Notes under the pieces: model-generated | Told to the model about the DNA's origin: nothing | Database searches by the model: none | What the model saw: only the letters and a program-made list of their open reading frames with translations | Source of the DNA: Methanobacteriota archaeon | GTDB lineage: Archaea > Thermoplasmatota > Poseidoniia > Poseidoniales > Poseidoniaceae | Length of the DNA stretch: 53,828 nt | Assembly: GCA_949514915.1 (NCBI GenBank) | Contig: CATFLP010000051.1 | Span: forward strand, 1 to 53,828 | Reading direction: 5' to 3' | Part shown: piece after piece, positions 1 through 53,828 of the stretch | Layout: the number at the start of each line of letters is the position of its first letter | Numbering within the stretch: position 1 is the stretch's first letter | Translations under genes and position numbers: made by a program

Positions 1-510
1 ATTAACTACATTTGAATCTATTATCGGTGATGTTTCAGAGTTTTCCTGTTCGATTATTAGATCTGAGACCTCGCCTAAATTAAATGAAGGTATACTGGGT
101 ATCTTTTCACCAACTTCTACTTCTTCAACTACTTCTTCAACTACTTCTTCAACTACTTCTTCATCATTTATTGAGGGCTTAACCTCATGTTCTGTGGCTG
201 AAAATGGTAATGAATGGCTTCCAACTCCAAAAGGTAATGTTGATTTCATATTAACTGAGTCACCACCCATTCCAAAAGGAAGTGTCGATGAGGGAACATC
301 AAGTATTTCTTCTTCTTCTTCTTCTTCAGGAATTATTCCAGAACTAGTTTCTAAAAAAGCTTCCATGCCAGGTATTTTTGTCTCAGTTGAAGTTTCATCT
401 GATTTTTCAGAAATTACTTCTTCATGAACATTACTGCCGCAACCAGGGCAGATATCTCCCGACAAAAAAGTCAGACCACAAACAGTGCATTCGCGCATCT
501 TCTCAAACAT
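1..510 (-). CDS. Zinc-ribbon, acidic low-complexity protein (partial, C-terminus beyond left edge)
   Basis: This open frame runs off the left edge, so only about 170 N-terminal residues are visible. It opens with a four-cysteine zinc ribbon (CTVCG, then CPGCG about 12 residues on). A long acidic, Pro/Ser-rich linker follows, containing a run of seven glutamates and a repeated EEVV unit. Two in-frame ATGs are possible, at 510 and 498; the earlier one adds only MFEK, and both keep the zinc ribbon whole. It lies 65 bases downstream of the transporter gene on the same strand. I do not recognise the family. The pattern suggests a cytoplasmic protein whose ribbon precedes a disordered spacer and an unseen C-terminal domain. 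Confidence 0.72.
   Translation of the reverse strand, partial: MFEKMRECTVCGLTFLSGDICPGCGSNVHEEVISEKSDETSTETKIPGMEAFLETSSGIIPEEEEEEEILDVPSSTLPFGMGGDSVNMKSTLPFGVGSHSLPFSATEHEVKPSINDEEVVEEVVEEVVEEVEVGEKIPSIPSFNLGEVSDLIIEQENSETSPIIDSNVVN
119..163. repeat. 12-nt tandem repeat encoding EEVV
   Basis: A 12-base unit (AACTACTTCTTC on the plus strand) is repeated about 3.5 times. Read on the minus strand it encodes consecutive Glu-Glu-Val-Val units inside the acidic linker of the truncated zinc-ribbon protein. The unit length is a multiple of three, so copy-number change would keep the frame. Confidence 0.8.
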
Positions 511-575
511 TCGTAAAACTAGTAACACTTAGATACTACGTCAAAATGTCTAAGATTCTGATTCAAAATCGAGTA

Positions 576-2285
576 TTACTCTTCTTCTCCTTTGATTATC
601 TCTTTGATAGAATCTACCACCTTTGAAACTACTTCTGCCGTATCATCGTGGATTAAAGCAGAAGCAGGAGATTTTCCTTTACTCCTTCCACGAGAATATT
701 GTATCAATGCTCCCACAATAGAAACACCTACTAGTGTGGATTTCCACATTAATTCGCTTCCTTCTCCAAGAACAAATACCAATACCATGTAAAAAGAAAC
801 AATAAATGTGGTAAGAATCATTACAGGGAAACCTGCTCTGAAAAATTCATTGAACGATATAGGATACCCTGCTTCCTCAGACATTCCTGCAGTAACAACA
901 TTTGCAGATGCACCAATTAACGTTCCATTTCCTCCAAGACATGCGCCAAATGCAAGAGCCCAAATCAAAGGTTGTAATGCTAATTCTAAATCTATTGCCA
1001 AGGTAAAAACGATTGGTATCATTGTTGCTGTATATGGTATATTATCGATAAAAGCAGATGCGATTGCTGAAACCCATAAAATAATCAAAACCGCCGCACC
1101 TAATCGATAATCTACATCAAAAATCTCAATAGCCTTTCTTACAAAATCACCAATATAATCTATCACACCCATATATTGTAATGAATGTATCAAAACAAAC
1201 AATCCCGCGAAAAAGAGTAATGTTGTCCATTCAACTTCTTCTAGAGACTTTTCTAAATCATGTCTTGATGTTGCTAATAACATCAATACTGCTCCCGCTA
1301 ATGCTACCCAAGAAACTGCAATATGAAGTATTGGATGTAAAAAGAAACCAAGTATTACTAAACAAAGTATACTTCCACTAATTTTCAAATTTTTAAAATC
1401 TTTAATTGCGTAGCGTTTTTCAAGTTCTGTAACATCAGTATTCTTCCCTCCACTAAATTCACTTTTGTAAAGCCAACGAACCAGCATAAATGATGGGACT
1501 ACTGTCATAATTATTCCTGGAGCCATCTCAATAATAAAATCATTAAATGTCACTCCTTGATCTGCAAGTAATTGTACAGCAGGGTTACTGTTTGAACTTA
1601 TTGCATCAGGAGACATGCCAGACCCAATCATAATATTTGGAGGATCTCCAATCATTGTAGCTGCACCACCTATATTCGAAAATAGTACTTCAGAAATTAA
1701 TATTGGAATGGGATCAAGATCTAGTACTTTTGCAAGCTGAATTGTTACAGGAGTAAGTAATAACATCGTTGTTACATTATCTAAAAATGCAGAAAGTACT
1801 GCTGTTACAGAGCATAAAATAACAACTAAAGTCCAAATTTCACCACCACTTCTTTTGTATGCTTGAACTGCCAACCATTCAAAAACACCTGTATGTGAGA
1901 TTATTCCAACCATAATCATCATACCAAGAAGTAAACCAATTGTTTCCCAATCAATCATTGTTGTTACTGCTTTCAAACTTAATGCTGATTCTTCAGTATA
2001 GTAATTCAAAGCAACTATAGCCATTAAGCCCCCTAAAGCAGCTGCAAGTGTTCGGTGAACAACTTCACTAATTATTAATGCATAAACAAACAAAAGTATT
2101 CCCAAACCAACAAATACTGCTTGATTTGATAATCCCTCTTTAATATTAAGTTCTAAATGAATGTCTGCAGAACCCCCTCCTGCTTGAGTATTTTGTAATA
2201 AAATAATAGAAGCAACACAAATTAAGAGAACAAAAGCAATTATCTGAGCAGGGTGTCTATTATTGAACAATATTTTTGTTCCCAT
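576..2285 (-). CDS. ArsB/NhaD-type ion transporter (SLC13-like ion transporter superfamily)
   Basis: This is a 569-residue polytopic membrane protein with 11 or more hydrophobic segments. It has the two-fold pseudosymmetric signature of the ArsB/NhaD/P-protein branch of the ion transporter superfamily. FLDN (about 167-170) and AFIDNIPYTATMIP (about 411-424) are paired re-entrant motifs. IGDPPN (about 212-217) and GGNGTLIGASANVV (about 451-464) are the matching pair of substrate and ion loops. A GGAG lies just upstream of the ATG. Family members exchange Na+/H+ or export arsenite. No ars genes are nearby, so Na+/H+ exchange is the simpler guess for a marine cell, but the substrate cannot be read from sequence. 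Confidence 0.9.
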   Translation of the reverse strand: MGTKILFNNRHPAQIIAFVLLICVASIILLQNTQAGGGSADIHLELNIKEGLSNQAVFVGLGILLFVYALIISEVVHRTLAAALGGLMAIVALNYYTEESALSLKAVTTMIDWETIGLLLGMMIMVGIISHTGVFEWLAVQAYKRSGGEIWTLVVILCSVTAVLSAFLDNVTTMLLLTPVTIQLAKVLDLDPIPILISEVLFSNIGGAATMIGDPPNIMIGSGMSPDAISSNSNPAVQLLADQGVTFNDFIIEMAPGIIMTVVPSFMLVRWLYKSEFSGGKNTDVTELEKRYAIKDFKNLKISGSILCLVILGFFLHPILHIAVSWVALAGAVLMLLATSRHDLEKSLEEVEWTTLLFFAGLFVLIHSLQYMGVIDYIGDFVRKAIEIFDVDYRLGAAVLIILWVSAIASAFIDNIPYTATMIPIVFTLAIDLELALQPLIWALAFGACLGGNGTLIGASANVVTAGMSEEAGYPISFNEFFRAGFPVMILTTFIVSFYMVLVFVLGEGSELMWKSTLVGVSIVGALIQYSRGRSKGKSPASALIHDDTAEVVSKVVDSIKEIIKGEEE

Positions 2286-2371
2286 ATTTGCTCCGAAAAC
2301 AATTCATTTATTGAGCATTGGGTTCCTAAAATATAATTTCATGTAAATAAATAACAAATCAGAGAAAGACA

Positions 2372-2626
2372 TTATTTTTTCATAAATACTGCTACATTAC
2401 CAATTTGATTTACTAATTTAGATTCTGTTTTTTTTGCTAAATCAGTCCAAAAAATCTTTCTTGAAGAAGCATCTAAAACTCCCTTATTTGCTTTAATCTT
2501 AATTAATCCCCTTGAATTTAATTGATCAATTATCTCAGTTATTACAGATTCTTTTATTCCATTATGGCCAATTCTTACTGTAATCTTCAAATCTTGAATC
2601 TCTCTCTTTAAACGTTTATCTTCCAT
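2372..2626 (-). CDS. CRS1-YhbY domain RNA-binding protein
   Basis: An 84-residue stand-alone CRS1-YhbY domain, about the usual size of the archaeal and bacterial YhbY family. The KH-like core shows the RIGHNGI segment where GxxG-type RNA-binding loops sit, then the helix VITEIIDQLNSRGLIKIKA and a final strand GNVAVFMKK. Family members bind rRNA precursors and associate with large-subunit assembly. An SD-like GGTGA overlaps the upstream rnp4 stop codon, and the gap is only six bases, so it is translated with the RNase P gene. That placement supports a role in RNA processing or ribosome biogenesis. Confidence 0.88.
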   Translation of the reverse strand: MEDKRLKREIQDLKITVRIGHNGIKESVITEIIDQLNSRGLIKIKANKGVLDASSRKIFWTDLAKKTESKLVNQIGNVAVFMKK

Positions 2627-2632
2627 ATATTA

Positions 2633-2944
2633 TCACCTGAAATTTTTCCTCTTAACTGCACCACATTCAAAACAAGTTAAATGGCGAACTTTATTACGAA
2701 TCCGAATTCTTGCATTTTTCCCTGGATAAAGTAAATTTTTACATTTTCTACAAAATCTATTTTTGAATTTTTCAGGTAATCCAATCCTGTGCCTAGTAGA
2801 TATTTTCCACAATTGATTAGATGTTGTTTTCAAAAGCTCATCTGAATTTTGTTTAGGATTTTCTAATATTTTTTGCAAATATAATTGTGCAGAAAGTGCA
2901 CGCTCATGTCGTACTTTTTTGATACGGTTTTTACGAGCCATCAT
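2633..2944 (-). CDS. rnp4: Ribonuclease P protein component 4 (Rpr2/Rpp21)
   Basis: A 103-residue basic protein of the archaeal Rpp21/Rpr2 family, which joins Rpp29 on the RNase P RNA and aids tRNA 5' maturation. N-terminal basic helices lead to a zinc ribbon with the pairs CRKC (about residue 87 of the frame onward, minus the start adjustment) and CFEC near the C-terminus, followed by a basic end (KRKNF). The ATG at 2944 overlaps the adk TGA as TGATG, and a second ATG follows immediately, so the exact start could be three bases later. It sits between adk and yhbY in a tight co-directional cluster. Confidence 0.9.
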   Translation of the reverse strand: MMARKNRIKKVRHERALSAQLYLQKILENPKQNSDELLKTTSNQLWKISTRHRIGLPEKFKNRFCRKCKNLLYPGKNARIRIRNKVRHLTCFECGAVKRKNFR

Positions 2945-3558
2945 CACACCAACAACTCAAGAATAGAATTTGTCACATCAACAATATTTCTATCTCCGTT
3001 AACTTTCTCTAAAACACCTAAATTAGAATAATAATCCGCTAATGGTGCTGTTTGAGAATGATAAGCATTTAATCGTGACCTTACTGTTTCTTCGGTATCA
3101 TCTTTTCTCTGGATTAATCTTTCACTAATCTCTGAAGGTGCTGGTTTAAATTTAATATGGTATATTTCTCCTGTTTCTGAATCCATTCTCCTACCTACAA
3201 TTCTCTCTACAATATTATCATCTGGAACTTCAATTGAAATTACCATTGACACTTTTGTGATTTTTGCCAAGGATTCTGCTTGAGGGATTGTTCTAGGAAA
3301 GCCATCAAAAAGAACTCCTTTTTTAGCATCTTCTTCTTTCAATCTTTGCTCAATCAAAGACAATATTAATTCATCTGGCACCAAATCACCAGCTTCCATA
3401 TATCCTTTAGCTTCTAATCCTAATTTAGTGCCATTAGATAATGCAGATCTTAACATATCTCCTGTGGAAACTTGAGGTAATCCCGTTTTTTCCATTATTG
3501 CTGTGGCTTGTGTGCCCTTTCCAGCCCCTGGTGGACCAAATAATACAATGCTAGACAT
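2944..3558 (-). CDS. adk: Adenylate kinase
   Basis: A 204-residue adenylate kinase (ATP + AMP to 2 ADP). The P-loop GPPGAGKGT starts at residue 7, followed by the STGDMLR AMP-binding segment, DGFPRT, the LID opening GRRMDSETGEIYH, and RKDDTEETVRSRL. The LID has no zinc cysteines, so it is the non-zinc type. The bacterial-like layout differs from the ATP-binding-only AdkA of methanogens. ATG 3558 puts the P-loop at the canonical distance; an in-frame GTG 30 bases upstream would add ten unrelated residues. It is the first gene of the adk-rnp4-yhbY cluster. Confidence 0.95.
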   Translation of the reverse strand: MSSIVLFGPPGAGKGTQATAIMEKTGLPQVSTGDMLRSALSNGTKLGLEAKGYMEAGDLVPDELILSLIEQRLKEEDAKKGVLFDGFPRTIPQAESLAKITKVSMVISIEVPDDNIVERIVGRRMDSETGEIYHIKFKPAPSEISERLIQRKDDTEETVRSRLNAYHSQTAPLADYYSNLGVLEKVNGDRNIVDVTNSILELLV

Positions 3559-3621
3559 GACTGCTCGCACAAGGGTTTGACTTTTCACCCTAACCCTTCT
3601 CTAAATTTAATTCTAGAGTTG

Positions 3622-6600
3622 TTATATCTTACGTTTCTTATTTAACCATTCATGTCCATAATGAATCCATTGTTCCATTGTCCAACCTGCAGGAATCCCT
3701 TCTGGAGGAATCGGAGGTGGCCCAAATGCCTTGGCACTAGGAGGTTTTGGAAGTGTAGGCATTTCTGGCAATTTAGGCACATTAGACGCAGGGGCCTCTG
3801 GCAATCCAGGTAAACTGGGCAAGGAAGGTAGTGATGGTTTACTTTGATTTAATGCTGCTTCAATTTCACTTTTATCTACTCCTCCTGAAATTACATCTTC
3901 TTCGTTACCACCAGAACTCATCAATAATTCCAAACGATCCCTTGAATTTGATTGAAATTCACTTGATTCAATTATGTCTTCTCCATCATCAAAACCTGAA
4001 ACTTTTCTTAATCTTGAGCCGGCTAATAATATCAAACATAAAACGACAATGACTATTGCTAATTGTCCTTCAATAGGCATACCTAATACTGAATTATTCT
4101 TTATTTCAACTTCTTGTGAAGATACTCTTAAAACCAATTCCCCAACCTCAATAGTACTATTTTCCAGATCATTCTCTAATGTACTAACCAAAACTAATTC
4201 TGTCAAAGAGCCCCCATCTTCAGGTACTAAAAGTATGCAAGGAATTAAAATTTCAGCACCTGCATCAAGTGAATTTGTAACACTAGAGCAAGTAATTTTC
4301 CAATCATTTTTAACATCAAAATCAATGTTTAACTCGCCCTCATAATTTCCAATATTAGTTGTCTTAATCAAAAATTCTTTTTCGAGACCAGGTTCTAAAT
4401 CAAAAAAATACGAATCTTCCAATAAAGATCCTCCAGAATCTACAAGTTTGAAATCCACTACTGTAGATGGTTTAACCACTACATTAAATTGTAAATTAGA
4501 AATATACTTCTGACCGCTTTCTAGTTCTGAAGTGGTTTTAATAATCACAAAATCTTCAACATCTACATTAATAATATGGCTTGTTTGTAAATACAATTTT
4601 ATTGATTTTTGTTCTGAAGATTTAATTAAACCAGGAGTATTTGATAAAAATGCAGACCAGCCCTCAGGAACTATTATTTCAGATTGATCTAACTTATTTT
4701 CAGAAGTTGTAGGCCAAATCAAAGGTAAATCCACATTACCTGTATTTTGAATAATAATATCACATGCTGTATCCTTCCCTGCAACAACAATACAAGGGTC
4801 ATCATACTGAATAACTTCTATCTTAGGCAATTCTTCCAAAATTAATCTTGTTGTATTTAGTGAATATTTAAATGGGTTAAGTTCAATTTTCAACTCTATA
4901 TCATTATAAGTTCCCATTACTGCATTTGATGGAACTAACATTTCAATTCGAATTGAAATTGATGATGCTATTGGCACTGAAAAAGATGTAGAATCCATAG
5001 GTTCATCATTAGATGATAAATACAATTGATAACTCCAATCTGTTTCAGATCTTTCTAAATTGAAATTCAAATCAAGAATTACATTCCCTGTATTCTCAAC
5101 ATCTAAGATTAATTCTACATTTTCTGAAGGTTTGACTATAAGACTAGGATTAGATAATGCAGGTTCAATGTTTTGGCCTTGATCATCATACAAAATGCTC
5201 TCAAAGGTTGCTTGTTCACCAACTGTAATTCTCATTAAAGTCTCATATCCATCTATAGTTCCAGCAACATCAATTACCGTACAATATACATCTTCCATTT
5301 GACCAACAGCAGGAGACCCACCTACAACACTAGGAACTCTTACTGATATTTCTGTAGATATATCATCTCCCTGATTTAATCTTTGCAATTCATATACATT
5401 AGATATTGAATCTCGCCCAACTCTTACTTCCCAATTAGATTCAGTAATACAACTTAATTCAAAAGTCGCAGGAGAATTCCCCGTATTGCGAATTCCTTGT
5501 GAAAATTTAGCCCAATCCCCTGGAACCCCAGTTTCAGTACCAGACCCTGCAATTACAACCTCAAGGTCTGCAATTGGGTTAATTAGCACTTCAAATTTTA
5601 ATGAATCAGTAACTAAGGGATTATTGATATAAGTAGAAACTACCTCAACAATTATTGTTTCAGCTGATGCATAATATTTAGGATTAGAGCTTAAATCAGC
5701 ATCTAAATTTTCTAAATTCAATGTAAATTCAACTATTGAACCTTCTGAGCCATCAGGAGCCATTGATATAACAGAACTCGATAAATTAATCTCAGTAGCC
5801 CATGCATCTGTAGTTTGTAAAGTGTACAATGGGTTTGTTTCATCGATAGCCCTTATTGAAAGGACGCTAAATTGGACATTTTCCGTTTCTGTACCTTGAT
5901 GTTCTAATCTAAAGTTTAAATCAATACTTGTTTCATTAAATGGATCTAAAATGTATTCTCTTTGAGTATCAATACTACCATTTAAATTCAACATTTCAAG
6001 ACGTACACCTTCTGCAGCAACTATAAAGGAAATATAGTAGACATTGTTATTTTCATTCAATTCATTTACTTCGTCATCTACATCAATAATTAATTGTAAA
6101 TCATGATGTCCAGTTACTGTAAATGTGTATGTGTCTTGAACACTATCTATACCTCCGCCTGCAAGAGAATTCATGGTTGTTGTAGGAATTATTATGTTTC
6201 CAGTAGTCATATCTAAAACAGTAACTTGATAGTTTCCTGTAGTTAAATTTGCTTGATTAACCCAATTTGCATTAATTAAAACAGGAGTGTTTACCATTGG
6301 AGTAGATTCACTAATCGTTAAACTACCAGAAATTACTGATAAATCGCTAGATGGTTCCTCCTGACCTAAGCCTGTAACTAAGAGAGAAAATGGTTGTGAA
6401 TTACCTCCTCTATGATGAATTTGTATTTGCCAAACACCAACTGAAGATGATTGTGTAGGATTAATTCGAATTCTTTCAAGATTGTTTATGTTATCTGATG
6501 TCCCGCTTGAAATCGAAATACCATTCGAAAAATCATTACCATAATATTCAGTTCCGTTAGGTGCTATTACCACTAAATCCAAATCATTGAGAAGTTTTGG

Positions 6601-8442
6601 GGAGGTCTGGAGTGAGCTTGAAGAAACATCCTCATCATTCCAAGCTAAAGTAACTTCAATTCCTTTACTTGAATCTAATTCATAAGCATAAATAAACATT
6701 CTACCAGGATTTAAGGACTGTGAGTCATCATACCAAGTATTTAGGGGAGTACCTGAATGTACAGGATAAAGAGAGTTTTCAAGATTTAATCTACCCCATC
6801 CTTCTAGTGGATTTGGTACATCAGAAGTTCCTAAATCATCGGCACCATGAACGAGTATGGCCTTAATTAAATCACTACCAGGTGAAGACATACCCAACTC
6901 TTCTCTTAGATACTGTCTTGTCAATACTGCTGCACCACTAACTACTGGAGTTGCTTGGCTAGCTCCTGATAATGACATATGTAATGGAGTAGTCCCATCA
7001 TCATGAAATGCACCTGTACAATCAACTCCTTGAGATGACGTTGCTTCTTGTGCTCTAGATGAACAAATATTCTCACCAGGTGCGACAAGATCTGGTTTTA
7101 TCCTTCCATCAAAAGTAGGACCTTGTCCAGAAAATGATGCGACAGAACCTGTCAAAGAATCTGTTGATGCACCTACAGAAATCGCATTTTTTGCAGTAGA
7201 TGGTGCTGCAACAGTATTAATTCCATTACTTCCATTATTTCCTGCCGAATATATCGCTGTGAAATCACGATTTTTCCAAAGAAATTTATCTACACTCTGA
7301 CTGTCACTGTTATATTGGCCACCTGCATTTTCTGAAACCCAACTTGTAGATTGAAACCTAGCACTATTGTCATAAGCATTTTGCATTAAATTGTAAATTG
7401 AACCAATACGCCCAATTACTCCTTGTTGATTATTTTCTAATTGGTACATATGTAAAGTGGCTGCAGGTGCTATTCCAAAAGCTTCTGATTCACCACTTCC
7501 ATCTCCTAAAAGAGTGCCTGTAACATGAGTTCCATGTCCTGAAATAGAATCACTAGGATTATTGTCAAGACCAAAGCCATTTTGAACCGCGATTAATTGA
7601 CTAGCATAATCACTGTGATCCATATCTAATCCTGTATCTACAATTGAAACTGTTTCACCGCTTCCGTTTAATCCAGAATTCCAATTATTCAATAATGATT
7701 GAATTCCTGATTGTTCCCCTGCTTGTGCATTTGTAAGAACATAAGATATTCGTGGTTCTATCCAGATAATTCGATCATCTGTTAACAAAGTTCCTAAATC
7801 TAATTTAGGGAATTTACCTAATTTAATAACACAATCCATCAGGTCACAAGAAATTAGTTCCATTCCAGATTCAACTAATTTAATCTTCAACAATTCTAAA
7901 TTAACCACATCTATATCTGGAGATAATACTGTGATTAATGTTAATGAATTTAATGATTCTTCCAAATTTAAAAGAGGATGTAACTTCCAACCAATTGGCA
8001 AATTATTGACCCAACGAACTTTGTCATCATGTTCTAATTTTGAAAAAGATTCGTCTGATGACACCTTCTTAATCATCCAAACATTAGTAGAAATCCTATC
8101 TAGAGGGATAAATCCATATTCTTCACTTAATCCCTTAATTAATTCTCCATTATTTGTTTTTAATTGTAATATTGACAATATTTCTGAATCAGCAAAATTC
8201 AATTTGGGTACTGGAGAGTTTTGGAACAATGGATCAAATTCTCCATAAGGGGACGGGATTTTTGGATTTAATGGATTTATTTCTGTTTCTTGTGATAAAA
8301 CTGGTGAACTAACATGCCAATTCTTAGACGATTCAGTAGCCCAACCATCAACTAGTTGCTCCTCATCTAATCCATTACTTGCAGAATATATAGGCAAAAG
8401 AAATAGCAAACAAAGCAGTATTGATATCGCCTTTCGGTTCAT
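3622..8442 (-). CDS. Membrane-anchored S8 subtilisin-like protease with Ig-like repeats
   Basis: A 1606-residue secreted protein. A signal peptide (residues 1 to about 21) and a roughly 220-residue prodomain-like region precede the S8 peptidase. The catalytic residues are Asp269 (VDTG), His303 (SGHGTH) and Ser495 (SGASQATP), with the oxyanion Asn near 402 (AGNN). The serine motif is GASQATP where most subtilases have GTSMATP. Then come a P-domain-like region, many CARDB/NEW3-like beta-sandwich repeats with NTGN loops, one transmembrane helix (about 1461-1477), and a cytoplasmic Pro-rich linker ending in GWTMEQWIHYGHEWL. ATG 8442 begins the signal peptide; an in-frame TTG nine bases earlier is less likely. 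It probably digests extracellular protein at the cell surface. Confidence 0.92.
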   Translation of the reverse strand: MNRKAISILLCLLFLLPIYSASNGLDEEQLVDGWATESSKNWHVSSPVLSQETEINPLNPKIPSPYGEFDPLFQNSPVPKLNFADSEILSILQLKTNNGELIKGLSEEYGFIPLDRISTNVWMIKKVSSDESFSKLEHDDKVRWVNNLPIGWKLHPLLNLEESLNSLTLITVLSPDIDVVNLELLKIKLVESGMELISCDLMDCVIKLGKFPKLDLGTLLTDDRIIWIEPRISYVLTNAQAGEQSGIQSLLNNWNSGLNGSGETVSIVDTGLDMDHSDYASQLIAVQNGFGLDNNPSDSISGHGTHVTGTLLGDGSGESEAFGIAPAATLHMYQLENNQQGVIGRIGSIYNLMQNAYDNSARFQSTSWVSENAGGQYNSDSQSVDKFLWKNRDFTAIYSAGNNGSNGINTVAAPSTAKNAISVGASTDSLTGSVASFSGQGPTFDGRIKPDLVAPGENICSSRAQEATSSQGVDCTGAFHDDGTTPLHMSLSGASQATPVVSGAAVLTRQYLREELGMSSPGSDLIKAILVHGADDLGTSDVPNPLEGWGRLNLENSLYPVHSGTPLNTWYDDSQSLNPGRMFIYAYELDSSKGIEVTLAWNDEDVSSSSLQTSPKLLNDLDLVVIAPNGTEYYGNDFSNGISISSGTSDNINNLERIRINPTQSSSVGVWQIQIHHRGGNSQPFSLLVTGLGQEEPSSDLSVISGSLTISESTPMVNTPVLINANWVNQANLTTGNYQVTVLDMTTGNIIIPTTTMNSLAGGGIDSVQDTYTFTVTGHHDLQLIIDVDDEVNELNENNNVYYISFIVAAEGVRLEMLNLNGSIDTQREYILDPFNETSIDLNFRLEHQGTETENVQFSVLSIRAIDETNPLYTLQTTDAWATEINLSSSVISMAPDGSEGSIVEFTLNLENLDADLSSNPKYYASAETIIVEVVSTYINNPLVTDSLKFEVLINPIADLEVVIAGSGTETGVPGDWAKFSQGIRNTGNSPATFELSCITESNWEVRVGRDSISNVYELQRLNQGDDISTEISVRVPSVVGGSPAVGQMEDVYCTVIDVAGTIDGYETLMRITVGEQATFESILYDDQGQNIEPALSNPSLIVKPSENVELILDVENTGNVILDLNFNLERSETDWSYQLYLSSNDEPMDSTSFSVPIASSISIRIEMLVPSNAVMGTYNDIELKIELNPFKYSLNTTRLILEELPKIEVIQYDDPCIVVAGKDTACDIIIQNTGNVDLPLIWPTTSENKLDQSEIIVPEGWSAFLSNTPGLIKSSEQKSIKLYLQTSHIINVDVEDFVIIKTTSELESGQKYISNLQFNVVVKPSTVVDFKLVDSGGSLLEDSYFFDLEPGLEKEFLIKTTNIGNYEGELNIDFDVKNDWKITCSSVTNSLDAGAEILIPCILLVPEDGGSLTELVLVSTLENDLENSTIEVGELVLRVSSQEVEIKNNSVLGMPIEGQLAIVIVVLCLILLAGSRLRKVSGFDDGEDIIESSEFQSNSRDRLELLMSSGGNEEDVISGGVDKSEIEAALNQSKPSLPSLPSLPGLPEAPASNVPKLPEMPTLPKPPSAKAFGPPPIPPEGIPAGWTMEQWIHYGHEWLNKKRKI

Positions 8443-8501
8443 ACGAAACAAGACCCCGAACTTGTTTCAGTTTTTGATGCTATGTCGTACTTGTAATCTA
8501 A

Positions 8502-9548
8502 TCAAATACCATAATATGCCGAAATTGCTCTATCTGTTTTTTCTACAGACACCTTCCAATCAGTTTCTGTTTCCATCATTGCACGTATTGCATCAACATT
8601 TTCAGGAATAACATCACTTTCCTGATGTATGGCTTGGAAATAGTACAAGGTATTGTTTTGTAAACTTACACCATCTTCCCATACAAATATTTCATGTAAA
8701 TCGCCCCATTTTCTTCCAATATCTCTTGCTAATTCCATAACTTCTGCAGTTGATGTAATCTTATTTTTCGAACCATTCATAACAATCACACGAGGAGTCT
8801 TATTCCATATCCCTAATACTTTTTCAGTTGAAAGGTCATGCCCTGCTGGTAAATTAACAGTGATGGCATGAAGATGCATTATTGTAGTAGGTACTGCAAC
8901 TGCAAGACTAGTGATGTCAATTTCTGGTTTAACAGTCATTAAATCAGGTCCATGATGGCTAGGAACTTTCAACACGGGCTTTATCGCATTAATCGGTCCT
9001 TTAGAGGAATCACCAGGATCTGCTGCTCTTCGAATCATAACAGAATTAACTGAAATTGTTCCTTTTTCTTTTACTAAATCGTAAATTGGAACTAATGTTC
9101 GAGATAATCCTGTAGTATTACATGAAACAACCCTAGTGCAATTAGCCCCAAGATTTTCAATATGATTTGCACTAGAAGTATAAGATTTCTCTGTAAGGGC
9201 ATGCTTTTCCCCTCCTTGAAAAATTGATTTGACTCCTGCATTTTTGTATTTTTCTAAATTATCTGCACCTACCTTTCCAGGTGAACAATCAACAATCACA
9301 TCACAAATAGATAATAAATCAGACAAACCGCCTTTACATTCATAACCTGCATCTGCAAAAGCAGCTATTTTTTCTTCTTCATCAAAGGTACAAAACAAGG
9401 GGTAACCTTTACGAACAGCTAATTGACACCCAAAAGAGGGGCTAGTTTTTGTCACACCAACAATTTCCATATCATCCTGAGCATCTACTGCATCCGCCAC
9501 TCTTTTTCCTATTGTTCCAAATCCATTAATTGCAACCTTGATAGTCAT
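8502..9548 (-). CDS. gap: Type II glyceraldehyde-3-phosphate dehydrogenase (archaeal)
   Basis: A 348-residue archaeal type II GAPDH, which interconverts glyceraldehyde 3-phosphate and 1,3-bisphosphoglycerate in glycolysis/gluconeogenesis. The Rossmann motif INGFGTIGKRV begins at residue 6, and the catalytic cysteine lies in VVSCNTTGLSRTL (Cys143). HLHAI and the C-terminal helix also match the family. ATG 9548 gives the family-standard N-terminus MTIKVAINGFG; the longer in-frame extension is not needed. A GAGGT lies about 13 bases upstream. It diverges from the GXGXG gene across about 130 bases. Confidence 0.95.
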   Translation of the reverse strand: MTIKVAINGFGTIGKRVADAVDAQDDMEIVGVTKTSPSFGCQLAVRKGYPLFCTFDEEEKIAAFADAGYECKGGLSDLLSICDVIVDCSPGKVGADNLEKYKNAGVKSIFQGGEKHALTEKSYTSSANHIENLGANCTRVVSCNTTGLSRTLVPIYDLVKEKGTISVNSVMIRRAADPGDSSKGPINAIKPVLKVPSHHGPDLMTVKPEIDITSLAVAVPTTIMHLHAITVNLPAGHDLSTEKVLGIWNKTPRVIVMNGSKNKITSTAEVMELARDIGRKWGDLHEIFVWEDGVSLQNNTLYYFQAIHQESDVIPENVDAIRAMMETETDWKVSVEKTDRAISAYYGI

Positions 9549-9681
9549 CTGATTCAAATAGACCTCAGAGAAGGACATCAATAAATTATGCGTATCCAAA
9601 TTAAGCACCAAATTGGCATAAATATGTTAAAAATTACCTGTCGGTTTAAGTGCAATAGTCTACCGTAACGTTTTGGGCAAC

Positions 9682-11217
9682 ATGCATGAAGAGGTAGTCC
9701 GTAGTTTGAAATTAAACCGAGATTTAGGGAAAATGCTCAAACAAGGAATCGAATTGAATAAGCCAATTAAGATTGGTTGGTCAAGAGATGGCGATCCTAT
9801 CCCAAAAAAAGGTGAAATGGGTTTAGCCCCGGCATTACCTGATAAAGGAAGAGTTAGGATTTTAGGAGATCTTGGCTCAATGAATGCAATATTATGCCAA
9901 GGAGGTTCTTTTTCTCTTGAAGGTAGTGCTGGCGATTTTCATGCTGCATGGAACAATGGAGGTTTCCATGTCATTGAAAGGAAAGTTGGTGATCACTTAG
10001 GGCACGGCATGATTGATGGGAAAATTATTGCAAGAGATGGTTGCGGCAAATTTGCTGGTTCATCACTAAATGGAGGCATGTTAATCGTAAGAGGTGATGC
10101 TGGTTCTCAATTAGGTGCTGGAATGAAAGGAGGCACTATACTAGTCGCAGGTGATGTTGGAGATTCAATAGGAACTAGAATGACTGGTGGAAGAATTCTA
10201 GTAAGTGGTAGATGCCCTAAACCTGGAGAAGGTGCAAAAACAATTACACTTACTAAAGAAGAAATTGATACATTTAATAATAGTCTTGATGACGATTTAT
10301 TAAAAATATCTGATGATGTAATTTGTATTGTTGCTGACAAAGATACAGAAATAGAATCTTTAAAGCCTGAAAAACAAACTATTGGTGACTGGTCAGAAAT
10401 TAAAATTGTTCCAGAATCAAATAAAAAAAGATTGGTAGCCGGACAAACACTCGATACTATCGTAGTTCTTGGAGGAGATGACATACAAAGTTTAGATGAC
10501 AGTGTAGAAAGTATTGGTTTGAATTACCCTCATATCTTTGAATTAAAAAAATCAATTAAAGATTTAAGCTCAATTGTAACTTCAAAACCTAATGATTCTG
10601 ACTTTTTAATGATTAATCAAGAAAATATTCAAAAAATTCATTCTGAAATCCCAAAAGCAGCAGGAGTAGTAATTGATTTATCATCAATGCCAGCAATGAG
10701 CCCGCAAGTACTAGATGGTTTGCTCATTGCAATAAGGGCAATTAGTTCTAGGCTTATTCCTATTTTACTAAGAGATGGTTTAGGAAGGGTAAATAACCTA
10801 CATACATTTGGTAAAAATCACCTAATTCAGGGAGTGATTGTTGATTTAATGGATTCTAGTGGACTTCATGCGGCATCATGCCTTCCAAAAATAGGACGCT
10901 CGATCATAGAATCGAAAATAGATAAGTCCATATGTCCAACATTTATTTCTGTCCCTTGGTCAGTATCTTCAAGTGATATTTTAATTGCTAGGGGTTGTGG
11001 AGCAGCGGGTGTGGTTTCATCAGGTGAAAATGAAGTGAAAAAGAACTCTGTTAAAATCCATAGTGAATTACGTGGATGGCTTGAAGAACTTGGCATCGAT
11101 AGTGTCGAAAAAATTGCAAGAAAACATTTACGAGCAAATAGTGAACAAATAGCAGCCCTAAGTGGGATTCGTTTAGCTGGTTATGACAGAGCATTACCGA
11201 TGTGGTTTAGTCAATGA
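9682..11217 (+). CDS. GXGXG-domain protein, glutamate synthase-like
   Basis: A 511-residue protein. Residues of about 50-185 form a right-handed beta-helix of the GXGXG type seen in the glutamate synthase alpha subunit and formylmethanofuran dehydrogenase subunit C, with repeats such as GGSFSLEGSAGDFHAAW, GGMLIVRGDAGSQLGAGM and GGTILVAGDVGDSIG. The C-terminal half looks like an alpha/beta barrel related to the FMN-binding glutamate synthase region (VSSSDILIARGCGAAGVVSSG, then LRGWLEELGIDSVEKIARKHL). I see no clear iron-sulfur cysteines. The domain order is the reverse of GltB. It ends nine bases before pheT, so the two are probably cotranscribed. ATG 9682 is preferred over an in-frame TTG nine bases upstream. 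The exact reaction is unknown. Confidence 0.75.
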   Translation: MHEEVVRSLKLNRDLGKMLKQGIELNKPIKIGWSRDGDPIPKKGEMGLAPALPDKGRVRILGDLGSMNAILCQGGSFSLEGSAGDFHAAWNNGGFHVIERKVGDHLGHGMIDGKIIARDGCGKFAGSSLNGGMLIVRGDAGSQLGAGMKGGTILVAGDVGDSIGTRMTGGRILVSGRCPKPGEGAKTITLTKEEIDTFNNSLDDDLLKISDDVICIVADKDTEIESLKPEKQTIGDWSEIKIVPESNKKRLVAGQTLDTIVVLGGDDIQSLDDSVESIGLNYPHIFELKKSIKDLSSIVTSKPNDSDFLMINQENIQKIHSEIPKAAGVVIDLSSMPAMSPQVLDGLLIAIRAISSRLIPILLRDGLGRVNNLHTFGKNHLIQGVIVDLMDSSGLHAASCLPKIGRSIIESKIDKSICPTFISVPWSVSSSDILIARGCGAAGVVSSGENEVKKNSVKIHSELRGWLEELGIDSVEKIARKHLRANSEQIAALSGIRLAGYDRALPMWFSQ

Positions 11218-11226
11218 GGAATTAAT

Positions 11227-12987
11227 ATGCCAACAATAAGATTTAACCATTCTGATCTTAATAAAATTCAGTCACGTTTTGGAATTAAATATTCTAAAAA
11301 TTTACTAAATGAAATAGGAGATATTGGTTGTTCCGTTGAAGAAAATAATGAAAATGAAATAGAAATAGAAATTTTTCCAGATAGAGCTGACTTACTTTCA
11401 CCAGGGACATTAGCACATGCATCTAGACCCTTCCTTCATAATCAGGACGCTGTTCCTAATCTTGAAATAGAATCAAGTGGGATTTCTTTAGATGTTGATG
11501 AATCATTAAAAGATGTAAGACCAGTCATCTATGCTGCAGTAGTAAGAAATGTAAATACTGGTGAAAATGAAGAAGAAATAAATGAATTTATTCAAACAAT
11601 TATGGATCACCAAGAAAAGTTACATTTTTCGCTAGGTAAAAGAAGATCAAAAGCATCAATTGGAGTTCATGACTTTGCAGAATTAAAACCTAATTTTAAA
11701 GTAATTACGACTAATGAGGATTTTGAGTTTATTCCATTAGCAATGGATAATACCTTAAGTGTAAAAAAAATATTATCAGAACACCCAAAAGGTGTAGATT
11801 ACGCACATCTATTAGAGGGAATGAATAGATTTCCAATGATTATTGATCAGAATAATTCAGTACTCTCATTCCCTCCAATAATAAATGGAAATCATACAAC
11901 AGTTAAAAATTCAACAAAAGATTTCTTCATTGATGTTACTGGTTGGGATCCTCGTGCATGTGAATGTAGTCTTTTACTTGTATGTTTAGAACTAGCATCT
12001 AGAGGAGGTAAAATTGAAAGTGTGGAAATAAATGATTGTAATAATCAAAAAATCATTACTCCGAATGGAAAACCAATAAAACATGAATTGACAAATAGAT
12101 TGTTAGAATCAATGTTAGGTAAAAAATTCACTGAAGAAGAATTGACAAAAGCAATCAACAGAATGGGAGGTAAGTTCCTTGGAATAAAAGATGCTCCAGA
12201 AAGTTCTTTGGAAATTGCAAATAAAATGAGTGATGTCATCATTGGAGATAAAATAATTGAGATTGAGATGCCACGTTGGAGATTTGATATTCTGCATCCA
12301 ATAGATTTGGTAGAAGAAATTGCAATAGGTCATGGGTATGAGAGTTTAGGTACTGATGTTCCCAAAACACCTCTAGCTGGTTCTGCATTAAATTCATCTA
12401 ATTTTACAAGACGTTTTACAACATGCCTACAAGGATTAGGGTTACAACAGATAACTAGTTTAACACTATCTAATGAAAATGATCAATTCAATAATGTTAG
12501 ATGGAACGAAAAAGAAATTGCTACCACATTAGCAAATCCAATTACAGTTGATCATACATTATTAAGAACTAATTTATTACCTGGTTTACTTCGATTATTA
12601 AGTGCAAATAAACATAATGAGTTACCTCAAAGAGTGTACGAATTAGGTCAAGTAGTTAGAAATCATTCTAATAAAACTCATGCATCTTGGTTAATCGCTT
12701 CACCTACTGGTGGTTTTGCTGAGGGAAGAGGAATGTTACAAGCAATAATGAGAGATATGGCCCTTGATAAATTTAATATTAACTACGAATTGAAAGAAAC
12801 TTCAGAAGGGCATGGCCCTTGGTTAAAAGGAAGAGGTGCTGAAATCTATGTTTCAAATATAAAAGTGGGTGAAATTGGTGAGATTGATCCTCATGTCTCT
12901 AAAAACTTTGACTTAAATGTACCAATACATGGTGTAGAATTGTATCTGGACACATTAATGGAACTTGTACAAGACCCAGTTCATTGA
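11227..12987 (+). CDS. pheT: Phenylalanyl-tRNA synthetase beta subunit
   Basis: A 586-residue archaeal/eukaryotic-type PheT, lacking the long bacterial tRNA-binding N-terminus. The N-terminal FPDRADLLSPGTLA, the central B3/B4-like editing region, the B5 segment (EIEMPRWRFDILHPIDLVEEIAIGHGY), and the catalytic-like core (TLANPITVDHTLLRTNLLPG, RVYELGQVV) are all present. It pairs with PheS to form the alpha2beta2 enzyme; pheS is not in this window. A GAGGA six bases before the ATG overlaps the stop of the upstream GXGXG gene, which indicates a shared transcript. Confidence 0.95.
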   Translation: MPTIRFNHSDLNKIQSRFGIKYSKNLLNEIGDIGCSVEENNENEIEIEIFPDRADLLSPGTLAHASRPFLHNQDAVPNLEIESSGISLDVDESLKDVRPVIYAAVVRNVNTGENEEEINEFIQTIMDHQEKLHFSLGKRRSKASIGVHDFAELKPNFKVITTNEDFEFIPLAMDNTLSVKKILSEHPKGVDYAHLLEGMNRFPMIIDQNNSVLSFPPIINGNHTTVKNSTKDFFIDVTGWDPRACECSLLLVCLELASRGGKIESVEINDCNNQKIITPNGKPIKHELTNRLLESMLGKKFTEEELTKAINRMGGKFLGIKDAPESSLEIANKMSDVIIGDKIIEIEMPRWRFDILHPIDLVEEIAIGHGYESLGTDVPKTPLAGSALNSSNFTRRFTTCLQGLGLQQITSLTLSNENDQFNNVRWNEKEIATTLANPITVDHTLLRTNLLPGLLRLLSANKHNELPQRVYELGQVVRNHSNKTHASWLIASPTGGFAEGRGMLQAIMRDMALDKFNINYELKETSEGHGPWLKGRGAEIYVSNIKVGEIGEIDPHVSKNFDLNVPIHGVELYLDTLMELVQDPVH

Positions 12988-13032
12988 ACTTTCAGTGAAA
13001 AATGGTTTAGAGTAAATATCCCTAGGAAGCAT

Positions 13033-15048
13033 GTGAGCCGATTTTCAACCATTGTAGTATTGTTACTACTTTTAGGGCTTCTACCTGTAACAATACCTGC
13101 AGAAAATAACGTTGAAGAAATAAAAATAGAATGGGAAAATTCAGGAGAAATTACCTTTTTGGTTCCAAGTAATCAATGGTTCCAGTTTGGGCTCGGAATA
13201 AATAGTACTGCACTTTATTCACAAAACATATCCATAGAGATTATTGGTGATTCAAGTTGGGGAATTAATGATAGTATATTTGAAATAAAGAATGAAGAAC
13301 TTTCTAATCAAGATTCATTTAATTTAGATGCTAATGAATCAATAAATATTACTACTAAAATATTTATTCCTGAAATTGAAAATGGTTTGCCACTTTCAGA
13401 AATTGAATATCCATTTAAAATTAAAGTTTCAAATTCATCTGGTGCGATGAAATTCTGGAATTATGCAATTTCCATTTTGCCAAAATATTCACTAACAATT
13501 GATGAAATTTCTGAAAAGCCATACATTGAACCATATGGAACAGTAATCCATGAAATAAAAATAAGAAATACAGGAAATATAGAAACTCAATTTAATTCCC
13601 AAATATTACCAATTGATTCGGATGGAAATATAATCCTCACTAACGAAACAAACCGATTTGCTGAAAATGGTTGGAATGCCACCCTCTCTGGATGGGTTGA
13701 AGCATTGTCTTTAGAACCAAATGAAAGCAATGTATTCAAAATTACACTTAATTCGCCATACCTATCAAATAGTAATTTATCACTGCTATTGCGTATTAAT
13801 TCAAACATAGGTGAGATTTCTGAAGACATATACTTGAATACATCCATACTTACAATAAAGAATTCAGAAATAATGCTCACAGACATAAATTGTGAAAATA
13901 TAATCTTAAGTGAATCATGTGAATTAAATTTGAAAATAACGAATACTGGAAATTATATTGAAAAAATACAACAAACTAATTGTTTTTCAAATTCTGATTT
14001 TATTTCATTTAATAACACAAACCCATCAAATGAAATTAAACTTACAGAACATAAACAAACTAATGAGATTTTAAATCCAAATGAATTTAAAGATATAGGA
14101 GTTGAATTGAAATTAAATAATTTAAGAACAGAAATTACTGCGGGAACAATAATTACAATTTTATGTAATTATTATTGGGAGAACTCGACAATAATTGATT
14201 CAATTGAACTAAACATAACAATTGGTGAATATTTTGAAATCAATTATGATTTGAATCCCAATTCTTGGATTGAACAAAATAAATTATTCATCTCAACAAA
14301 TTTACAAAATAAAGGAAATGTACCCGAAAGCTTTGCGGTAAGCATAAGTGTAAGCCATGAAGGAAATCATGGTCTACTGCCACCAGAAAATTCAACTTAT
14401 GATTTAAATTCCTCAAGAATTAGAGGCTTTGATTTATTAGAGTTAAAACCGAATGAAAATTTCAACATTACTGGATGGATGGACATACCTCCATCCAATA
14501 TTGAAAATGAAACTTTGTGGATTTCATTAACAGTATACACATACTCTGATTCATTCGAGAATACATGGAAGGAATATTTGGCAACAATTGGAACAGGATC
14601 TGAAAATAATTCAATTGAAGAAAGTAATGAAATATCTAATTTTAACAGCCTTAAAAATTTATTCAATGCATATGGATATTCAGCCGTAGCCATAATTATT
14701 TCAATAATTATGATTTATAATGCACTAAAAATTAGAGCGCAAAGAAATCAAACTGTTTCAATAAAGAAAAGTACTAAAAATAATGATTGGATGTCTACCT
14801 TCCATAATAAAAAAAATAAAGAGTTGAACCTTGAGTCTCCAACAATAAACAAAAATGAGTTCCAACAAATGTTTTCTGAAAAATCAGGACATAAAAATAT
14901 TGAAAATACACCCATGCCTGGAAAAGAAATTCTAAAAGATGCAAATGAAAAAATAAAGAAAATTAATACAAATCAAGAAGATGAACAAATTAAATCAATT
15001 GATGATTTACTAAATGATATCAACATGGATGAAGAATATGATTACTAG
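13033..15048 (+). CDS. Secreted, C-terminally anchored Ig-like surface protein
   Basis: A 671-residue protein starting at GTG 13033, with AGGA five bases upstream. A signal peptide (1 to about 23) is followed by about 520 extracellular residues forming repeated beta-sandwich modules marked by NTGN or NKGN loops (RNTGNIE, TNTGNY, QNKGNVPE), like CARDB or NEW3 domains. Two cysteine pairs are present. One transmembrane helix (about 549-567) precedes a roughly 100-residue charged cytoplasmic tail rich in Lys, Asn and Glu. No catalytic motif is visible. It ends eight bases before rnhB. It is probably an adhesion or structural component of the envelope; the function is unknown. Confidence 0.82.
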   Translation: MSRFSTIVVLLLLLGLLPVTIPAENNVEEIKIEWENSGEITFLVPSNQWFQFGLGINSTALYSQNISIEIIGDSSWGINDSIFEIKNEELSNQDSFNLDANESINITTKIFIPEIENGLPLSEIEYPFKIKVSNSSGAMKFWNYAISILPKYSLTIDEISEKPYIEPYGTVIHEIKIRNTGNIETQFNSQILPIDSDGNIILTNETNRFAENGWNATLSGWVEALSLEPNESNVFKITLNSPYLSNSNLSLLLRINSNIGEISEDIYLNTSILTIKNSEIMLTDINCENIILSESCELNLKITNTGNYIEKIQQTNCFSNSDFISFNNTNPSNEIKLTEHKQTNEILNPNEFKDIGVELKLNNLRTEITAGTIITILCNYYWENSTIIDSIELNITIGEYFEINYDLNPNSWIEQNKLFISTNLQNKGNVPESFAVSISVSHEGNHGLLPPENSTYDLNSSRIRGFDLLELKPNENFNITGWMDIPPSNIENETLWISLTVYTYSDSFENTWKEYLATIGTGSENNSIEESNEISNFNSLKNLFNAYGYSAVAIIISIIMIYNALKIRAQRNQTVSIKKSTKNNDWMSTFHNKKNKELNLESPTINKNEFQQMFSEKSGHKNIENTPMPGKEILKDANEKIKKINTNQEDEQIKSIDDLLNDINMDEEYDY

Positions 15049-15056
15049 GTGAAAAA

Positions 15057-15800
15057 ATGTACCATATTGGTGTTGATGAAGCGGGGAGAGGTCCAATGAT
15101 TGGACCATTGGTTGTAGCAGCGATTGCGATTCCTAAAAATGACCTAGAATTACTTAAGGAAAATAATATTACAGATTCAAAAAAATTAAGCCCCAAAAAA
15201 AGAGAATTAGCTTTTGAACAAATTGAGAGTTTCATCGATAAAAAAGGTTGGATTAAACATATTACTATTTGCAACCCGATAAATATTGATTTTGCTATGG
15301 AATCTAGCAATCTTAACCTTCTTGAAACTGAACTATTTGCAAATTCAATAAATAATCTAAACATTGATTTTTCTAGTAAAGGAAAATTAATTCTTGATGC
15401 ATGTGATGTAAATCAAGAAAGATTCGGAAATAGAGTGACTAATCTCGTAAATAAATGGCCTTGGAAGTCTTGGGAATTAATAAGCATTCATGGGGCAGAT
15501 AAGACACATAGAACGGTTGGTGCTGCTAGTATTATTGCTAAAGTAACTCGGGACAAACTTATCAAAGAAATTGAAGCAAATTTGGGAATAAAAATAGGAT
15601 CAGGATACCCATCAGATCCTACTAGTAAAAAAGCGCTCTATGAGTTATGCAATGGAGACCTACCGAATGATTGCCTTAGATGGAATTGGGCAAGTATTCG
15701 TAATCATTGGGAAAAAGAAAAAGGCACTAAAATTCCAAAAAGAGATTTTAGTAATATTGACCCAAAGCTTTCAAGTCAGTATCGATTAAGTGATTATTGA
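15057..15800 (+). CDS. rnhB: Ribonuclease HII
   Basis: A 247-residue type 2 RNase H, which cleaves RNA in RNA-DNA hybrids and removes misincorporated ribonucleotides. The acidic catalytic set is visible: Asp7-Glu8 in GVDEAGRG, Asp114 in LILDACD, and Asp148 in HGADKTHRTVGAASIIAKVTRD. ITDSKKLSPKKRE and the GSGYPSDP segment also match the archaeal form. Its length is typical for archaea, with a short C-terminal extension after RNHWEK. It follows the surface-protein gene after eight bases, with no obvious functional link. Confidence 0.95.
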   Translation: MYHIGVDEAGRGPMIGPLVVAAIAIPKNDLELLKENNITDSKKLSPKKRELAFEQIESFIDKKGWIKHITICNPINIDFAMESSNLNLLETELFANSINNLNIDFSSKGKLILDACDVNQERFGNRVTNLVNKWPWKSWELISIHGADKTHRTVGAASIIAKVTRDKLIKEIEANLGIKIGSGYPSDPTSKKALYELCNGDLPNDCLRWNWASIRNHWEKEKGTKIPKRDFSNIDPKLSSQYRLSDY

Positions 15801-15849
15801 ATCTATATTAAGCGTCCATTTCAATAATAAGAGCCATGTGGAATGTACA

Positions 15850-17592
15850 ATGGCTTGGTCACCTGATTCAAAATTGATGGAAAATATTTACCATCTTTCT
15901 ATTCAAAACTCATTGCAATATGAGGGGAAAGGGCAATTGGGCTCAGTCATGGGAAAAGTAATGGGAACATTTCCCGAAGCAAGGAAACATGCAAAAGAAT
16001 TAACTGGAATCATCAAAGAAAATGTTGAAAAAGCAAATAATTTAGCAAAAGAAAAAGGATTCGAACATTTAAAAAATATATTAGAAGAAAATGCACCAGA
16101 GCTTCTTGAAAAGAAAGTTAAAGAAAAGAGAACTGGACTTCCTGATTTGAAAAATGCAGAGGACGGGGAGGTAGTCCTAAGATTCGCACCTAATCCAAAT
16201 GGCCCTCTTTCATTTGGTCATTCACGCGGAGTTGTAATCAATAGTGAATATGCAAAAAGATATGACGGAAAGTGGATATTGAGGTTTGATGATACTGATA
16301 CGGTAAGAAAACCACCCTTACCAGAGGCTTATCAGTTAATTCAAGAAGAAGTAGAATGGCTTACTGGAAAGCCAGCAGATAAAGTTGTAATAGCATCAAA
16401 TCGTATTGAAACTTATTATGAATTTGCTTCTAAATTAATTAAAAAAGGAGGAGCATATGTATGCACACTTAGTGCAGATGATTTTAGAGAATTTAGACAA
16501 AATAAAACAAATTCTCCAGATAGATCCAGATCTCCAGAGGAAAATTTAAAATTATGGGAAAAAATGCTTAATGGTGAATTTTCACCTGGAGAAGCTGTGG
16601 TACGAATAAAAACTGATATGACATTACCAAATCCAGCATTAAGAGATTGGCCTGCTTTAAGGATTCAAGATACAGAAAGTAACCCACATCCAAGAAATGA
16701 AATTAAATCAAAATACAAAGTTTGGCCATTATTAGATTTTCAAAGTGCTATTGAAGATCATTTACAAGGAGTTACCCATATCATAAGAGGTAAAGATTTA
16801 ATGGACTCTACAAGAAAACAAACTCTATTATACAATCATTTTGAATGGACTTATCCTGAAACGGTTTACTGGGGAAGAGTTAAAATTCATGAATTTGGTG
16901 GTTTTTCAACTTCAGGAATGAGAACTGATATTGAAGAAGGCAAATATATAGGATGGGATGATTCGAGACTCCCTACACTTGCAAGTATGCGTAGAAGAGG
17001 GTTTTCAGCAGAAGGATTACGGAATTTTTGGATTGAATTAGCATTGACTCAAAAAGACATTTCTGCATCAATGGCAACAATATATTCACATAACGTAAAA
17101 ATAATTGATGAATCAACACCACGATTGTTTTTTGTCAGAGAGCCTATTGAAATAAAATTGGAAAACGGAAATGAAGAAATACCACTCGTGTTTGAAACTC
17201 AAGTACATCCAGAAGATATGTCACTAGGATTAAGAAAATGGAAGATTTCAAATGCAAATACAACAATTTATCTCGAAAAAATTGACTTAGAACTAGCAAA
17301 GAAAAATAATAATAAAATACGTCTTAAAGATTTTGCAGATATAGAAATAATTGAAAATAAAGCAAAAATCACTAGTATTGATCCTAGCGAGAAATTACCA
17401 ATCATTCATTGGCTAGATTCCAATAATTGTATAAAAGCAACATTAGAAACTACTACTGGAGACGACTTGAAATATATTCATGGGATGTTAGAAAAATCTA
17501 ACCATGTAAAATCGCAATCCATAGTACAATTAGAAAGAATAGGCTACGCTAAACTAGAAAATAAAAATGAATTAATCTTCTTACATGATTAG
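15850..17592 (+). CDS. gltX: Glutamyl-tRNA synthetase (archaeal type)
   Basis: A 580-residue archaeal-type class Ic GluRS with a helical extension of about 100 residues before the catalytic fold. The first class I signature reads LSFGHSRG instead of LHIGHAR, within FAPNPNGPLSFGHSRG (SFGH at about 121-124). LRFDDTD, the GKDLMDS segment and the degenerate KMSKS region FGGFSTSGMRTD follow. The C-terminal beta-barrels recognise the anticodon. Related archaeal GluRS enzymes also vary in the HIGH motif, so this does not imply loss of activity. ATG 15850 gives the expected N-terminus. The stop codon overlaps the convergent CBS gene as TTAG. Confidence 0.93.
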   Translation: MAWSPDSKLMENIYHLSIQNSLQYEGKGQLGSVMGKVMGTFPEARKHAKELTGIIKENVEKANNLAKEKGFEHLKNILEENAPELLEKKVKEKRTGLPDLKNAEDGEVVLRFAPNPNGPLSFGHSRGVVINSEYAKRYDGKWILRFDDTDTVRKPPLPEAYQLIQEEVEWLTGKPADKVVIASNRIETYYEFASKLIKKGGAYVCTLSADDFREFRQNKTNSPDRSRSPEENLKLWEKMLNGEFSPGEAVVRIKTDMTLPNPALRDWPALRIQDTESNPHPRNEIKSKYKVWPLLDFQSAIEDHLQGVTHIIRGKDLMDSTRKQTLLYNHFEWTYPETVYWGRVKIHEFGGFSTSGMRTDIEEGKYIGWDDSRLPTLASMRRRGFSAEGLRNFWIELALTQKDISASMATIYSHNVKIIDESTPRLFFVREPIEIKLENGNEEIPLVFETQVHPEDMSLGLRKWKISNANTTIYLEKIDLELAKKNNNKIRLKDFADIEIIENKAKITSIDPSEKLPIIHWLDSNNCIKATLETTTGDDLKYIHGMLEKSNHVKSQSIVQLERIGYAKLENKNELIFLHD

Positions 17593-17966
17593 TTAGAAAG
17601 TGCTTCTCTGTAATCATTTGGACTGAAATATCCTGCAAAACTACCATTGCCGTCTACTGCAACAACTGCATGTGGTTTTCTAGCATTCATTTCAGAAACA
17701 ATTTCAGAAACTTCAGTATCAAGGCCTACAGCCATAATGTCAGTATTCATATGAGAAGCACAAGTTTCCTTATGACAATCTAATCCTTCTGAAACGGCTC
17801 TTAAAATTTGAGCGTCTGCAAGCACACCTTTTGGTGCTTTATCTTTCCCTAATACGATTAAAACTCCTCTAGGAAGTGATAATAATTTCTTAGTTGCCTC
17901 TACCAAAGATGTGTCTGGTGAGATTGTGTCGTGTTCATCGGTGAGAACTAATTCTGATACCTTCAT
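17589..17966 (-). CDS. CBS-domain pair protein
   Basis: A 125-residue stand-alone Bateman module, made of two CBS domains. Domain one spans about 10-65 (HDTISPDTSLVEATKKLL, GVLIVLGKDKAPKGVLADAQIL). Domain two spans about 70-123 (MAVGLDTEVSEIVSEMNARK, AVVAVDGNGSFAGYFSPNDYRE). Such proteins bind adenine nucleotides and often regulate partner enzymes or transporters. The sequence names no partner. The stop codon overlaps the gltX stop. Confidence 0.9.
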   Translation of the reverse strand: MKVSELVLTDEHDTISPDTSLVEATKKLLSLPRGVLIVLGKDKAPKGVLADAQILRAVSEGLDCHKETCASHMNTDIMAVGLDTEVSEIVSEMNARKPHAVVAVDGNGSFAGYFSPNDYREALSN

Positions 17967-18011
17967 GTAAATCCCCTATGGTACACCTCAACAAGAATGG
18001 CATTATGAACC

Positions 18012-18422
18012 TTGTCAAAGCAAAGAACAATAATTCGTAAGGTTGAAACGGAGCAACAACTTCCGGACACCATGGCAATAGAACGATTGTTAAGCGGATC
18101 TATTCAAGAACGTATAGAAGAATTGCTTCGACCTGAAGACTTAATCATGGAAGCAGCAAGAGATTTAGTTAAAGATGAAATTAAAGGATACATCAAACAA
18201 AAAATTGATGAAAACCCAGAACTAAAAGGTGAACTTAAAGAAACTATTGAAAACTATTTTGAAGCAAAAGCACGTTCTGCATTTGCAGAAGTTAAAGCCA
18301 GTCGTTCAGCATTAAAATTAGGTATGAATTTGCTTCCTGAAGAAATGCAACATGAATTTGCAGAATTAGTGATGAATATGTTTGAAAAAGAATTGGGCGA
18401 ATTACTAGAAAGAGCACTATAA
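18012..18422 (+). CDS. Small helical protein of unknown function
   Basis: A 136-residue, strongly charged, all-helical protein with no membrane segment and no recognised motif. The clearest block is an amphipathic series of about residues 25-135 (IERLLSGSIQERIEELLRPE through MFEKELGELLERAL). The start is uncertain: TTG 18012 gives a plausible basic N-terminus (SKQRTIIRKVE), while ATG 18072 would give 116 residues. Neither has a good ribosome binding site. It lies between the divergent CBS gene and a membrane protein gene. I do not recognise the family. Confidence 0.7.
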   Translation: MSKQRTIIRKVETEQQLPDTMAIERLLSGSIQERIEELLRPEDLIMEAARDLVKDEIKGYIKQKIDENPELKGELKETIENYFEAKARSAFAEVKASRSALKLGMNLLPEEMQHEFAELVMNMFEKELGELLERAL

Positions 18423-18498
18423 ATTAATAATTGTTAATCTTTAATGGGTTTATTTCATATCCTCTTTGCACACCCCGAATCATAAAGAGGTAAGAATA

Positions 18499-20487
18499 TT
18501 GAAACGAATATCATTATTTTTAGTCATTTTAATGACTTCTGCAATAATTCTTCCTTTTTCTAATGTGGGTGTTGCTTCAAGCGAAGTAGTATGTTGTGAA
18601 TCAATACAATATGACATGATCTTTAGTGGTAGTTCCACAAATGGACTACTTTCACCATTTGAATCAAGTTTGGGAACCGAACAAAACTCGGAAGTTGGTT
18701 CAGCTATTACACAAGCAACAGAAGTTGGACGTTGGTCTGGGCAAACTAATTTTGGTGGTTCATATCCAAGCCATACTGCAACATTTATTCTACCATATCG
18801 TATAAATGATGGGGCAGGAGTTACAATAAATGCTACAGTAGAACTAAGACTAGGAAGCGAATCAAATACTGGTTCAACTGCACTTCCTCAAACATTTCTT
18901 CCTGGTGAAGAAGGTGTTTTAGAACTGGACATTGATGTTTCTGAGGGGACATTATTGGCTGAGGATTCAATAATTGTTATTTTCTCAGTACAAGAATTAT
19001 TACTTCCAACAGGGCAAAATCCATCAATTAAATTCTTATGGGGTACAACACAATACAGAGGAGCAATTAGTATAGAAGCACCACTATTCGACATAGATAT
19101 AGAAGAGCCAATTATCGAAGGGCGTTCTGCCCATATACCTGTTAAATTTAATTCTGGATATGGAGCACAACTTATTGCAGAATCTAATTTTGAATTCTAT
19201 GCAAATGGAAATTTAATTGAGCAGTCTCCTGTTTCAACTCAAGGAAATCTTCTAACTTGGACTTGGGCTACTGACATAAGTATTGATGATGGAAAATTTC
19301 CATTTAGTATTAAAATTAATTTTCAAAATGGAACTACTGTTACTGCAGAAATTGAATATGATATTGAATTCGGAGAAAGTGAAGGCAATAGTTACTTTTA
19401 TCCACTTACTGAACCAATAAGAACTGGCGGCACAGATTTAGATGTAAATGTTGAAGTTGACTTATCTACAGACATAGAAAAAACAATTACTCTCCAACTT
19501 CAAGAAAATGTTGCTTTTTGGATAAGATGGGGACTGGATAATATGGGTAACCCGAACCTAAATTCAACTTCATGGCTTAGAAATCTTAATCCTGCAAATT
19601 CAGAGTACTATCAAAACAGAATTATTGACAATGCAGAAGTGAGTAGTTTTGAAACACAAATAAGGCAAACAGAACTAAACAATTTCCTAAGCCAAGGGCT
19701 TGGTATTGATTCTAGAAGATTACTTGGGCTAGAAAGGGCAGATTTCGACTATGTTGGTGTCGAATTAGTTCTTAACGGTGACGATACAGTAAGCAATACT
19801 CCTATAACTTTAACTTTCAAAACAAGACAAACGAATACTGGTGGACAAGAACATTTGATGTTAGATAATTTCATCAAACCTTATTTTGAAGAAAGTGATC
19901 GGATTTGGAGTTCAATTAATTATAATTTCTTATTAAAAACTGATGCAATTAATGGTGTTTTTGTAATGGATTTCACTGATGTTGAAGTCACACAAACAAG
20001 ATTAATATTTACACAAAAAATAACCGCAAGTACAACATTTACTCAATCTGATTCTCCACAATTATGGGTGCAACAAGGAGGGACTCCAATAGATTCTCCA
20101 TTAGCGATATTTGTAATCTGTTCAGGTATTGTAATTGCTGGTTTAATTATTTCATTACTTCTTTCAAGAGAAAAAAATAAGATTATTCTAATTAGTGAAA
20201 TCATCATCTTTAATGCAGTTGGTTTCTTGATTTATTTCTTATCATTAGAATTCATAATAGTATTAATTAGCGCAATTTCCAGTTCTGGTTTATGGATATT
20301 AACCGCAATGATGTCAAATACAAAGGATGATGATGCACATTCTAGAATTAGTGCCGATTCTTCAAATTCAGATTACCCTTCATTTGATTGCCCAAATTGT
20401 TCGGCCTCAATTAGCATTACATCAAATGAAAGACCATTACGAATCACATGCTCTGGATGCAATAAGGTTTTGAAAATAGTAGATTAG
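18499..20487 (+). CDS. Secreted/membrane protein with C-terminal zinc ribbon
   Basis: A 662-residue protein read from TTG 18499, which has GAGGT about eight bases upstream and opens directly into a signal peptide (MKRISLFLVILMTSAIILPF). About 500 extracellular residues, predicted mainly beta, carry an early CC pair. Two or three transmembrane helices follow (around IFVICSGIVIAGLIISLLL and IYFLSLEFIIVLISAISSSG). A cytoplasmic tail ends in a zinc ribbon, CPNC then CSGC about 20 residues later. An upstream in-frame TTG at 18466 lacks a ribosome binding site. Unknown function; a surface sensor or scaffold is conceivable. The stop codon overlaps the next, convergent gene. Confidence 0.82.
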   Translation: MKRISLFLVILMTSAIILPFSNVGVASSEVVCCESIQYDMIFSGSSTNGLLSPFESSLGTEQNSEVGSAITQATEVGRWSGQTNFGGSYPSHTATFILPYRINDGAGVTINATVELRLGSESNTGSTALPQTFLPGEEGVLELDIDVSEGTLLAEDSIIVIFSVQELLLPTGQNPSIKFLWGTTQYRGAISIEAPLFDIDIEEPIIEGRSAHIPVKFNSGYGAQLIAESNFEFYANGNLIEQSPVSTQGNLLTWTWATDISIDDGKFPFSIKINFQNGTTVTAEIEYDIEFGESEGNSYFYPLTEPIRTGGTDLDVNVEVDLSTDIEKTITLQLQENVAFWIRWGLDNMGNPNLNSTSWLRNLNPANSEYYQNRIIDNAEVSSFETQIRQTELNNFLSQGLGIDSRRLLGLERADFDYVGVELVLNGDDTVSNTPITLTFKTRQTNTGGQEHLMLDNFIKPYFEESDRIWSSINYNFLLKTDAINGVFVMDFTDVEVTQTRLIFTQKITASTTFTQSDSPQLWVQQGGTPIDSPLAIFVICSGIVIAGLIISLLLSREKNKIILISEIIIFNAVGFLIYFLSLEFIIVLISAISSSGLWILTAMMSNTKDDDAHSRISADSSNSDYPSFDCPNCSASISITSNERPLRITCSGCNKVLKIVD

Positions 20488-21362
20488 GAAATTACCCCTG
20501 TTCTTATGACTTCATCGACCAATCTGCTTGCTGAAACTAATTTTTGAGAACTGCTCCTTAACTCTCTTTGGGCTTTACTACATTGACTTGCTAAATCTGA
20601 ATTCCAATTTTCAGTAATGACTCTGTGCCAAATTAATTCTTCCAATCTTGCAACTCCTATCGAGCTTTTCAATAATGGTTTTACAATCTCTGATAATCTT
20701 ATGGATTGTTCCTCTAAATCTATTTTATTCCAACTATTTTTCAAATTATTTAATTCAATAGAATCTATTCCAGGCAATTCAATTAAATCAAGTTCAGAAA
20801 CTTCAGCTATAGATACCACTGAAATTTCACCTTTTTTCCTAAGAGTATCTCTAAGAACGGTAAATACAGGGTCATAAGTAAAGTCAAGGTTTTCTCTAAG
20901 CCAATTACCTGCTAAAATCAAAGGTAATAGTTTGTTAACTCTACCTCCACCAATCATTAATGCTAAACATGCTGAAAAACCAACAATATCTAATTTACCA
21001 ACTCTATTTTTTTTGTTTTGACCTAAGGGAATATTGATTTCTTTAGATTGAATTACTTTAACAATCTCATCGTTAAGTGAAGTTAAATTAAAGAAAATAT
21101 GTAAATTATCCTCGAGAATAATTTTGGAATTTACATCTTCAACTAGTTTTCTATTATACAATATTCCATGATCCAAAAATGAGGCTTCCAAAAAAGATAA
21201 TGAAAGTAATTGATTTAGTTTAGGTTCAGCTACTAAAGTAATTCTTTTTGCGTTCATAATTAATTTGAAAAACTTATCTAAATCAGATTTTACCTCCGAA
21301 ACAAAGGGAAATAAATCAAATGGTTCCATAATTCTGTTGAGAAGAATTAGGTTCTTGAACAT
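20484..21362 (-). CDS. Protein in the archaeal RecJ/DHH position after rps15; possible degenerate DHH homologue
   Basis: About 292 residues from ATG 21362, eight bases after the rps15 stop. I cannot assign it from motifs alone. In many archaea the gene after rps15 encodes a RecJ-like DHH phosphoesterase (GAN family) that works with GINS. Here the segment RITLVAEPKLNQLLSLSFLEASFLDHG has the spacing of a DHH strand-loop-helix, but no HxDxDG or DHH residues are visible. The middle contains VGFSACLALMIGGG, and the C-terminus is helical. If it is homologous, it would be a catalytically dead, Cdc45-like relative. That is inference from gene position and weak pattern only. Confidence 0.65.
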   Translation of the reverse strand: MFKNLILLNRIMEPFDLFPFVSEVKSDLDKFFKLIMNAKRITLVAEPKLNQLLSLSFLEASFLDHGILYNRKLVEDVNSKIILEDNLHIFFNLTSLNDEIVKVIQSKEINIPLGQNKKNRVGKLDIVGFSACLALMIGGGRVNKLLPLILAGNWLRENLDFTYDPVFTVLRDTLRKKGEISVVSIAEVSELDLIELPGIDSIELNNLKNSWNKIDLEEQSIRLSEIVKPLLKSSIGVARLEELIWHRVITENWNSDLASQCSKAQRELRSSSQKLVSASRLVDEVIRTGVIS

Positions 21363-21369
21363 TAACTTT

Positions 21370-21825
21370 TCAAGCAACCATTAAACGTACTTGCTTACGA
21401 TCATATTTCCAATCTTCAGCTAATTTCCCTTTTGATTTGTAATACTTTACTAATCTGCGTATTTTAGCTTCTGTTAATTCAAGTTGACGTGAATTATGTA
21501 AATCTTTACGATTGATTTCTAAATGATTAACTAAAGACAGAACTTTTTGAAGTAGATTCATTAAATCTTCAGGTGTTTCTGCAGCCTTACCTTTTTCAGA
21601 AAGTATCTGATTAATCCTCATACCACATGCCTTTCTTACATCTGGGACTGCATGCTGATCTCTCAAAATTGTACCAATAACTGCAGTACTATGTCCTTTT
21701 TCAGACAGTTCTATAACTAGTGATTTGATTTTTTTTGCATCTGTTAATGCCCATTTAGGAAGCGCTTCTGAATGTGGTTTTGTTGACCCACTTCTACCTT
21801 TTCTACCGTTGTGTATACGTGCCAT
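21370..21825 (-). CDS. rps15: Ribosomal protein S15 (archaeal/eukaryotic type, uS15)
   Basis: A 151-residue uS15 of the archaeal/eukaryotic kind, with the extra N-terminal domain MARIHNGRKGRSGSTKPHSE that bacteria lack. The core contains LVIELSEKGHSTAVIGTILRDQHAVPDVR, HLEINRKDLHNSRQLELTEAKIRRLVKYYK, and a basic C-terminus. It binds the central domain of 16S rRNA. AGGGAT lies just upstream of the ATG. The following gene sits where archaea usually carry a RecJ-like protein. Confidence 0.96.
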   Translation of the reverse strand: MARIHNGRKGRSGSTKPHSEALPKWALTDAKKIKSLVIELSEKGHSTAVIGTILRDQHAVPDVRKACGMRINQILSEKGKAAETPEDLMNLLQKVLSLVNHLEINRKDLHNSRQLELTEAKIRRLVKYYKSKGKLAEDWKYDRKQVRLMVA

Positions 21826-21898
21826 ACAAATCCCTAAGCGACTCGGCGAGAAACTTCCCCTTTATGAACGGTTGCCTTAAATTACTTTGATTTATTTT

Positions 21899-23656
21899 CT
21901 AAAGTCTATGCCTTACTTTAGCTAACCTTCCACACCCATTGTTCCATTCCCATGCTGGTGCTTGTGCGATTCCAGAACCAATTAAGGCATCATCTTGAGA
22001 ATATAATAAAACTACATCACCCACTCTTATTAAATTATCAAAAGAAATTACCATCGGGGCAAAAACGTCTCCATTCCAATCACCATCTAATTTTATTTTT
22101 GCACTTGGCAATGTATTTTTTCCTGCTAAAACTGGCAAGGCAGCCTTTGAAAATGAAAAACTTGAATTTAAATGATTCCATCTTGCAAATGGTTTACCTT
22201 CTTTTTCAATTTTCCAATGTGGTGGTTTCCCTGCTAATTTAGTTCCATCTAACCAACTAAAACTACCATAATGCCATTTGGAGATCATTTGATATTCTAT
22301 CATTCTATTTACCTTGATACTTTGTTCTTGAATTCCTAATTCTTCTTTGGCCTTTTTAACTTCGGCTGAAAAGGTTTCTTTATTAGTTTCTATAACTTTA
22401 ATTCCACAGAATTCATTGCCTAAATCAAATCCAGAGTTATTTATAATTAATTCAAATTTCACACGATCTAAAATCCCTGAAAGTGAATTCTCTACAATCC
22501 TAATTTCCTCTGCATCCCAATGCCCTGTCACTGGAATATCATAATTTGCTGCGGGCCATAATTCCTCTAATTCTCTTGGAACTAATCCCAAAGGAGATGT
22601 AATACTAATTTCTGTTGCTGAAATATTTCCAATCTCGTATCTATATCTTTTATGTGATCTTGAAATCCTATACGGTTTTTTTGCTGAACAGGGCAATAAA
22701 ATTAACAATTTTTGTCTTGAATTATGAGGCACATATTGAGAAGAAACTTTCCTAGTCCATTCCCTAATAATTGGATCTGATCTAACAGAAAGAGAATTAC
22801 ACTGTAAAACACGATCCCTAGAAGCGTGACGTGTCAAAGATTCTATTTTTCGATTTTCTAAAAGATAATCATGAAATCTTAATTGTTCTACTAATTTCGG
22901 ATAATTTAGCACTCTTTTTTCTACTAATTCTCTTAATTTTAATTTTCTAATTGATTCTCTAATAGTTACTATTTCATTTTTCCATTCTTCAACTTGCAAT
23001 TCAAATAAAAAATCTCCTTCCAAATCTAACTCTATATTTCTTGGCCCATTTGAAGTTAATAACATTCCAGCTGAATGTGCTTGCCTAGAACGTGATAAAT
23101 CATGTAAATCTACACCTAACCATGTAAGTAATGCAATATTGTCTGGGCCGGATAATCCAGGACACCAAATTAATGCAGAAGGAAATGTCTCTCTTACAAT
23201 TAACATCGCCTCTACAAACTCTTTAGAGCGATTAGCTAACTGAACTGCATCAGTAACGATAACTAAAGAAGGTTGTTTAAGATTTACAATATCTGAATCC
23301 TGCATCATTCTTTGTAAAGATAATGATAAGACTGGGGTTGAGGACCCATCGCTTTTTATTTCTGTCTCACTAAGAGTAGGAGGAAGTACATTTCCTTGTT
23401 TAAATTCCCAAATAGGAGATGGTTCTTCAAATGGGGGTGAAAGTGCTCCTCTTCCCTTAATTAAAAAGTTAGGTGGTAGTGAATCACCAATTCTTGAACA
23501 TTTAAATGGGGCTAAATTAACAGGCAAATCATAATCATCATCATACAAGATTAAAGCTGGTGTTCTTGCTAAAGGTTCCTTTCGGTTTCCTAATTTAAAA
23601 ATCCTAGCATATCTTTGCCTCGCGGAAATATCAAGCCCGAATCCATCTCCGCCCAT
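21899..23656 (-). CDS. arcS: Archaeosine synthase ArcS (TgtA2 family)
   Basis: A 585-residue protein. The N-terminal part is a TGT-like barrel lacking the usual catalytic signature (ARIFKLGNRKEPLARTPAL; FPSALIWCPGLSGPDN). The ArcS-defining segment LLPCSAKKPYRISRSHKRY lies near residue 322, and a PUA domain closes the protein (IRVGDVVLLYSQDDALIGSG). ArcS acts on preQ0 placed at G15 of archaeal tRNA to form archaeosine, generally after lysine addition. ATG 23656 has GGGGGGT three bases upstream and clears the divergent gene; longer in-frame starts have no ribosome binding site and would overlap it. No tgt or radical-SAM partner (raSEA) is in the window. Confidence 0.9.
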   Translation of the reverse strand: MGGDGFGLDISARQRYARIFKLGNRKEPLARTPALILYDDDYDLPVNLAPFKCSRIGDSLPPNFLIKGRGALSPPFEEPSPIWEFKQGNVLPPTLSETEIKSDGSSTPVLSLSLQRMMQDSDIVNLKQPSLVIVTDAVQLANRSKEFVEAMLIVRETFPSALIWCPGLSGPDNIALLTWLGVDLHDLSRSRQAHSAGMLLTSNGPRNIELDLEGDFLFELQVEEWKNEIVTIRESIRKLKLRELVEKRVLNYPKLVEQLRFHDYLLENRKIESLTRHASRDRVLQCNSLSVRSDPIIREWTRKVSSQYVPHNSRQKLLILLPCSAKKPYRISRSHKRYRYEIGNISATEISITSPLGLVPRELEELWPAANYDIPVTGHWDAEEIRIVENSLSGILDRVKFELIINNSGFDLGNEFCGIKVIETNKETFSAEVKKAKEELGIQEQSIKVNRMIEYQMISKWHYGSFSWLDGTKLAGKPPHWKIEKEGKPFARWNHLNSSFSFSKAALPVLAGKNTLPSAKIKLDGDWNGDVFAPMVISFDNLIRVGDVVLLYSQDDALIGSGIAQAPAWEWNNGCGRLAKVRHRL

Positions 23657-23717
23657 AGACCCCCCATCTGACTCATTACTTTGAATCATTTGAAAAAGTA
23701 AAGCACATGGGGCAACT

Positions 23718-25763
23718 ATGAACTGGAGAAATTTGTGCTTGATTTCATTATTTCTCTGTTCTGTAATTTTACCAATGATAAGTACAAATACTAATGCAGA
23801 AATAATTGTAGAAACCATAGATGCTCCAGAAAGTATTCCCAGTCCTCAGACAAATCACAACATTTCAGCAATTACAATTAATGCTTGTGAGCCTGTAAAT
23901 TGTGTTTTAAATAACTCCATTTCAAATTTTCAAGAAATTAATGGCGAGTTTATAGATTCAGAGGATAAAGACGTATATTGGATTAAATCAAATAGTTTAA
24001 ACAAACAAGTTTCTTATGAATTATGTATTAATTCTTCAACAGTACCTGTCTTAATCAATACATATTCAAGAAATCAAAATGAAAATCTTATTGAAGAATT
24101 GACGGAACCACTTATTTCAGAAATTCCTGCTACAAATCAAATTTGTAATGACATTACAGCGATTGATGAAACTAATGAAGAATTATGGATAAAAATTAAA
24201 TCATTATCTACTTCTGGAAACTATTCAATCATAGTAAAAAGTAATCAAATAGGATCTGTAGGACAAGAATTTATTGAAAATAACACTCATATCTATTACA
24301 AAAATAAAGGAATAAACATTAATTCTTCAAATGAAAATAATTGCAATAATGATATGGTTTGTATTAATGTACTAAATCATTCAATTAAACAAAGTCAATT
24401 ATGGAATTTAGATGTACTAAGTGATTTCAATCATACTATTCAATTAAATTGTATAATGACTGATGGTGAAAAAATAAATGACTGCATGACATTTGAATCT
24501 CAATATAAAGTAAATGATCTATTTTTATCTTACATTAATTACTATTCACAAAAAAATGTCAATGAAATTGAAATTATATTGATATTCTTCCAAGATGACG
24601 ACAATAATAGAAAACCATTTAGTTGGAAAATAAGTCATTCTCTGAATAAAAATGGTGATCCTTTTATGGATTATGGCGGTGATGCCCCAGGAAATCTCAC
24701 ACATTTTAATTGTGACATCTATAAATGCAACGAGTTTGAAACAAATACTGGATTAAAATATGTTGGAAGTATGCCACTAAGTGTTTTTGATGAGGCTGAT
24801 ACATGGATTTTAACAATTGAAGGAGATGAATTTGAAACTTTTTTAGTTGAAATAGAGTTACTATGTGACCCAGGTTCTATTATGTTAGAAATTCATTCTC
24901 CAAATTCAAATGGTTCCATGAATATTACATATCTTGTCCCCACTACTTCAGCATTAGAGAAATTGCAAATAGAAGTTTCTCCAGGTACACATTATGTTAA
25001 ATTAATCAATCTTGGATTAGGAAATATTCTAAATTGGTCATATGGTGATTTAAATCTACCAATTATTAACTATGAAATTCAAATAAAATCAATTAAAAAT
25101 CAAACTGAAAACAATACATTTTTTGTAAGTGAAGAATTATTATTTTGGGACAATATTTTACTTTGGTTCATGGGTTTCTGTTTCATTTTGCCAATGATTT
25201 GGGTTCTATTTAACATAAGGAAAGATTCTCAAAGAATGGAATTAATATTACATGACAGAGAAAGATTAGCGAGATTAAGGTCAATGAAATCTGCTTCTAC
25301 TTCTGAAATTAATGAAGTGAAATCTGATTTGTCAATATTTATTCGAGCAATTACTAAACTTGATTGGAATGTACTGTTGGAAACATGGGGAGTTCCAGAG
25401 ATAAGTTATGTTACCAAATCAATAAGTATTAACTCATGGAAATTAGATTCTGCACTAGCCAATGATAATGGAATTCCATTGCTAATCATTATTGAAACAC
25501 ATGAAACGGATTGGGAGATTGCAGCTCTAAAATTTGAATCAAAAAATAATATTGAATGGAAAGTTGTTTCAATACAACCGAATCTTCTAACTAGAAATCA
25601 CGAAGTATTTCTTGACACTGTAAAAGTTGGAAATAAAGTGATTTTAGAAGTAGAATTAAAAGGCAAAGCAAAAGATATTCAAATGCATATTTCAGGAATG
25701 TCTGAAGGAAAACCAGTAGCTGTAAAAACACCCAATTCAATGGGAGTTTATGAAGAAGAATGA
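23718..25763 (+). CDS. Secreted single-pass protein with paired-cysteine beta modules
   Basis: A 681-residue protein with a signal peptide (1 to about 26). The extracellular part carries at least three modules that begin with closely spaced cysteines (NACEPVNCVLN; NCNNDMVCINVL; NCDIYKCNEFE). Each is followed by strands resembling PPC-type domains (EDKDVYWIKS; EADTWILTIEG). A transmembrane helix lies near residues 475-493 (LLWFMGFCFILPMIWVLF). The roughly 190-residue cytoplasmic domain ends with beta-rich, ligand-domain-like sequence. No enzyme motif is visible. It diverges from arcS across 61 bases. Confidence 0.8.
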   Translation: MNWRNLCLISLFLCSVILPMISTNTNAEIIVETIDAPESIPSPQTNHNISAITINACEPVNCVLNNSISNFQEINGEFIDSEDKDVYWIKSNSLNKQVSYELCINSSTVPVLINTYSRNQNENLIEELTEPLISEIPATNQICNDITAIDETNEELWIKIKSLSTSGNYSIIVKSNQIGSVGQEFIENNTHIYYKNKGININSSNENNCNNDMVCINVLNHSIKQSQLWNLDVLSDFNHTIQLNCIMTDGEKINDCMTFESQYKVNDLFLSYINYYSQKNVNEIEIILIFFQDDDNNRKPFSWKISHSLNKNGDPFMDYGGDAPGNLTHFNCDIYKCNEFETNTGLKYVGSMPLSVFDEADTWILTIEGDEFETFLVEIELLCDPGSIMLEIHSPNSNGSMNITYLVPTTSALEKLQIEVSPGTHYVKLINLGLGNILNWSYGDLNLPIINYEIQIKSIKNQTENNTFFVSEELLFWDNILLWFMGFCFILPMIWVLFNIRKDSQRMELILHDRERLARLRSMKSASTSEINEVKSDLSIFIRAITKLDWNVLLETWGVPEISYVTKSISINSWKLDSALANDNGIPLLIIIETHETDWEIAALKFESKNNIEWKVVSIQPNLLTRNHEVFLDTVKVGNKVILEVELKGKAKDIQMHISGMSEGKPVAVKTPNSMGVYEEE

Positions 25764-25765
25764 AA

Positions 25766-26176
25766 TTATTCTTCGTTTTCAATTGACTTATTCCATGATT
25801 TATGTATTTGCAACCAATATACAAATGGAAGACTCCAGAAAGTACCTCCCGCCAGCCCAAGAACAATTAATGTAGCCAATGAACCTAAATCACTGTTTGG
25901 CAATCCAAGTGTAGCTCCAAATAATGGTATTATCGATGTAAGGAATCCTACTGGAATAAGTATCTTAATGTCTACTTCAGGCTGCCCTATCTGTTTCATA
26001 ATTTGATTAGATATTACTGCAGAAATAGCAACTAGTAAGAAAAAACCACCACATAGACCAGCAAAAGATCCAGGGTCAATCGCTGCAAGAACAAATACAA
26101 GAACTATGAATATCGCAACAAACATTCCTGTGAGAGCGCCTGAAACGAGAATGTTCTTCCAATTCATTCCAATCAA
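25766..26176 (-). CDS. Small four-helix membrane protein
   Basis: 136 residues, nearly all in about four transmembrane segments (GALTGMFVAIFIVLVFVLA; FAGLCGGFFLLVAISAVI; ILIPVGFLTSIIPLFGATLG; LATLIVLGLAGGTFWSLPFV), with short loops and a charged end. No family motif is recognised. Its start overlaps the stop of the upstream membrane gene as ATGA, so the two are translationally coupled and probably form a pair. Confidence 0.78.
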   Translation of the reverse strand: MIGMNWKNILVSGALTGMFVAIFIVLVFVLAAIDPGSFAGLCGGFFLLVAISAVISNQIMKQIGQPEVDIKILIPVGFLTSIIPLFGATLGLPNSDLGSLATLIVLGLAGGTFWSLPFVYWLQIHKSWNKSIENEE

Positions 26177-26769
26177 TTTGCTCCAATTCCAGCAATGAAA
26201 TTGATTGCACTACCATCAAATAACATATTTGAAAGCAAATACAAAGTACCAATTACCATTGTTATTCTTAAACTATTAGACATCTCTTTTGAATTATCAT
26301 TCAAGCAGAAAACAAGTAATCCTAATACGATAAATCCAGGCCCTACTGAGGCCCAATATACTGCATTACCTTCATCTTGGCTTCTATCTTTTAGATGCTG
26401 TGTTTGTAAATCTTCATATACATCATAATCTTTAGTAAAATTCTCTATTTCACCTGCTTCTAATCCATTATCATCCACATCATAATCATTTTGATCTGGA
26501 GCAGTTGGCCCCTCTGTATATGCTGCAGAATGAGCATATCCTGCAGACATAATCATCATAATAAATCCAATTAAAATGAAAAATTGTGTAGTTCCTTGAG
26601 ATACCCACCAACCAATATCACTCATTCTCTCTCCTCCGCTAGGAGGTTTGTTCATTGGCATTTTTGGAGCATTAATAGGTGGTGCACTTCCAACACTTGT
26701 CGCTCCAGGTGTCGCAGGAACCCAATTGCTTCCATCATACATCCATTGTCCGTCTTCACTTAATGTCAT
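26173..26769 (-). CDS. Membrane protein with N-terminal GQW-DG-W motif
   Basis: 198 residues. The N-terminus EDGQWMYDGSNWVPAT resembles the short Trp-rich cytoplasmic motif of DUF2510-like membrane proteins (W-x-DG-x-x-W). A Pro/Gly linker and about three to four transmembrane helices follow (FFILIGFIMMIMSAGYAHS; WASVGPGFIVLGLLVFCL; ITMVIGTLYLLSNML), separated by an acidic, hydrophilic segment. Unknown function. It overlaps the next membrane gene by four bases and ends a minus-strand run with the amidotransferase gene. Confidence 0.78.
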   Translation of the reverse strand: MTLSEDGQWMYDGSNWVPATPGATSVGSAPPINAPKMPMNKPPSGGERMSDIGWWVSQGTTQFFILIGFIMMIMSAGYAHSAAYTEGPTAPDQNDYDVDDNGLEAGEIENFTKDYDVYEDLQTQHLKDRSQDEGNAVYWASVGPGFIVLGLLVFCLNDNSKEMSNSLRITMVIGTLYLLSNMLFDGSAINFIAGIGAN

Positions 26770-26790
26770 GTCATTAGCGACATCAAGACA

Positions 26791-27501
26791 TCATATTAAT
26801 TTGTCCGAAATTACTTCTATCTCTCCATTATTTATCGCCAATAATCTATCACTCGGTATTTTTTCCCATTTTTCATTAGTTAATTTCTGTGTCGAAAGAA
26901 GAATTGCATTACCATATAATTTTGATCTTCTAAGCATATAGATTGGTTTTCTTTGGTAATGGTTAAACACATACATCATATTTCCATCACTTAAAATTAA
27001 ATTAAGATTTATTGTACCCACATAAGAATTGAAAATTTCACGTATTGCTTTTTTAATTGCAGGATATCTTCCTTTAATTGAATTAGAATTTTGATATTCA
27101 ATAAGATAATCAATGATTTCATTAAATATACTTTCAGAGTCTGTATTTCCTTCTGCCTTAGGATGTCCTCCAGCTCCATCAACCCATCCATTGTGAGCAA
27201 GTAACCAATCCCTCCCATTATGATGGCGTTTAAAGGGATGGCAATTACATTCACATTTTTCTCCATGTGTTGCCCATCTTACATGAGAAATTATATTATT
27301 ACTACTTGCCATATCAATCGTTTCAAAAAAACGTCTATCTAAATCTGCTCTTGTTGGAGCCCTATACACAATTGCTTCATTCTTATCAAACCAACCAATT
27401 CCCCAACCATGAGGGTTATTACCTCCAAATTCTGAAAAAATGGGAAGGCTTTGAGTGGCTCTATCAACATCATTACAACTTAATCCAAATAAATCACACA
27501 T
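26791..27501 (-). CDS. Class II glutamine amidotransferase-like protein
   Basis: 236 residues of the stand-alone class II (Ntn) glutamine amidotransferase type. Cys2 follows the initiator Met and would be the nucleophile after processing. NNPHGWGIGWF, SHVRWATHG and LLAHNGWVDG are the classical substrate-pocket segments, and the C-terminal ANDGE-like part is degenerate (NNGEIEV). It resembles the YafJ/EgtC group more than PurF or GlmS, and no synthase domain is fused. A cluster CECNCH (about 83-88) is unusual. A TATA-like box centred 27 bases upstream of the ATG suggests a nearly leaderless mRNA. Confidence 0.87.
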   Translation of the reverse strand: MCDLFGLSCNDVDRATQSLPIFSEFGGNNPHGWGIGWFDKNEAIVYRAPTRADLDRRFFETIDMASSNNIISHVRWATHGEKCECNCHPFKRHHNGRDWLLAHNGWVDGAGGHPKAEGNTDSESIFNEIIDYLIEYQNSNSIKGRYPAIKKAIREIFNSYVGTINLNLILSDGNMMYVFNHYQRKPIYMLRRSKLYGNAILLSTQKLTNEKWEKIPSDRLLAINNGEIEVISDKLI

Positions 27502-27523
27502 ACATTAAGTATTAAACAGGGTC

Positions 27524-27532
27524 ATATTTTAA
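27524..27532 (-). promoter_or_regulatory. TATA-like box for the glutamine amidotransferase gene
   Basis: Read on the minus strand the element is TTAAAATAT, centred 27 bases before the ATG at 27501. That is the expected archaeal TATA distance for transcription starting at or next to the ATG. Confidence 0.4.
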
Positions 27533-27540
27533 GTCTACGG

Positions 27541-27548
27541 TTTTATAT
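27541..27548 (+). promoter_or_regulatory. TATA-like box for the 27588 membrane protein gene
   Basis: TTTTATAT lies about 40 bases before the ATG at 27588. An SD-like GAGGGTG at 27574-27580 has seven bases of spacing to the ATG, so this gene would carry a short leader, unlike its divergent neighbour. Confidence 0.4.
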
Positions 27549-27587
27549 CAATACTCTTTCGAACGTAATATTAGAGGGTGCATCAAT

Positions 27588-28439
27588 ATGAATCCAGATT
27601 TAGAGGGAAATCCTAAATGGTGGGGGGGAAGAATTCCTGACAATCTTGTGCTTAATGAATTCCATCCAAAACAACTGATTAATTGGAAAAGAAAACGACT
27701 AGAACCATTACTTAGTAAATTACTCTTTCCTGTTTGCTGGAGCCTACTATTATTAGCCATTGGAACCTTATTTTCGTTACTCAGCTACAAAACAAACTTC
27801 CCTCAATTATTTGGTCTAATAATTTTAATTCTTGGACCTTTTTCATTAGGATTCTCTATTCTATACATCAGCAACAAACATGAAAAATCAAAACCAATAC
27901 ATGTATTATTAAACTTATTTGGAAGAAGTAGGATTTTGTGGTTTACGATTATTATGTTCATTTTGATTACTAGTATAATTCAAAAACCAAATAATTTCAT
28001 ATTTTGGAACTTAGCAATTTTGCCTTCGATGATACTATGGATTGAATGGCTTGCATTTGGCTCATATTATTTCAGTTCACCTTCTGCAATATGGATTATG
28101 AAATATAATTCAAAAATGGATTTGCCGATGAATGAATTAAAAACAAATGGATGGGATTGGCAATCAGATAGTCTAAAACCAAAAAATGAATCTTTTGCAA
28201 TAAAAACATCAGAAGGAAATTTTCTTGAATTATCTTCAATAAATCTTGGAGAAGAAAATATTTTAGTACTTTCATGGTGGCAAAAGGGAGGCATTAGAAG
28301 TGATCCATTTGTGGCTAAAAAAATGAAAGCATTAGCAATTCCTGGGTTAACAAATAAATTAGGTTATTCAATAAGTGATTTTGATTTGAAAATGCTAGAT
28401 GGAATTGGATTTTTAGATAAATATTATGTAAATCATTAA
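27588..28439 (+). CDS. Integral membrane protein of unknown function
   Basis: 283 residues with about four transmembrane helices between residues 45 and 165 (LLFPVCWSLLLLAIGTLFSLL; LFGLIILILGPFSLGFSILYI; ILWFTIIMFILITSII; LAILPSMILWIEWLAFG). The N-terminus is Trp-rich and basic (NPKWWGGRIP). The C-terminal domain of about 110 residues is soluble and contains NGWDWQSDSL and ILVLSWWQKGG. A good ribosome binding site (GAGGGTG) supports the start. No family is recognised. A palindromic element follows before purE. Confidence 0.8.
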   Translation: MNPDLEGNPKWWGGRIPDNLVLNEFHPKQLINWKRKRLEPLLSKLLFPVCWSLLLLAIGTLFSLLSYKTNFPQLFGLIILILGPFSLGFSILYISNKHEKSKPIHVLLNLFGRSRILWFTIIMFILITSIIQKPNNFIFWNLAILPSMILWIEWLAFGSYYFSSPSAIWIMKYNSKMDLPMNELKTNGWDWQSDSLKPKNESFAIKTSEGNFLELSSINLGEENILVLSWWQKGGIRSDPFVAKKMKALAIPGLTNKLGYSISDFDLKMLDGIGFLDKYYVNH

Positions 28440-28441
28440 TT

Positions 28442-28465
28442 AAATTTCATTGAAATTTATTTCAA
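28442..28465. promoter_or_regulatory. Palindromic element at the purE promoter
   Basis: Two overlapping inverted repeats: AAATTTCA-T-TGAAATTT (28442-28458) and TTGAAAT-TT-ATTTCAA (28450-28465). They end 22 bases before the purE ATG, where the archaeal TATA region would sit, so a repressor site is possible. It also directly follows the preceding stop codon. AT-rich sequence makes chance palindromes common. Confidence 0.35.
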
Positions 28466-28487
28466 CCTAATCATACTCGCTTGCAAT

Positions 28488-28970
28488 ATGGACGTAACAA
28501 TACTACTTGGTTCTAAATCTGATATGCCTGTTGCTGAAAAATGCACAAAGATACTTGAACAGTTCGATGTATCTTACCAATTGCGTGTAGCTAGTGCACA
28601 TCGCTCGCCCGCTTTTGTTGAACAAATTGTACATGATGCTGAAGCTGACGGTTGCACTGTATTCATAGCAATGGCAGGACTTGCTGCTGCTCTACCTGGG
28701 GCAGTTGCTGCACTTACTACTAAACCTGTAATTGGTGTCCCTTGTGGAGGAAGAGTTCCTTATGACAGTCTACTGTCAATCGCTCAACTACCTCCTGGTG
28801 TTCCAGCGGCAACTGTAGGTGTTGATAGGGGAGATAATGCTGGTTATTTAGCAACCCAAATTTTAGCACTTGGAAATGAAAAATATGCTGCCGCCCTAAA
28901 GCAGAACAAACTTGATCAAATTGAAAGAGTAAAGAAAATGGATGCTGAGGTAAACGGTAGGGATGCTTGA
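28488..28970 (+). CDS. purE: PurE: AIR carboxylase / N5-CAIR mutase
   Basis: 160 residues, the size of a single-domain PurE. GSKSD (8-12), ASAHRSP (35-41), and AMAGLAAALPG (61-71) form the nucleotide and CO2 pocket of the class I fold, and PPGVPAATVGVDRGDNA (about 102-118) follows. It acts in de novo purine synthesis, producing CAIR. Whether it works as a mutase with PurK or directly as a carboxylase cannot be decided here, because purK is not in the window. Its TGA overlaps the guaAB ATG as TGATG. Confidence 0.95.
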   Translation: MDVTILLGSKSDMPVAEKCTKILEQFDVSYQLRVASAHRSPAFVEQIVHDAEADGCTVFIAMAGLAAALPGAVAALTTKPVIGVPCGGRVPYDSLLSIAQLPPGVPAATVGVDRGDNAGYLATQILALGNEKYAAALKQNKLDQIERVKKMDAEVNGRDA

Positions 28971-29917
28971 TGTTTAATTCGGCATCATTCATTGAAGAAG
29001 CCGCTCAAAAAATGAAAGATGATATTGATGATATTGCTATAATTGCCTGCTCAGGTGGAATTGATTCTACAGTTGCTGCTTGTATTGCTAATTCAGCCGT
29101 AGGTAATCTTCTCCACTGTGTATATGTAGATACTGGTTTTATGAGAAAAGGTGAAACTGAAGAAATTAAAAAAATGCTACATGATTTAGGATTAAATCTT
29201 ACAGTTGTTGAGGCTTCTGAAAGATATTTTGAAGCATTGAAAGGAGTAGAAGAACCTGAGGCAAAACGTAAAATCATAGGAGAGGTTTTTATTCGTATAT
29301 TCGAAGAAGAACAAATAAAAGTTGGTGCTAAATATCTTGTTCAAGGAACTATTGCTCCAGACTGGATAGAATCTGGAGGAGGTGTTAGAGATACTATAAA
29401 ATCACATCATAATGTTGGAGGTCTTCCAGATGATATGACATTAATTGTTGTTGAACCGCTTAGGGATTTATACAAGGATGAAGTAAGGGAAGTTGGAAGA
29501 GAATTAAACATACCTTCATCAAATAGACAACCTTTCCCTGGACCTGGACTTGCAATAAGATGTTTAGGAGAATTAACCAGAGAACGTGTAGAAATTGTTA
29601 GAGAATCTTGTGCAATAGTTGAAGAAGAGCTTGAATTAGCTGCAAAAAACGGGGAGATTGAAATCCCTTGGCAATATTTTGCAGCATTATTGCCCGTAAA
29701 GTCCGTAGGAGTTCATGGAGATGTTCGTGCTTATGGGGAAACTGTTGTTGTTAGAGCAGTACAAAGCCTAGATGGAATGAGCGCAAGATATTCTCCAATA
29801 AATCACAATGTTCTTCAAAAAATTTCAACACGAATTACAAACTCATTAAAAGATTCTGTAAATCGTGTTGTTTACGACATTACACATAAACCTCCAGGCA
29901 CAATAGAGTGGGAATAA
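28970..29917 (+). CDS. guaAB: GMP synthase subunit B (PP-ATPase, stand-alone)
   Basis: 315 residues covering only the ATP pyrophosphatase and dimerisation domains of GMP synthase; the glutaminase subunit is a separate gene elsewhere, as in many archaea. The PP-loop SGGIDST is at about 28-34. VDTGFMRKGE, LVQGTIAPDWIESGGG, HHNVGGLP, the NRQPFPGPGLAIR segment and the C-terminal KPPGTIEWE all match. It converts XMP to GMP. The ATG at 28970 overlaps the purE stop, so the two purine enzymes are translationally coupled. Confidence 0.95.
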   Translation: MFNSASFIEEAAQKMKDDIDDIAIIACSGGIDSTVAACIANSAVGNLLHCVYVDTGFMRKGETEEIKKMLHDLGLNLTVVEASERYFEALKGVEEPEAKRKIIGEVFIRIFEEEQIKVGAKYLVQGTIAPDWIESGGGVRDTIKSHHNVGGLPDDMTLIVVEPLRDLYKDEVREVGRELNIPSSNRQPFPGPGLAIRCLGELTRERVEIVRESCAIVEEELELAAKNGEIEIPWQYFAALLPVKSVGVHGDVRAYGETVVVRAVQSLDGMSARYSPINHNVLQKISTRITNSLKDSVNRVVYDITHKPPGTIEWE

Positions 29918-29968
29918 GTGTACATTTATCCGAGGCATTCAAACGTATTTATCATTTCGGAATACTAA

Positions 29969-32446
29969 ATGAATTGGAGGGGGGGCGCAACAATAATGCT
30001 AATATTAGCATTATTTTTACCAATATCTGTACTTTCAACAAGTATAGAACCTCGCTCAAATAACTTAAAAGAAGTTAATATGAATTATTTAAATTCAAAT
30101 AATGATGATGTAATAGATAGCGCATTATGGAAAAAAATATCATTAGGAAAACATAATGAAATTATTGAAATCATTGTACAATTTGATTCAGGCAATGCTG
30201 GAGAATTAGAAGAAGAAATATTGCAATCTTATGGTTTTACGCCCATATATAAAACAAAAATAGTTCCCTCGATTTTTGCTAAAGGTCCTGCCTCAAATAT
30301 CAGTTTATTAGCCAATATTCACGAAATAAAATGGGTCGAATGGAATGCTCCAATGAAATATTATATGGATCAAACAATCCATACAATCAAAGCTATTAAT
30401 GCATGGGATAGGCAAATTATCGACTTGTATGGATATCCCTCTTCAACTCAGATTATGGGAGATGGGGTTACTGTAGTAGTTGTCGATAGTGGAATAGATG
30501 CATCACATCCAGATTTAGATTATAATCCTCAAAGCCCAAGTAATCCTGTAAAACCTCAACCCGATGATAAAGTGATTTATAATGCAAAATTAAACCAAGG
30601 TGCGGGCTCAAATACACCTGATTTCTTATGGGTTCCCGCTTCAGATACAGATACGTCAAGTGGCCATGGAACTCATTGTGCAGGCACAGTCGGAGGTAAC
30701 GGAGATGCTTCTGCAGGAAGTAGACTTGGGATTGCACCAAATTCATGGCTAATTGGTCTTTCAATGGGAGAATTAGCATTTACTATTGATGAATACTCTG
30801 CTTTAGAACATGTATATGAATTATCAAAACCTGGTTCATCTACGCAACAAGCGTGGAATATTAGAGTTGTTACAAATTCTTGGGGTCCTGGATTCCCATT
30901 TGATTCAATTGATGCAAATGATTTAACTGTACAAATTATTGAAAAAATAACGTATGAAAATAATGTTGCTGTAATTTTTGCTAATGGAAACGATGGAGGA
31001 GATGGTGAAGAAGATCAATCAAATATTTTTGCTAAGGTTCCAGTTTCTATCGGTGTTGCTGCCTCTAATAGAGATGGTGTCGGCATGTCTGATTTTTCTA
31101 GTAGAGGAGATATGACTAATCGTGATACATGGCCAGATGTTAGTGCTCCAGGTGTAGATATTTGGTCTGCTGCTGCTCGGGCTACAATGATTGGTGGAGG
31201 TACTGGAGCCGCAGACATAGGTTCTGGAGAATTAGACTACTATTATCTTGCAATAAGTGGTACAAGTATGGCAACTCCGCATGTTGCGGGGTTAGCAGCA
31301 TTATTATGGCAAGCTGCTCCATCTATGATAATGAGTGATTTCGACGAAGATCTTGATTCCATTGGAAATCCAACATTACATGATCCTTCAGGAATTGCTC
31401 CACCCCAAGAAGCAGAAAGGAAAATTCACGAACTTGAAGTGATTTTGAAATTGACTTCAGATTATATTACAAAAGGAAATAATCTTGCAGAAAACAATAG
31501 TATTGGATTAAATAACCACACTCTAGATTATGCTCAAGGATATGGCATCGTTAATGCAGATAATGCCGTAGCATTAGCATTAACATTACAACGATTAAGA
31601 GATACGAATGGTGATGGATTAGTAGATAATGAAGAAGTTAATGTAATGGATGCTTTTAAAATTTTCAAAGAAACTATGATTACTAATTCGGAAACCTTCA
31701 CAACATCAGGATTAAAAACTAGTTGGGGTGGTGATTTTGCAGTATTTACTAGCGAATCTGATTTACCACCTGCATCATCACATAGAAAAGAATTTTTTGT
31801 ACCAAAAGGAACTACTATGGTTTATGCAGATTTAGAATATAATTCCATAGCACCATCTATCTTTTGTCCAACTTCAAGCATACTTCGTTTAGCATTAGAT
31901 GCAGACGGTGATGAAAATTACGAAGAAACTGATATTGATGAACAGGAAATAACAATTGAAGGTGGTTCTGAAGAAGGTGTTTGGTGGGCAGTTGATGTTC
32001 AAGGGACATCTATAGGGAGTTGTTTAACTGGAGGTGATTTAGGTCCTCGTGCCACTTATACTGTTGAAATTAATCTTAGATTTAATCCAACAACTATTAA
32101 TCTAGATGTAAATCAATCGAGAGGTTGGAAATCACTAGGAGATGGAGTTGCCGAAATAACAATGGAAAAACGCCAATACTTACATCCTGGTTTTGAAGAG
32201 CCTGAAGAAGAATTAAGTGGTTTAGATGGAATGATTAAATGGCTTCAAAAAAATTGGATTATTCCATTAATCATTGTTATTTTAATTATTTTAATATCAA
32301 TATTTTTTAATGAAAGAAGCCAAGAGATTATTAAAAAATTCATTCAAATGAATAAAGAAACTCGGATTAAAAATATAAAAAATAATAATGAATATAATCC
32401 TGAGAATATAATCAATGCCGAAATAATTGAAGCTGAATTACTTTAA
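29969..32446 (+). CDS. Membrane-anchored S8 subtilisin-like protease (second copy)
   Basis: 825 residues with a signal peptide (1 to about 23), an inhibitor-I9-like prodomain (about 60-125, IIEIIVQFDSGNAGELEEE), and a classical S8 domain. The catalytic set is Asp173 (VVDSGIDASHPD), His233 (SSGHGTHCAG), oxyanion Asn341 (ANGND) and Ser433 (SGTSMATPHVAG). A calcium-type DTNGDGLVDNEE segment follows, then a beta-rich C-terminal region. One transmembrane helix (about 763-781) precedes a basic cytoplasmic tail. It keeps the canonical GTSMATP motif, unlike the larger subtilase at 3.6-8.4 kb, and its tail is different. It probably digests extracellular protein while anchored to the cell. Confidence 0.94.
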   Translation: MNWRGGATIMLILALFLPISVLSTSIEPRSNNLKEVNMNYLNSNNDDVIDSALWKKISLGKHNEIIEIIVQFDSGNAGELEEEILQSYGFTPIYKTKIVPSIFAKGPASNISLLANIHEIKWVEWNAPMKYYMDQTIHTIKAINAWDRQIIDLYGYPSSTQIMGDGVTVVVVDSGIDASHPDLDYNPQSPSNPVKPQPDDKVIYNAKLNQGAGSNTPDFLWVPASDTDTSSGHGTHCAGTVGGNGDASAGSRLGIAPNSWLIGLSMGELAFTIDEYSALEHVYELSKPGSSTQQAWNIRVVTNSWGPGFPFDSIDANDLTVQIIEKITYENNVAVIFANGNDGGDGEEDQSNIFAKVPVSIGVAASNRDGVGMSDFSSRGDMTNRDTWPDVSAPGVDIWSAAARATMIGGGTGAADIGSGELDYYYLAISGTSMATPHVAGLAALLWQAAPSMIMSDFDEDLDSIGNPTLHDPSGIAPPQEAERKIHELEVILKLTSDYITKGNNLAENNSIGLNNHTLDYAQGYGIVNADNAVALALTLQRLRDTNGDGLVDNEEVNVMDAFKIFKETMITNSETFTTSGLKTSWGGDFAVFTSESDLPPASSHRKEFFVPKGTTMVYADLEYNSIAPSIFCPTSSILRLALDADGDENYEETDIDEQEITIEGGSEEGVWWAVDVQGTSIGSCLTGGDLGPRATYTVEINLRFNPTTINLDVNQSRGWKSLGDGVAEITMEKRQYLHPGFEEPEEELSGLDGMIKWLQKNWIIPLIIVILIILISIFFNERSQEIIKKFIQMNKETRIKNIKNNNEYNPENIINAEIIEAELL

Positions 32447-32492
32447 TTTGAACGAAGGCATGAAATATCAATGTCTGGTGGGCCGATTGCTT

Positions 32493-32565
32493 GCCGTATT
32501 AGCTTAGTTGGTGGAGCGGCGGACTGTTAATCCGCAGGTCGCAGGTTCGAGTCCTGCATACGGCG
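32493..32565 (+). tRNA. tRNA-Asn (anticodon GTT)
   Basis: A 73-base cloverleaf. The acceptor arms GCCGTAT and ATACGGC pair perfectly, with G as discriminator. The anticodon stem GCGGA/TCCGC encloses the loop CTGTTAA, giving anticodon GTT. The T arm GCAGG-TTCGAGT-CCTGC pairs perfectly. There is no intron and no encoded CCA. It stands alone between the subtilase and dnaJ, and an oligo-T tract follows at once. Confidence 0.95.
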
Positions 32566-32566
32566 C

Positions 32567-32573
32567 TTTTTTT
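32567..32573 (+). terminator. Oligo-T transcription terminator after tRNA-Asn
   Basis: Seven consecutive T residues begin two bases after the tRNA discriminator. T-rich runs like this end archaeal transcription. The convergent dnaJ stop codon is nine bases further on. Confidence 0.6.
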
Positions 32574-32581
32574 CAACAAAA

Positions 32582-33709
32582 TCAGCTTCTTCTGTCTTTA
32601 GCTTCATCTAATATTGCAGATTCTAAATCTGATTCAGAAATACTTAATTCGTTTCTAAGTGAGTCTACCTTTGATTTTACCTCTTTATTTGTTTTTTTAG
32701 GCATATGTAATTTCAACAAAATTATCACATCTCCTCTCCTTCCTCTACCATTAGGAAGCCCTCTTCCAGTAATATTCAATGTATGACCTGCCAAGGAGTT
32801 AGGTGGGATTTTCAATATTAGTGGCTTACCATCAATATGAGGTATTTCCACTGTTTTTCCAAGCATTAAATCTGGGAAACCAACTGGAAGTGACATTAGT
32901 AATTCTGAACCGTCTCTTTCAAACCAAGGATGTTGTTCAAGTGTTAATTCAATCTCTAGATCTCCTGCTACTCCGCCATGCTCTGAAACATGTCCTTTCC
33001 CTCGCATCCTTAATCGCATGCCAGTATCTACTCCTGGAGGTACATTAAATCGAATTGTTTGCTTTTTCTTTATTCTACCTTCTCCTCTACATGTTTTACA
33101 TGGATTGATGATTGTTTTCCCTCTACCATTACAACTTGGACATATTCCACTTGTTTGTTGTACAAAAGGACCTACTTGGCGCGTTTGAGTTACTTGCCCT
33201 TGCCCACGGCAAGTAGCACAAATATCTACATCATCAGGAGTAGCACCACCAGTACCTGAACATTTTTCACATGATAAAAATGTGTCAACTGTGACTTCTT
33301 CAGAACCACCTTCGAAAGCCATTTGGAATGGTATTTTTTTCCGTACAAGAATACTTCTACCCCTACTTTGGCGAGTTCGTGAACTTCTGCCACCTCCTCC
33401 AAAAAAACTTGAAAATATATCCTCTAATCCTGAACCAAATAAATCTTCATATCTGATATCAAAGCCAGAAAAACCTCCGCCCATCCCTGGCCCAGAATGA
33501 CCAAAACGATCATATTGAGACCTTTTATCTGAATCAGAAAGAACTGCAAATGCTTCTTGTATCTCCTTAAACTTCTCATCTGCTCCTGGTTCAGAGTTTT
33601 TATCAGGATGATACTTCCTTGCTAATGAGCGAAATGCTTTCTTTAGTTCCTTGTCATTAGCATCTTTACTAACGCCAAGCACCTCATAGTAATCCCGTTT
33701 ACCCGCCAT
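32582..33709 (-). CDS. dnaJ: Chaperone DnaJ (type I Hsp40)
   Basis: A 375-residue complete type I DnaJ. The J domain has HPD at 34-36, a Gly/Phe-rich linker follows (about 70-107), then four zinc-centre repeats ([32 protein letters not shown]) and both C-terminal substrate-binding domains. It delivers unfolded clients to DnaK and stimulates its ATPase. dnaK and grpE are not adjacent. ATG 33709 gives the standard N-terminus [12 protein letters not shown]; an in-frame TTG nine bases upstream is a weaker choice. The Hsp70 system in archaea is generally regarded as bacterial in origin. Confidence 0.96.
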
Positions 33710-33766
33710 TACACTCAATCATGCGGACTATCCGACTGCTATGAATAATTCGCTAAAAAATGTAAA

Positions 33767-34549
33767 TTATTTAGATGAACCACATACCTCACAATAATTT
33801 GAATCTATTGAATTCATATTGCCACAATCCCTACAATGCCAAGAATTAGCAACCATAGAGTCATACTCTGATGCCCCTCCAGATATCTCTTCAATGTTTT
33901 CACTAACCTGTGGATTATTATTCATTACAACATCAACTTTTTTGGGTAATTTGTCCTTTTTAGATAATTTCAATGCAGTCCAATCTAATACTTTATCCAT
34001 TAATGATTTTTTTTCTCTATCCGCCACAGTAACTTTTTTGGATTTATCTTCGAGTGTTGTATCTCCCCTCATCCTCGCTGCAGCAAGATTAACATGATCT
34101 CTATCTGAAAGTAATGATATTTCTGCATTGGTATCTATTTCATTTCTAGCCTCCTGATTATCCATCATTAAATCCCCAATTTTACCTTGCATTTTTTCAA
34201 GTGCCTTTTGAGTAAGGGGGCCAACATTTGCAGAGCCTTCAGTAGTATGTAGTTTGAAACCATTATCTTGTTCCCATGAACCCGAATCTTCATTTTTATA
34301 ATGCTTTGATAGTTTTTTCAATGCTTGAAGTCTATGCCATTCATGCCCTCTAACTGTTACAACTCTTTTGTAAAGAAGATACCCTGGAATTAAACCGACT
34401 AAACCTGCCGCCCATGCAGCCATGGGATCTCCATTCGATATTGCCTGAGCGGGAACAAAACCCACATTAGGGTGAAATAAAGCAAACATTGCAATTGCAG
34501 GCGCAAGTAAATATATCCATCCAAAAATACTACTTTTTGTATCCTGCAT
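33767..34549 (-). CDS. Two-helix membrane protein with C-terminal zinc ribbon
   Basis: 260 residues. Two N-terminal transmembrane helices (about 10-30 and 42-60, the second around AAWAAGLVGLIPGYLLY) precede a long charged, mostly helical cytoplasmic region. The last 25 residues form a zinc ribbon, CRDCGNMNSIDSNYCEVCG. A zinc-binding tail on a cytoplasmic arm suggests a protein- or nucleic-acid-interaction role. The family is not recognised. It lies upstream of dnaJ on the same strand and diverges from the SPFH gene. Confidence 0.8.
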   Translation of the reverse strand: MQDTKSSIFGWIYLLAPAIAMFALFHPNVGFVPAQAISNGDPMAAWAAGLVGLIPGYLLYKRVVTVRGHEWHRLQALKKLSKHYKNEDSGSWEQDNGFKLHTTEGSANVGPLTQKALEKMQGKIGDLMMDNQEARNEIDTNAEISLLSDRDHVNLAAARMRGDTTLEDKSKKVTVADREKKSLMDKVLDWTALKLSKKDKLPKKVDVVMNNNPQVSENIEEISGGASEYDSMVANSWHCRDCGNMNSIDSNYCEVCGSSK

Positions 34550-34679
34550 GTTAGATTCTAAAGCAATTAAACTGTTGAACCTTTCCCGTCAAAGTTTGTT
34601 TAATTATGTATTAGAGAAATAAAAATTATTTCCAAAAGCACATAATAAGTAATATTTTCTAAATAATAGTAAACATACC

Positions 34680-34687
34680 TATATATT
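34680..34687 (+). promoter_or_regulatory. TATA box for the SPFH gene
   Basis: TATATATT ends 26 bases before ATG 34713. The archaeal TATA-to-start distance then puts transcription within a few bases of that ATG. This implies a nearly leaderless mRNA and favours ATG 34713 over the in-frame TTG at 34686. Confidence 0.5.
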
Positions 34688-34712
34688 GAAATTAAGTGGA
34701 ACATTTGATAGC

Positions 34713-35618
34713 ATGAGTGCAGATGAAGAGTTAAAAGTTGAATCAATAATTAAAGATGTTCAAAAAACAACCTTGAATGGGTTTTTAGGATTGTTTTTGC
34801 ATTGTGCCTTGGGGGTTTTCATAATTGTACTTTTTATCGCAATTCCTGACGTTGGATGGTTAATAAATATATTAATTTTCGGACCTATATGGACTATTTA
34901 TTGTAATTCATATATTGTAATTCATCCTAATGAAGGGGCAGCAGTACTATTCTTCGGAAAGTATTCTGGAACTGTAAAAACTGAAGGTTTTCGATTTTTC
35001 TTAAATCCATTTTTCGAAAAACGTAAGATTTCATTACGTATAAGAAATTTTGAATCGTCTCAAATTAAAGTAAATGACGTTAATGCAAATCCAATTTTAA
35101 TTGGAGCCATTGTAGTTTGGAGAGTATATGATGTTGCAGAAGCATTATTCGAAGTTGATCATTTCGAAGAATATGTTCAAATTCAAAGTGAAGCTGCACT
35201 TAGGGCTATGGCTACAAAATATCCATATGATATTATTGAAGAAAAAGACAAAGGAGGAATTGCACTATCTAGCCATCAGGAAGTTGTTGCAACAGAACTT
35301 CAAGCCTCAGTAGAAGACAGATTAGAGAGAGCAGGAATTGAAGTTCTAGAAGCAAGAATTAGTCATTTAGCTTATTCTCAAGAAATTGCTCAAGCAATGT
35401 TACGTAGACAACAAGCAAGTGCTGTAGTTGCTGCAAGAAGAGAAATTGTTGATGGTGCTGTAGGAATGGTAGAATTGGCACTTGAACAATTAAGTTCCAA
35501 AGGAATCATCACATTAGACGAAGATAAAAAGGCTACAATGGTCAGTAATTTACTAGTTGTTCTTTGCTCAGAAACTGACACAACTCCTGTTGTAAATACA
35601 GGATCAATAAACCAATGA
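34713..35618 (+). CDS. SPFH/Band 7 (stomatin/prohibitin-like) membrane protein
   Basis: 301 residues. Two adjacent N-terminal hydrophobic segments (about 20-60) anchor the protein, followed by an SPFH domain. VIHPNEGAAVLFFGKYSGTV is the typical start, and VWRVYDVAEALFEVDHFEEYV the core. The helical tail carries AQAMLRRQQASAVVAARR. SPFH proteins form oligomeric rings that scaffold membrane microdomains and often control proteases. There is no nfeD-type gene beside it; instead a small SAP-like gene follows after 64 bases. The start is chosen on the TATA spacing. Confidence 0.9.
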   Translation: MSADEELKVESIIKDVQKTTLNGFLGLFLHCALGVFIIVLFIAIPDVGWLINILIFGPIWTIYCNSYIVIHPNEGAAVLFFGKYSGTVKTEGFRFFLNPFFEKRKISLRIRNFESSQIKVNDVNANPILIGAIVVWRVYDVAEALFEVDHFEEYVQIQSEAALRAMATKYPYDIIEEKDKGGIALSSHQEVVATELQASVEDRLERAGIEVLEARISHLAYSQEIAQAMLRRQQASAVVAARREIVDGAVGMVELALEQLSSKGIITLDEDKKATMVSNLLVVLCSETDTTPVVNTGSINQ

Positions 35619-35682
35619 AGAGAGTGTCTTGGTACCTTAAAATAACCGAAGTGGCAATATATCCAAGAGTTGTCGGAATTAT

Positions 35683-35898
35683 ATGACCACACATAGTGAA
35701 GATGGTAGTCTGTACAATAGTAAAGTTTCAGAAGAAGAAATAAAAGAAACCCTTACAGAGGTATTAGATAAAATTTTTTTAGAATTTAGTGAAGAAATGT
35801 TAGTTGGAATGGCTAGAGAGATGAACATTGAAGCAAAAGGGAACAAAGAAGAACTTATTAATAGAATTATCAACAATATTATAAAAACTTCAAATTAA
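35683..35898 (+). CDS. SAP-like microprotein downstream of SPFH gene
   Basis: 71 residues, acidic at the front, with a C-terminal half that resembles a SAP-type helix-extended-helix (LVGMAREMNIEAKGNKEELINRI in two parts: the LVGMAREMNIEAKG turn and the KEELINRI helix). SAP motifs usually bind nucleic acid, but similar short motifs occur in protein-interaction tails. The ATG has no strong ribosome binding site. The same-strand position, 64 bases after the SPFH gene, suggests cotranscription. Confidence 0.6.
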   Translation: MTTHSEDGSLYNSKVSEEEIKETLTEVLDKIFLEFSEEMLVGMAREMNIEAKGNKEELINRIINNIIKTSN

Positions 35899-35915
35899 AA
35901 ATATTCTAATGGGTT

Positions 35916-35940
35916 TTCGGATACACCCTCTACATCCGAA
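35916..35940. repeat. Perfect inverted repeat (7-bp stem, 11-base loop)
   Basis: TTCGGAT and ATCCGAA flank an 11-base loop. It lies 18 bases after the SAP-like gene in a 167-base convergent gap. It could be a terminator stem for that gene or part of a small RNA. Further possible stems in the gap include CTTAAC (36031-36036) with GTTAAG (36057-36062). Confidence 0.45.
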
Positions 35941-36065
35941 TAATTCATCACTCAAATTTCTCTCGCATCAAGATAATCCAGCCTTAACCATCGGTATCGT
36001 GCCTTGAACGGGTGTTGTATTTGACAATATCTTAACGTCCCGATTCAAATCTTAGAGTTAAGGAT

Positions 36066-37100
36066 TTAAATTTGCACCCTGTCTTTTGGTGCTTTTCCTC
36101 TTACAAAAAATCCATGTAAAAATCCAATACTAAATGTTGTATGTAACATAAAAAGAAGTATTGGAACTCCAATTAACATTGTGACTTTTTTCCATCTAAA
36201 TGTTTCAATTATACCTGCAAATAATATCACAAACAGATACATAGCAGGAGGAATCCACCAAAATTTCATTCCAGACAAAAATAAACTAAGTGTTAGCAAA
36301 AAACCAAACCATGGAGCAATTTCTCCTAAAGGCATCCTCGTAGGATGTATTCTAACTAATTTAACTCTCCAAAAACCATTGCGATGCCCAAACCTTAACC
36401 ATTGTAAAAAAGTTTGACGTTTTGTTACATGAATACAACTAATATCACTTCTCCAAATTTCCCAATCGTTTTTAATTAATCTCATATTAAGTTCTGAATC
36501 TTGTGCTGTTATCAAAGAGTCATCATAACCATCAACTGATTTTAATGCGTCTACCCGATAAATTGCTAATGGAGGTATTCTTGTTTTTTGTAACCCTTTG
36601 AATTGAGCATAAGCTCCACGACCACTCCCCAATGGGTTAGCCAGAGTGGCTTCAATTAAATTTGCCATAAAGGGCATCTTTTCTTCAGGTGGTTTCAGAA
36701 TTGTTCCAACTGCTGCAATTTTATTTTCAGAACTATTCTGAAGTTTGAGAAATTCTTCAATCCTAACTTCAATATGATCTACAGGAAATGTTGCATGTGC
36801 TACTGTCTCAAAAACATATTCTGTATTCTCAGAAATTTTTTCAAATGCAATATTCCTTGCTTGTGAAACATACCTATTTGGATTATTTAATAAAGTAATT
36901 TTAGGCATTCCATCCGCAAGTTTAGATATGAAATCGTTAATTATCTCTGGAGTCCCATCTGAAGAATTACCATCTACAACATAGATATGATGTTTTGAAG
37001 CGGGATATGTTTGATTACAAAGGCTTTTGAGACATTTTTCAATGAAATCTTTTTCATGAAACGTTGGGATTACTGTAGCGATATATGGCATTGTACTCAT
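36066..37100 (-). CDS. Family 2 glycosyltransferase with C-terminal membrane helices
   Basis: 344 residues. An N-terminal GT-A fold (about 1-235) carries IATVIPTFHEKDFIEKCL and the nucleotide-sugar site VVDGNSSDGTPE. A later RVDALKSVDGYDD and ITAQDSELNMRL give the acceptor-side Asp-rich motif. Three transmembrane helices end the protein. It resembles dolichol-phosphate or exopolysaccharide GT2 enzymes, so it probably modifies surface glycans or lipids from the cytoplasmic face. ATG 37100 has GGGGGGAT upstream. No other glycan gene is beside it. Confidence 0.9.
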   Translation of the reverse strand: MSTMPYIATVIPTFHEKDFIEKCLKSLCNQTYPASKHHIYVVDGNSSDGTPEIINDFISKLADGMPKITLLNNPNRYVSQARNIAFEKISENTEYVFETVAHATFPVDHIEVRIEEFLKLQNSSENKIAAVGTILKPPEEKMPFMANLIEATLANPLGSGRGAYAQFKGLQKTRIPPLAIYRVDALKSVDGYDDSLITAQDSELNMRLIKNDWEIWRSDISCIHVTKRQTFLQWLRFGHRNGFWRVKLVRIHPTRMPLGEIAPWFGFLLTLSLFLSGMKFWWIPPAMYLFVILFAGIIETFRWKKVTMLIGVPILLFMLHTTFSIGFLHGFFVRGKAPKDRVQI

Positions 37101-37181
37101 TTATATCCCCCCTTAACATCTTACCGAATTTATCACTGATGTAAAAATAACGGTATTATTTCTAATTAATGCGCAATTACA

Positions 37182-37189
37182 TTATATTA
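37182..37189 (+). promoter_or_regulatory. TATA-like box for the UPF0201 gene
   Basis: TTATATTA is centred about 30 bases before ATG 37216. This spacing suits a nearly leaderless transcript and disfavours the upstream in-frame GTG at 37207. Confidence 0.4.
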
Positions 37190-37215
37190 TTTCTTATAGC
37201 AGTGACGTGAGTGAA

Positions 37216-37698
37216 ATGGCTACAATGGATCTTAAAGCAATACTATATTCTGTTGATTCAAAAGAAAATGTAGAATTAGCAATCAAAGAATTGTTTCCAA
37301 ATGCAATCATTCCAATAAATAAAAAAAAGTTTGGTGAGTTTCCAATTATTGAAGAAAAAGAAAATATTGAAATTAATAACATTGATTATTCATATTTTAT
37401 TCAAAGAATACACGATACCAAGATTGCAGACACTGCACTTGATTGTATGAGTCAAAACATCATTGACAATTGCTCTACATTTGAAATCTCAAGACAAGCG
37501 GCATTAGCAGGAAAAATTGCATTTGTATTACCAAATGAAAAAACTCTAGGAGGTACATTTGAATTAACATTAAATTCTCCAAACTTAATCGCATGGATTG
37601 AAGAAGTTACCTGGCACAAAGGTAGAGAAGAAATCCCAAGAGAAGTGAATGATGATCTAAAAATGAGAAATGATGGAGTTCCTCAAGATTGGTTTTGA
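37216..37698 (+). CDS. UPF0201 family protein
   Basis: About 160 residues resembling the archaeal UPF0201 (COG1931) family: a ferredoxin-like N-terminus (VELAIKELFPNAII), the central TALDCMSQNIIDN, and the characteristic ISRQAALAGKIAFVLPNE followed by a GGTFELTL strand. The molecular function is not established; the fold is often compared with RNA-binding ribosomal proteins. Three starts are in frame within 18 bases (GTG 37207, ATG 37216, ATG 37225); 37216 is chosen on promoter spacing. The 3' end overlaps the convergent fusion gene by 16 bases. Confidence 0.72.
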   Translation: MATMDLKAILYSVDSKENVELAIKELFPNAIIPINKKKFGEFPIIEEKENIEINNIDYSYFIQRIHDTKIADTALDCMSQNIIDNCSTFEISRQAALAGKIAFVLPNEKTLGGTFELTLNSPNLIAWIEEVTWHKGREEIPREVNDDLKMRNDGVPQDWF

Positions 37699-38669
37699 AT
37701 TATGTTGACTAATTTTAAATTAGCTTCTAACCAATCTAATGACTTCAAATCCTCTATAGGCATCCATAAGATTTCTTCATGAACCATTAATTCAATAGGT
37801 GAAGAGTTCGTAGATATCTTAGAATTTATGGCTTTTAATTTCACAAAATATTCATCATACAAATGTGTAATTTCACCACAAGTCGAAACTATTTCAATAT
37901 CTAATTTTAATTCTTCGATAATTTCTCTTTTCAGAGCATCACTTTCTAATTCATTTGGTTCAACTTTTCCTCCAGGAAATTCCCATTTAGAAGGATGTGG
38001 TTGATTAGAATCTCTTTTTGCAACTAAAATTTCTCCGTTTTCATTTCGAATTATTGCCGCCACTACATCAATGATTTTTTTATCGTTTATTTTTTTGATA
38101 ATGTTAATAATAATCTCAATTTGTTTAGAAATAGGAACATATTCATTAGATGGAAGATGAATAAAAAGACATGGTAATTTCCTACCGAATCTATCACATA
38201 ATTCCTGACTAAAGATCGTATTTAATGTGTGAAAATATGATTCATTACATACAAAAGTACCAGCATCAGAAGATAAAGAAATTTCAGGTGATTCTTTTTC
38301 TAAGAAACCTTCTACATCAACAGTAGAAACAAGTTTGCTTTTTGCAAACATGTCAATTTTTTTATTGAGTATTTGCCTTTTTGAATTGTCTTCAATAGTC
38401 ATATGAATTTTATTTATAGCTTGTGTTTCTAAATTAATTGTCCTGGCTTTTTTACTAAATCCTAATTGTAATACGCAATCATATTCTTTTTCAATTATTA
38501 ATTCACTAACATACTTTGAACCTTTTTCATCAACTGTTAAAATTTTAGATTCAATTTCAAAATTAATAATGTCTAATTTACTTATCTCTGTGACTACTTC
38601 TTTTGAAATATTATATGATGCGCCATCGAAAGGTTCGAACCCAGTCAAGAGTACGCGTGCCTTCCTCAT
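37683..38669 (-). CDS. Pyroglutamyl-peptidase I (C15) fused to Nudix hydrolase
   Basis: A 328-residue two-domain protein. Residues 1 to about 195 are a pyroglutamyl peptidase: LLTGFEPFDGASYN opens it, and the triad is visible as Glu81 (INLETQAIN), Cys141 (SDAGTFVCNESYF) and His171 (FIHLPSNE). Residues of about 200-328 are a Nudix domain, with GGKVEPNELESDALKREIIEEL matching GX5EX7REUXEE; the usual Gly near the end of the box is Lys. Both active sites look intact. I know no established Pcp-Nudix fusion. ATG 38669 gives the standard Pcp N-terminus; a GTG 18 bases upstream is possible. Confidence 0.88.
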   Translation of the reverse strand: MRKARVLLTGFEPFDGASYNISKEVVTEISKLDIINFEIESKILTVDEKGSKYVSELIIEKEYDCVLQLGFSKKARTINLETQAINKIHMTIEDNSKRQILNKKIDMFAKSKLVSTVDVEGFLEKESPEISLSSDAGTFVCNESYFHTLNTIFSQELCDRFGRKLPCLFIHLPSNEYVPISKQIEIIINIIKKINDKKIIDVVAAIIRNENGEILVAKRDSNQPHPSKWEFPGGKVEPNELESDALKREIIEELKLDIEIVSTCGEITHLYDEYFVKLKAINSKISTNSSPIELMVHEEILWMPIEDLKSLDWLEANLKLVNIIQNQS

Positions 38670-38775
38670 AGAACAACGGTTATGCACCTAGTGAATAGCA
38701 TTGCCGAATAATAATAAATTAAACAAAATAAGCCAAAACTTGACAATGTGTAATTAATTAGACATACTGAACAAG

Positions 38776-39111
38776 ATGAGTGAATCTGAGATTATTGTAC
38801 AAATTCCTAGTGAAATTGAAGATTCAAAAAAAGGTAATTTGTTTAGAGTTATTTTTGCACAAATGACCTCTGGTGTTGGCTTTTGGGGTTCATTACAGCC
38901 AATAATAGCAATTATCATTTCATTAGTGCCATTTTTATTCCTTGGACAGCACTTCAATAGGTCACATCAAAAAGGATTTGATTTTACTCTTCTACAACTA
39001 CCTCTAGCATTAACAGGAATCCTTTGGATTGGTTTGTATTTATGGTCTATCTTTGATGCATGGAATGAAGCACAAAAATTTGTGTTAAACAAAATTAATA
39101 ATTCAGTATAA
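38776..39111 (+). CDS. Small membrane protein of unknown function
   Basis: 111 residues with two clear transmembrane helices (SLQPIIAIIISLVPFLFLG; LLQLPLALTGILWIGLYLW). The cytoplasmic-looking N-terminus is acidic, and the C-terminus ends DAWNEAQKFVLNKIN. The WxxxxYxWSIFDAWNEA pattern resembles short membrane proteins that follow a zinc-ribbon domain in other archaea, but no ribbon is present here. Its stop codon overlaps the convergent lipoprotein gene by nine bases. Confidence 0.72.
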   Translation: MSESEIIVQIPSEIEDSKKGNLFRVIFAQMTSGVGFWGSLQPIIAIIISLVPFLFLGQHFNRSHQKGFDFTLLQLPLALTGILWIGLYLWSIFDAWNEAQKFVLNKINNSV

Positions 39112-39912
39112 GTAATCTTCAGGGTACCATAACTGATCAAAGGCTTGTATTTGTGAGTTCTTTAAATTCGACATATCACTTAAATCATCAGAGTCAAATT
39201 CATTTGGAAGTGTGCCAAAAATAATATTTGAAACATCACTTGTTTCAATAGCCCAATACATTACAGAGTCTTCATTAGAACTATGCCCTGGATGATCAGG
39301 ATCCTCATGATCAATATTCGATTGATATACAAGATTCACTAATCCAAATAAATGTCCTAATTCATGTATTGTTACCGATGCTTCAATATTTTCCCAACTA
39401 GGTCTTTGAATTAAATTTTCAGATTCTTTTATGGTGTCTACAAAGATCATTACTGTGGATGCATCTACTGCAACTCCCAGAACATTTTCATTAGTATGCT
39501 TTCCACTCGGATACATGAAATGAAATCTAAGTTGATTACCATTCATTGCATCTGATTCTCTTGTTTCTCTCCCGATAAGCCTAATTTCATCATTTGTCCA
39601 ATCACCTTCATGTTCAAAATCTGTTAAGAATAACTCATAAGTTACACTTTGTTTTTCACATACACTACTTATTCTATCCACTAACATTTCTAAAGTTTCA
39701 GGACGTGGCTTTTGGTCTGATTCATAATCAATTTCAACAACAATTTCACTAAATTGGCTTGAATTTAAACATGCAAGTGCTAAACCACCTGGAACACCAA
39801 ACTTTTCAGGCAATACTTCTTCACTTGAAAAACAACCAGTCAAAGAACAAGAAAATAAAATTAATATTGAAAAAAATGTGAATGGTTTTGAATTTTTAAG
39901 ATAGCCCCTCAC
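39103..39912 (-). CDS. Metzincin-like zinc metalloprotease lipoprotein
   Basis: 269 residues from GTG 39912, with GAGGGTG suitably upstream. A lipobox-type signal peptide ends SLTGC, so Cys27 would be lipidated and the protein anchored outside. The zinc motif HELGHLFGLVN (183-193) has the two metzincin histidines and the glycine turn, but Asn stands where the third His ligand normally is. HEDPDHPGH (202-210) offers substitute ligands, and DSVMYW (Met218) resembles a Met-turn. It follows the helical gene by 11 bases and the giant calcium-repeat gene before that. Confidence 0.82.
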   Translation of the reverse strand: MRGYLKNSKPFTFFSILILFSCSLTGCFSSEEVLPEKFGVPGGLALACLNSSQFSEIVVEIDYESDQKPRPETLEMLVDRISSVCEKQSVTYELFLTDFEHEGDWTNDEIRLIGRETRESDAMNGNQLRFHFMYPSGKHTNENVLGVAVDASTVMIFVDTIKESENLIQRPSWENIEASVTIHELGHLFGLVNLVYQSNIDHEDPDHPGHSSNEDSVMYWAIETSDVSNIIFGTLPNEFDSDDLSDMSNLKNSQIQAFDQLWYPEDYLY

Positions 39913-39923
39913 CTAAACCACCC

Positions 39924-40376
39924 TCAAAAATCATCTGGAATTTCAACAGTTGAAAATAGTTGCCCTGGTGATGTTGAATTTGAAAGTTGAGTTCTTACTA
40001 ATTTTTCCCAACTTCTGAGCACTAACAATGAATCTGCCAAAGGTATTTCTTTTTGGTTTATTGAAGTTCTTATCAATGTATCAAGAATATCAATTCTATC
40101 TTCATCTAAAATATCAATTATTTTTTCTAAGTTCATTGATGCGTTAGTTTCTTGGTCTAAATCTTCTAATTCTAATGGCCAAGGTTGAATATATTTTTCA
40201 GGTAAAGTTTCATTATTAGACTTTGCAATCTCCATTAATTTATCACTCAACATCATTGTAAACTTTGCAATAACTAAACTAACTTCAACCAAAGGCATAC
40301 TCAGCTGTTTAACTAAGTTTACAATATTTTCATGCAATATCAACATTTTTTCATTTGGATTTGTTTCAATATCCAT
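39924..40376 (-). CDS. Helical protein between giant surface protein and lipoprotein protease
   Basis: 150 residues, entirely helical by pattern, with no signal peptide and no membrane segment. Two blocks are seen: LHENIVNLVKQLSMPLVEVS at the front, and LEKIIDILDEDRIDILDTLI to the end, where it is acidic (TVEIPDDF). No family is recognised. It lies nine bases after the giant gene and 11 bases before the lipoprotein gene, so all three are probably one transcript. Because it lacks a signal, it is presumably cytoplasmic. Confidence 0.72.
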   Translation of the reverse strand: MDIETNPNEKMLILHENIVNLVKQLSMPLVEVSLVIAKFTMMLSDKLMEIAKSNNETLPEKYIQPWPLELEDLDQETNASMNLEKIIDILDEDRIDILDTLIRTSINQKEIPLADSLLVLRSWEKLVRTQLSNSTSPGQLFSTVEIPDDF

Positions 40377-40385
40377 ACTACCACA

Positions 40386-43300
40386 TCATAATGTGCGGTC
40401 ATCATATCTTATTGCAGAAATGTCCCCTCTAACTCCATCATTCTCATCATTATGGACTTCATACCAATCAACCATCCAATCTCCATCAGTATCCCAGTTT
40501 GTCGGATCTGTTCCTTCTGCAGTAAAATCACCATCAATATCTAATACCCACCAACCAAACGGATATTGGCCTCTTCCAACATCTGGCAATACTGTGGAAC
40601 TGGAAACTAAACCATAACTATCAGTCCAATCTCCTCTGCAAATGGAAACATCATCTGCTGAATCCATTACAAAGAAATCATCATCATTATCCTGAATAAT
40701 CTTTGCATACATCAAATCTTGGCTGTCTCTTTTATTAATCTTTAAATAATTTTTATCCATTTCATCGTCTTCACCTAAATGTAACAACCATTTTCTAAAT
40801 TGCCACCATTCAGTAATTTCAACTCCATCCCATTGTAAATCAAGAGACCTTACAAGAGTTGCAGAACGATAGGTATCATCTGTAATTGCATAAAATTCTT
40901 GGAAATTTGAGTATTCATTATATTCGCAAACAACACCACTGCAGTCCCAATCTCCATCATTATCTGGATCCAGTAATGCATCCGTTGGATCTCTTGGATC
41001 TAAAGTAAACCAAGCCAATGATAAATCTGGCCTCATGATATTAATACCTTCAATTTTCAGTGGCTTTTTCTGTATACTTTCTTCAGCCCCCACATCAACC
41101 CATTCTACTGAAATATATCTTTGACTTGAAAAATTATCTAATGTCTCATTCCAAGCCATTGCATATTCATACCAATCTGGCAACATATCCCAATCAGTAT
41201 CATTATCCAATGGGTTTGTACCATATTTTAGAATCTCCCTTCCATCTGAAAGACTTCCATCTTGGTAATAATTTAATGTAAATGACTCTGTTCCCTCTCT
41301 TATTTTCATTTGGCTGTCATCATCACTATCATTCAAATGTGGATATGTTCCATTATCAAACTCCATACTATTTGTAAACGGTATGGCAATATTATCTAAT
41401 CCATATTGACCACCTGAAATAGAAAATATATGATTATTCCAATTTCCTTGTGCTGCAGGTGTATCTATTACAGATCTATCGTACCAACCATCCTGATCAA
41501 TATCATAATCTCCATCCAAAGGATTTAATGGATTTAATCCCCATCTTCCTTCGACAGTAAAAATATTATTATCTCTTGAAACCTGAATAGGTTCTGAAAT
41601 ATAAGTTGAATAGCAATATTCCCATCCATCTGGCATCCCATCACTATCTGAATCTGGGTGAGTAGGATCTGAAATTCCGATTAAACTGTTATTGAAATTA
41701 TTTTCATTTAATTCATTAATCTTCTCTAATCTATCTTGTGTTACTGGAAAGCCATCATGTAACTTTCCAGAGAATAATTCATACAATCGATTATTTGCTT
41801 GCTCATCATTAAGTCCTTCTTCTTCTGAAAGTGCTTTTGTAGCATCTGTTGCAAAATCATAGAATCCTAACTCTAACGGTATATTATATCGTTCTGCTTC
41901 TTTACCATATGTTCTTGCTTGCCATTCCCTTAAATTCGAATAGACCTCATAAACAGCAATTTCCCCATCTCCATCACAATCATAAGAATCATCATCAAGA
42001 TCAAGATAAATATCATTACTAATTAATGGATTCATAGACCAACGATTTTCTTCTAAATCCCATTCTGTAAACCAATATTCATAACCATCTAACATCTCAT
42101 CCCTATCTGTATCATTATGTGTTGGGTCAGTAATTGAACGTAATGTCTCTAAAATCAGTGTTGGGGGATCTCCTGTTTGCCAATCAATTAAATCTAATTT
42201 AACTAATGTTGCTCTATTTTCTGTATTATTAAGTATGTTTCCTACACGTGAAAATTCTGTTCCAGACATTTGTTCTTCTGCATCTAAGTAAAAGATTGGT
42301 GCATCAGGTGGATGCGAAACTCCATTTTCAGGCAAACCATCTGTTAAAGACAACTCTTGACGATCAGTTAATCCATCATTATCTGAATCATAATCTCCAT
42401 CTCCAGCAACTAATGGATTTAATGTCCAAATACCATCATTTGAATCCCAATCCGTTAGAAGCATCTCTAATCCATCAAGCATACCATCTCCATCTGTATC
42501 TGGATTGTTTGGATCACAACTCATGCCACTACTCTCTAAAATATCTGCATCAATAAATGATCCAAAACTCAAATTCGTGGTAATTCTCCCCCACACTTGA
42601 GTATCAAAACCACTTACTGTATTCGATTGCTTAATGTAATATTTTGGAGAAAATTGTAAATGTATTTCATTATATTCTGGGTTTATTGAATTATATTCTT
42701 CCCAGTTAGAATAACCATCTGAATCTGCATCACTATATTTATCATTTTCAGTCAATGGATTCAAAGTCCATTTATTCCCAACAACATCCCATCTAGCATG
42801 CCAAATCTCCCAACCATCTGGCATTCCATCATTATCTGAATCAGGAGAAATCGGATTTGCTGAACCTTTATCTTGATCATTTTGTGAATTTAACAGTGTT
42901 GGGCTAGCTAATTCACCAAAGGTAAATACAGGATCATATGAGTCATGAGTGCGCTGCCATAATTGAGTAAAAATACCAAATGGAAGTGTTGATGTTTCAC
43001 TATCATTTTCATTGAAAAATGATGTGTCTTTAATATGATACTCAAGATAATTATTAAATTGCTCATCTGGTTCTAATATTCCATTATGATTTGCATCATA
43101 ACCGTCTCCATCTGGGTTTCCAATAGCATCACTTCCATTTAATGGGTTTATGCCTTTTACATCGCTTGACCAATAACAAGAATTGCCATCAGGATCATTT
43201 GGATTATTATCTAGAGCTTCCCAACCATCTGGTAAAGTATCTCCATCACTATCTATGTTATTTGGATCTAAAGTACTCCATTCTAATTCTACAGCCTCAG

Positions 43301-46094
43301 CAGATTCTCCATGTGAATCAAATAAATTACCTGATAATCCCTCCAGATATATTTGACCCCAAGCAAATTCACAAATGTTGCTCAATCCATCACCATCTGC
43401 ATCCCACAGTGCATCATCTGGCCTTAATGGATCTAAAGACCAATTATTACCTCCAGTGTATGTAGTACCTACCCATCTACGGTTTTCAATCTCCCAACCG
43501 TCTGGCATTCCATCTCCATCTGTATCATTATTCGTTGCATCTAGTGGCGAATCTGAGCCTCCAGTCAATAAATATGAATCGGCTGCACCATTATTTGCAT
43601 CACAAACATACTCATGCTCAACAATATAATGACAATCAAACTCAGTCATCCCATAATAAAAACCAAAAAATTCCATTCCATCATTAATTCCATCTCCATC
43701 TGTGTCTGGATCTCTTGGATCAGTACCTGGATACCCTGCTTCAGTAGTAGGTTGATATCTAAATTCATCTAAATTATTCCAATCTTGTTCGAAAAATGAA
43801 TTTTGTTCTCCATCTAAATTAAGTCCATCAGCATCTGGATCTAACAAGGCATCAGTTGGATCTGTAGGATCTAATGCATATGCATATTCCCAACCATCTG
43901 GAATTCCATCAAAATCAGAATCATTATTTCCTGGATCAATTAATGCAATATTAGAAAATCTTCCAGGATCTACAGCACCGAGAAAATAATTTGTACCATT
44001 CACATTTAATTCTGCTAACGAAACTACTCTTCCTGTAATAGATTCTTGGACTCCTTGATTGAAAGATGCCAAAGCTCCGCCAACTAATTTCCATGAACCT
44101 CCTTGTGAACCAACTAATACATTATTATCTAAAGGTAAGATTGAGTGAACGTCATTCATTTTTTCACTAAGTGTGTGTTCTAAAGAACCGCTATGTGTTA
44201 ATTGATTATTACTTAATGTTAGTAAATGAATTCCAGAACCAGTACCAATCCATAAATGAGTTGCTTCATTTCCTCCAGTATTGTCTGGCACAATAGTTCT
44301 AACTTCAAATAAATTTAATTCGTGTTCATATGTTAAATTTCTCAAATTATTTGTATTATAAGGATCAAACATCCATTCTAAATTTAAAACTCCTATTCCA
44401 TCAGATGTTTCAGTTTTAATTAATCCTTTATCTGTTCCAATAAATAATGTTGGTTGACCATTAACCGAAACATGAACTAATGAAGTAGGTATTGCAGTAG
44501 TAAAACTGAATTCATCAAACAAACCATCATCTAAAACATTTTCAGATCCTTCTTTTAATTCACCTGTGTTTTTAATTTCAAAAACATAACCTGTATCTAA
44601 ACCAAGTGTAATTAATCTTTGATCCCCTCCAGAATCAATTAATGTGTTTAAGACATGCAATTCTCCTAAATCAAAGTGATCTACATCTCCATTTAAAACT
44701 CCACCTTTATCTAAATGCATACTATAAATTCCATCAGTAGTTGCCATTATCACTGCACCACGGCCAAATTCATTCTGAACTAATACCATGTCATTCATTT
44801 CTACACCATTAGGCAACAATAAATCATCTACAAGCATTTCATTCATATTGAATACAGACAAACCTACTTTAGTTCCAACATAAACAAGGGATTTTTCTCC
44901 ATCTTCAAATGTGTCCAATTTTCTTACATCATGACTTGAAATTTTAATCTCCGTTGTTTTATCATAAAGAGCAAGTGTGTCTTTTAATGAGCCATCCAAT
45001 ACTGTTTTCAAACCACCCCTAATAGAATCTCCACTATCTTCTGAAACTAAATATTCCTCTAGATTACTAAATGCTTCACCACCACATTCAATTAATCCTT
45101 CTGAAAAACAGGTATTGACTATGTCTGTTGTTAAATCACGTGTTACTTCTCCATTATTTGTCAAATCCCAACCATCTGAATCTGTATCTTCAAGATTATC
45201 TTTTTTATTGTGTGGATCTAATCCAAAATAAACTTCCCAACCATCTGGAATCTCATCCCCTCCAGGAGAATATTCAAGACCTCCAACTTCAGACCATCTA
45301 AAGAAATCTCCATCTGGGTTTAACGGGTCTGTCCCTCTCCATCTTGAATTATATCTTTCATCAATATCTTCTTCCATCTTGTCATACCACAATCCATCAA
45401 TTTCCGTCATCCATTCTGGTGGGATTCCATAATTGTATTCAGCTGAATTATTGTAATATTCATTTGGTTCTATTGTACCATCCCTATCGATATCAAATCC
45501 ATCTTCATCATAGTCTTCAGCACCATCTGAACCATTTAATGGATCAAAAAGTGGGCAAGACCACCTCCCTTCAATCATACCTCCAGCGTTTTCCATACAC
45601 ATTTGGACTTCATAACCATCTGGCATTCCATCACCATCCGTATCTGAACTTGTAGGGTCTAAATAAAGTCTGAAGCCACCTTCAGGATCTAGTGGATCCT
45701 CTCCTGTTAAACCAGTCCTATTTGTAAAACAATCAACTACAAGATATGGCCAACAATATTCTTCAACATTTTGCAAACCATCATTATCCATATCTAAATC
45801 TAATCCTGATGAACCATCAGGATCATATTCTCCATCTGAACCATTAGTATAATCCATTCCTTGTATTGTTTTTTGTCGTCCATCTATTGAAATTGCATCC
45901 CAAGAATCACCAAATTGTTGTTCCCATACATCAGGTATTCCATCACGATCTGTATCTGTAACTGGAGGTGGGCCTTGATTAGCATCTTCAGGGTGAACAT
46001 TTTGAACTGATTGAATTGAAGGTAATTGAGACATTGTCAATAATAAAAATACCATTATTGAAGTGACAATAAGAGTTGTTTGCTTGCGACGCAT
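40386..46094 (-). CDS. Giant secreted protein with calcium-binding TSP3-like repeats and a beta-propeller-like region
   Basis: 1902 residues, with a signal peptide (about 1-31) and no terminal membrane anchor. I count 13 units of the type DxDxDGxPDGWE (for example DTDGDGMPDGWE, DSDNDGMPDGWE, DTDWDMLPDWYE), each a DxDxD calcium loop of the thrombospondin type 3 / dockerin style followed by a Trp-Glu. A separate block of about 380-730 reads like a beta-propeller (VYVGTKVGLSVFN, FIGTDKGLIKT, LWIGTGSGIHLLT). ATG 46094 has AAGGAT just upstream. It is probably a long calcium-stabilised rod on or near the cell surface, acting in adhesion or as a scaffold. Confidence 0.9.
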   Translation of the reverse strand: MRRKQTTLIVTSIMVFLLLTMSQLPSIQSVQNVHPEDANQGPPPVTDTDRDGIPDVWEQQFGDSWDAISIDGRQKTIQGMDYTNGSDGEYDPDGSSGLDLDMDNDGLQNVEEYCWPYLVVDCFTNRTGLTGEDPLDPEGGFRLYLDPTSSDTDGDGMPDGYEVQMCMENAGGMIEGRWSCPLFDPLNGSDGAEDYDEDGFDIDRDGTIEPNEYYNNSAEYNYGIPPEWMTEIDGLWYDKMEEDIDERYNSRWRGTDPLNPDGDFFRWSEVGGLEYSPGGDEIPDGWEVYFGLDPHNKKDNLEDTDSDGWDLTNNGEVTRDLTTDIVNTCFSEGLIECGGEAFSNLEEYLVSEDSGDSIRGGLKTVLDGSLKDTLALYDKTTEIKISSHDVRKLDTFEDGEKSLVYVGTKVGLSVFNMNEMLVDDLLLPNGVEMNDMVLVQNEFGRGAVIMATTDGIYSMHLDKGGVLNGDVDHFDLGELHVLNTLIDSGGDQRLITLGLDTGYVFEIKNTGELKEGSENVLDDGLFDEFSFTTAIPTSLVHVSVNGQPTLFIGTDKGLIKTETSDGIGVLNLEWMFDPYNTNNLRNLTYEHELNLFEVRTIVPDNTGGNEATHLWIGTGSGIHLLTLSNNQLTHSGSLEHTLSEKMNDVHSILPLDNNVLVGSQGGSWKLVGGALASFNQGVQESITGRVVSLAELNVNGTNYFLGAVDPGRFSNIALIDPGNNDSDFDGIPDGWEYAYALDPTDPTDALLDPDADGLNLDGEQNSFFEQDWNNLDEFRYQPTTEAGYPGTDPRDPDTDGDGINDGMEFFGFYYGMTEFDCHYIVEHEYVCDANNGAADSYLLTGGSDSPLDATNNDTDGDGMPDGWEIENRRWVGTTYTGGNNWSLDPLRPDDALWDADGDGLSNICEFAWGQIYLEGLSGNLFDSHGESAEAVELEWSTLDPNNIDSDGDTLPDGWEALDNNPNDPDGNSCYWSSDVKGINPLNGSDAIGNPDGDGYDANHNGILEPDEQFNNYLEYHIKDTSFFNENDSETSTLPFGIFTQLWQRTHDSYDPVFTFGELASPTLLNSQNDQDKGSANPISPDSDNDGMPDGWEIWHARWDVVGNKWTLNPLTENDKYSDADSDGYSNWEEYNSINPEYNEIHLQFSPKYYIKQSNTVSGFDTQVWGRITTNLSFGSFIDADILESSGMSCDPNNPDTDGDGMLDGLEMLLTDWDSNDGIWTLNPLVAGDGDYDSDNDGLTDRQELSLTDGLPENGVSHPPDAPIFYLDAEEQMSGTEFSRVGNILNNTENRATLVKLDLIDWQTGDPPTLILETLRSITDPTHNDTDRDEMLDGYEYWFTEWDLEENRWSMNPLISNDIYLDLDDDSYDCDGDGEIAVYEVYSNLREWQARTYGKEAERYNIPLELGFYDFATDATKALSEEEGLNDEQANNRLYELFSGKLHDGFPVTQDRLEKINELNENNFNNSLIGISDPTHPDSDSDGMPDGWEYCYSTYISEPIQVSRDNNIFTVEGRWGLNPLNPLDGDYDIDQDGWYDRSVIDTPAAQGNWNNHIFSISGGQYGLDNIAIPFTNSMEFDNGTYPHLNDSDDDSQMKIREGTESFTLNYYQDGSLSDGREILKYGTNPLDNDTDWDMLPDWYEYAMAWNETLDNFSSQRYISVEWVDVGAEESIQKKPLKIEGINIMRPDLSLAWFTLDPRDPTDALLDPDNDGDWDCSGVVCEYNEYSNFQEFYAITDDTYRSATLVRSLDLQWDGVEITEWWQFRKWLLHLGEDDEMDKNYLKINKRDSQDLMYAKIIQDNDDDFFVMDSADDVSICRGDWTDSYGLVSSSTVLPDVGRGQYPFGWWVLDIDGDFTAEGTDPTNWDTDGDWMVDWYEVHNDENDGVRGDISAIRYDDRTL

Positions 46095-46269
46095 TATCCT
46101 TACCTGACGGCCATCCGACAAAACTTTACCAACTCAAATACCTTATGATACTGATGGAACAATGTTCATACAAAATTATTGCCCGTAACCACAAATTAGT
46201 TGTTTAATCTAACATTTTTTTATTTGTTTGTCGATTAGTTCAAAGTCTTATCGCGTCCCGTGTAAAGGG

Positions 46270-47079
46270 ATGTCCGTCTCCATTACGCACCTAGGTTCTG
46301 GTAGCCGGGGTAATTCAACACTAATTTCCAGTGAAAATGGGAATGTTCTAATTGATAATGGGTTTTCAGGAAGGCAGTTAGAAAAAAGATTAGCAAGAAT
46401 GGAATTAAAACCAACAGATATTGATTGTATGCTTATTTCTCACCACCATGGAGATCATGGAGGTGGTGTTGAATATGCAATGAGGAAATGGGACATTCCT
46501 GCAAAAATGAATTATTTCACTGCAGAAAAATTAGGCGTACTAGACAAAAGCAACCTTGAGATTTTTGAAAGTTTAGATAGGTTAGAAATATTATCTGACG
46601 TTACATTCTTACCCTTCCCTGTTCCACATTCTGGCGCAGAAAACGTGGGTTTTTCGATAGTAACAAAAAGCGGGGAAAAAACATGTGTCGTTACTGATTT
46701 AGGTAGTGAAACTGATGAAGTAATCAAACACATGCAAGGTTGCTCGCATATATCAATAGAATCAAATTATGATTTAAGGCGTCTACTTTCAGGCCCTTAC
46801 CCTGACAAATTAAAAAATAGAATTATGGGTAGAGGTGGCCATTTATCAAATAAACAAACAGGTAAATTGTTATCTAAAATTATTGGACCTGAAACTAAAA
46901 GCATAGTTCTAACTCATCTTTCTGAGAAAAATAATCAACCACATCTTGCAGAGAGTACTGTTTTATACCATATTGACGACATTTTCACCGGTGACATCGC
47001 AATATCTCTGCAAGACGGTCCTGAATTTAGCCATTTTTTGGGACAAAGTGAACATGAAAAAATGTCTATAAAGATATAA
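46270..47079 (+). CDS. MBL-fold metallo-hydrolase (YycJ-like)
   Basis: 269 residues of the metallo-beta-lactamase fold. LGSGSRGNSTLI opens it; the metal site SHHHGDHGGG sits near residue 71, and later HSGAENVGF, VTDLG and VLTHLSEKNNQPH supply ligands. It resembles the YycJ/WalJ group, whose bacterial members are proposed exonuclease-like proteins. ATG 46270 preserves the fold start; an in-frame TTG 42 bases upstream adds an unrelated basic stretch. It diverges from the giant protein gene and ends 18 bases before the first pilin gene. Confidence 0.9.
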   Translation: MSVSITHLGSGSRGNSTLISSENGNVLIDNGFSGRQLEKRLARMELKPTDIDCMLISHHHGDHGGGVEYAMRKWDIPAKMNYFTAEKLGVLDKSNLEIFESLDRLEILSDVTFLPFPVPHSGAENVGFSIVTKSGEKTCVVTDLGSETDEVIKHMQGCSHISIESNYDLRRLLSGPYPDKLKNRIMGRGGHLSNKQTGKLLSKIIGPETKSIVLTHLSEKNNQPHLAESTVLYHIDDIFTGDIAISLQDGPEFSHFLGQSEHEKMSIKI

Positions 47080-47085
47080 TTAAAA

Positions 47086-47090
47086 GGAGG
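47086..47090 (+). promoter_or_regulatory. Strong Shine-Dalgarno of the pilin operon
   Basis: GGAGG with seven bases to the ATG at 47098. It is one of the clearest ribosome binding sites in the window, and implies efficient translation of the first pilin-like gene. Confidence 0.75.
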
Positions 47091-47097
47091 ATAATCA

Positions 47098-48132
47098 ATG
47101 AAAAGAAATTTACAAAATGATGATTCTGCACTTAGTGACATTATTGGAATGGTAATGTTACTAGCAATGATTGTTATTGTATTATCTTCCGCGATAATAA
47201 TATTACAACCATATGTCGCTGACTACGATGATAATAAGAATTGGTCCCAAGCTAAAGTAATCGCTGATCAAATAGATGAACGAATCAGATTAGTAGGGGC
47301 GTCCCCTCAAGATACTGGTTCGATTCAAACATTTGAATTGGCATCTACATCAATCTCTGGATTAGTTAATGCAGAATTTTGGACAATCTCAGGAGACGTA
47401 TATGGCTTAGACATTATTGAAGTTACATTATCTTCTTTTAATTCTGTTAATGTGAACTCGATAAACAACACTGCCACATATGCAAAAGTGAATAATGGAG
47501 GAAACATCACAACCCACACATTAATTTTTGAAAATGGTACCGCAAGTGTAAATTTTGAGAAATATATGGATAAATTATTAATTGTTGAAATTTTAAACAT
47601 TGATTCAGAAGTTATTCATAAATTTGTTCGTTTAGAATTATCAGGAATTGGAATAGATACATCATTATCAACTGGCAATTTCGATATTGATCTAGTAAAT
47701 GGAGCAAGAATGGAAAAATTATATGGGGAAGCATACAAAGTAAAAAGATATCCTTCATTAAGACATTATTCTATGCCTGATGATTCTCAACAACTTAGTT
47801 TCGTACTGGTTGACATAGACATGAGTATGCTTTCTGGAAGTTCAAATTCATTTAGTTTACAAATGGTGTCTGAAGGGCCTCTTGAACTATTTGATGGTGA
47901 AGTTAGAAACATTAGAATGAGTATGAGTAATGAGATTGATGAATCTATGACTGATAGATACATGTCTAATTGGATGGAAGATTACAATATGAATTTAGCT
48001 TCTGGGACATTAGAATCTTATGAGGGTTTAGGCCCTTGGAAAAGAGTCTCTGGAATTGATGGATTTGGTATTCATCCTCTGGAAAAAGCAATATTAACTG
48101 AAATTGTACTCCACAGGGTTGTGATAAAATGA
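47098..48132 (+). CDS. Archaeal type IV pilin-like protein 1
   Basis: 344 residues. A short charged leader (MKRNLQNDDSALSD) leads directly into a class III hydrophobic segment (IIGMVMLLAMIVIVLSSAIIIL, about 15-36), as in archaeal type IV pilins and archaellins. About 300 beta-rich extracellular residues follow. The prepilin peptidase site would lie in the SALSD region, but an exact cut site is not certain. A strong ribosome binding site precedes it. It overlaps the next gene by four bases (ATGA). It resembles haloarchaeal pilin-like families more than archaellins. Confidence 0.8.
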   Translation: MKRNLQNDDSALSDIIGMVMLLAMIVIVLSSAIIILQPYVADYDDNKNWSQAKVIADQIDERIRLVGASPQDTGSIQTFELASTSISGLVNAEFWTISGDVYGLDIIEVTLSSFNSVNVNSINNTATYAKVNNGGNITTHTLIFENGTASVNFEKYMDKLLIVEILNIDSEVIHKFVRLELSGIGIDTSLSTGNFDIDLVNGARMEKLYGEAYKVKRYPSLRHYSMPDDSQQLSFVLVDIDMSMLSGSSNSFSLQMVSEGPLELFDGEVRNIRMSMSNEIDESMTDRYMSNWMEDYNMNLASGTLESYEGLGPWKRVSGIDGFGIHPLEKAILTEIVLHRVVIK

Positions 48133-50372
48133 AACGCTTGAACAGCCTAGTCATGGATAAAAATGCTGCTAATTCCGCAATTGCAACTGTTCTAATGTTT
48201 GCTGGTGTAATGAGCATTATTAGCGTCATGCTTGTTTCAATAGTTCCTGTAATTAATGAATTGCAAGGGGCTATCGAGGCTAACGATGCTGTTGCACAAT
48301 TTGAAGATTTATCGGAATATGAGGCACAATTAGCCCAAAGAGGATTACCTGGAAGTTCATCTGAAATGAGATTAGAACCAGTGCTTGGAAAGCTTGAATG
48401 GGATTTAAAGGATGCAGGAGTTTGGTTTTCATCAGCATGGGTTGATGATTCAGAATTCAGATTAAGAAATGCTGGGAATTTCGGAAATGAATTTGACATC
48501 AGATATCCATCAGGGAAATTAAGTTCTTACTGCATGGATGATTTACATCTTCAATACGAATCTAAATGGAAATATGAATTACCTGCAATAGAAGGAAAAA
48601 TTATCATTTCTACAAAATCTCAAATTTCATCGGCAATTACTTCCTCTGTTGTAACTATAATACAAGGTGATGAGTTATTAACATCAAAAATCAATAACGA
48701 TAATATTTTAGAAATAGATTTGCCATTGGAAAATTCAAACAGTAAATCAACAATAATTAGTGATGTTGAATTGACAATTCTATACAAATTAGGCGAGGGA
48801 GGAACTACTTTCATAACACCAAATAATCCAAATCACAAAGGATTGGGGACTATTTGGAAAATTCCATTACCAGCTGGAAACAACAATATCAATCTAATTA
48901 CAGAGAATAATGCTATGATTACTTGGGAGTTAGAAAATGAGAAAATGACTGAAAGTACATCTTTAATAGGAGATGGTGCCATCTGGTCAAAAAATTTCAA
49001 TAATAGTGATTCAAAAATCTTAACAATTGAATCTTCAAAACATGCTAATTTAGTATTACAAACGGACATAGAATCTAATCTTGGCTCAGTTAATTGGCCA
49101 TCTACAGAGGGGATTATGCTAGGTAATGAATTTCTAATCCCTCCATTAGAAGGAACATTAATAATTTCAAATCATGATAATTCTCCAGCACAAATTGATG
49201 TTCAAGGTTCTAGTTTTTCAATCAATAGTAATGGCATGTATAAATTAGATTGGCCAATTGCGGGAACCAATGGAATTACAAAAATCTCAAGTAATTCCGA
49301 AATTGTAATCAAATGGACTAAAGATGTATCCATTAATAATGGACTTCTTTCTAATGGAATTTCATATCTTGTTGCTAAGGACACAGGACAATTTTCAGGG
49401 AAAGAATTCTCTACTAGTTGGACTGGGGAACAAATTGAAAATAATGAAGCATCAATTTATGCAACACTTACTGGATCGAGAGCATCATTTAATTTTTCAG
49501 GTGTTTTTAATGCAACAGGAAACTTAGAAAGTACAATTGGCAATTCATATTTTCTTTCATCTCAAGAATCTGGCGAGTTGAATTCAACAGTAACTTCTGG
49601 ACATTCCATGAGATTAATGCAAATAGTTGGAAATGCTGGAATTACAGAACTAATTGACAAAGGTTCTCAAAGATGCCTTCCTCTTTCATTATTTGCCTCT
49701 GGTTGGATTAATATCGATTTACCTTGGTATGATGTTAGCGAATTAACTCTTTCAGGAGTTAGAGACGCCTGGGAAAATGGAGATCATCATTCAGGTATAA
49801 ATATACAATTAATTGGAGAAAATGACATTACTTCATTTTCATCACTTGCTGATGCATGGGTAATTCAGATACCATCTCTAAAATATAAATTTTCAAGTAG
49901 TATTTCAAATTTAGAAGTTGTCGACAAAGGAGGAATAGTAACAACAAATCATCCAGAAGCAAGGCCATCTGTGTCACATTCTGCTTTATCTGCTAAAGGC
50001 AATTCAAACTTATTGGGAGTGCACTTGCCAGTAATGATGCCTACTTCTCAGAGTATGACTAGCGGTTCTTCTGATGTAAAAGTACAATTGAAAGTAATTG
50101 AAACAAAATATTGTACTAATGAAATTTCAAAAAATGTTCGCATGGGTTGGAATGATCAATACGGAAGTAGTATCACAAATTGGCTTTCAGAAGACCTTGA
50201 ATATTCTGATGATTGGATTTCCTATCCAAACCAATTTGATTTACTATCTGATTACACTGGATGGGTTGATCGAAGTAATGGGGAAGCTGTATACCATAGT
50301 CCAAATAATGACATAGATTTCACATTAACATTTACATCAATTTCATTCGATGCAACGGAGGAAGGCGGATGA
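48129..50372 (+). CDS. Large pilin-like surface protein 2
   Basis: 747 residues. The leader (MKRLNSLVMDKNAANS) and hydrophobic segment (AIATVLMFAGVMSIISVMLVSIVPVI, about 17-42) match type IV pilin-like N-termini. A short amphipathic helix and a stretch (GKLEWDLKDAGVWFSSAWVDD, in part) precede roughly 600 residues of beta-rich repeats with many Ser, Asn and Ile. It is far larger than a normal pilin, so it could be a tip adhesin or minor pilin. Its start and stop overlap both neighbours as ATGA, so the triad is translationally coupled. Confidence 0.78.
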   Translation: MKRLNSLVMDKNAANSAIATVLMFAGVMSIISVMLVSIVPVINELQGAIEANDAVAQFEDLSEYEAQLAQRGLPGSSSEMRLEPVLGKLEWDLKDAGVWFSSAWVDDSEFRLRNAGNFGNEFDIRYPSGKLSSYCMDDLHLQYESKWKYELPAIEGKIIISTKSQISSAITSSVVTIIQGDELLTSKINNDNILEIDLPLENSNSKSTIISDVELTILYKLGEGGTTFITPNNPNHKGLGTIWKIPLPAGNNNINLITENNAMITWELENEKMTESTSLIGDGAIWSKNFNNSDSKILTIESSKHANLVLQTDIESNLGSVNWPSTEGIMLGNEFLIPPLEGTLIISNHDNSPAQIDVQGSSFSINSNGMYKLDWPIAGTNGITKISSNSEIVIKWTKDVSINNGLLSNGISYLVAKDTGQFSGKEFSTSWTGEQIENNEASIYATLTGSRASFNFSGVFNATGNLESTIGNSYFLSSQESGELNSTVTSGHSMRLMQIVGNAGITELIDKGSQRCLPLSLFASGWINIDLPWYDVSELTLSGVRDAWENGDHHSGINIQLIGENDITSFSSLADAWVIQIPSLKYKFSSSISNLEVVDKGGIVTTNHPEARPSVSHSALSAKGNSNLLGVHLPVMMPTSQSMTSGSSDVKVQLKVIETKYCTNEISKNVRMGWNDQYGSSITNWLSEDLEYSDDWISYPNQFDLLSDYTGWVDRSNGEAVYHSPNNDIDFTLTFTSISFDATEEGG

Positions 50373-50842
50373 AGAAAAAAATTGATTTTACAGATGATGA
50401 ATCTGGTGCTGCAACTGAATTAGGTTATGTTTTTACATTTCTTCTAGGACTTTTATTGCTTTCATTATACTCATTATGGGCATGGGATATTGAAAATTCT
50501 ACTAGAGAAAGATGGTCTGAAGTTGCACTTACTGAAAATGTTGAACGTGTGGGTTCAGCTATTGAAAGAGCAGATGCTGTTGCAAGAATTAATCCAAATG
50601 CCACATATTCAGAGCAAATAGATTTACTAAACGTAGAACAGTCTTCTGTAAACATAATTATGTTATTAGATGATGATGAACTAACTATAACTCACCCGAA
50701 TTTTAAAGTTCCTTTTGAATTTAAATTAACTTCTGCAGCACCTACAACACATATTGGAGAAATCAATCTCAAAGGTGAGTCTTCCATATGGGTTCATATG
50801 TCTAATGGAATTATTGAAATTTCTAATAAGCCAATTAGTTAA
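50369..50842 (+). CDS. Small pilin-like protein 3
   Basis: 157 residues. The leader MKKKIDFTDDESGAATEL precedes the hydrophobic segment GYVFTFLLGLLLLSLYSLWA. The pattern matches the small type IV pilin-like proteins of haloarchaeal secretion-pilus clusters, followed by a helix STRERWSEVALTENVERVGSAI and a beta domain. It is the last gene of the triad. Its stop codon TTAA is shared with the convergent STAND regulator. No assembly ATPase or membrane platform gene is in the window. Confidence 0.8.
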   Translation: MKKKIDFTDDESGAATELGYVFTFLLGLLLLSLYSLWAWDIENSTRERWSEVALTENVERVGSAIERADAVARINPNATYSEQIDLLNVEQSSVNIIMLLDDDELTITHPNFKVPFEFKLTSAAPTTHIGEINLKGESSIWVHMSNGIIEISNKPIS

Positions 50843-53361
50843 TTTCCAGTAATTGCCTTATGAAACATCATCTGTACTTCCTGCATTTTTCTAGTTGCTC
50901 CTACTTCTCTAAATACATTTAATGCCCTCTGTAGATATTCCATTCTACGTTGTTTATCAAATCCTGTAGTTCCTAATCTTGATAATAATTCACCTACTAA
51001 AAGTGGCTGATTACTAGATTCAGCTAGTGCAAGCCCCTCAAGATATCTTTCTACTGCTTCATCTCTTTTACCTGAATCTTCAAGTACTTCGCCAAGTAAC
51101 AAAATTAACTCTACTCTAATTTCAAGATCATCTTCGTTAGCAAGTGATTGTAATGTTTCTAAGTAGTGATTTAATGCTAAATCAGTATCTCCAATTAATG
51201 CATAATATCTTCCAAGTACTGCTCTTGCACGAGAATGTGTTATTTCATCTCCTTTAGATTGTGTTTCATCAAATGCTTTTAGAGCGTGTTCACGCCCTAA
51301 TTCTAGTTTATCCATTTCTAAATATGAACGGGCTAAATTTATTCTCGCATGTACTAAATTTTCATCTTTTTCATTTGCAAGTATATGTTCAACTTCAGAA
51401 TGTGAATCTATTGCAAGTTGTTTCTTGCCCTCTGATCTAAAAATATAACTCATATTTGTATAAGTATTACATGCCCCAATAGAATCTTTAATTGCAATAA
51501 ATCTCTTTAATGCCTGTCTATGAAGATCTAATGCTAACTTACTATCTCCTCTTTTCCAAGCAAGTTCAGCTAAACTAGAAAGTAAAGTGCTTTCTAAAGT
51601 AATATCTTTAGCCTTATTTGCATTATCCATAGCAACTGTAAATGATGCTTCTGCTCCACCAAAATCACCTGATAATGCTAAAATTTCTCCTCTCAAATAC
51701 CATAATTTACCCCATGTTTTTGCTGGACCATTTGAGTCAATTAATCGATTTATTAATCCTAATAATTCTAATTGCCCTGAATTAATTAATTCATCACCCC
51801 TTAATGCAACTTCTTCAGCAGCAGATTCTACGTCTGCATAACTTATTTTGTGATGCAAATATTCAATAATATCTTGAGTAGAATTTAGTTTCTTTTTGTA
51901 CCATTCTGCCGCTGATGTATGGAGAGGTATAGCTACTTGTTCATCTATTCCATTAAATGTAAATTCTCTAATCAAATCATGAACATCATAATTCTCTGAA
52001 TCTACTCTTCTCGCCAATCCTTGTTCGACTAAATTATCAAGTGTATTTAAATCTAAATCAATTGTAGTTAAAGCCTCAAGAGGTATTGGTTCTCTAAAGA
52101 TTGCAAGTGATTGTAATAGTCTTTTTTCTTCAGCAGACAGTTTATTGAAAATCTCCATCGAAACATAATTTTCTAAAGTTAAATGGTGCTCAATTGTAGA
52201 TGCACCTCTATTAATTAACTCTAATACCAAAGGATGACCTTTTGAAATCCCATAAATTCTTTCGAAATCATCATCTCCAATACTCTCGAATGATTTTAAA
52301 ATATTTTTTGAAGACTCTGGATCCAAACCGTCAAGTGGTAAAATTTTACTGACGCTTTTACCATTTTCATCTCTAAGTGGTATCACTGGACGATAAGATC
52401 TTGAAAAGATCACTAAACCTAAACCATCACTCATTTCATTAATCCTTAATGTAAAATTATAGATAATTTTGTAAAATATATCTTCATCATTTTTATGATA
52501 GTCATCTATCACAATTAATGCGTGAATATTCTGTAAGCAGCTAACAAGTAGTTCTACTGTTTCATCAATTCTTGGAACTGGGCTTGCTTCTAAATAATCA
52601 TTTAATGCATCTACACCAATTGAACTAAGCCATGCAGCTAAATCTTCTAAAAATGGCCTTCCACCAGTTCCTAATTGGCAACGATGATAAATTAAATTCC
52701 TTCTAAATGTATAATTTTCTAATAATTTAGATGCTAAACTTGTTTTTCCAATTCCAGCAATCCCTGGAATTAATATTGCAAAAGGACCCTCGTCTAAAGT
52801 TTCGGTAATTGCCTGTAATTCTGTTACTCTACCATAAAAATGTCTTAATCTAGGTAAATCTCCTAAAGAGGATGATAGTTGTTTTTCAACCCTTTTTGTT
52901 AAATCTCTTTCTATTAATTCAGGTGTCAATTTTGTAATATCTAAAACTCCGTCATCCCTTAAATAACGAAGTATATCAACTGGACGTATTTGAAACGGTA
53001 ATATTTCATTAGAAGTACCTAAAGTTGTTTCGATTAATTCTTCTTCATTTGATAAAACAGTAAATTCATGTTTACTTAATCTATTCCATGTTTCATCAGC
53101 ATGTTCCGAACCTGCACTTGTTAAGAAATATGATTTCCTTTTCCTCATTACTCCAGATACATGTGCTTGACGTTCAATTAACAATCCTTGCTCCTTTAAT
53201 CCAGAAATTGCACGTGGAACATTACTTCTTGCAATTGCAACTGCATTTGCTATTCCCATCTGAGATAATGCAAATGGCACCTCTACAGATTCAATGAATG
53301 CAACATAGTCTCTAAGATGTAATAGTATCCTTTCCTGAACTCCTGGTTTTGGATTGTTCAT
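50839..53361 (-). CDS. wHTH-STAND NTPase-TPR signalling protein
   Basis: 840 residues in three parts. The N-terminal winged helix (about 8-85) contains IAIARSNVPRAISGLKEQGLL-like DNA-binding features. A STAND/NB-ARC-like NTPase follows, with Walker A GIAGIGKTS (200-208) and Walker B ALIVIDD (281-287), then a winged-helix relay. About ten TPR-type helical pairs (about 510-835) complete it. STAND proteins are switches released by ligand binding to the repeats. GGTGG five bases upstream supports the start. It is convergent with the pilin-like genes and might control them, but that is inference. Confidence 0.92.
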   Translation of the reverse strand: MNNPKPGVQERILLHLRDYVAFIESVEVPFALSQMGIANAVAIARSNVPRAISGLKEQGLLIERQAHVSGVMRKRKSYFLTSAGSEHADETWNRLSKHEFTVLSNEEELIETTLGTSNEILPFQIRPVDILRYLRDDGVLDITKLTPELIERDLTKRVEKQLSSSLGDLPRLRHFYGRVTELQAITETLDEGPFAILIPGIAGIGKTSLASKLLENYTFRRNLIYHRCQLGTGGRPFLEDLAAWLSSIGVDALNDYLEASPVPRIDETVELLVSCLQNIHALIVIDDYHKNDEDIFYKIIYNFTLRINEMSDGLGLVIFSRSYRPVIPLRDENGKSVSKILPLDGLDPESSKNILKSFESIGDDDFERIYGISKGHPLVLELINRGASTIEHHLTLENYVSMEIFNKLSAEEKRLLQSLAIFREPIPLEALTTIDLDLNTLDNLVEQGLARRVDSENYDVHDLIREFTFNGIDEQVAIPLHTSAAEWYKKKLNSTQDIIEYLHHKISYADVESAAEEVALRGDELINSGQLELLGLINRLIDSNGPAKTWGKLWYLRGEILALSGDFGGAEASFTVAMDNANKAKDITLESTLLSSLAELAWKRGDSKLALDLHRQALKRFIAIKDSIGACNTYTNMSYIFRSEGKKQLAIDSHSEVEHILANEKDENLVHARINLARSYLEMDKLELGREHALKAFDETQSKGDEITHSRARAVLGRYYALIGDTDLALNHYLETLQSLANEDDLEIRVELILLLGEVLEDSGKRDEAVERYLEGLALAESSNQPLLVGELLSRLGTTGFDKQRRMEYLQRALNVFREVGATRKMQEVQMMFHKAITGN

Positions 53362-53424
53362 GATTCCACCATTACTTCGTTATCAAAGAAAGGTTATGAA
53401 TGCCATGGTCAAATGCTCAATATT

Positions 53425-53828
53425 TCAAAACCTATTTCTATATTGCTCCGCATAATCTCTTGCAGTTTTTTCATCATAACCTTGAGATATTAATTGCTGA
53501 ACATAAGCTTCTAATTTAGGATTTGGATCAGTATTCATCTGAACTTGAGGTGTTTGAGTAATTTGTTGCTGCTGATGATTTCCCCAAGCATAAGTATCTG
53601 CTGCAACATCAGTCTTATTTTGCCCTTCAGAAAAGTCCATCTCATCCTCATCTTCAAATTCAACAAAGAAATATGCTAAAACTGCTAATAATGCAACTAA
53701 GGCCACAAGACCTATCAATAATTTAACCCACAAAGACATTCCTTGATCAGGGCTCTCAACACTTATTCCATTAGCAACATTATAAGGATCACTAGCATAT
53801 TCAAATTCAATATCAATTATTCCTCCCC
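53425..53828 (-). CDS. C-terminal part of an anchored protein (5' end beyond right edge)
   Basis: The frame is open to the right edge with no earlier stop, so the ATG at 53739 is probably internal. Visible are a short acidic extracellular segment (SDPYNVANGISVESPDQG), one transmembrane helix (MSLWVKLLIGLVALVALLAV), an acidic patch (EFEDEDEMDF), a Gln-rich linker, and the tail LEAYVQQLISQGYDEKTARD followed by YAEQYRNRF. This is the layout of an extracellular protein with a C-terminal anchor. The tail resembles a small helix-turn-helix, UBA- or SHOCT-like motif. The extracellular domain is unseen. Confidence 0.75.
   Translation of the reverse strand, partial: GGIIDIEFEYASDPYNVANGISVESPDQGMSLWVKLLIGLVALVALLAVLAYFFVEFEDEDEMDFSEGQNKTDVAADTYAWGNHQQQQITQTPQVQMNTDPNPKLEAYVQQLISQGYDEKTARDYAEQYRNRF

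Follow-up and report, generated by a model that had tools for sequence, protein, structure and literature searches.

A three-gene pilin-like locus of a planktonic archaeon probably encodes minor subunits of a PilB4-like type IV pilus

Three consecutive genes for pilin-like proteins (PIL1–PIL3, the triad) in a 53,828-nucleotide archaeal contig, hereafter the window, probably encode minor subunits of a PilB4-like clade 2 euryarchaeal type IV pilus, the genes of which would be split over two loci. The triad proteins most likely belong to a hair-like filament, as its minor subunits or at its tip, and the machinery that assembles them is probably that of a distant gene cluster, C67. The genes are ordinary in kind, belonging to a variant of the known euryarchaeal type IV pilus, and the minor-pilin set looks to be divided between the two loci. 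The source organism appears to be a member of Marine Group II, abundant uncultured planktonic archaea. Attachment in this group has been discussed as archaellum-based (PMC6461757, PMC8821943, PMC12413366), and no description of Marine Group II type IV pili was found in a limited search of the open-access literature.

Gene organization of the locus

The first gene (46270–47079, forward strand, start ATG at 46270) encodes a 269-residue MBL-fold hydrolase (Pfam Lactamase_B, 2.7e-14). Inspection of the sequence located a Shine-Dalgarno-like AAGGAGG (47084–47090, forward) upstream of PIL1 (47098–48132, 344 residues), which is followed by the very large PIL2 (48129–50372, 747 residues) and the small PIL3 (50369–50842, 157 residues), all on the forward strand. 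The start and stop codons overlap as ATGA at both the PIL1/PIL2 and the PIL2/PIL3 junctions. On the reverse strand, an 840-residue protein (50839–53361) with Pfam matches to HTH_Crp_2, AAA_16, nSTAND6, and TPR_12 converges on PIL3, and the TTAA at 50839–50842 is common to both genes. The initial annotation had described three coupled pilin-like genes behind an MBL hydrolase, facing a DNA-binding STAND NTPase that shares the stop tetranucleotide, and the lengths, overlaps, and domain matches agree with it throughout. The window also encodes large secreted peptidase-like proteins.

Sequence features and predicted structures

A short charged leader followed by a conserved hydrophobic helix was found in each of PIL1, PIL2, and PIL3 (19–20 sequences per protein), and by this feature of their sequences all three are assigned as putative archaeal type IV pilins (class III signal peptide proteins). 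AlphaFold (AF2) models were obtained for PIL1 and PIL2. The PIL1 model (pLDDT 85) has an N-terminal helix at residues 6–68 and an all-β, partly Ig-like ectodomain. In the PIL2 model (pLDDT 82 and pTM 0.83, with just 44–66 pLDDT for residues 1–40), a helix at residues 3–71 precedes ~670 residues of β-domains. Both modeled proteins are thus predicted to combine a long N-terminal helix with C-terminal β-structure, and the pilin-like helices anticipated in the initial annotation are borne out for these two. A search of the PDB with the PIL1 model gave no match at E ≤ 0.001, and the local matches were Ig/FNIII-like only. The PIL2 model retrieved nothing informative from the PDB; its low E-values came with TM-scores of ~0.1 and rmsd values of 12–44 and were given no weight. 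Sequence-profile searches with the PIL1 and PIL2 profiles matched 0 PDB chains.

Relationship to haloarchaeal pilin families

Haloarchaeal operons keep the gene order PilB–PilC–DUF7287–7288–7261–7266–7289; PilC was used as the scan query in place of the poorly conserved DUF7288 alignment. Such operons may be of the PilB4 type, as their long ATPase suggests. PIL3 aligned with DUF7266 (PF23928) over its whole length (hhalign 84.8%, 140 columns), a full-length relation at the level of sequence profiles. PIL1 and PIL2 aligned with DUF7289 (PF23960) at 92.5% and 92.8%, respectively, over N-terminal columns only (63–79 for the two proteins; 79 for PIL2), and their N-termini matched PilA of their own order about as strongly (88% and 95%). 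No Pfam family cut-off was reached by any of the three: PIL1 and PIL2 scored 11.0 and 16.6 bits (E 0.006 for PIL2) against the 27-bit gathering cut-off of DUF7289, and PIL3 scored 17.3 bits (E 0.004) against the 27.6 bits of DUF7266. The archaellum proteins FlaF and FlaG, used as controls, did not match these DUF72xx families. A literature search on DUF7266, DUF7287, DUF7288, and DUF7289 found nothing.

DUF7289 may correspond to arCOG02911, a minor pilin family of variable length (~250–550 residues) that is prone to duplication and has a probable Ig-like fold (Makarova et al. 2016, PMC4858521). PIL1 and PIL2 resemble this family by its description, with a pilin N-terminus, a probable Ig-like β-ectodomain, variable length, and duplication, and PIL2 with its 747 residues exceeds the reported range.

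Conservation among related genomes

As the initial annotation would require, the triad is conserved in relatives: it was found in 79 of 117 related genomes, and the gene order was kept at 26 of 40 sampled loci, being partial only at contig ends. The PIL1–PIL2 ATGA overlap is kept in nearly all conserved loci, even though sequence identity of PIL1 and PIL2 drops to just ~30% beyond the genus; conservation of order and overlap despite such divergence argues that the triad is more than a chance arrangement. In the second family (47 genomes), the triad, the C67 ATPase, the ATPase of another cluster (C12), and PilA-type pilins share one distribution, an identical set of 11 genomes. On the tree of the STAND protein, absence of the triad maps as one event, which coincides with smaller genomes. 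Because this is a single coordinated loss together with C67 and C12, co-occurrence alone is weak evidence; the comparison reduces to a single independent pair, from which statistical support could not be drawn, and the value of 5.7e-11 for the 11 of 47 genomes, which ignores relatedness, was set aside.

Assembly machinery

The expectation that shared machinery would be encoded outside the triad locus was supported, and both a prepilin peptidase and ATPase/platform pairs are present elsewhere in the genome. The peptidase gene is FlaK-like and exceeds the PF01478 cut-off, and a second homologue lies on contig C95. Three ATPase/platform clusters were found, on contigs C12, C48, and C67. The C67 cluster comprises a PilB-type ATPase, two platform (T2SSF) genes, and two small pilins. 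Its ATPase is 40–44% identical to haloarchaeal PilB over ~400 residues (~31% for the C12 ATPase) and falls just under the PilB3_C cut-off (24.7 versus 27 bits). With the ATPase closest to haloarchaeal PilB and a TadC-type platform, C67 is, by sequence comparison, provisionally assigned to the PilB4-like clade 2 euryarchaeal pili. The best hhalign matches of its small pilins are weak, one to DUF7288 at 23% (best of six), the other to DUF7261 at 58%, and the two stand in the 7288–7261 order behind the platform genes, as in haloarchaea. The DUF72xx minor pilins are not gathered in the PilB–PilC operon: just these two small pilins adjoin the C67 genes, and the triad was at a different locus from C67 in every genome examined. 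In the single-contig genome G014, the triad, C67, C12, and PilA-type loci lie hundreds of kilobases apart.

The C12 cluster encodes a TadA-like ATPase, two short platform proteins, and a PilA pilin. There is some chance, though a minor one, that the triad serves this second pilus system or is common to both. The distribution of the C12 ATPase equals that of the triad, and C12 with PilA fits it as well as C67 does; PilA-type genes adjoin the C12 ATPase in genome G005 and lie near it in G014, and the N-termini of PIL1 and PIL2 are PilA-like. Moreover, Makarova et al. (2016, PMC4858521) reported that euryarchaeal pili of both types share arCOG02911 and that pilins encoded in trans can serve ATPase/TadC pairs. 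However, no DUF72xx-like small pilins are in view at C12, its ATPase is not nearer to haloarchaeal PilB than to the archaellum ATPase, and the relations of PIL3 to DUF7266 and of the C67 small pilins point to the PilB–PilC–DUF72xx operon type.

The C48 cluster is archaellum-like in its ATPase and platform, and adhesion in these archaea has been ascribed to the archaellum (PMC6461757), but it is very unlikely that the triad is a set of minor archaellum subunits. The triad does not follow the archaellum, and each occurs without the other: the triad is present with no FlaI match in genera g17 and g22, and FlaI is present with no triad in g14 and g21. The archaellum cluster also has its own minor pilins, none of which match the triad families.

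A type II-like secretion pseudopilus that aids exoenzyme release is equally improbable. Pseudopilins have the same protein architecture as the triad, and the window encodes the large peptidase-like proteins noted above, but PIL1–PIL3 matched no secretion-specific model, and such archaea lack an outer membrane that a piston mechanism would have to cross.

Proposed model and comparison with known pili

Here, we propose a model for the PilB4-like pilus with a divided minor-pilin set. C67 would supply the ATPase for assembly together with its pair of platform proteins and its two small pilins, and the triad in the window would provide the other three pilins. A PibD-type peptidase, the gene for which is present, may cleave the leaders, and the C67 ATPase and platform would then pull the exposed hydrophobic helices, predicted in PIL1 and PIL2, out of the membrane. 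PIL1–PIL3, perhaps together with the C67 small pilins, could form an initiating or tip complex, and the filament body would consist of the PilA-type major pilins encoded elsewhere in the genome. The overlapping start and stop codons may hold PIL1, PIL2, and PIL3 in a fixed ratio. PIL2 would be located at the filament tip because its ~670 residues of β-domains are too large for a likely repeating subunit; there it may have an adhesive role, possibly binding particles or cells. The earlier reading of the locus as part of a surface filament is largely supported by the pilin architecture, the predicted helices, the conservation, and the peptidase and ATPase/platform genes. A more far-reaching version, in which the C67 pilus with the triad is the main attachment apparatus, PIL2 a giant pilin-anchored tip adhesin for particles or phytoplankton, and the streamlined second-family clade dropped the whole system in one step, is speculative and, on balance, doubtful.

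The closest known counterpart is the haloarchaeal PilB–PilC–DUF72xx operon, for example that on Haloferax mediterranei pHME505 (L096). Putative profile-level relatives of DUF7288, 7261, 7266, and 7289 occur here, the ATPases are similar (40–44% identity), and the small pilins stand directly behind the platform gene. Unlike in the single haloarchaeal operon, the pilins are at two unlinked loci, the platform consists of two genes rather than one, no DUF7287 was recognized, and there are two DUF7289-like genes, one of them of 747 residues. In the PilB3–C3/PilA adhesion pili of Haloferax (PMC6491452), an ATPase/platform pair likewise uses pilins encoded elsewhere, and PilA-type pilins are also present in this genome, but the Haloferax PilB3 locus is without pilins, unlike C67. 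As a working analogy only, and with no likeness drawn from sequence, bacterial minor pilins with the PilY1 tip adhesin also present one large tip protein; PIL2, unlike PilY1, has its own pilin helix.

Should the division of the pilus genes prove real, it offers marker genes to follow in particle-attached versus free-living fractions, and pilus-bearing and pilus-less genera become separable independently of the archaellum. It would also indicate that the haloarchaeal one-operon set can break into distant loci, yet stay together through evolution.

Neighboring genes

PIL3 converges on the STAND gene in 78 of the 79 triad genomes, with a gap of 3–133 bp between matched ends; in the remaining genome the two are on separate contigs. 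Despite this near-overlap, a single regulated surface-sensing unit of triad and STAND is the least credible reading, as STAND occurs in 117 of 117 genomes versus 79 for the triad and, at 13 sampled loci lacking the triad, has the same placement, directly next to the MBL hydrolase gene. The co-occurrence proposed for the two thus does not hold, and the role of STAND as a dedicated sensor-regulator was rejected. Its identity is similar where the triad is absent, and STAND is probably a core gene independent of the triad, its convergence on PIL3 being coincidental. An anti-phage system was also considered and rejected: PADLOC gave no match for PIL1–PIL3, and its matches for MBL and STAND were weak, short, and general-fold. 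Relatives without the triad retain the MBL hydrolase, which is therefore probably not a member of the pilus set.

Gene layout and conservation of the pilin-like triad

An ORF check reproduced the initial annotation: three pilin-like genes, PIL1 (344 residues), PIL2 (747 residues), and PIL3 (157 residues), occupy 47098–50842 (+) of the window, behind an MBL-fold hydrolase gene (MBL; 46270–47079, +) and convergent with a wHTH-STAND-TPR gene (STAND; 50839–53361, −). The ATGA overlaps at PIL1/PIL2 and PIL2/PIL3 and the TTAA common to the ends of PIL3 and STAND were read from the sequence, as was an AAGGAGG upstream of PIL1. The short charged leader and hydrophobic stretch at the start of each protein are kept in 19–20 sequences, and a PIL1 relative begins with DERAVSEIMGVTMLLAMV, like the start of archaeal PilA. 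In Pfam, all three proteins fell below the cut-off. The AlphaFold models of PIL1 (pLDDT 85) and PIL2 (pLDDT 82 and pTM 0.83, with low confidence for the first 40 residues) have one long N-terminal helix followed by beta domains, in line with the pilin-like architecture first proposed.

STAND neighborhoods were compared in 40 relatives. Every sampled genome of the window's own family (f1) has the order MBL, PIL1, PIL2, PIL3, and convergent STAND as far as the contigs extend, bearing out the expected conservation. At 13 sampled loci of a second family (f2) with both genes in view, the triad is absent, and MBL and STAND are convergent and adjoining; in the f2 genera g15, g17, g19, and g22, the triad is at the same site as in f1. 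Because this site is occupied in both families, the triad appears to be ancestral to them, with later loss in part of f2. By profile search, PIL3 was found in 79 of the 117 genomes of the two families (f1, 68/70; f2, 11/47), including one (G078, locus L068) with an antisense ORF over the same stretch, and it is convergent with STAND at a distance of ≤133 bp in 78 of the 79. Among 390 genomes of the phylum, full-length PIL2 was seen in these two families only, and the match in a few others is limited to its first 40–100 residues. The triad is a real, conserved feature. Divergent from MBL, a 1,911-residue protein with many DxDxDG calcium-binding-like repeats (40386–46121, −) is kept beside MBL whether the triad is present or absent. 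The edge-cut ORF at 53425–53826 (−) corresponds to the C terminus of a protein that in close relatives has ~980–1,480 residues or more.

The suggestion that STAND is a dedicated regulator of the triad was not supported, since the gene is present in 117/117 genomes, including 38 without detected PIL3. Where both are present, STAND might regulate the triad. Own-genome contig C98 (locus L218) carries an MBL-fold-like hydrolase gene (3936–4703) directly followed by a shorter wHTH-STAND paralogue (4703–6190; 26% identity, residues 7–467), which gives each of the genome's two STAND genes a neighbor of this kind.

Relation to the haloarchaeal pilus operon

Haloarchaeal plasmid records contain an operon of PilB-PilC and then five pilin-like genes (Pfam DUF7287, 7288, 7261, 7266, and 7289), and a PilC genome scan gave 80 haloarchaeal loci, many in the same gene order. 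The triad and the two small pilin-like proteins (pA and pB) of a cluster on contig C67 were compared with six haloarchaeal families by profile. The best match was DUF7289 for PIL1 (92.5%) and PIL2 (92.8%), DUF7266 for PIL3 (84.8% over 140 columns), DUF7261 for pB (57.6%), and DUF7288 for pA (23%); pA-pB follow the same order as DUF7288-DUF7261 in the haloarchaeal operon. The FlaF and FlaG controls gave no match. The Poseidoniales PilA control matched haloarchaeal PilA (97%), and also PIL1 (88%) and PIL2 (95%) over ~40 N-terminal columns. Because of these N-terminal matches, PIL3 is, as judged by profiles, the firmest putative family assignment of the triad; large PilA-like proteins, and not true DUF7289 relatives, are an alternative reading of PIL1 and PIL2.

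Assembly machinery

The prepilin peptidase and ATPase/platform genes anticipated elsewhere in the genome (1.79 Mb, 85% complete) were found. A Peptidase_A24 gene is on contig C3, with a second homologue on C95, and three ATPase/platform clusters are on C48, C12, and C67. The C48 cluster looks like an archaellum cluster, and that of C12 is TadA-like. The C67 cluster comprises a PilB-like ATPase, two platform genes, and pA-pB; its order (ATPase-PilC1-PilC2-pA-pB) recurs in relatives at loci with a long enough contig and no antisense frame picked. Upstream of the C67 ATPase, the window's own genus has a 1,946-residue protein with F5/8 type C and SPRY domains (L012:11273–17113, −), in place of which other genera usually have a small kinase-like gene.

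In f2, the archaellum ATPase occurs in nine genomes, four of them in common with the triad. The triad, the C67 and C12 ATPases, and Pilin_N proteins all occur in the same 11 f2 genomes. One or other gene is missing in a few f1 genomes, which incompleteness can explain. The triad label switches once on the STAND tree; the co-distribution is therefore a single event, coinciding with genome shrinkage, and fails to tell C67 from C12. Homology to the haloarchaeal operon favors C67 as the probable machine of the triad, and identity to haloarchaeal PilB is 40–44% for the C67 ATPase and about 31% for that of C12. In euryarchaeal pili, ATPases can use pilins encoded in trans, and the minor pilins vary in length (Makarova et al. 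2016, PMC4858521); the Haloferax PilB1/PilB3 work supports mixing of pilin sets. PilA-type genes lie near the C12 ATPase (L216:10528–11106 and L217:10443–10940), directly behind it in one genus and ~6 kb off in another. Contig C98 has tandem PilA-type genes (190 and 701 residues).

Proposed function

The genes, their order, the N-termini, the machinery genes, and the predicted folds of PIL1 and PIL2 are the observed basis of the following mechanism. The leaders would be cut by prepilin peptidase, and the C67 machinery would assemble PIL1–3, which may occupy a minor or tip position in the filament; the large size of PIL2 speaks against a repeating subunit. The role of the filament may be adhesion, and structural and PDB searches gave no match indicating a binding target of PIL2. 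The probable pilus is of a known archaeal kind; the apparently split gene set and one giant pilin are new. Rinke et al. (PMC6461757) ascribed adhesion in Poseidoniales to the archaellum, which they reported for every genus of one family and for half of those in the other. The distribution of the archaellum ATPase resembles this pattern, from which we infer that f1 is Poseidoniaceae and f2 Thalassarchaeaceae.

Very large surface proteins (L214:2–1792, +; L215:13823–15499, −; L219:1–2028, +) carry at their C-terminal end a transmembrane segment followed by a short acidic linker and then a PilA-type pilin (DDDAAVSPVIATILMVAITVVL...); their open frames span ~4,600 residues in many relatives and 2,518 in the own genome, where the copy was located at C116:4511–4678. 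As prepilin peptidase could cleave the linker, they resemble a fusion of a giant protein with a pilin.
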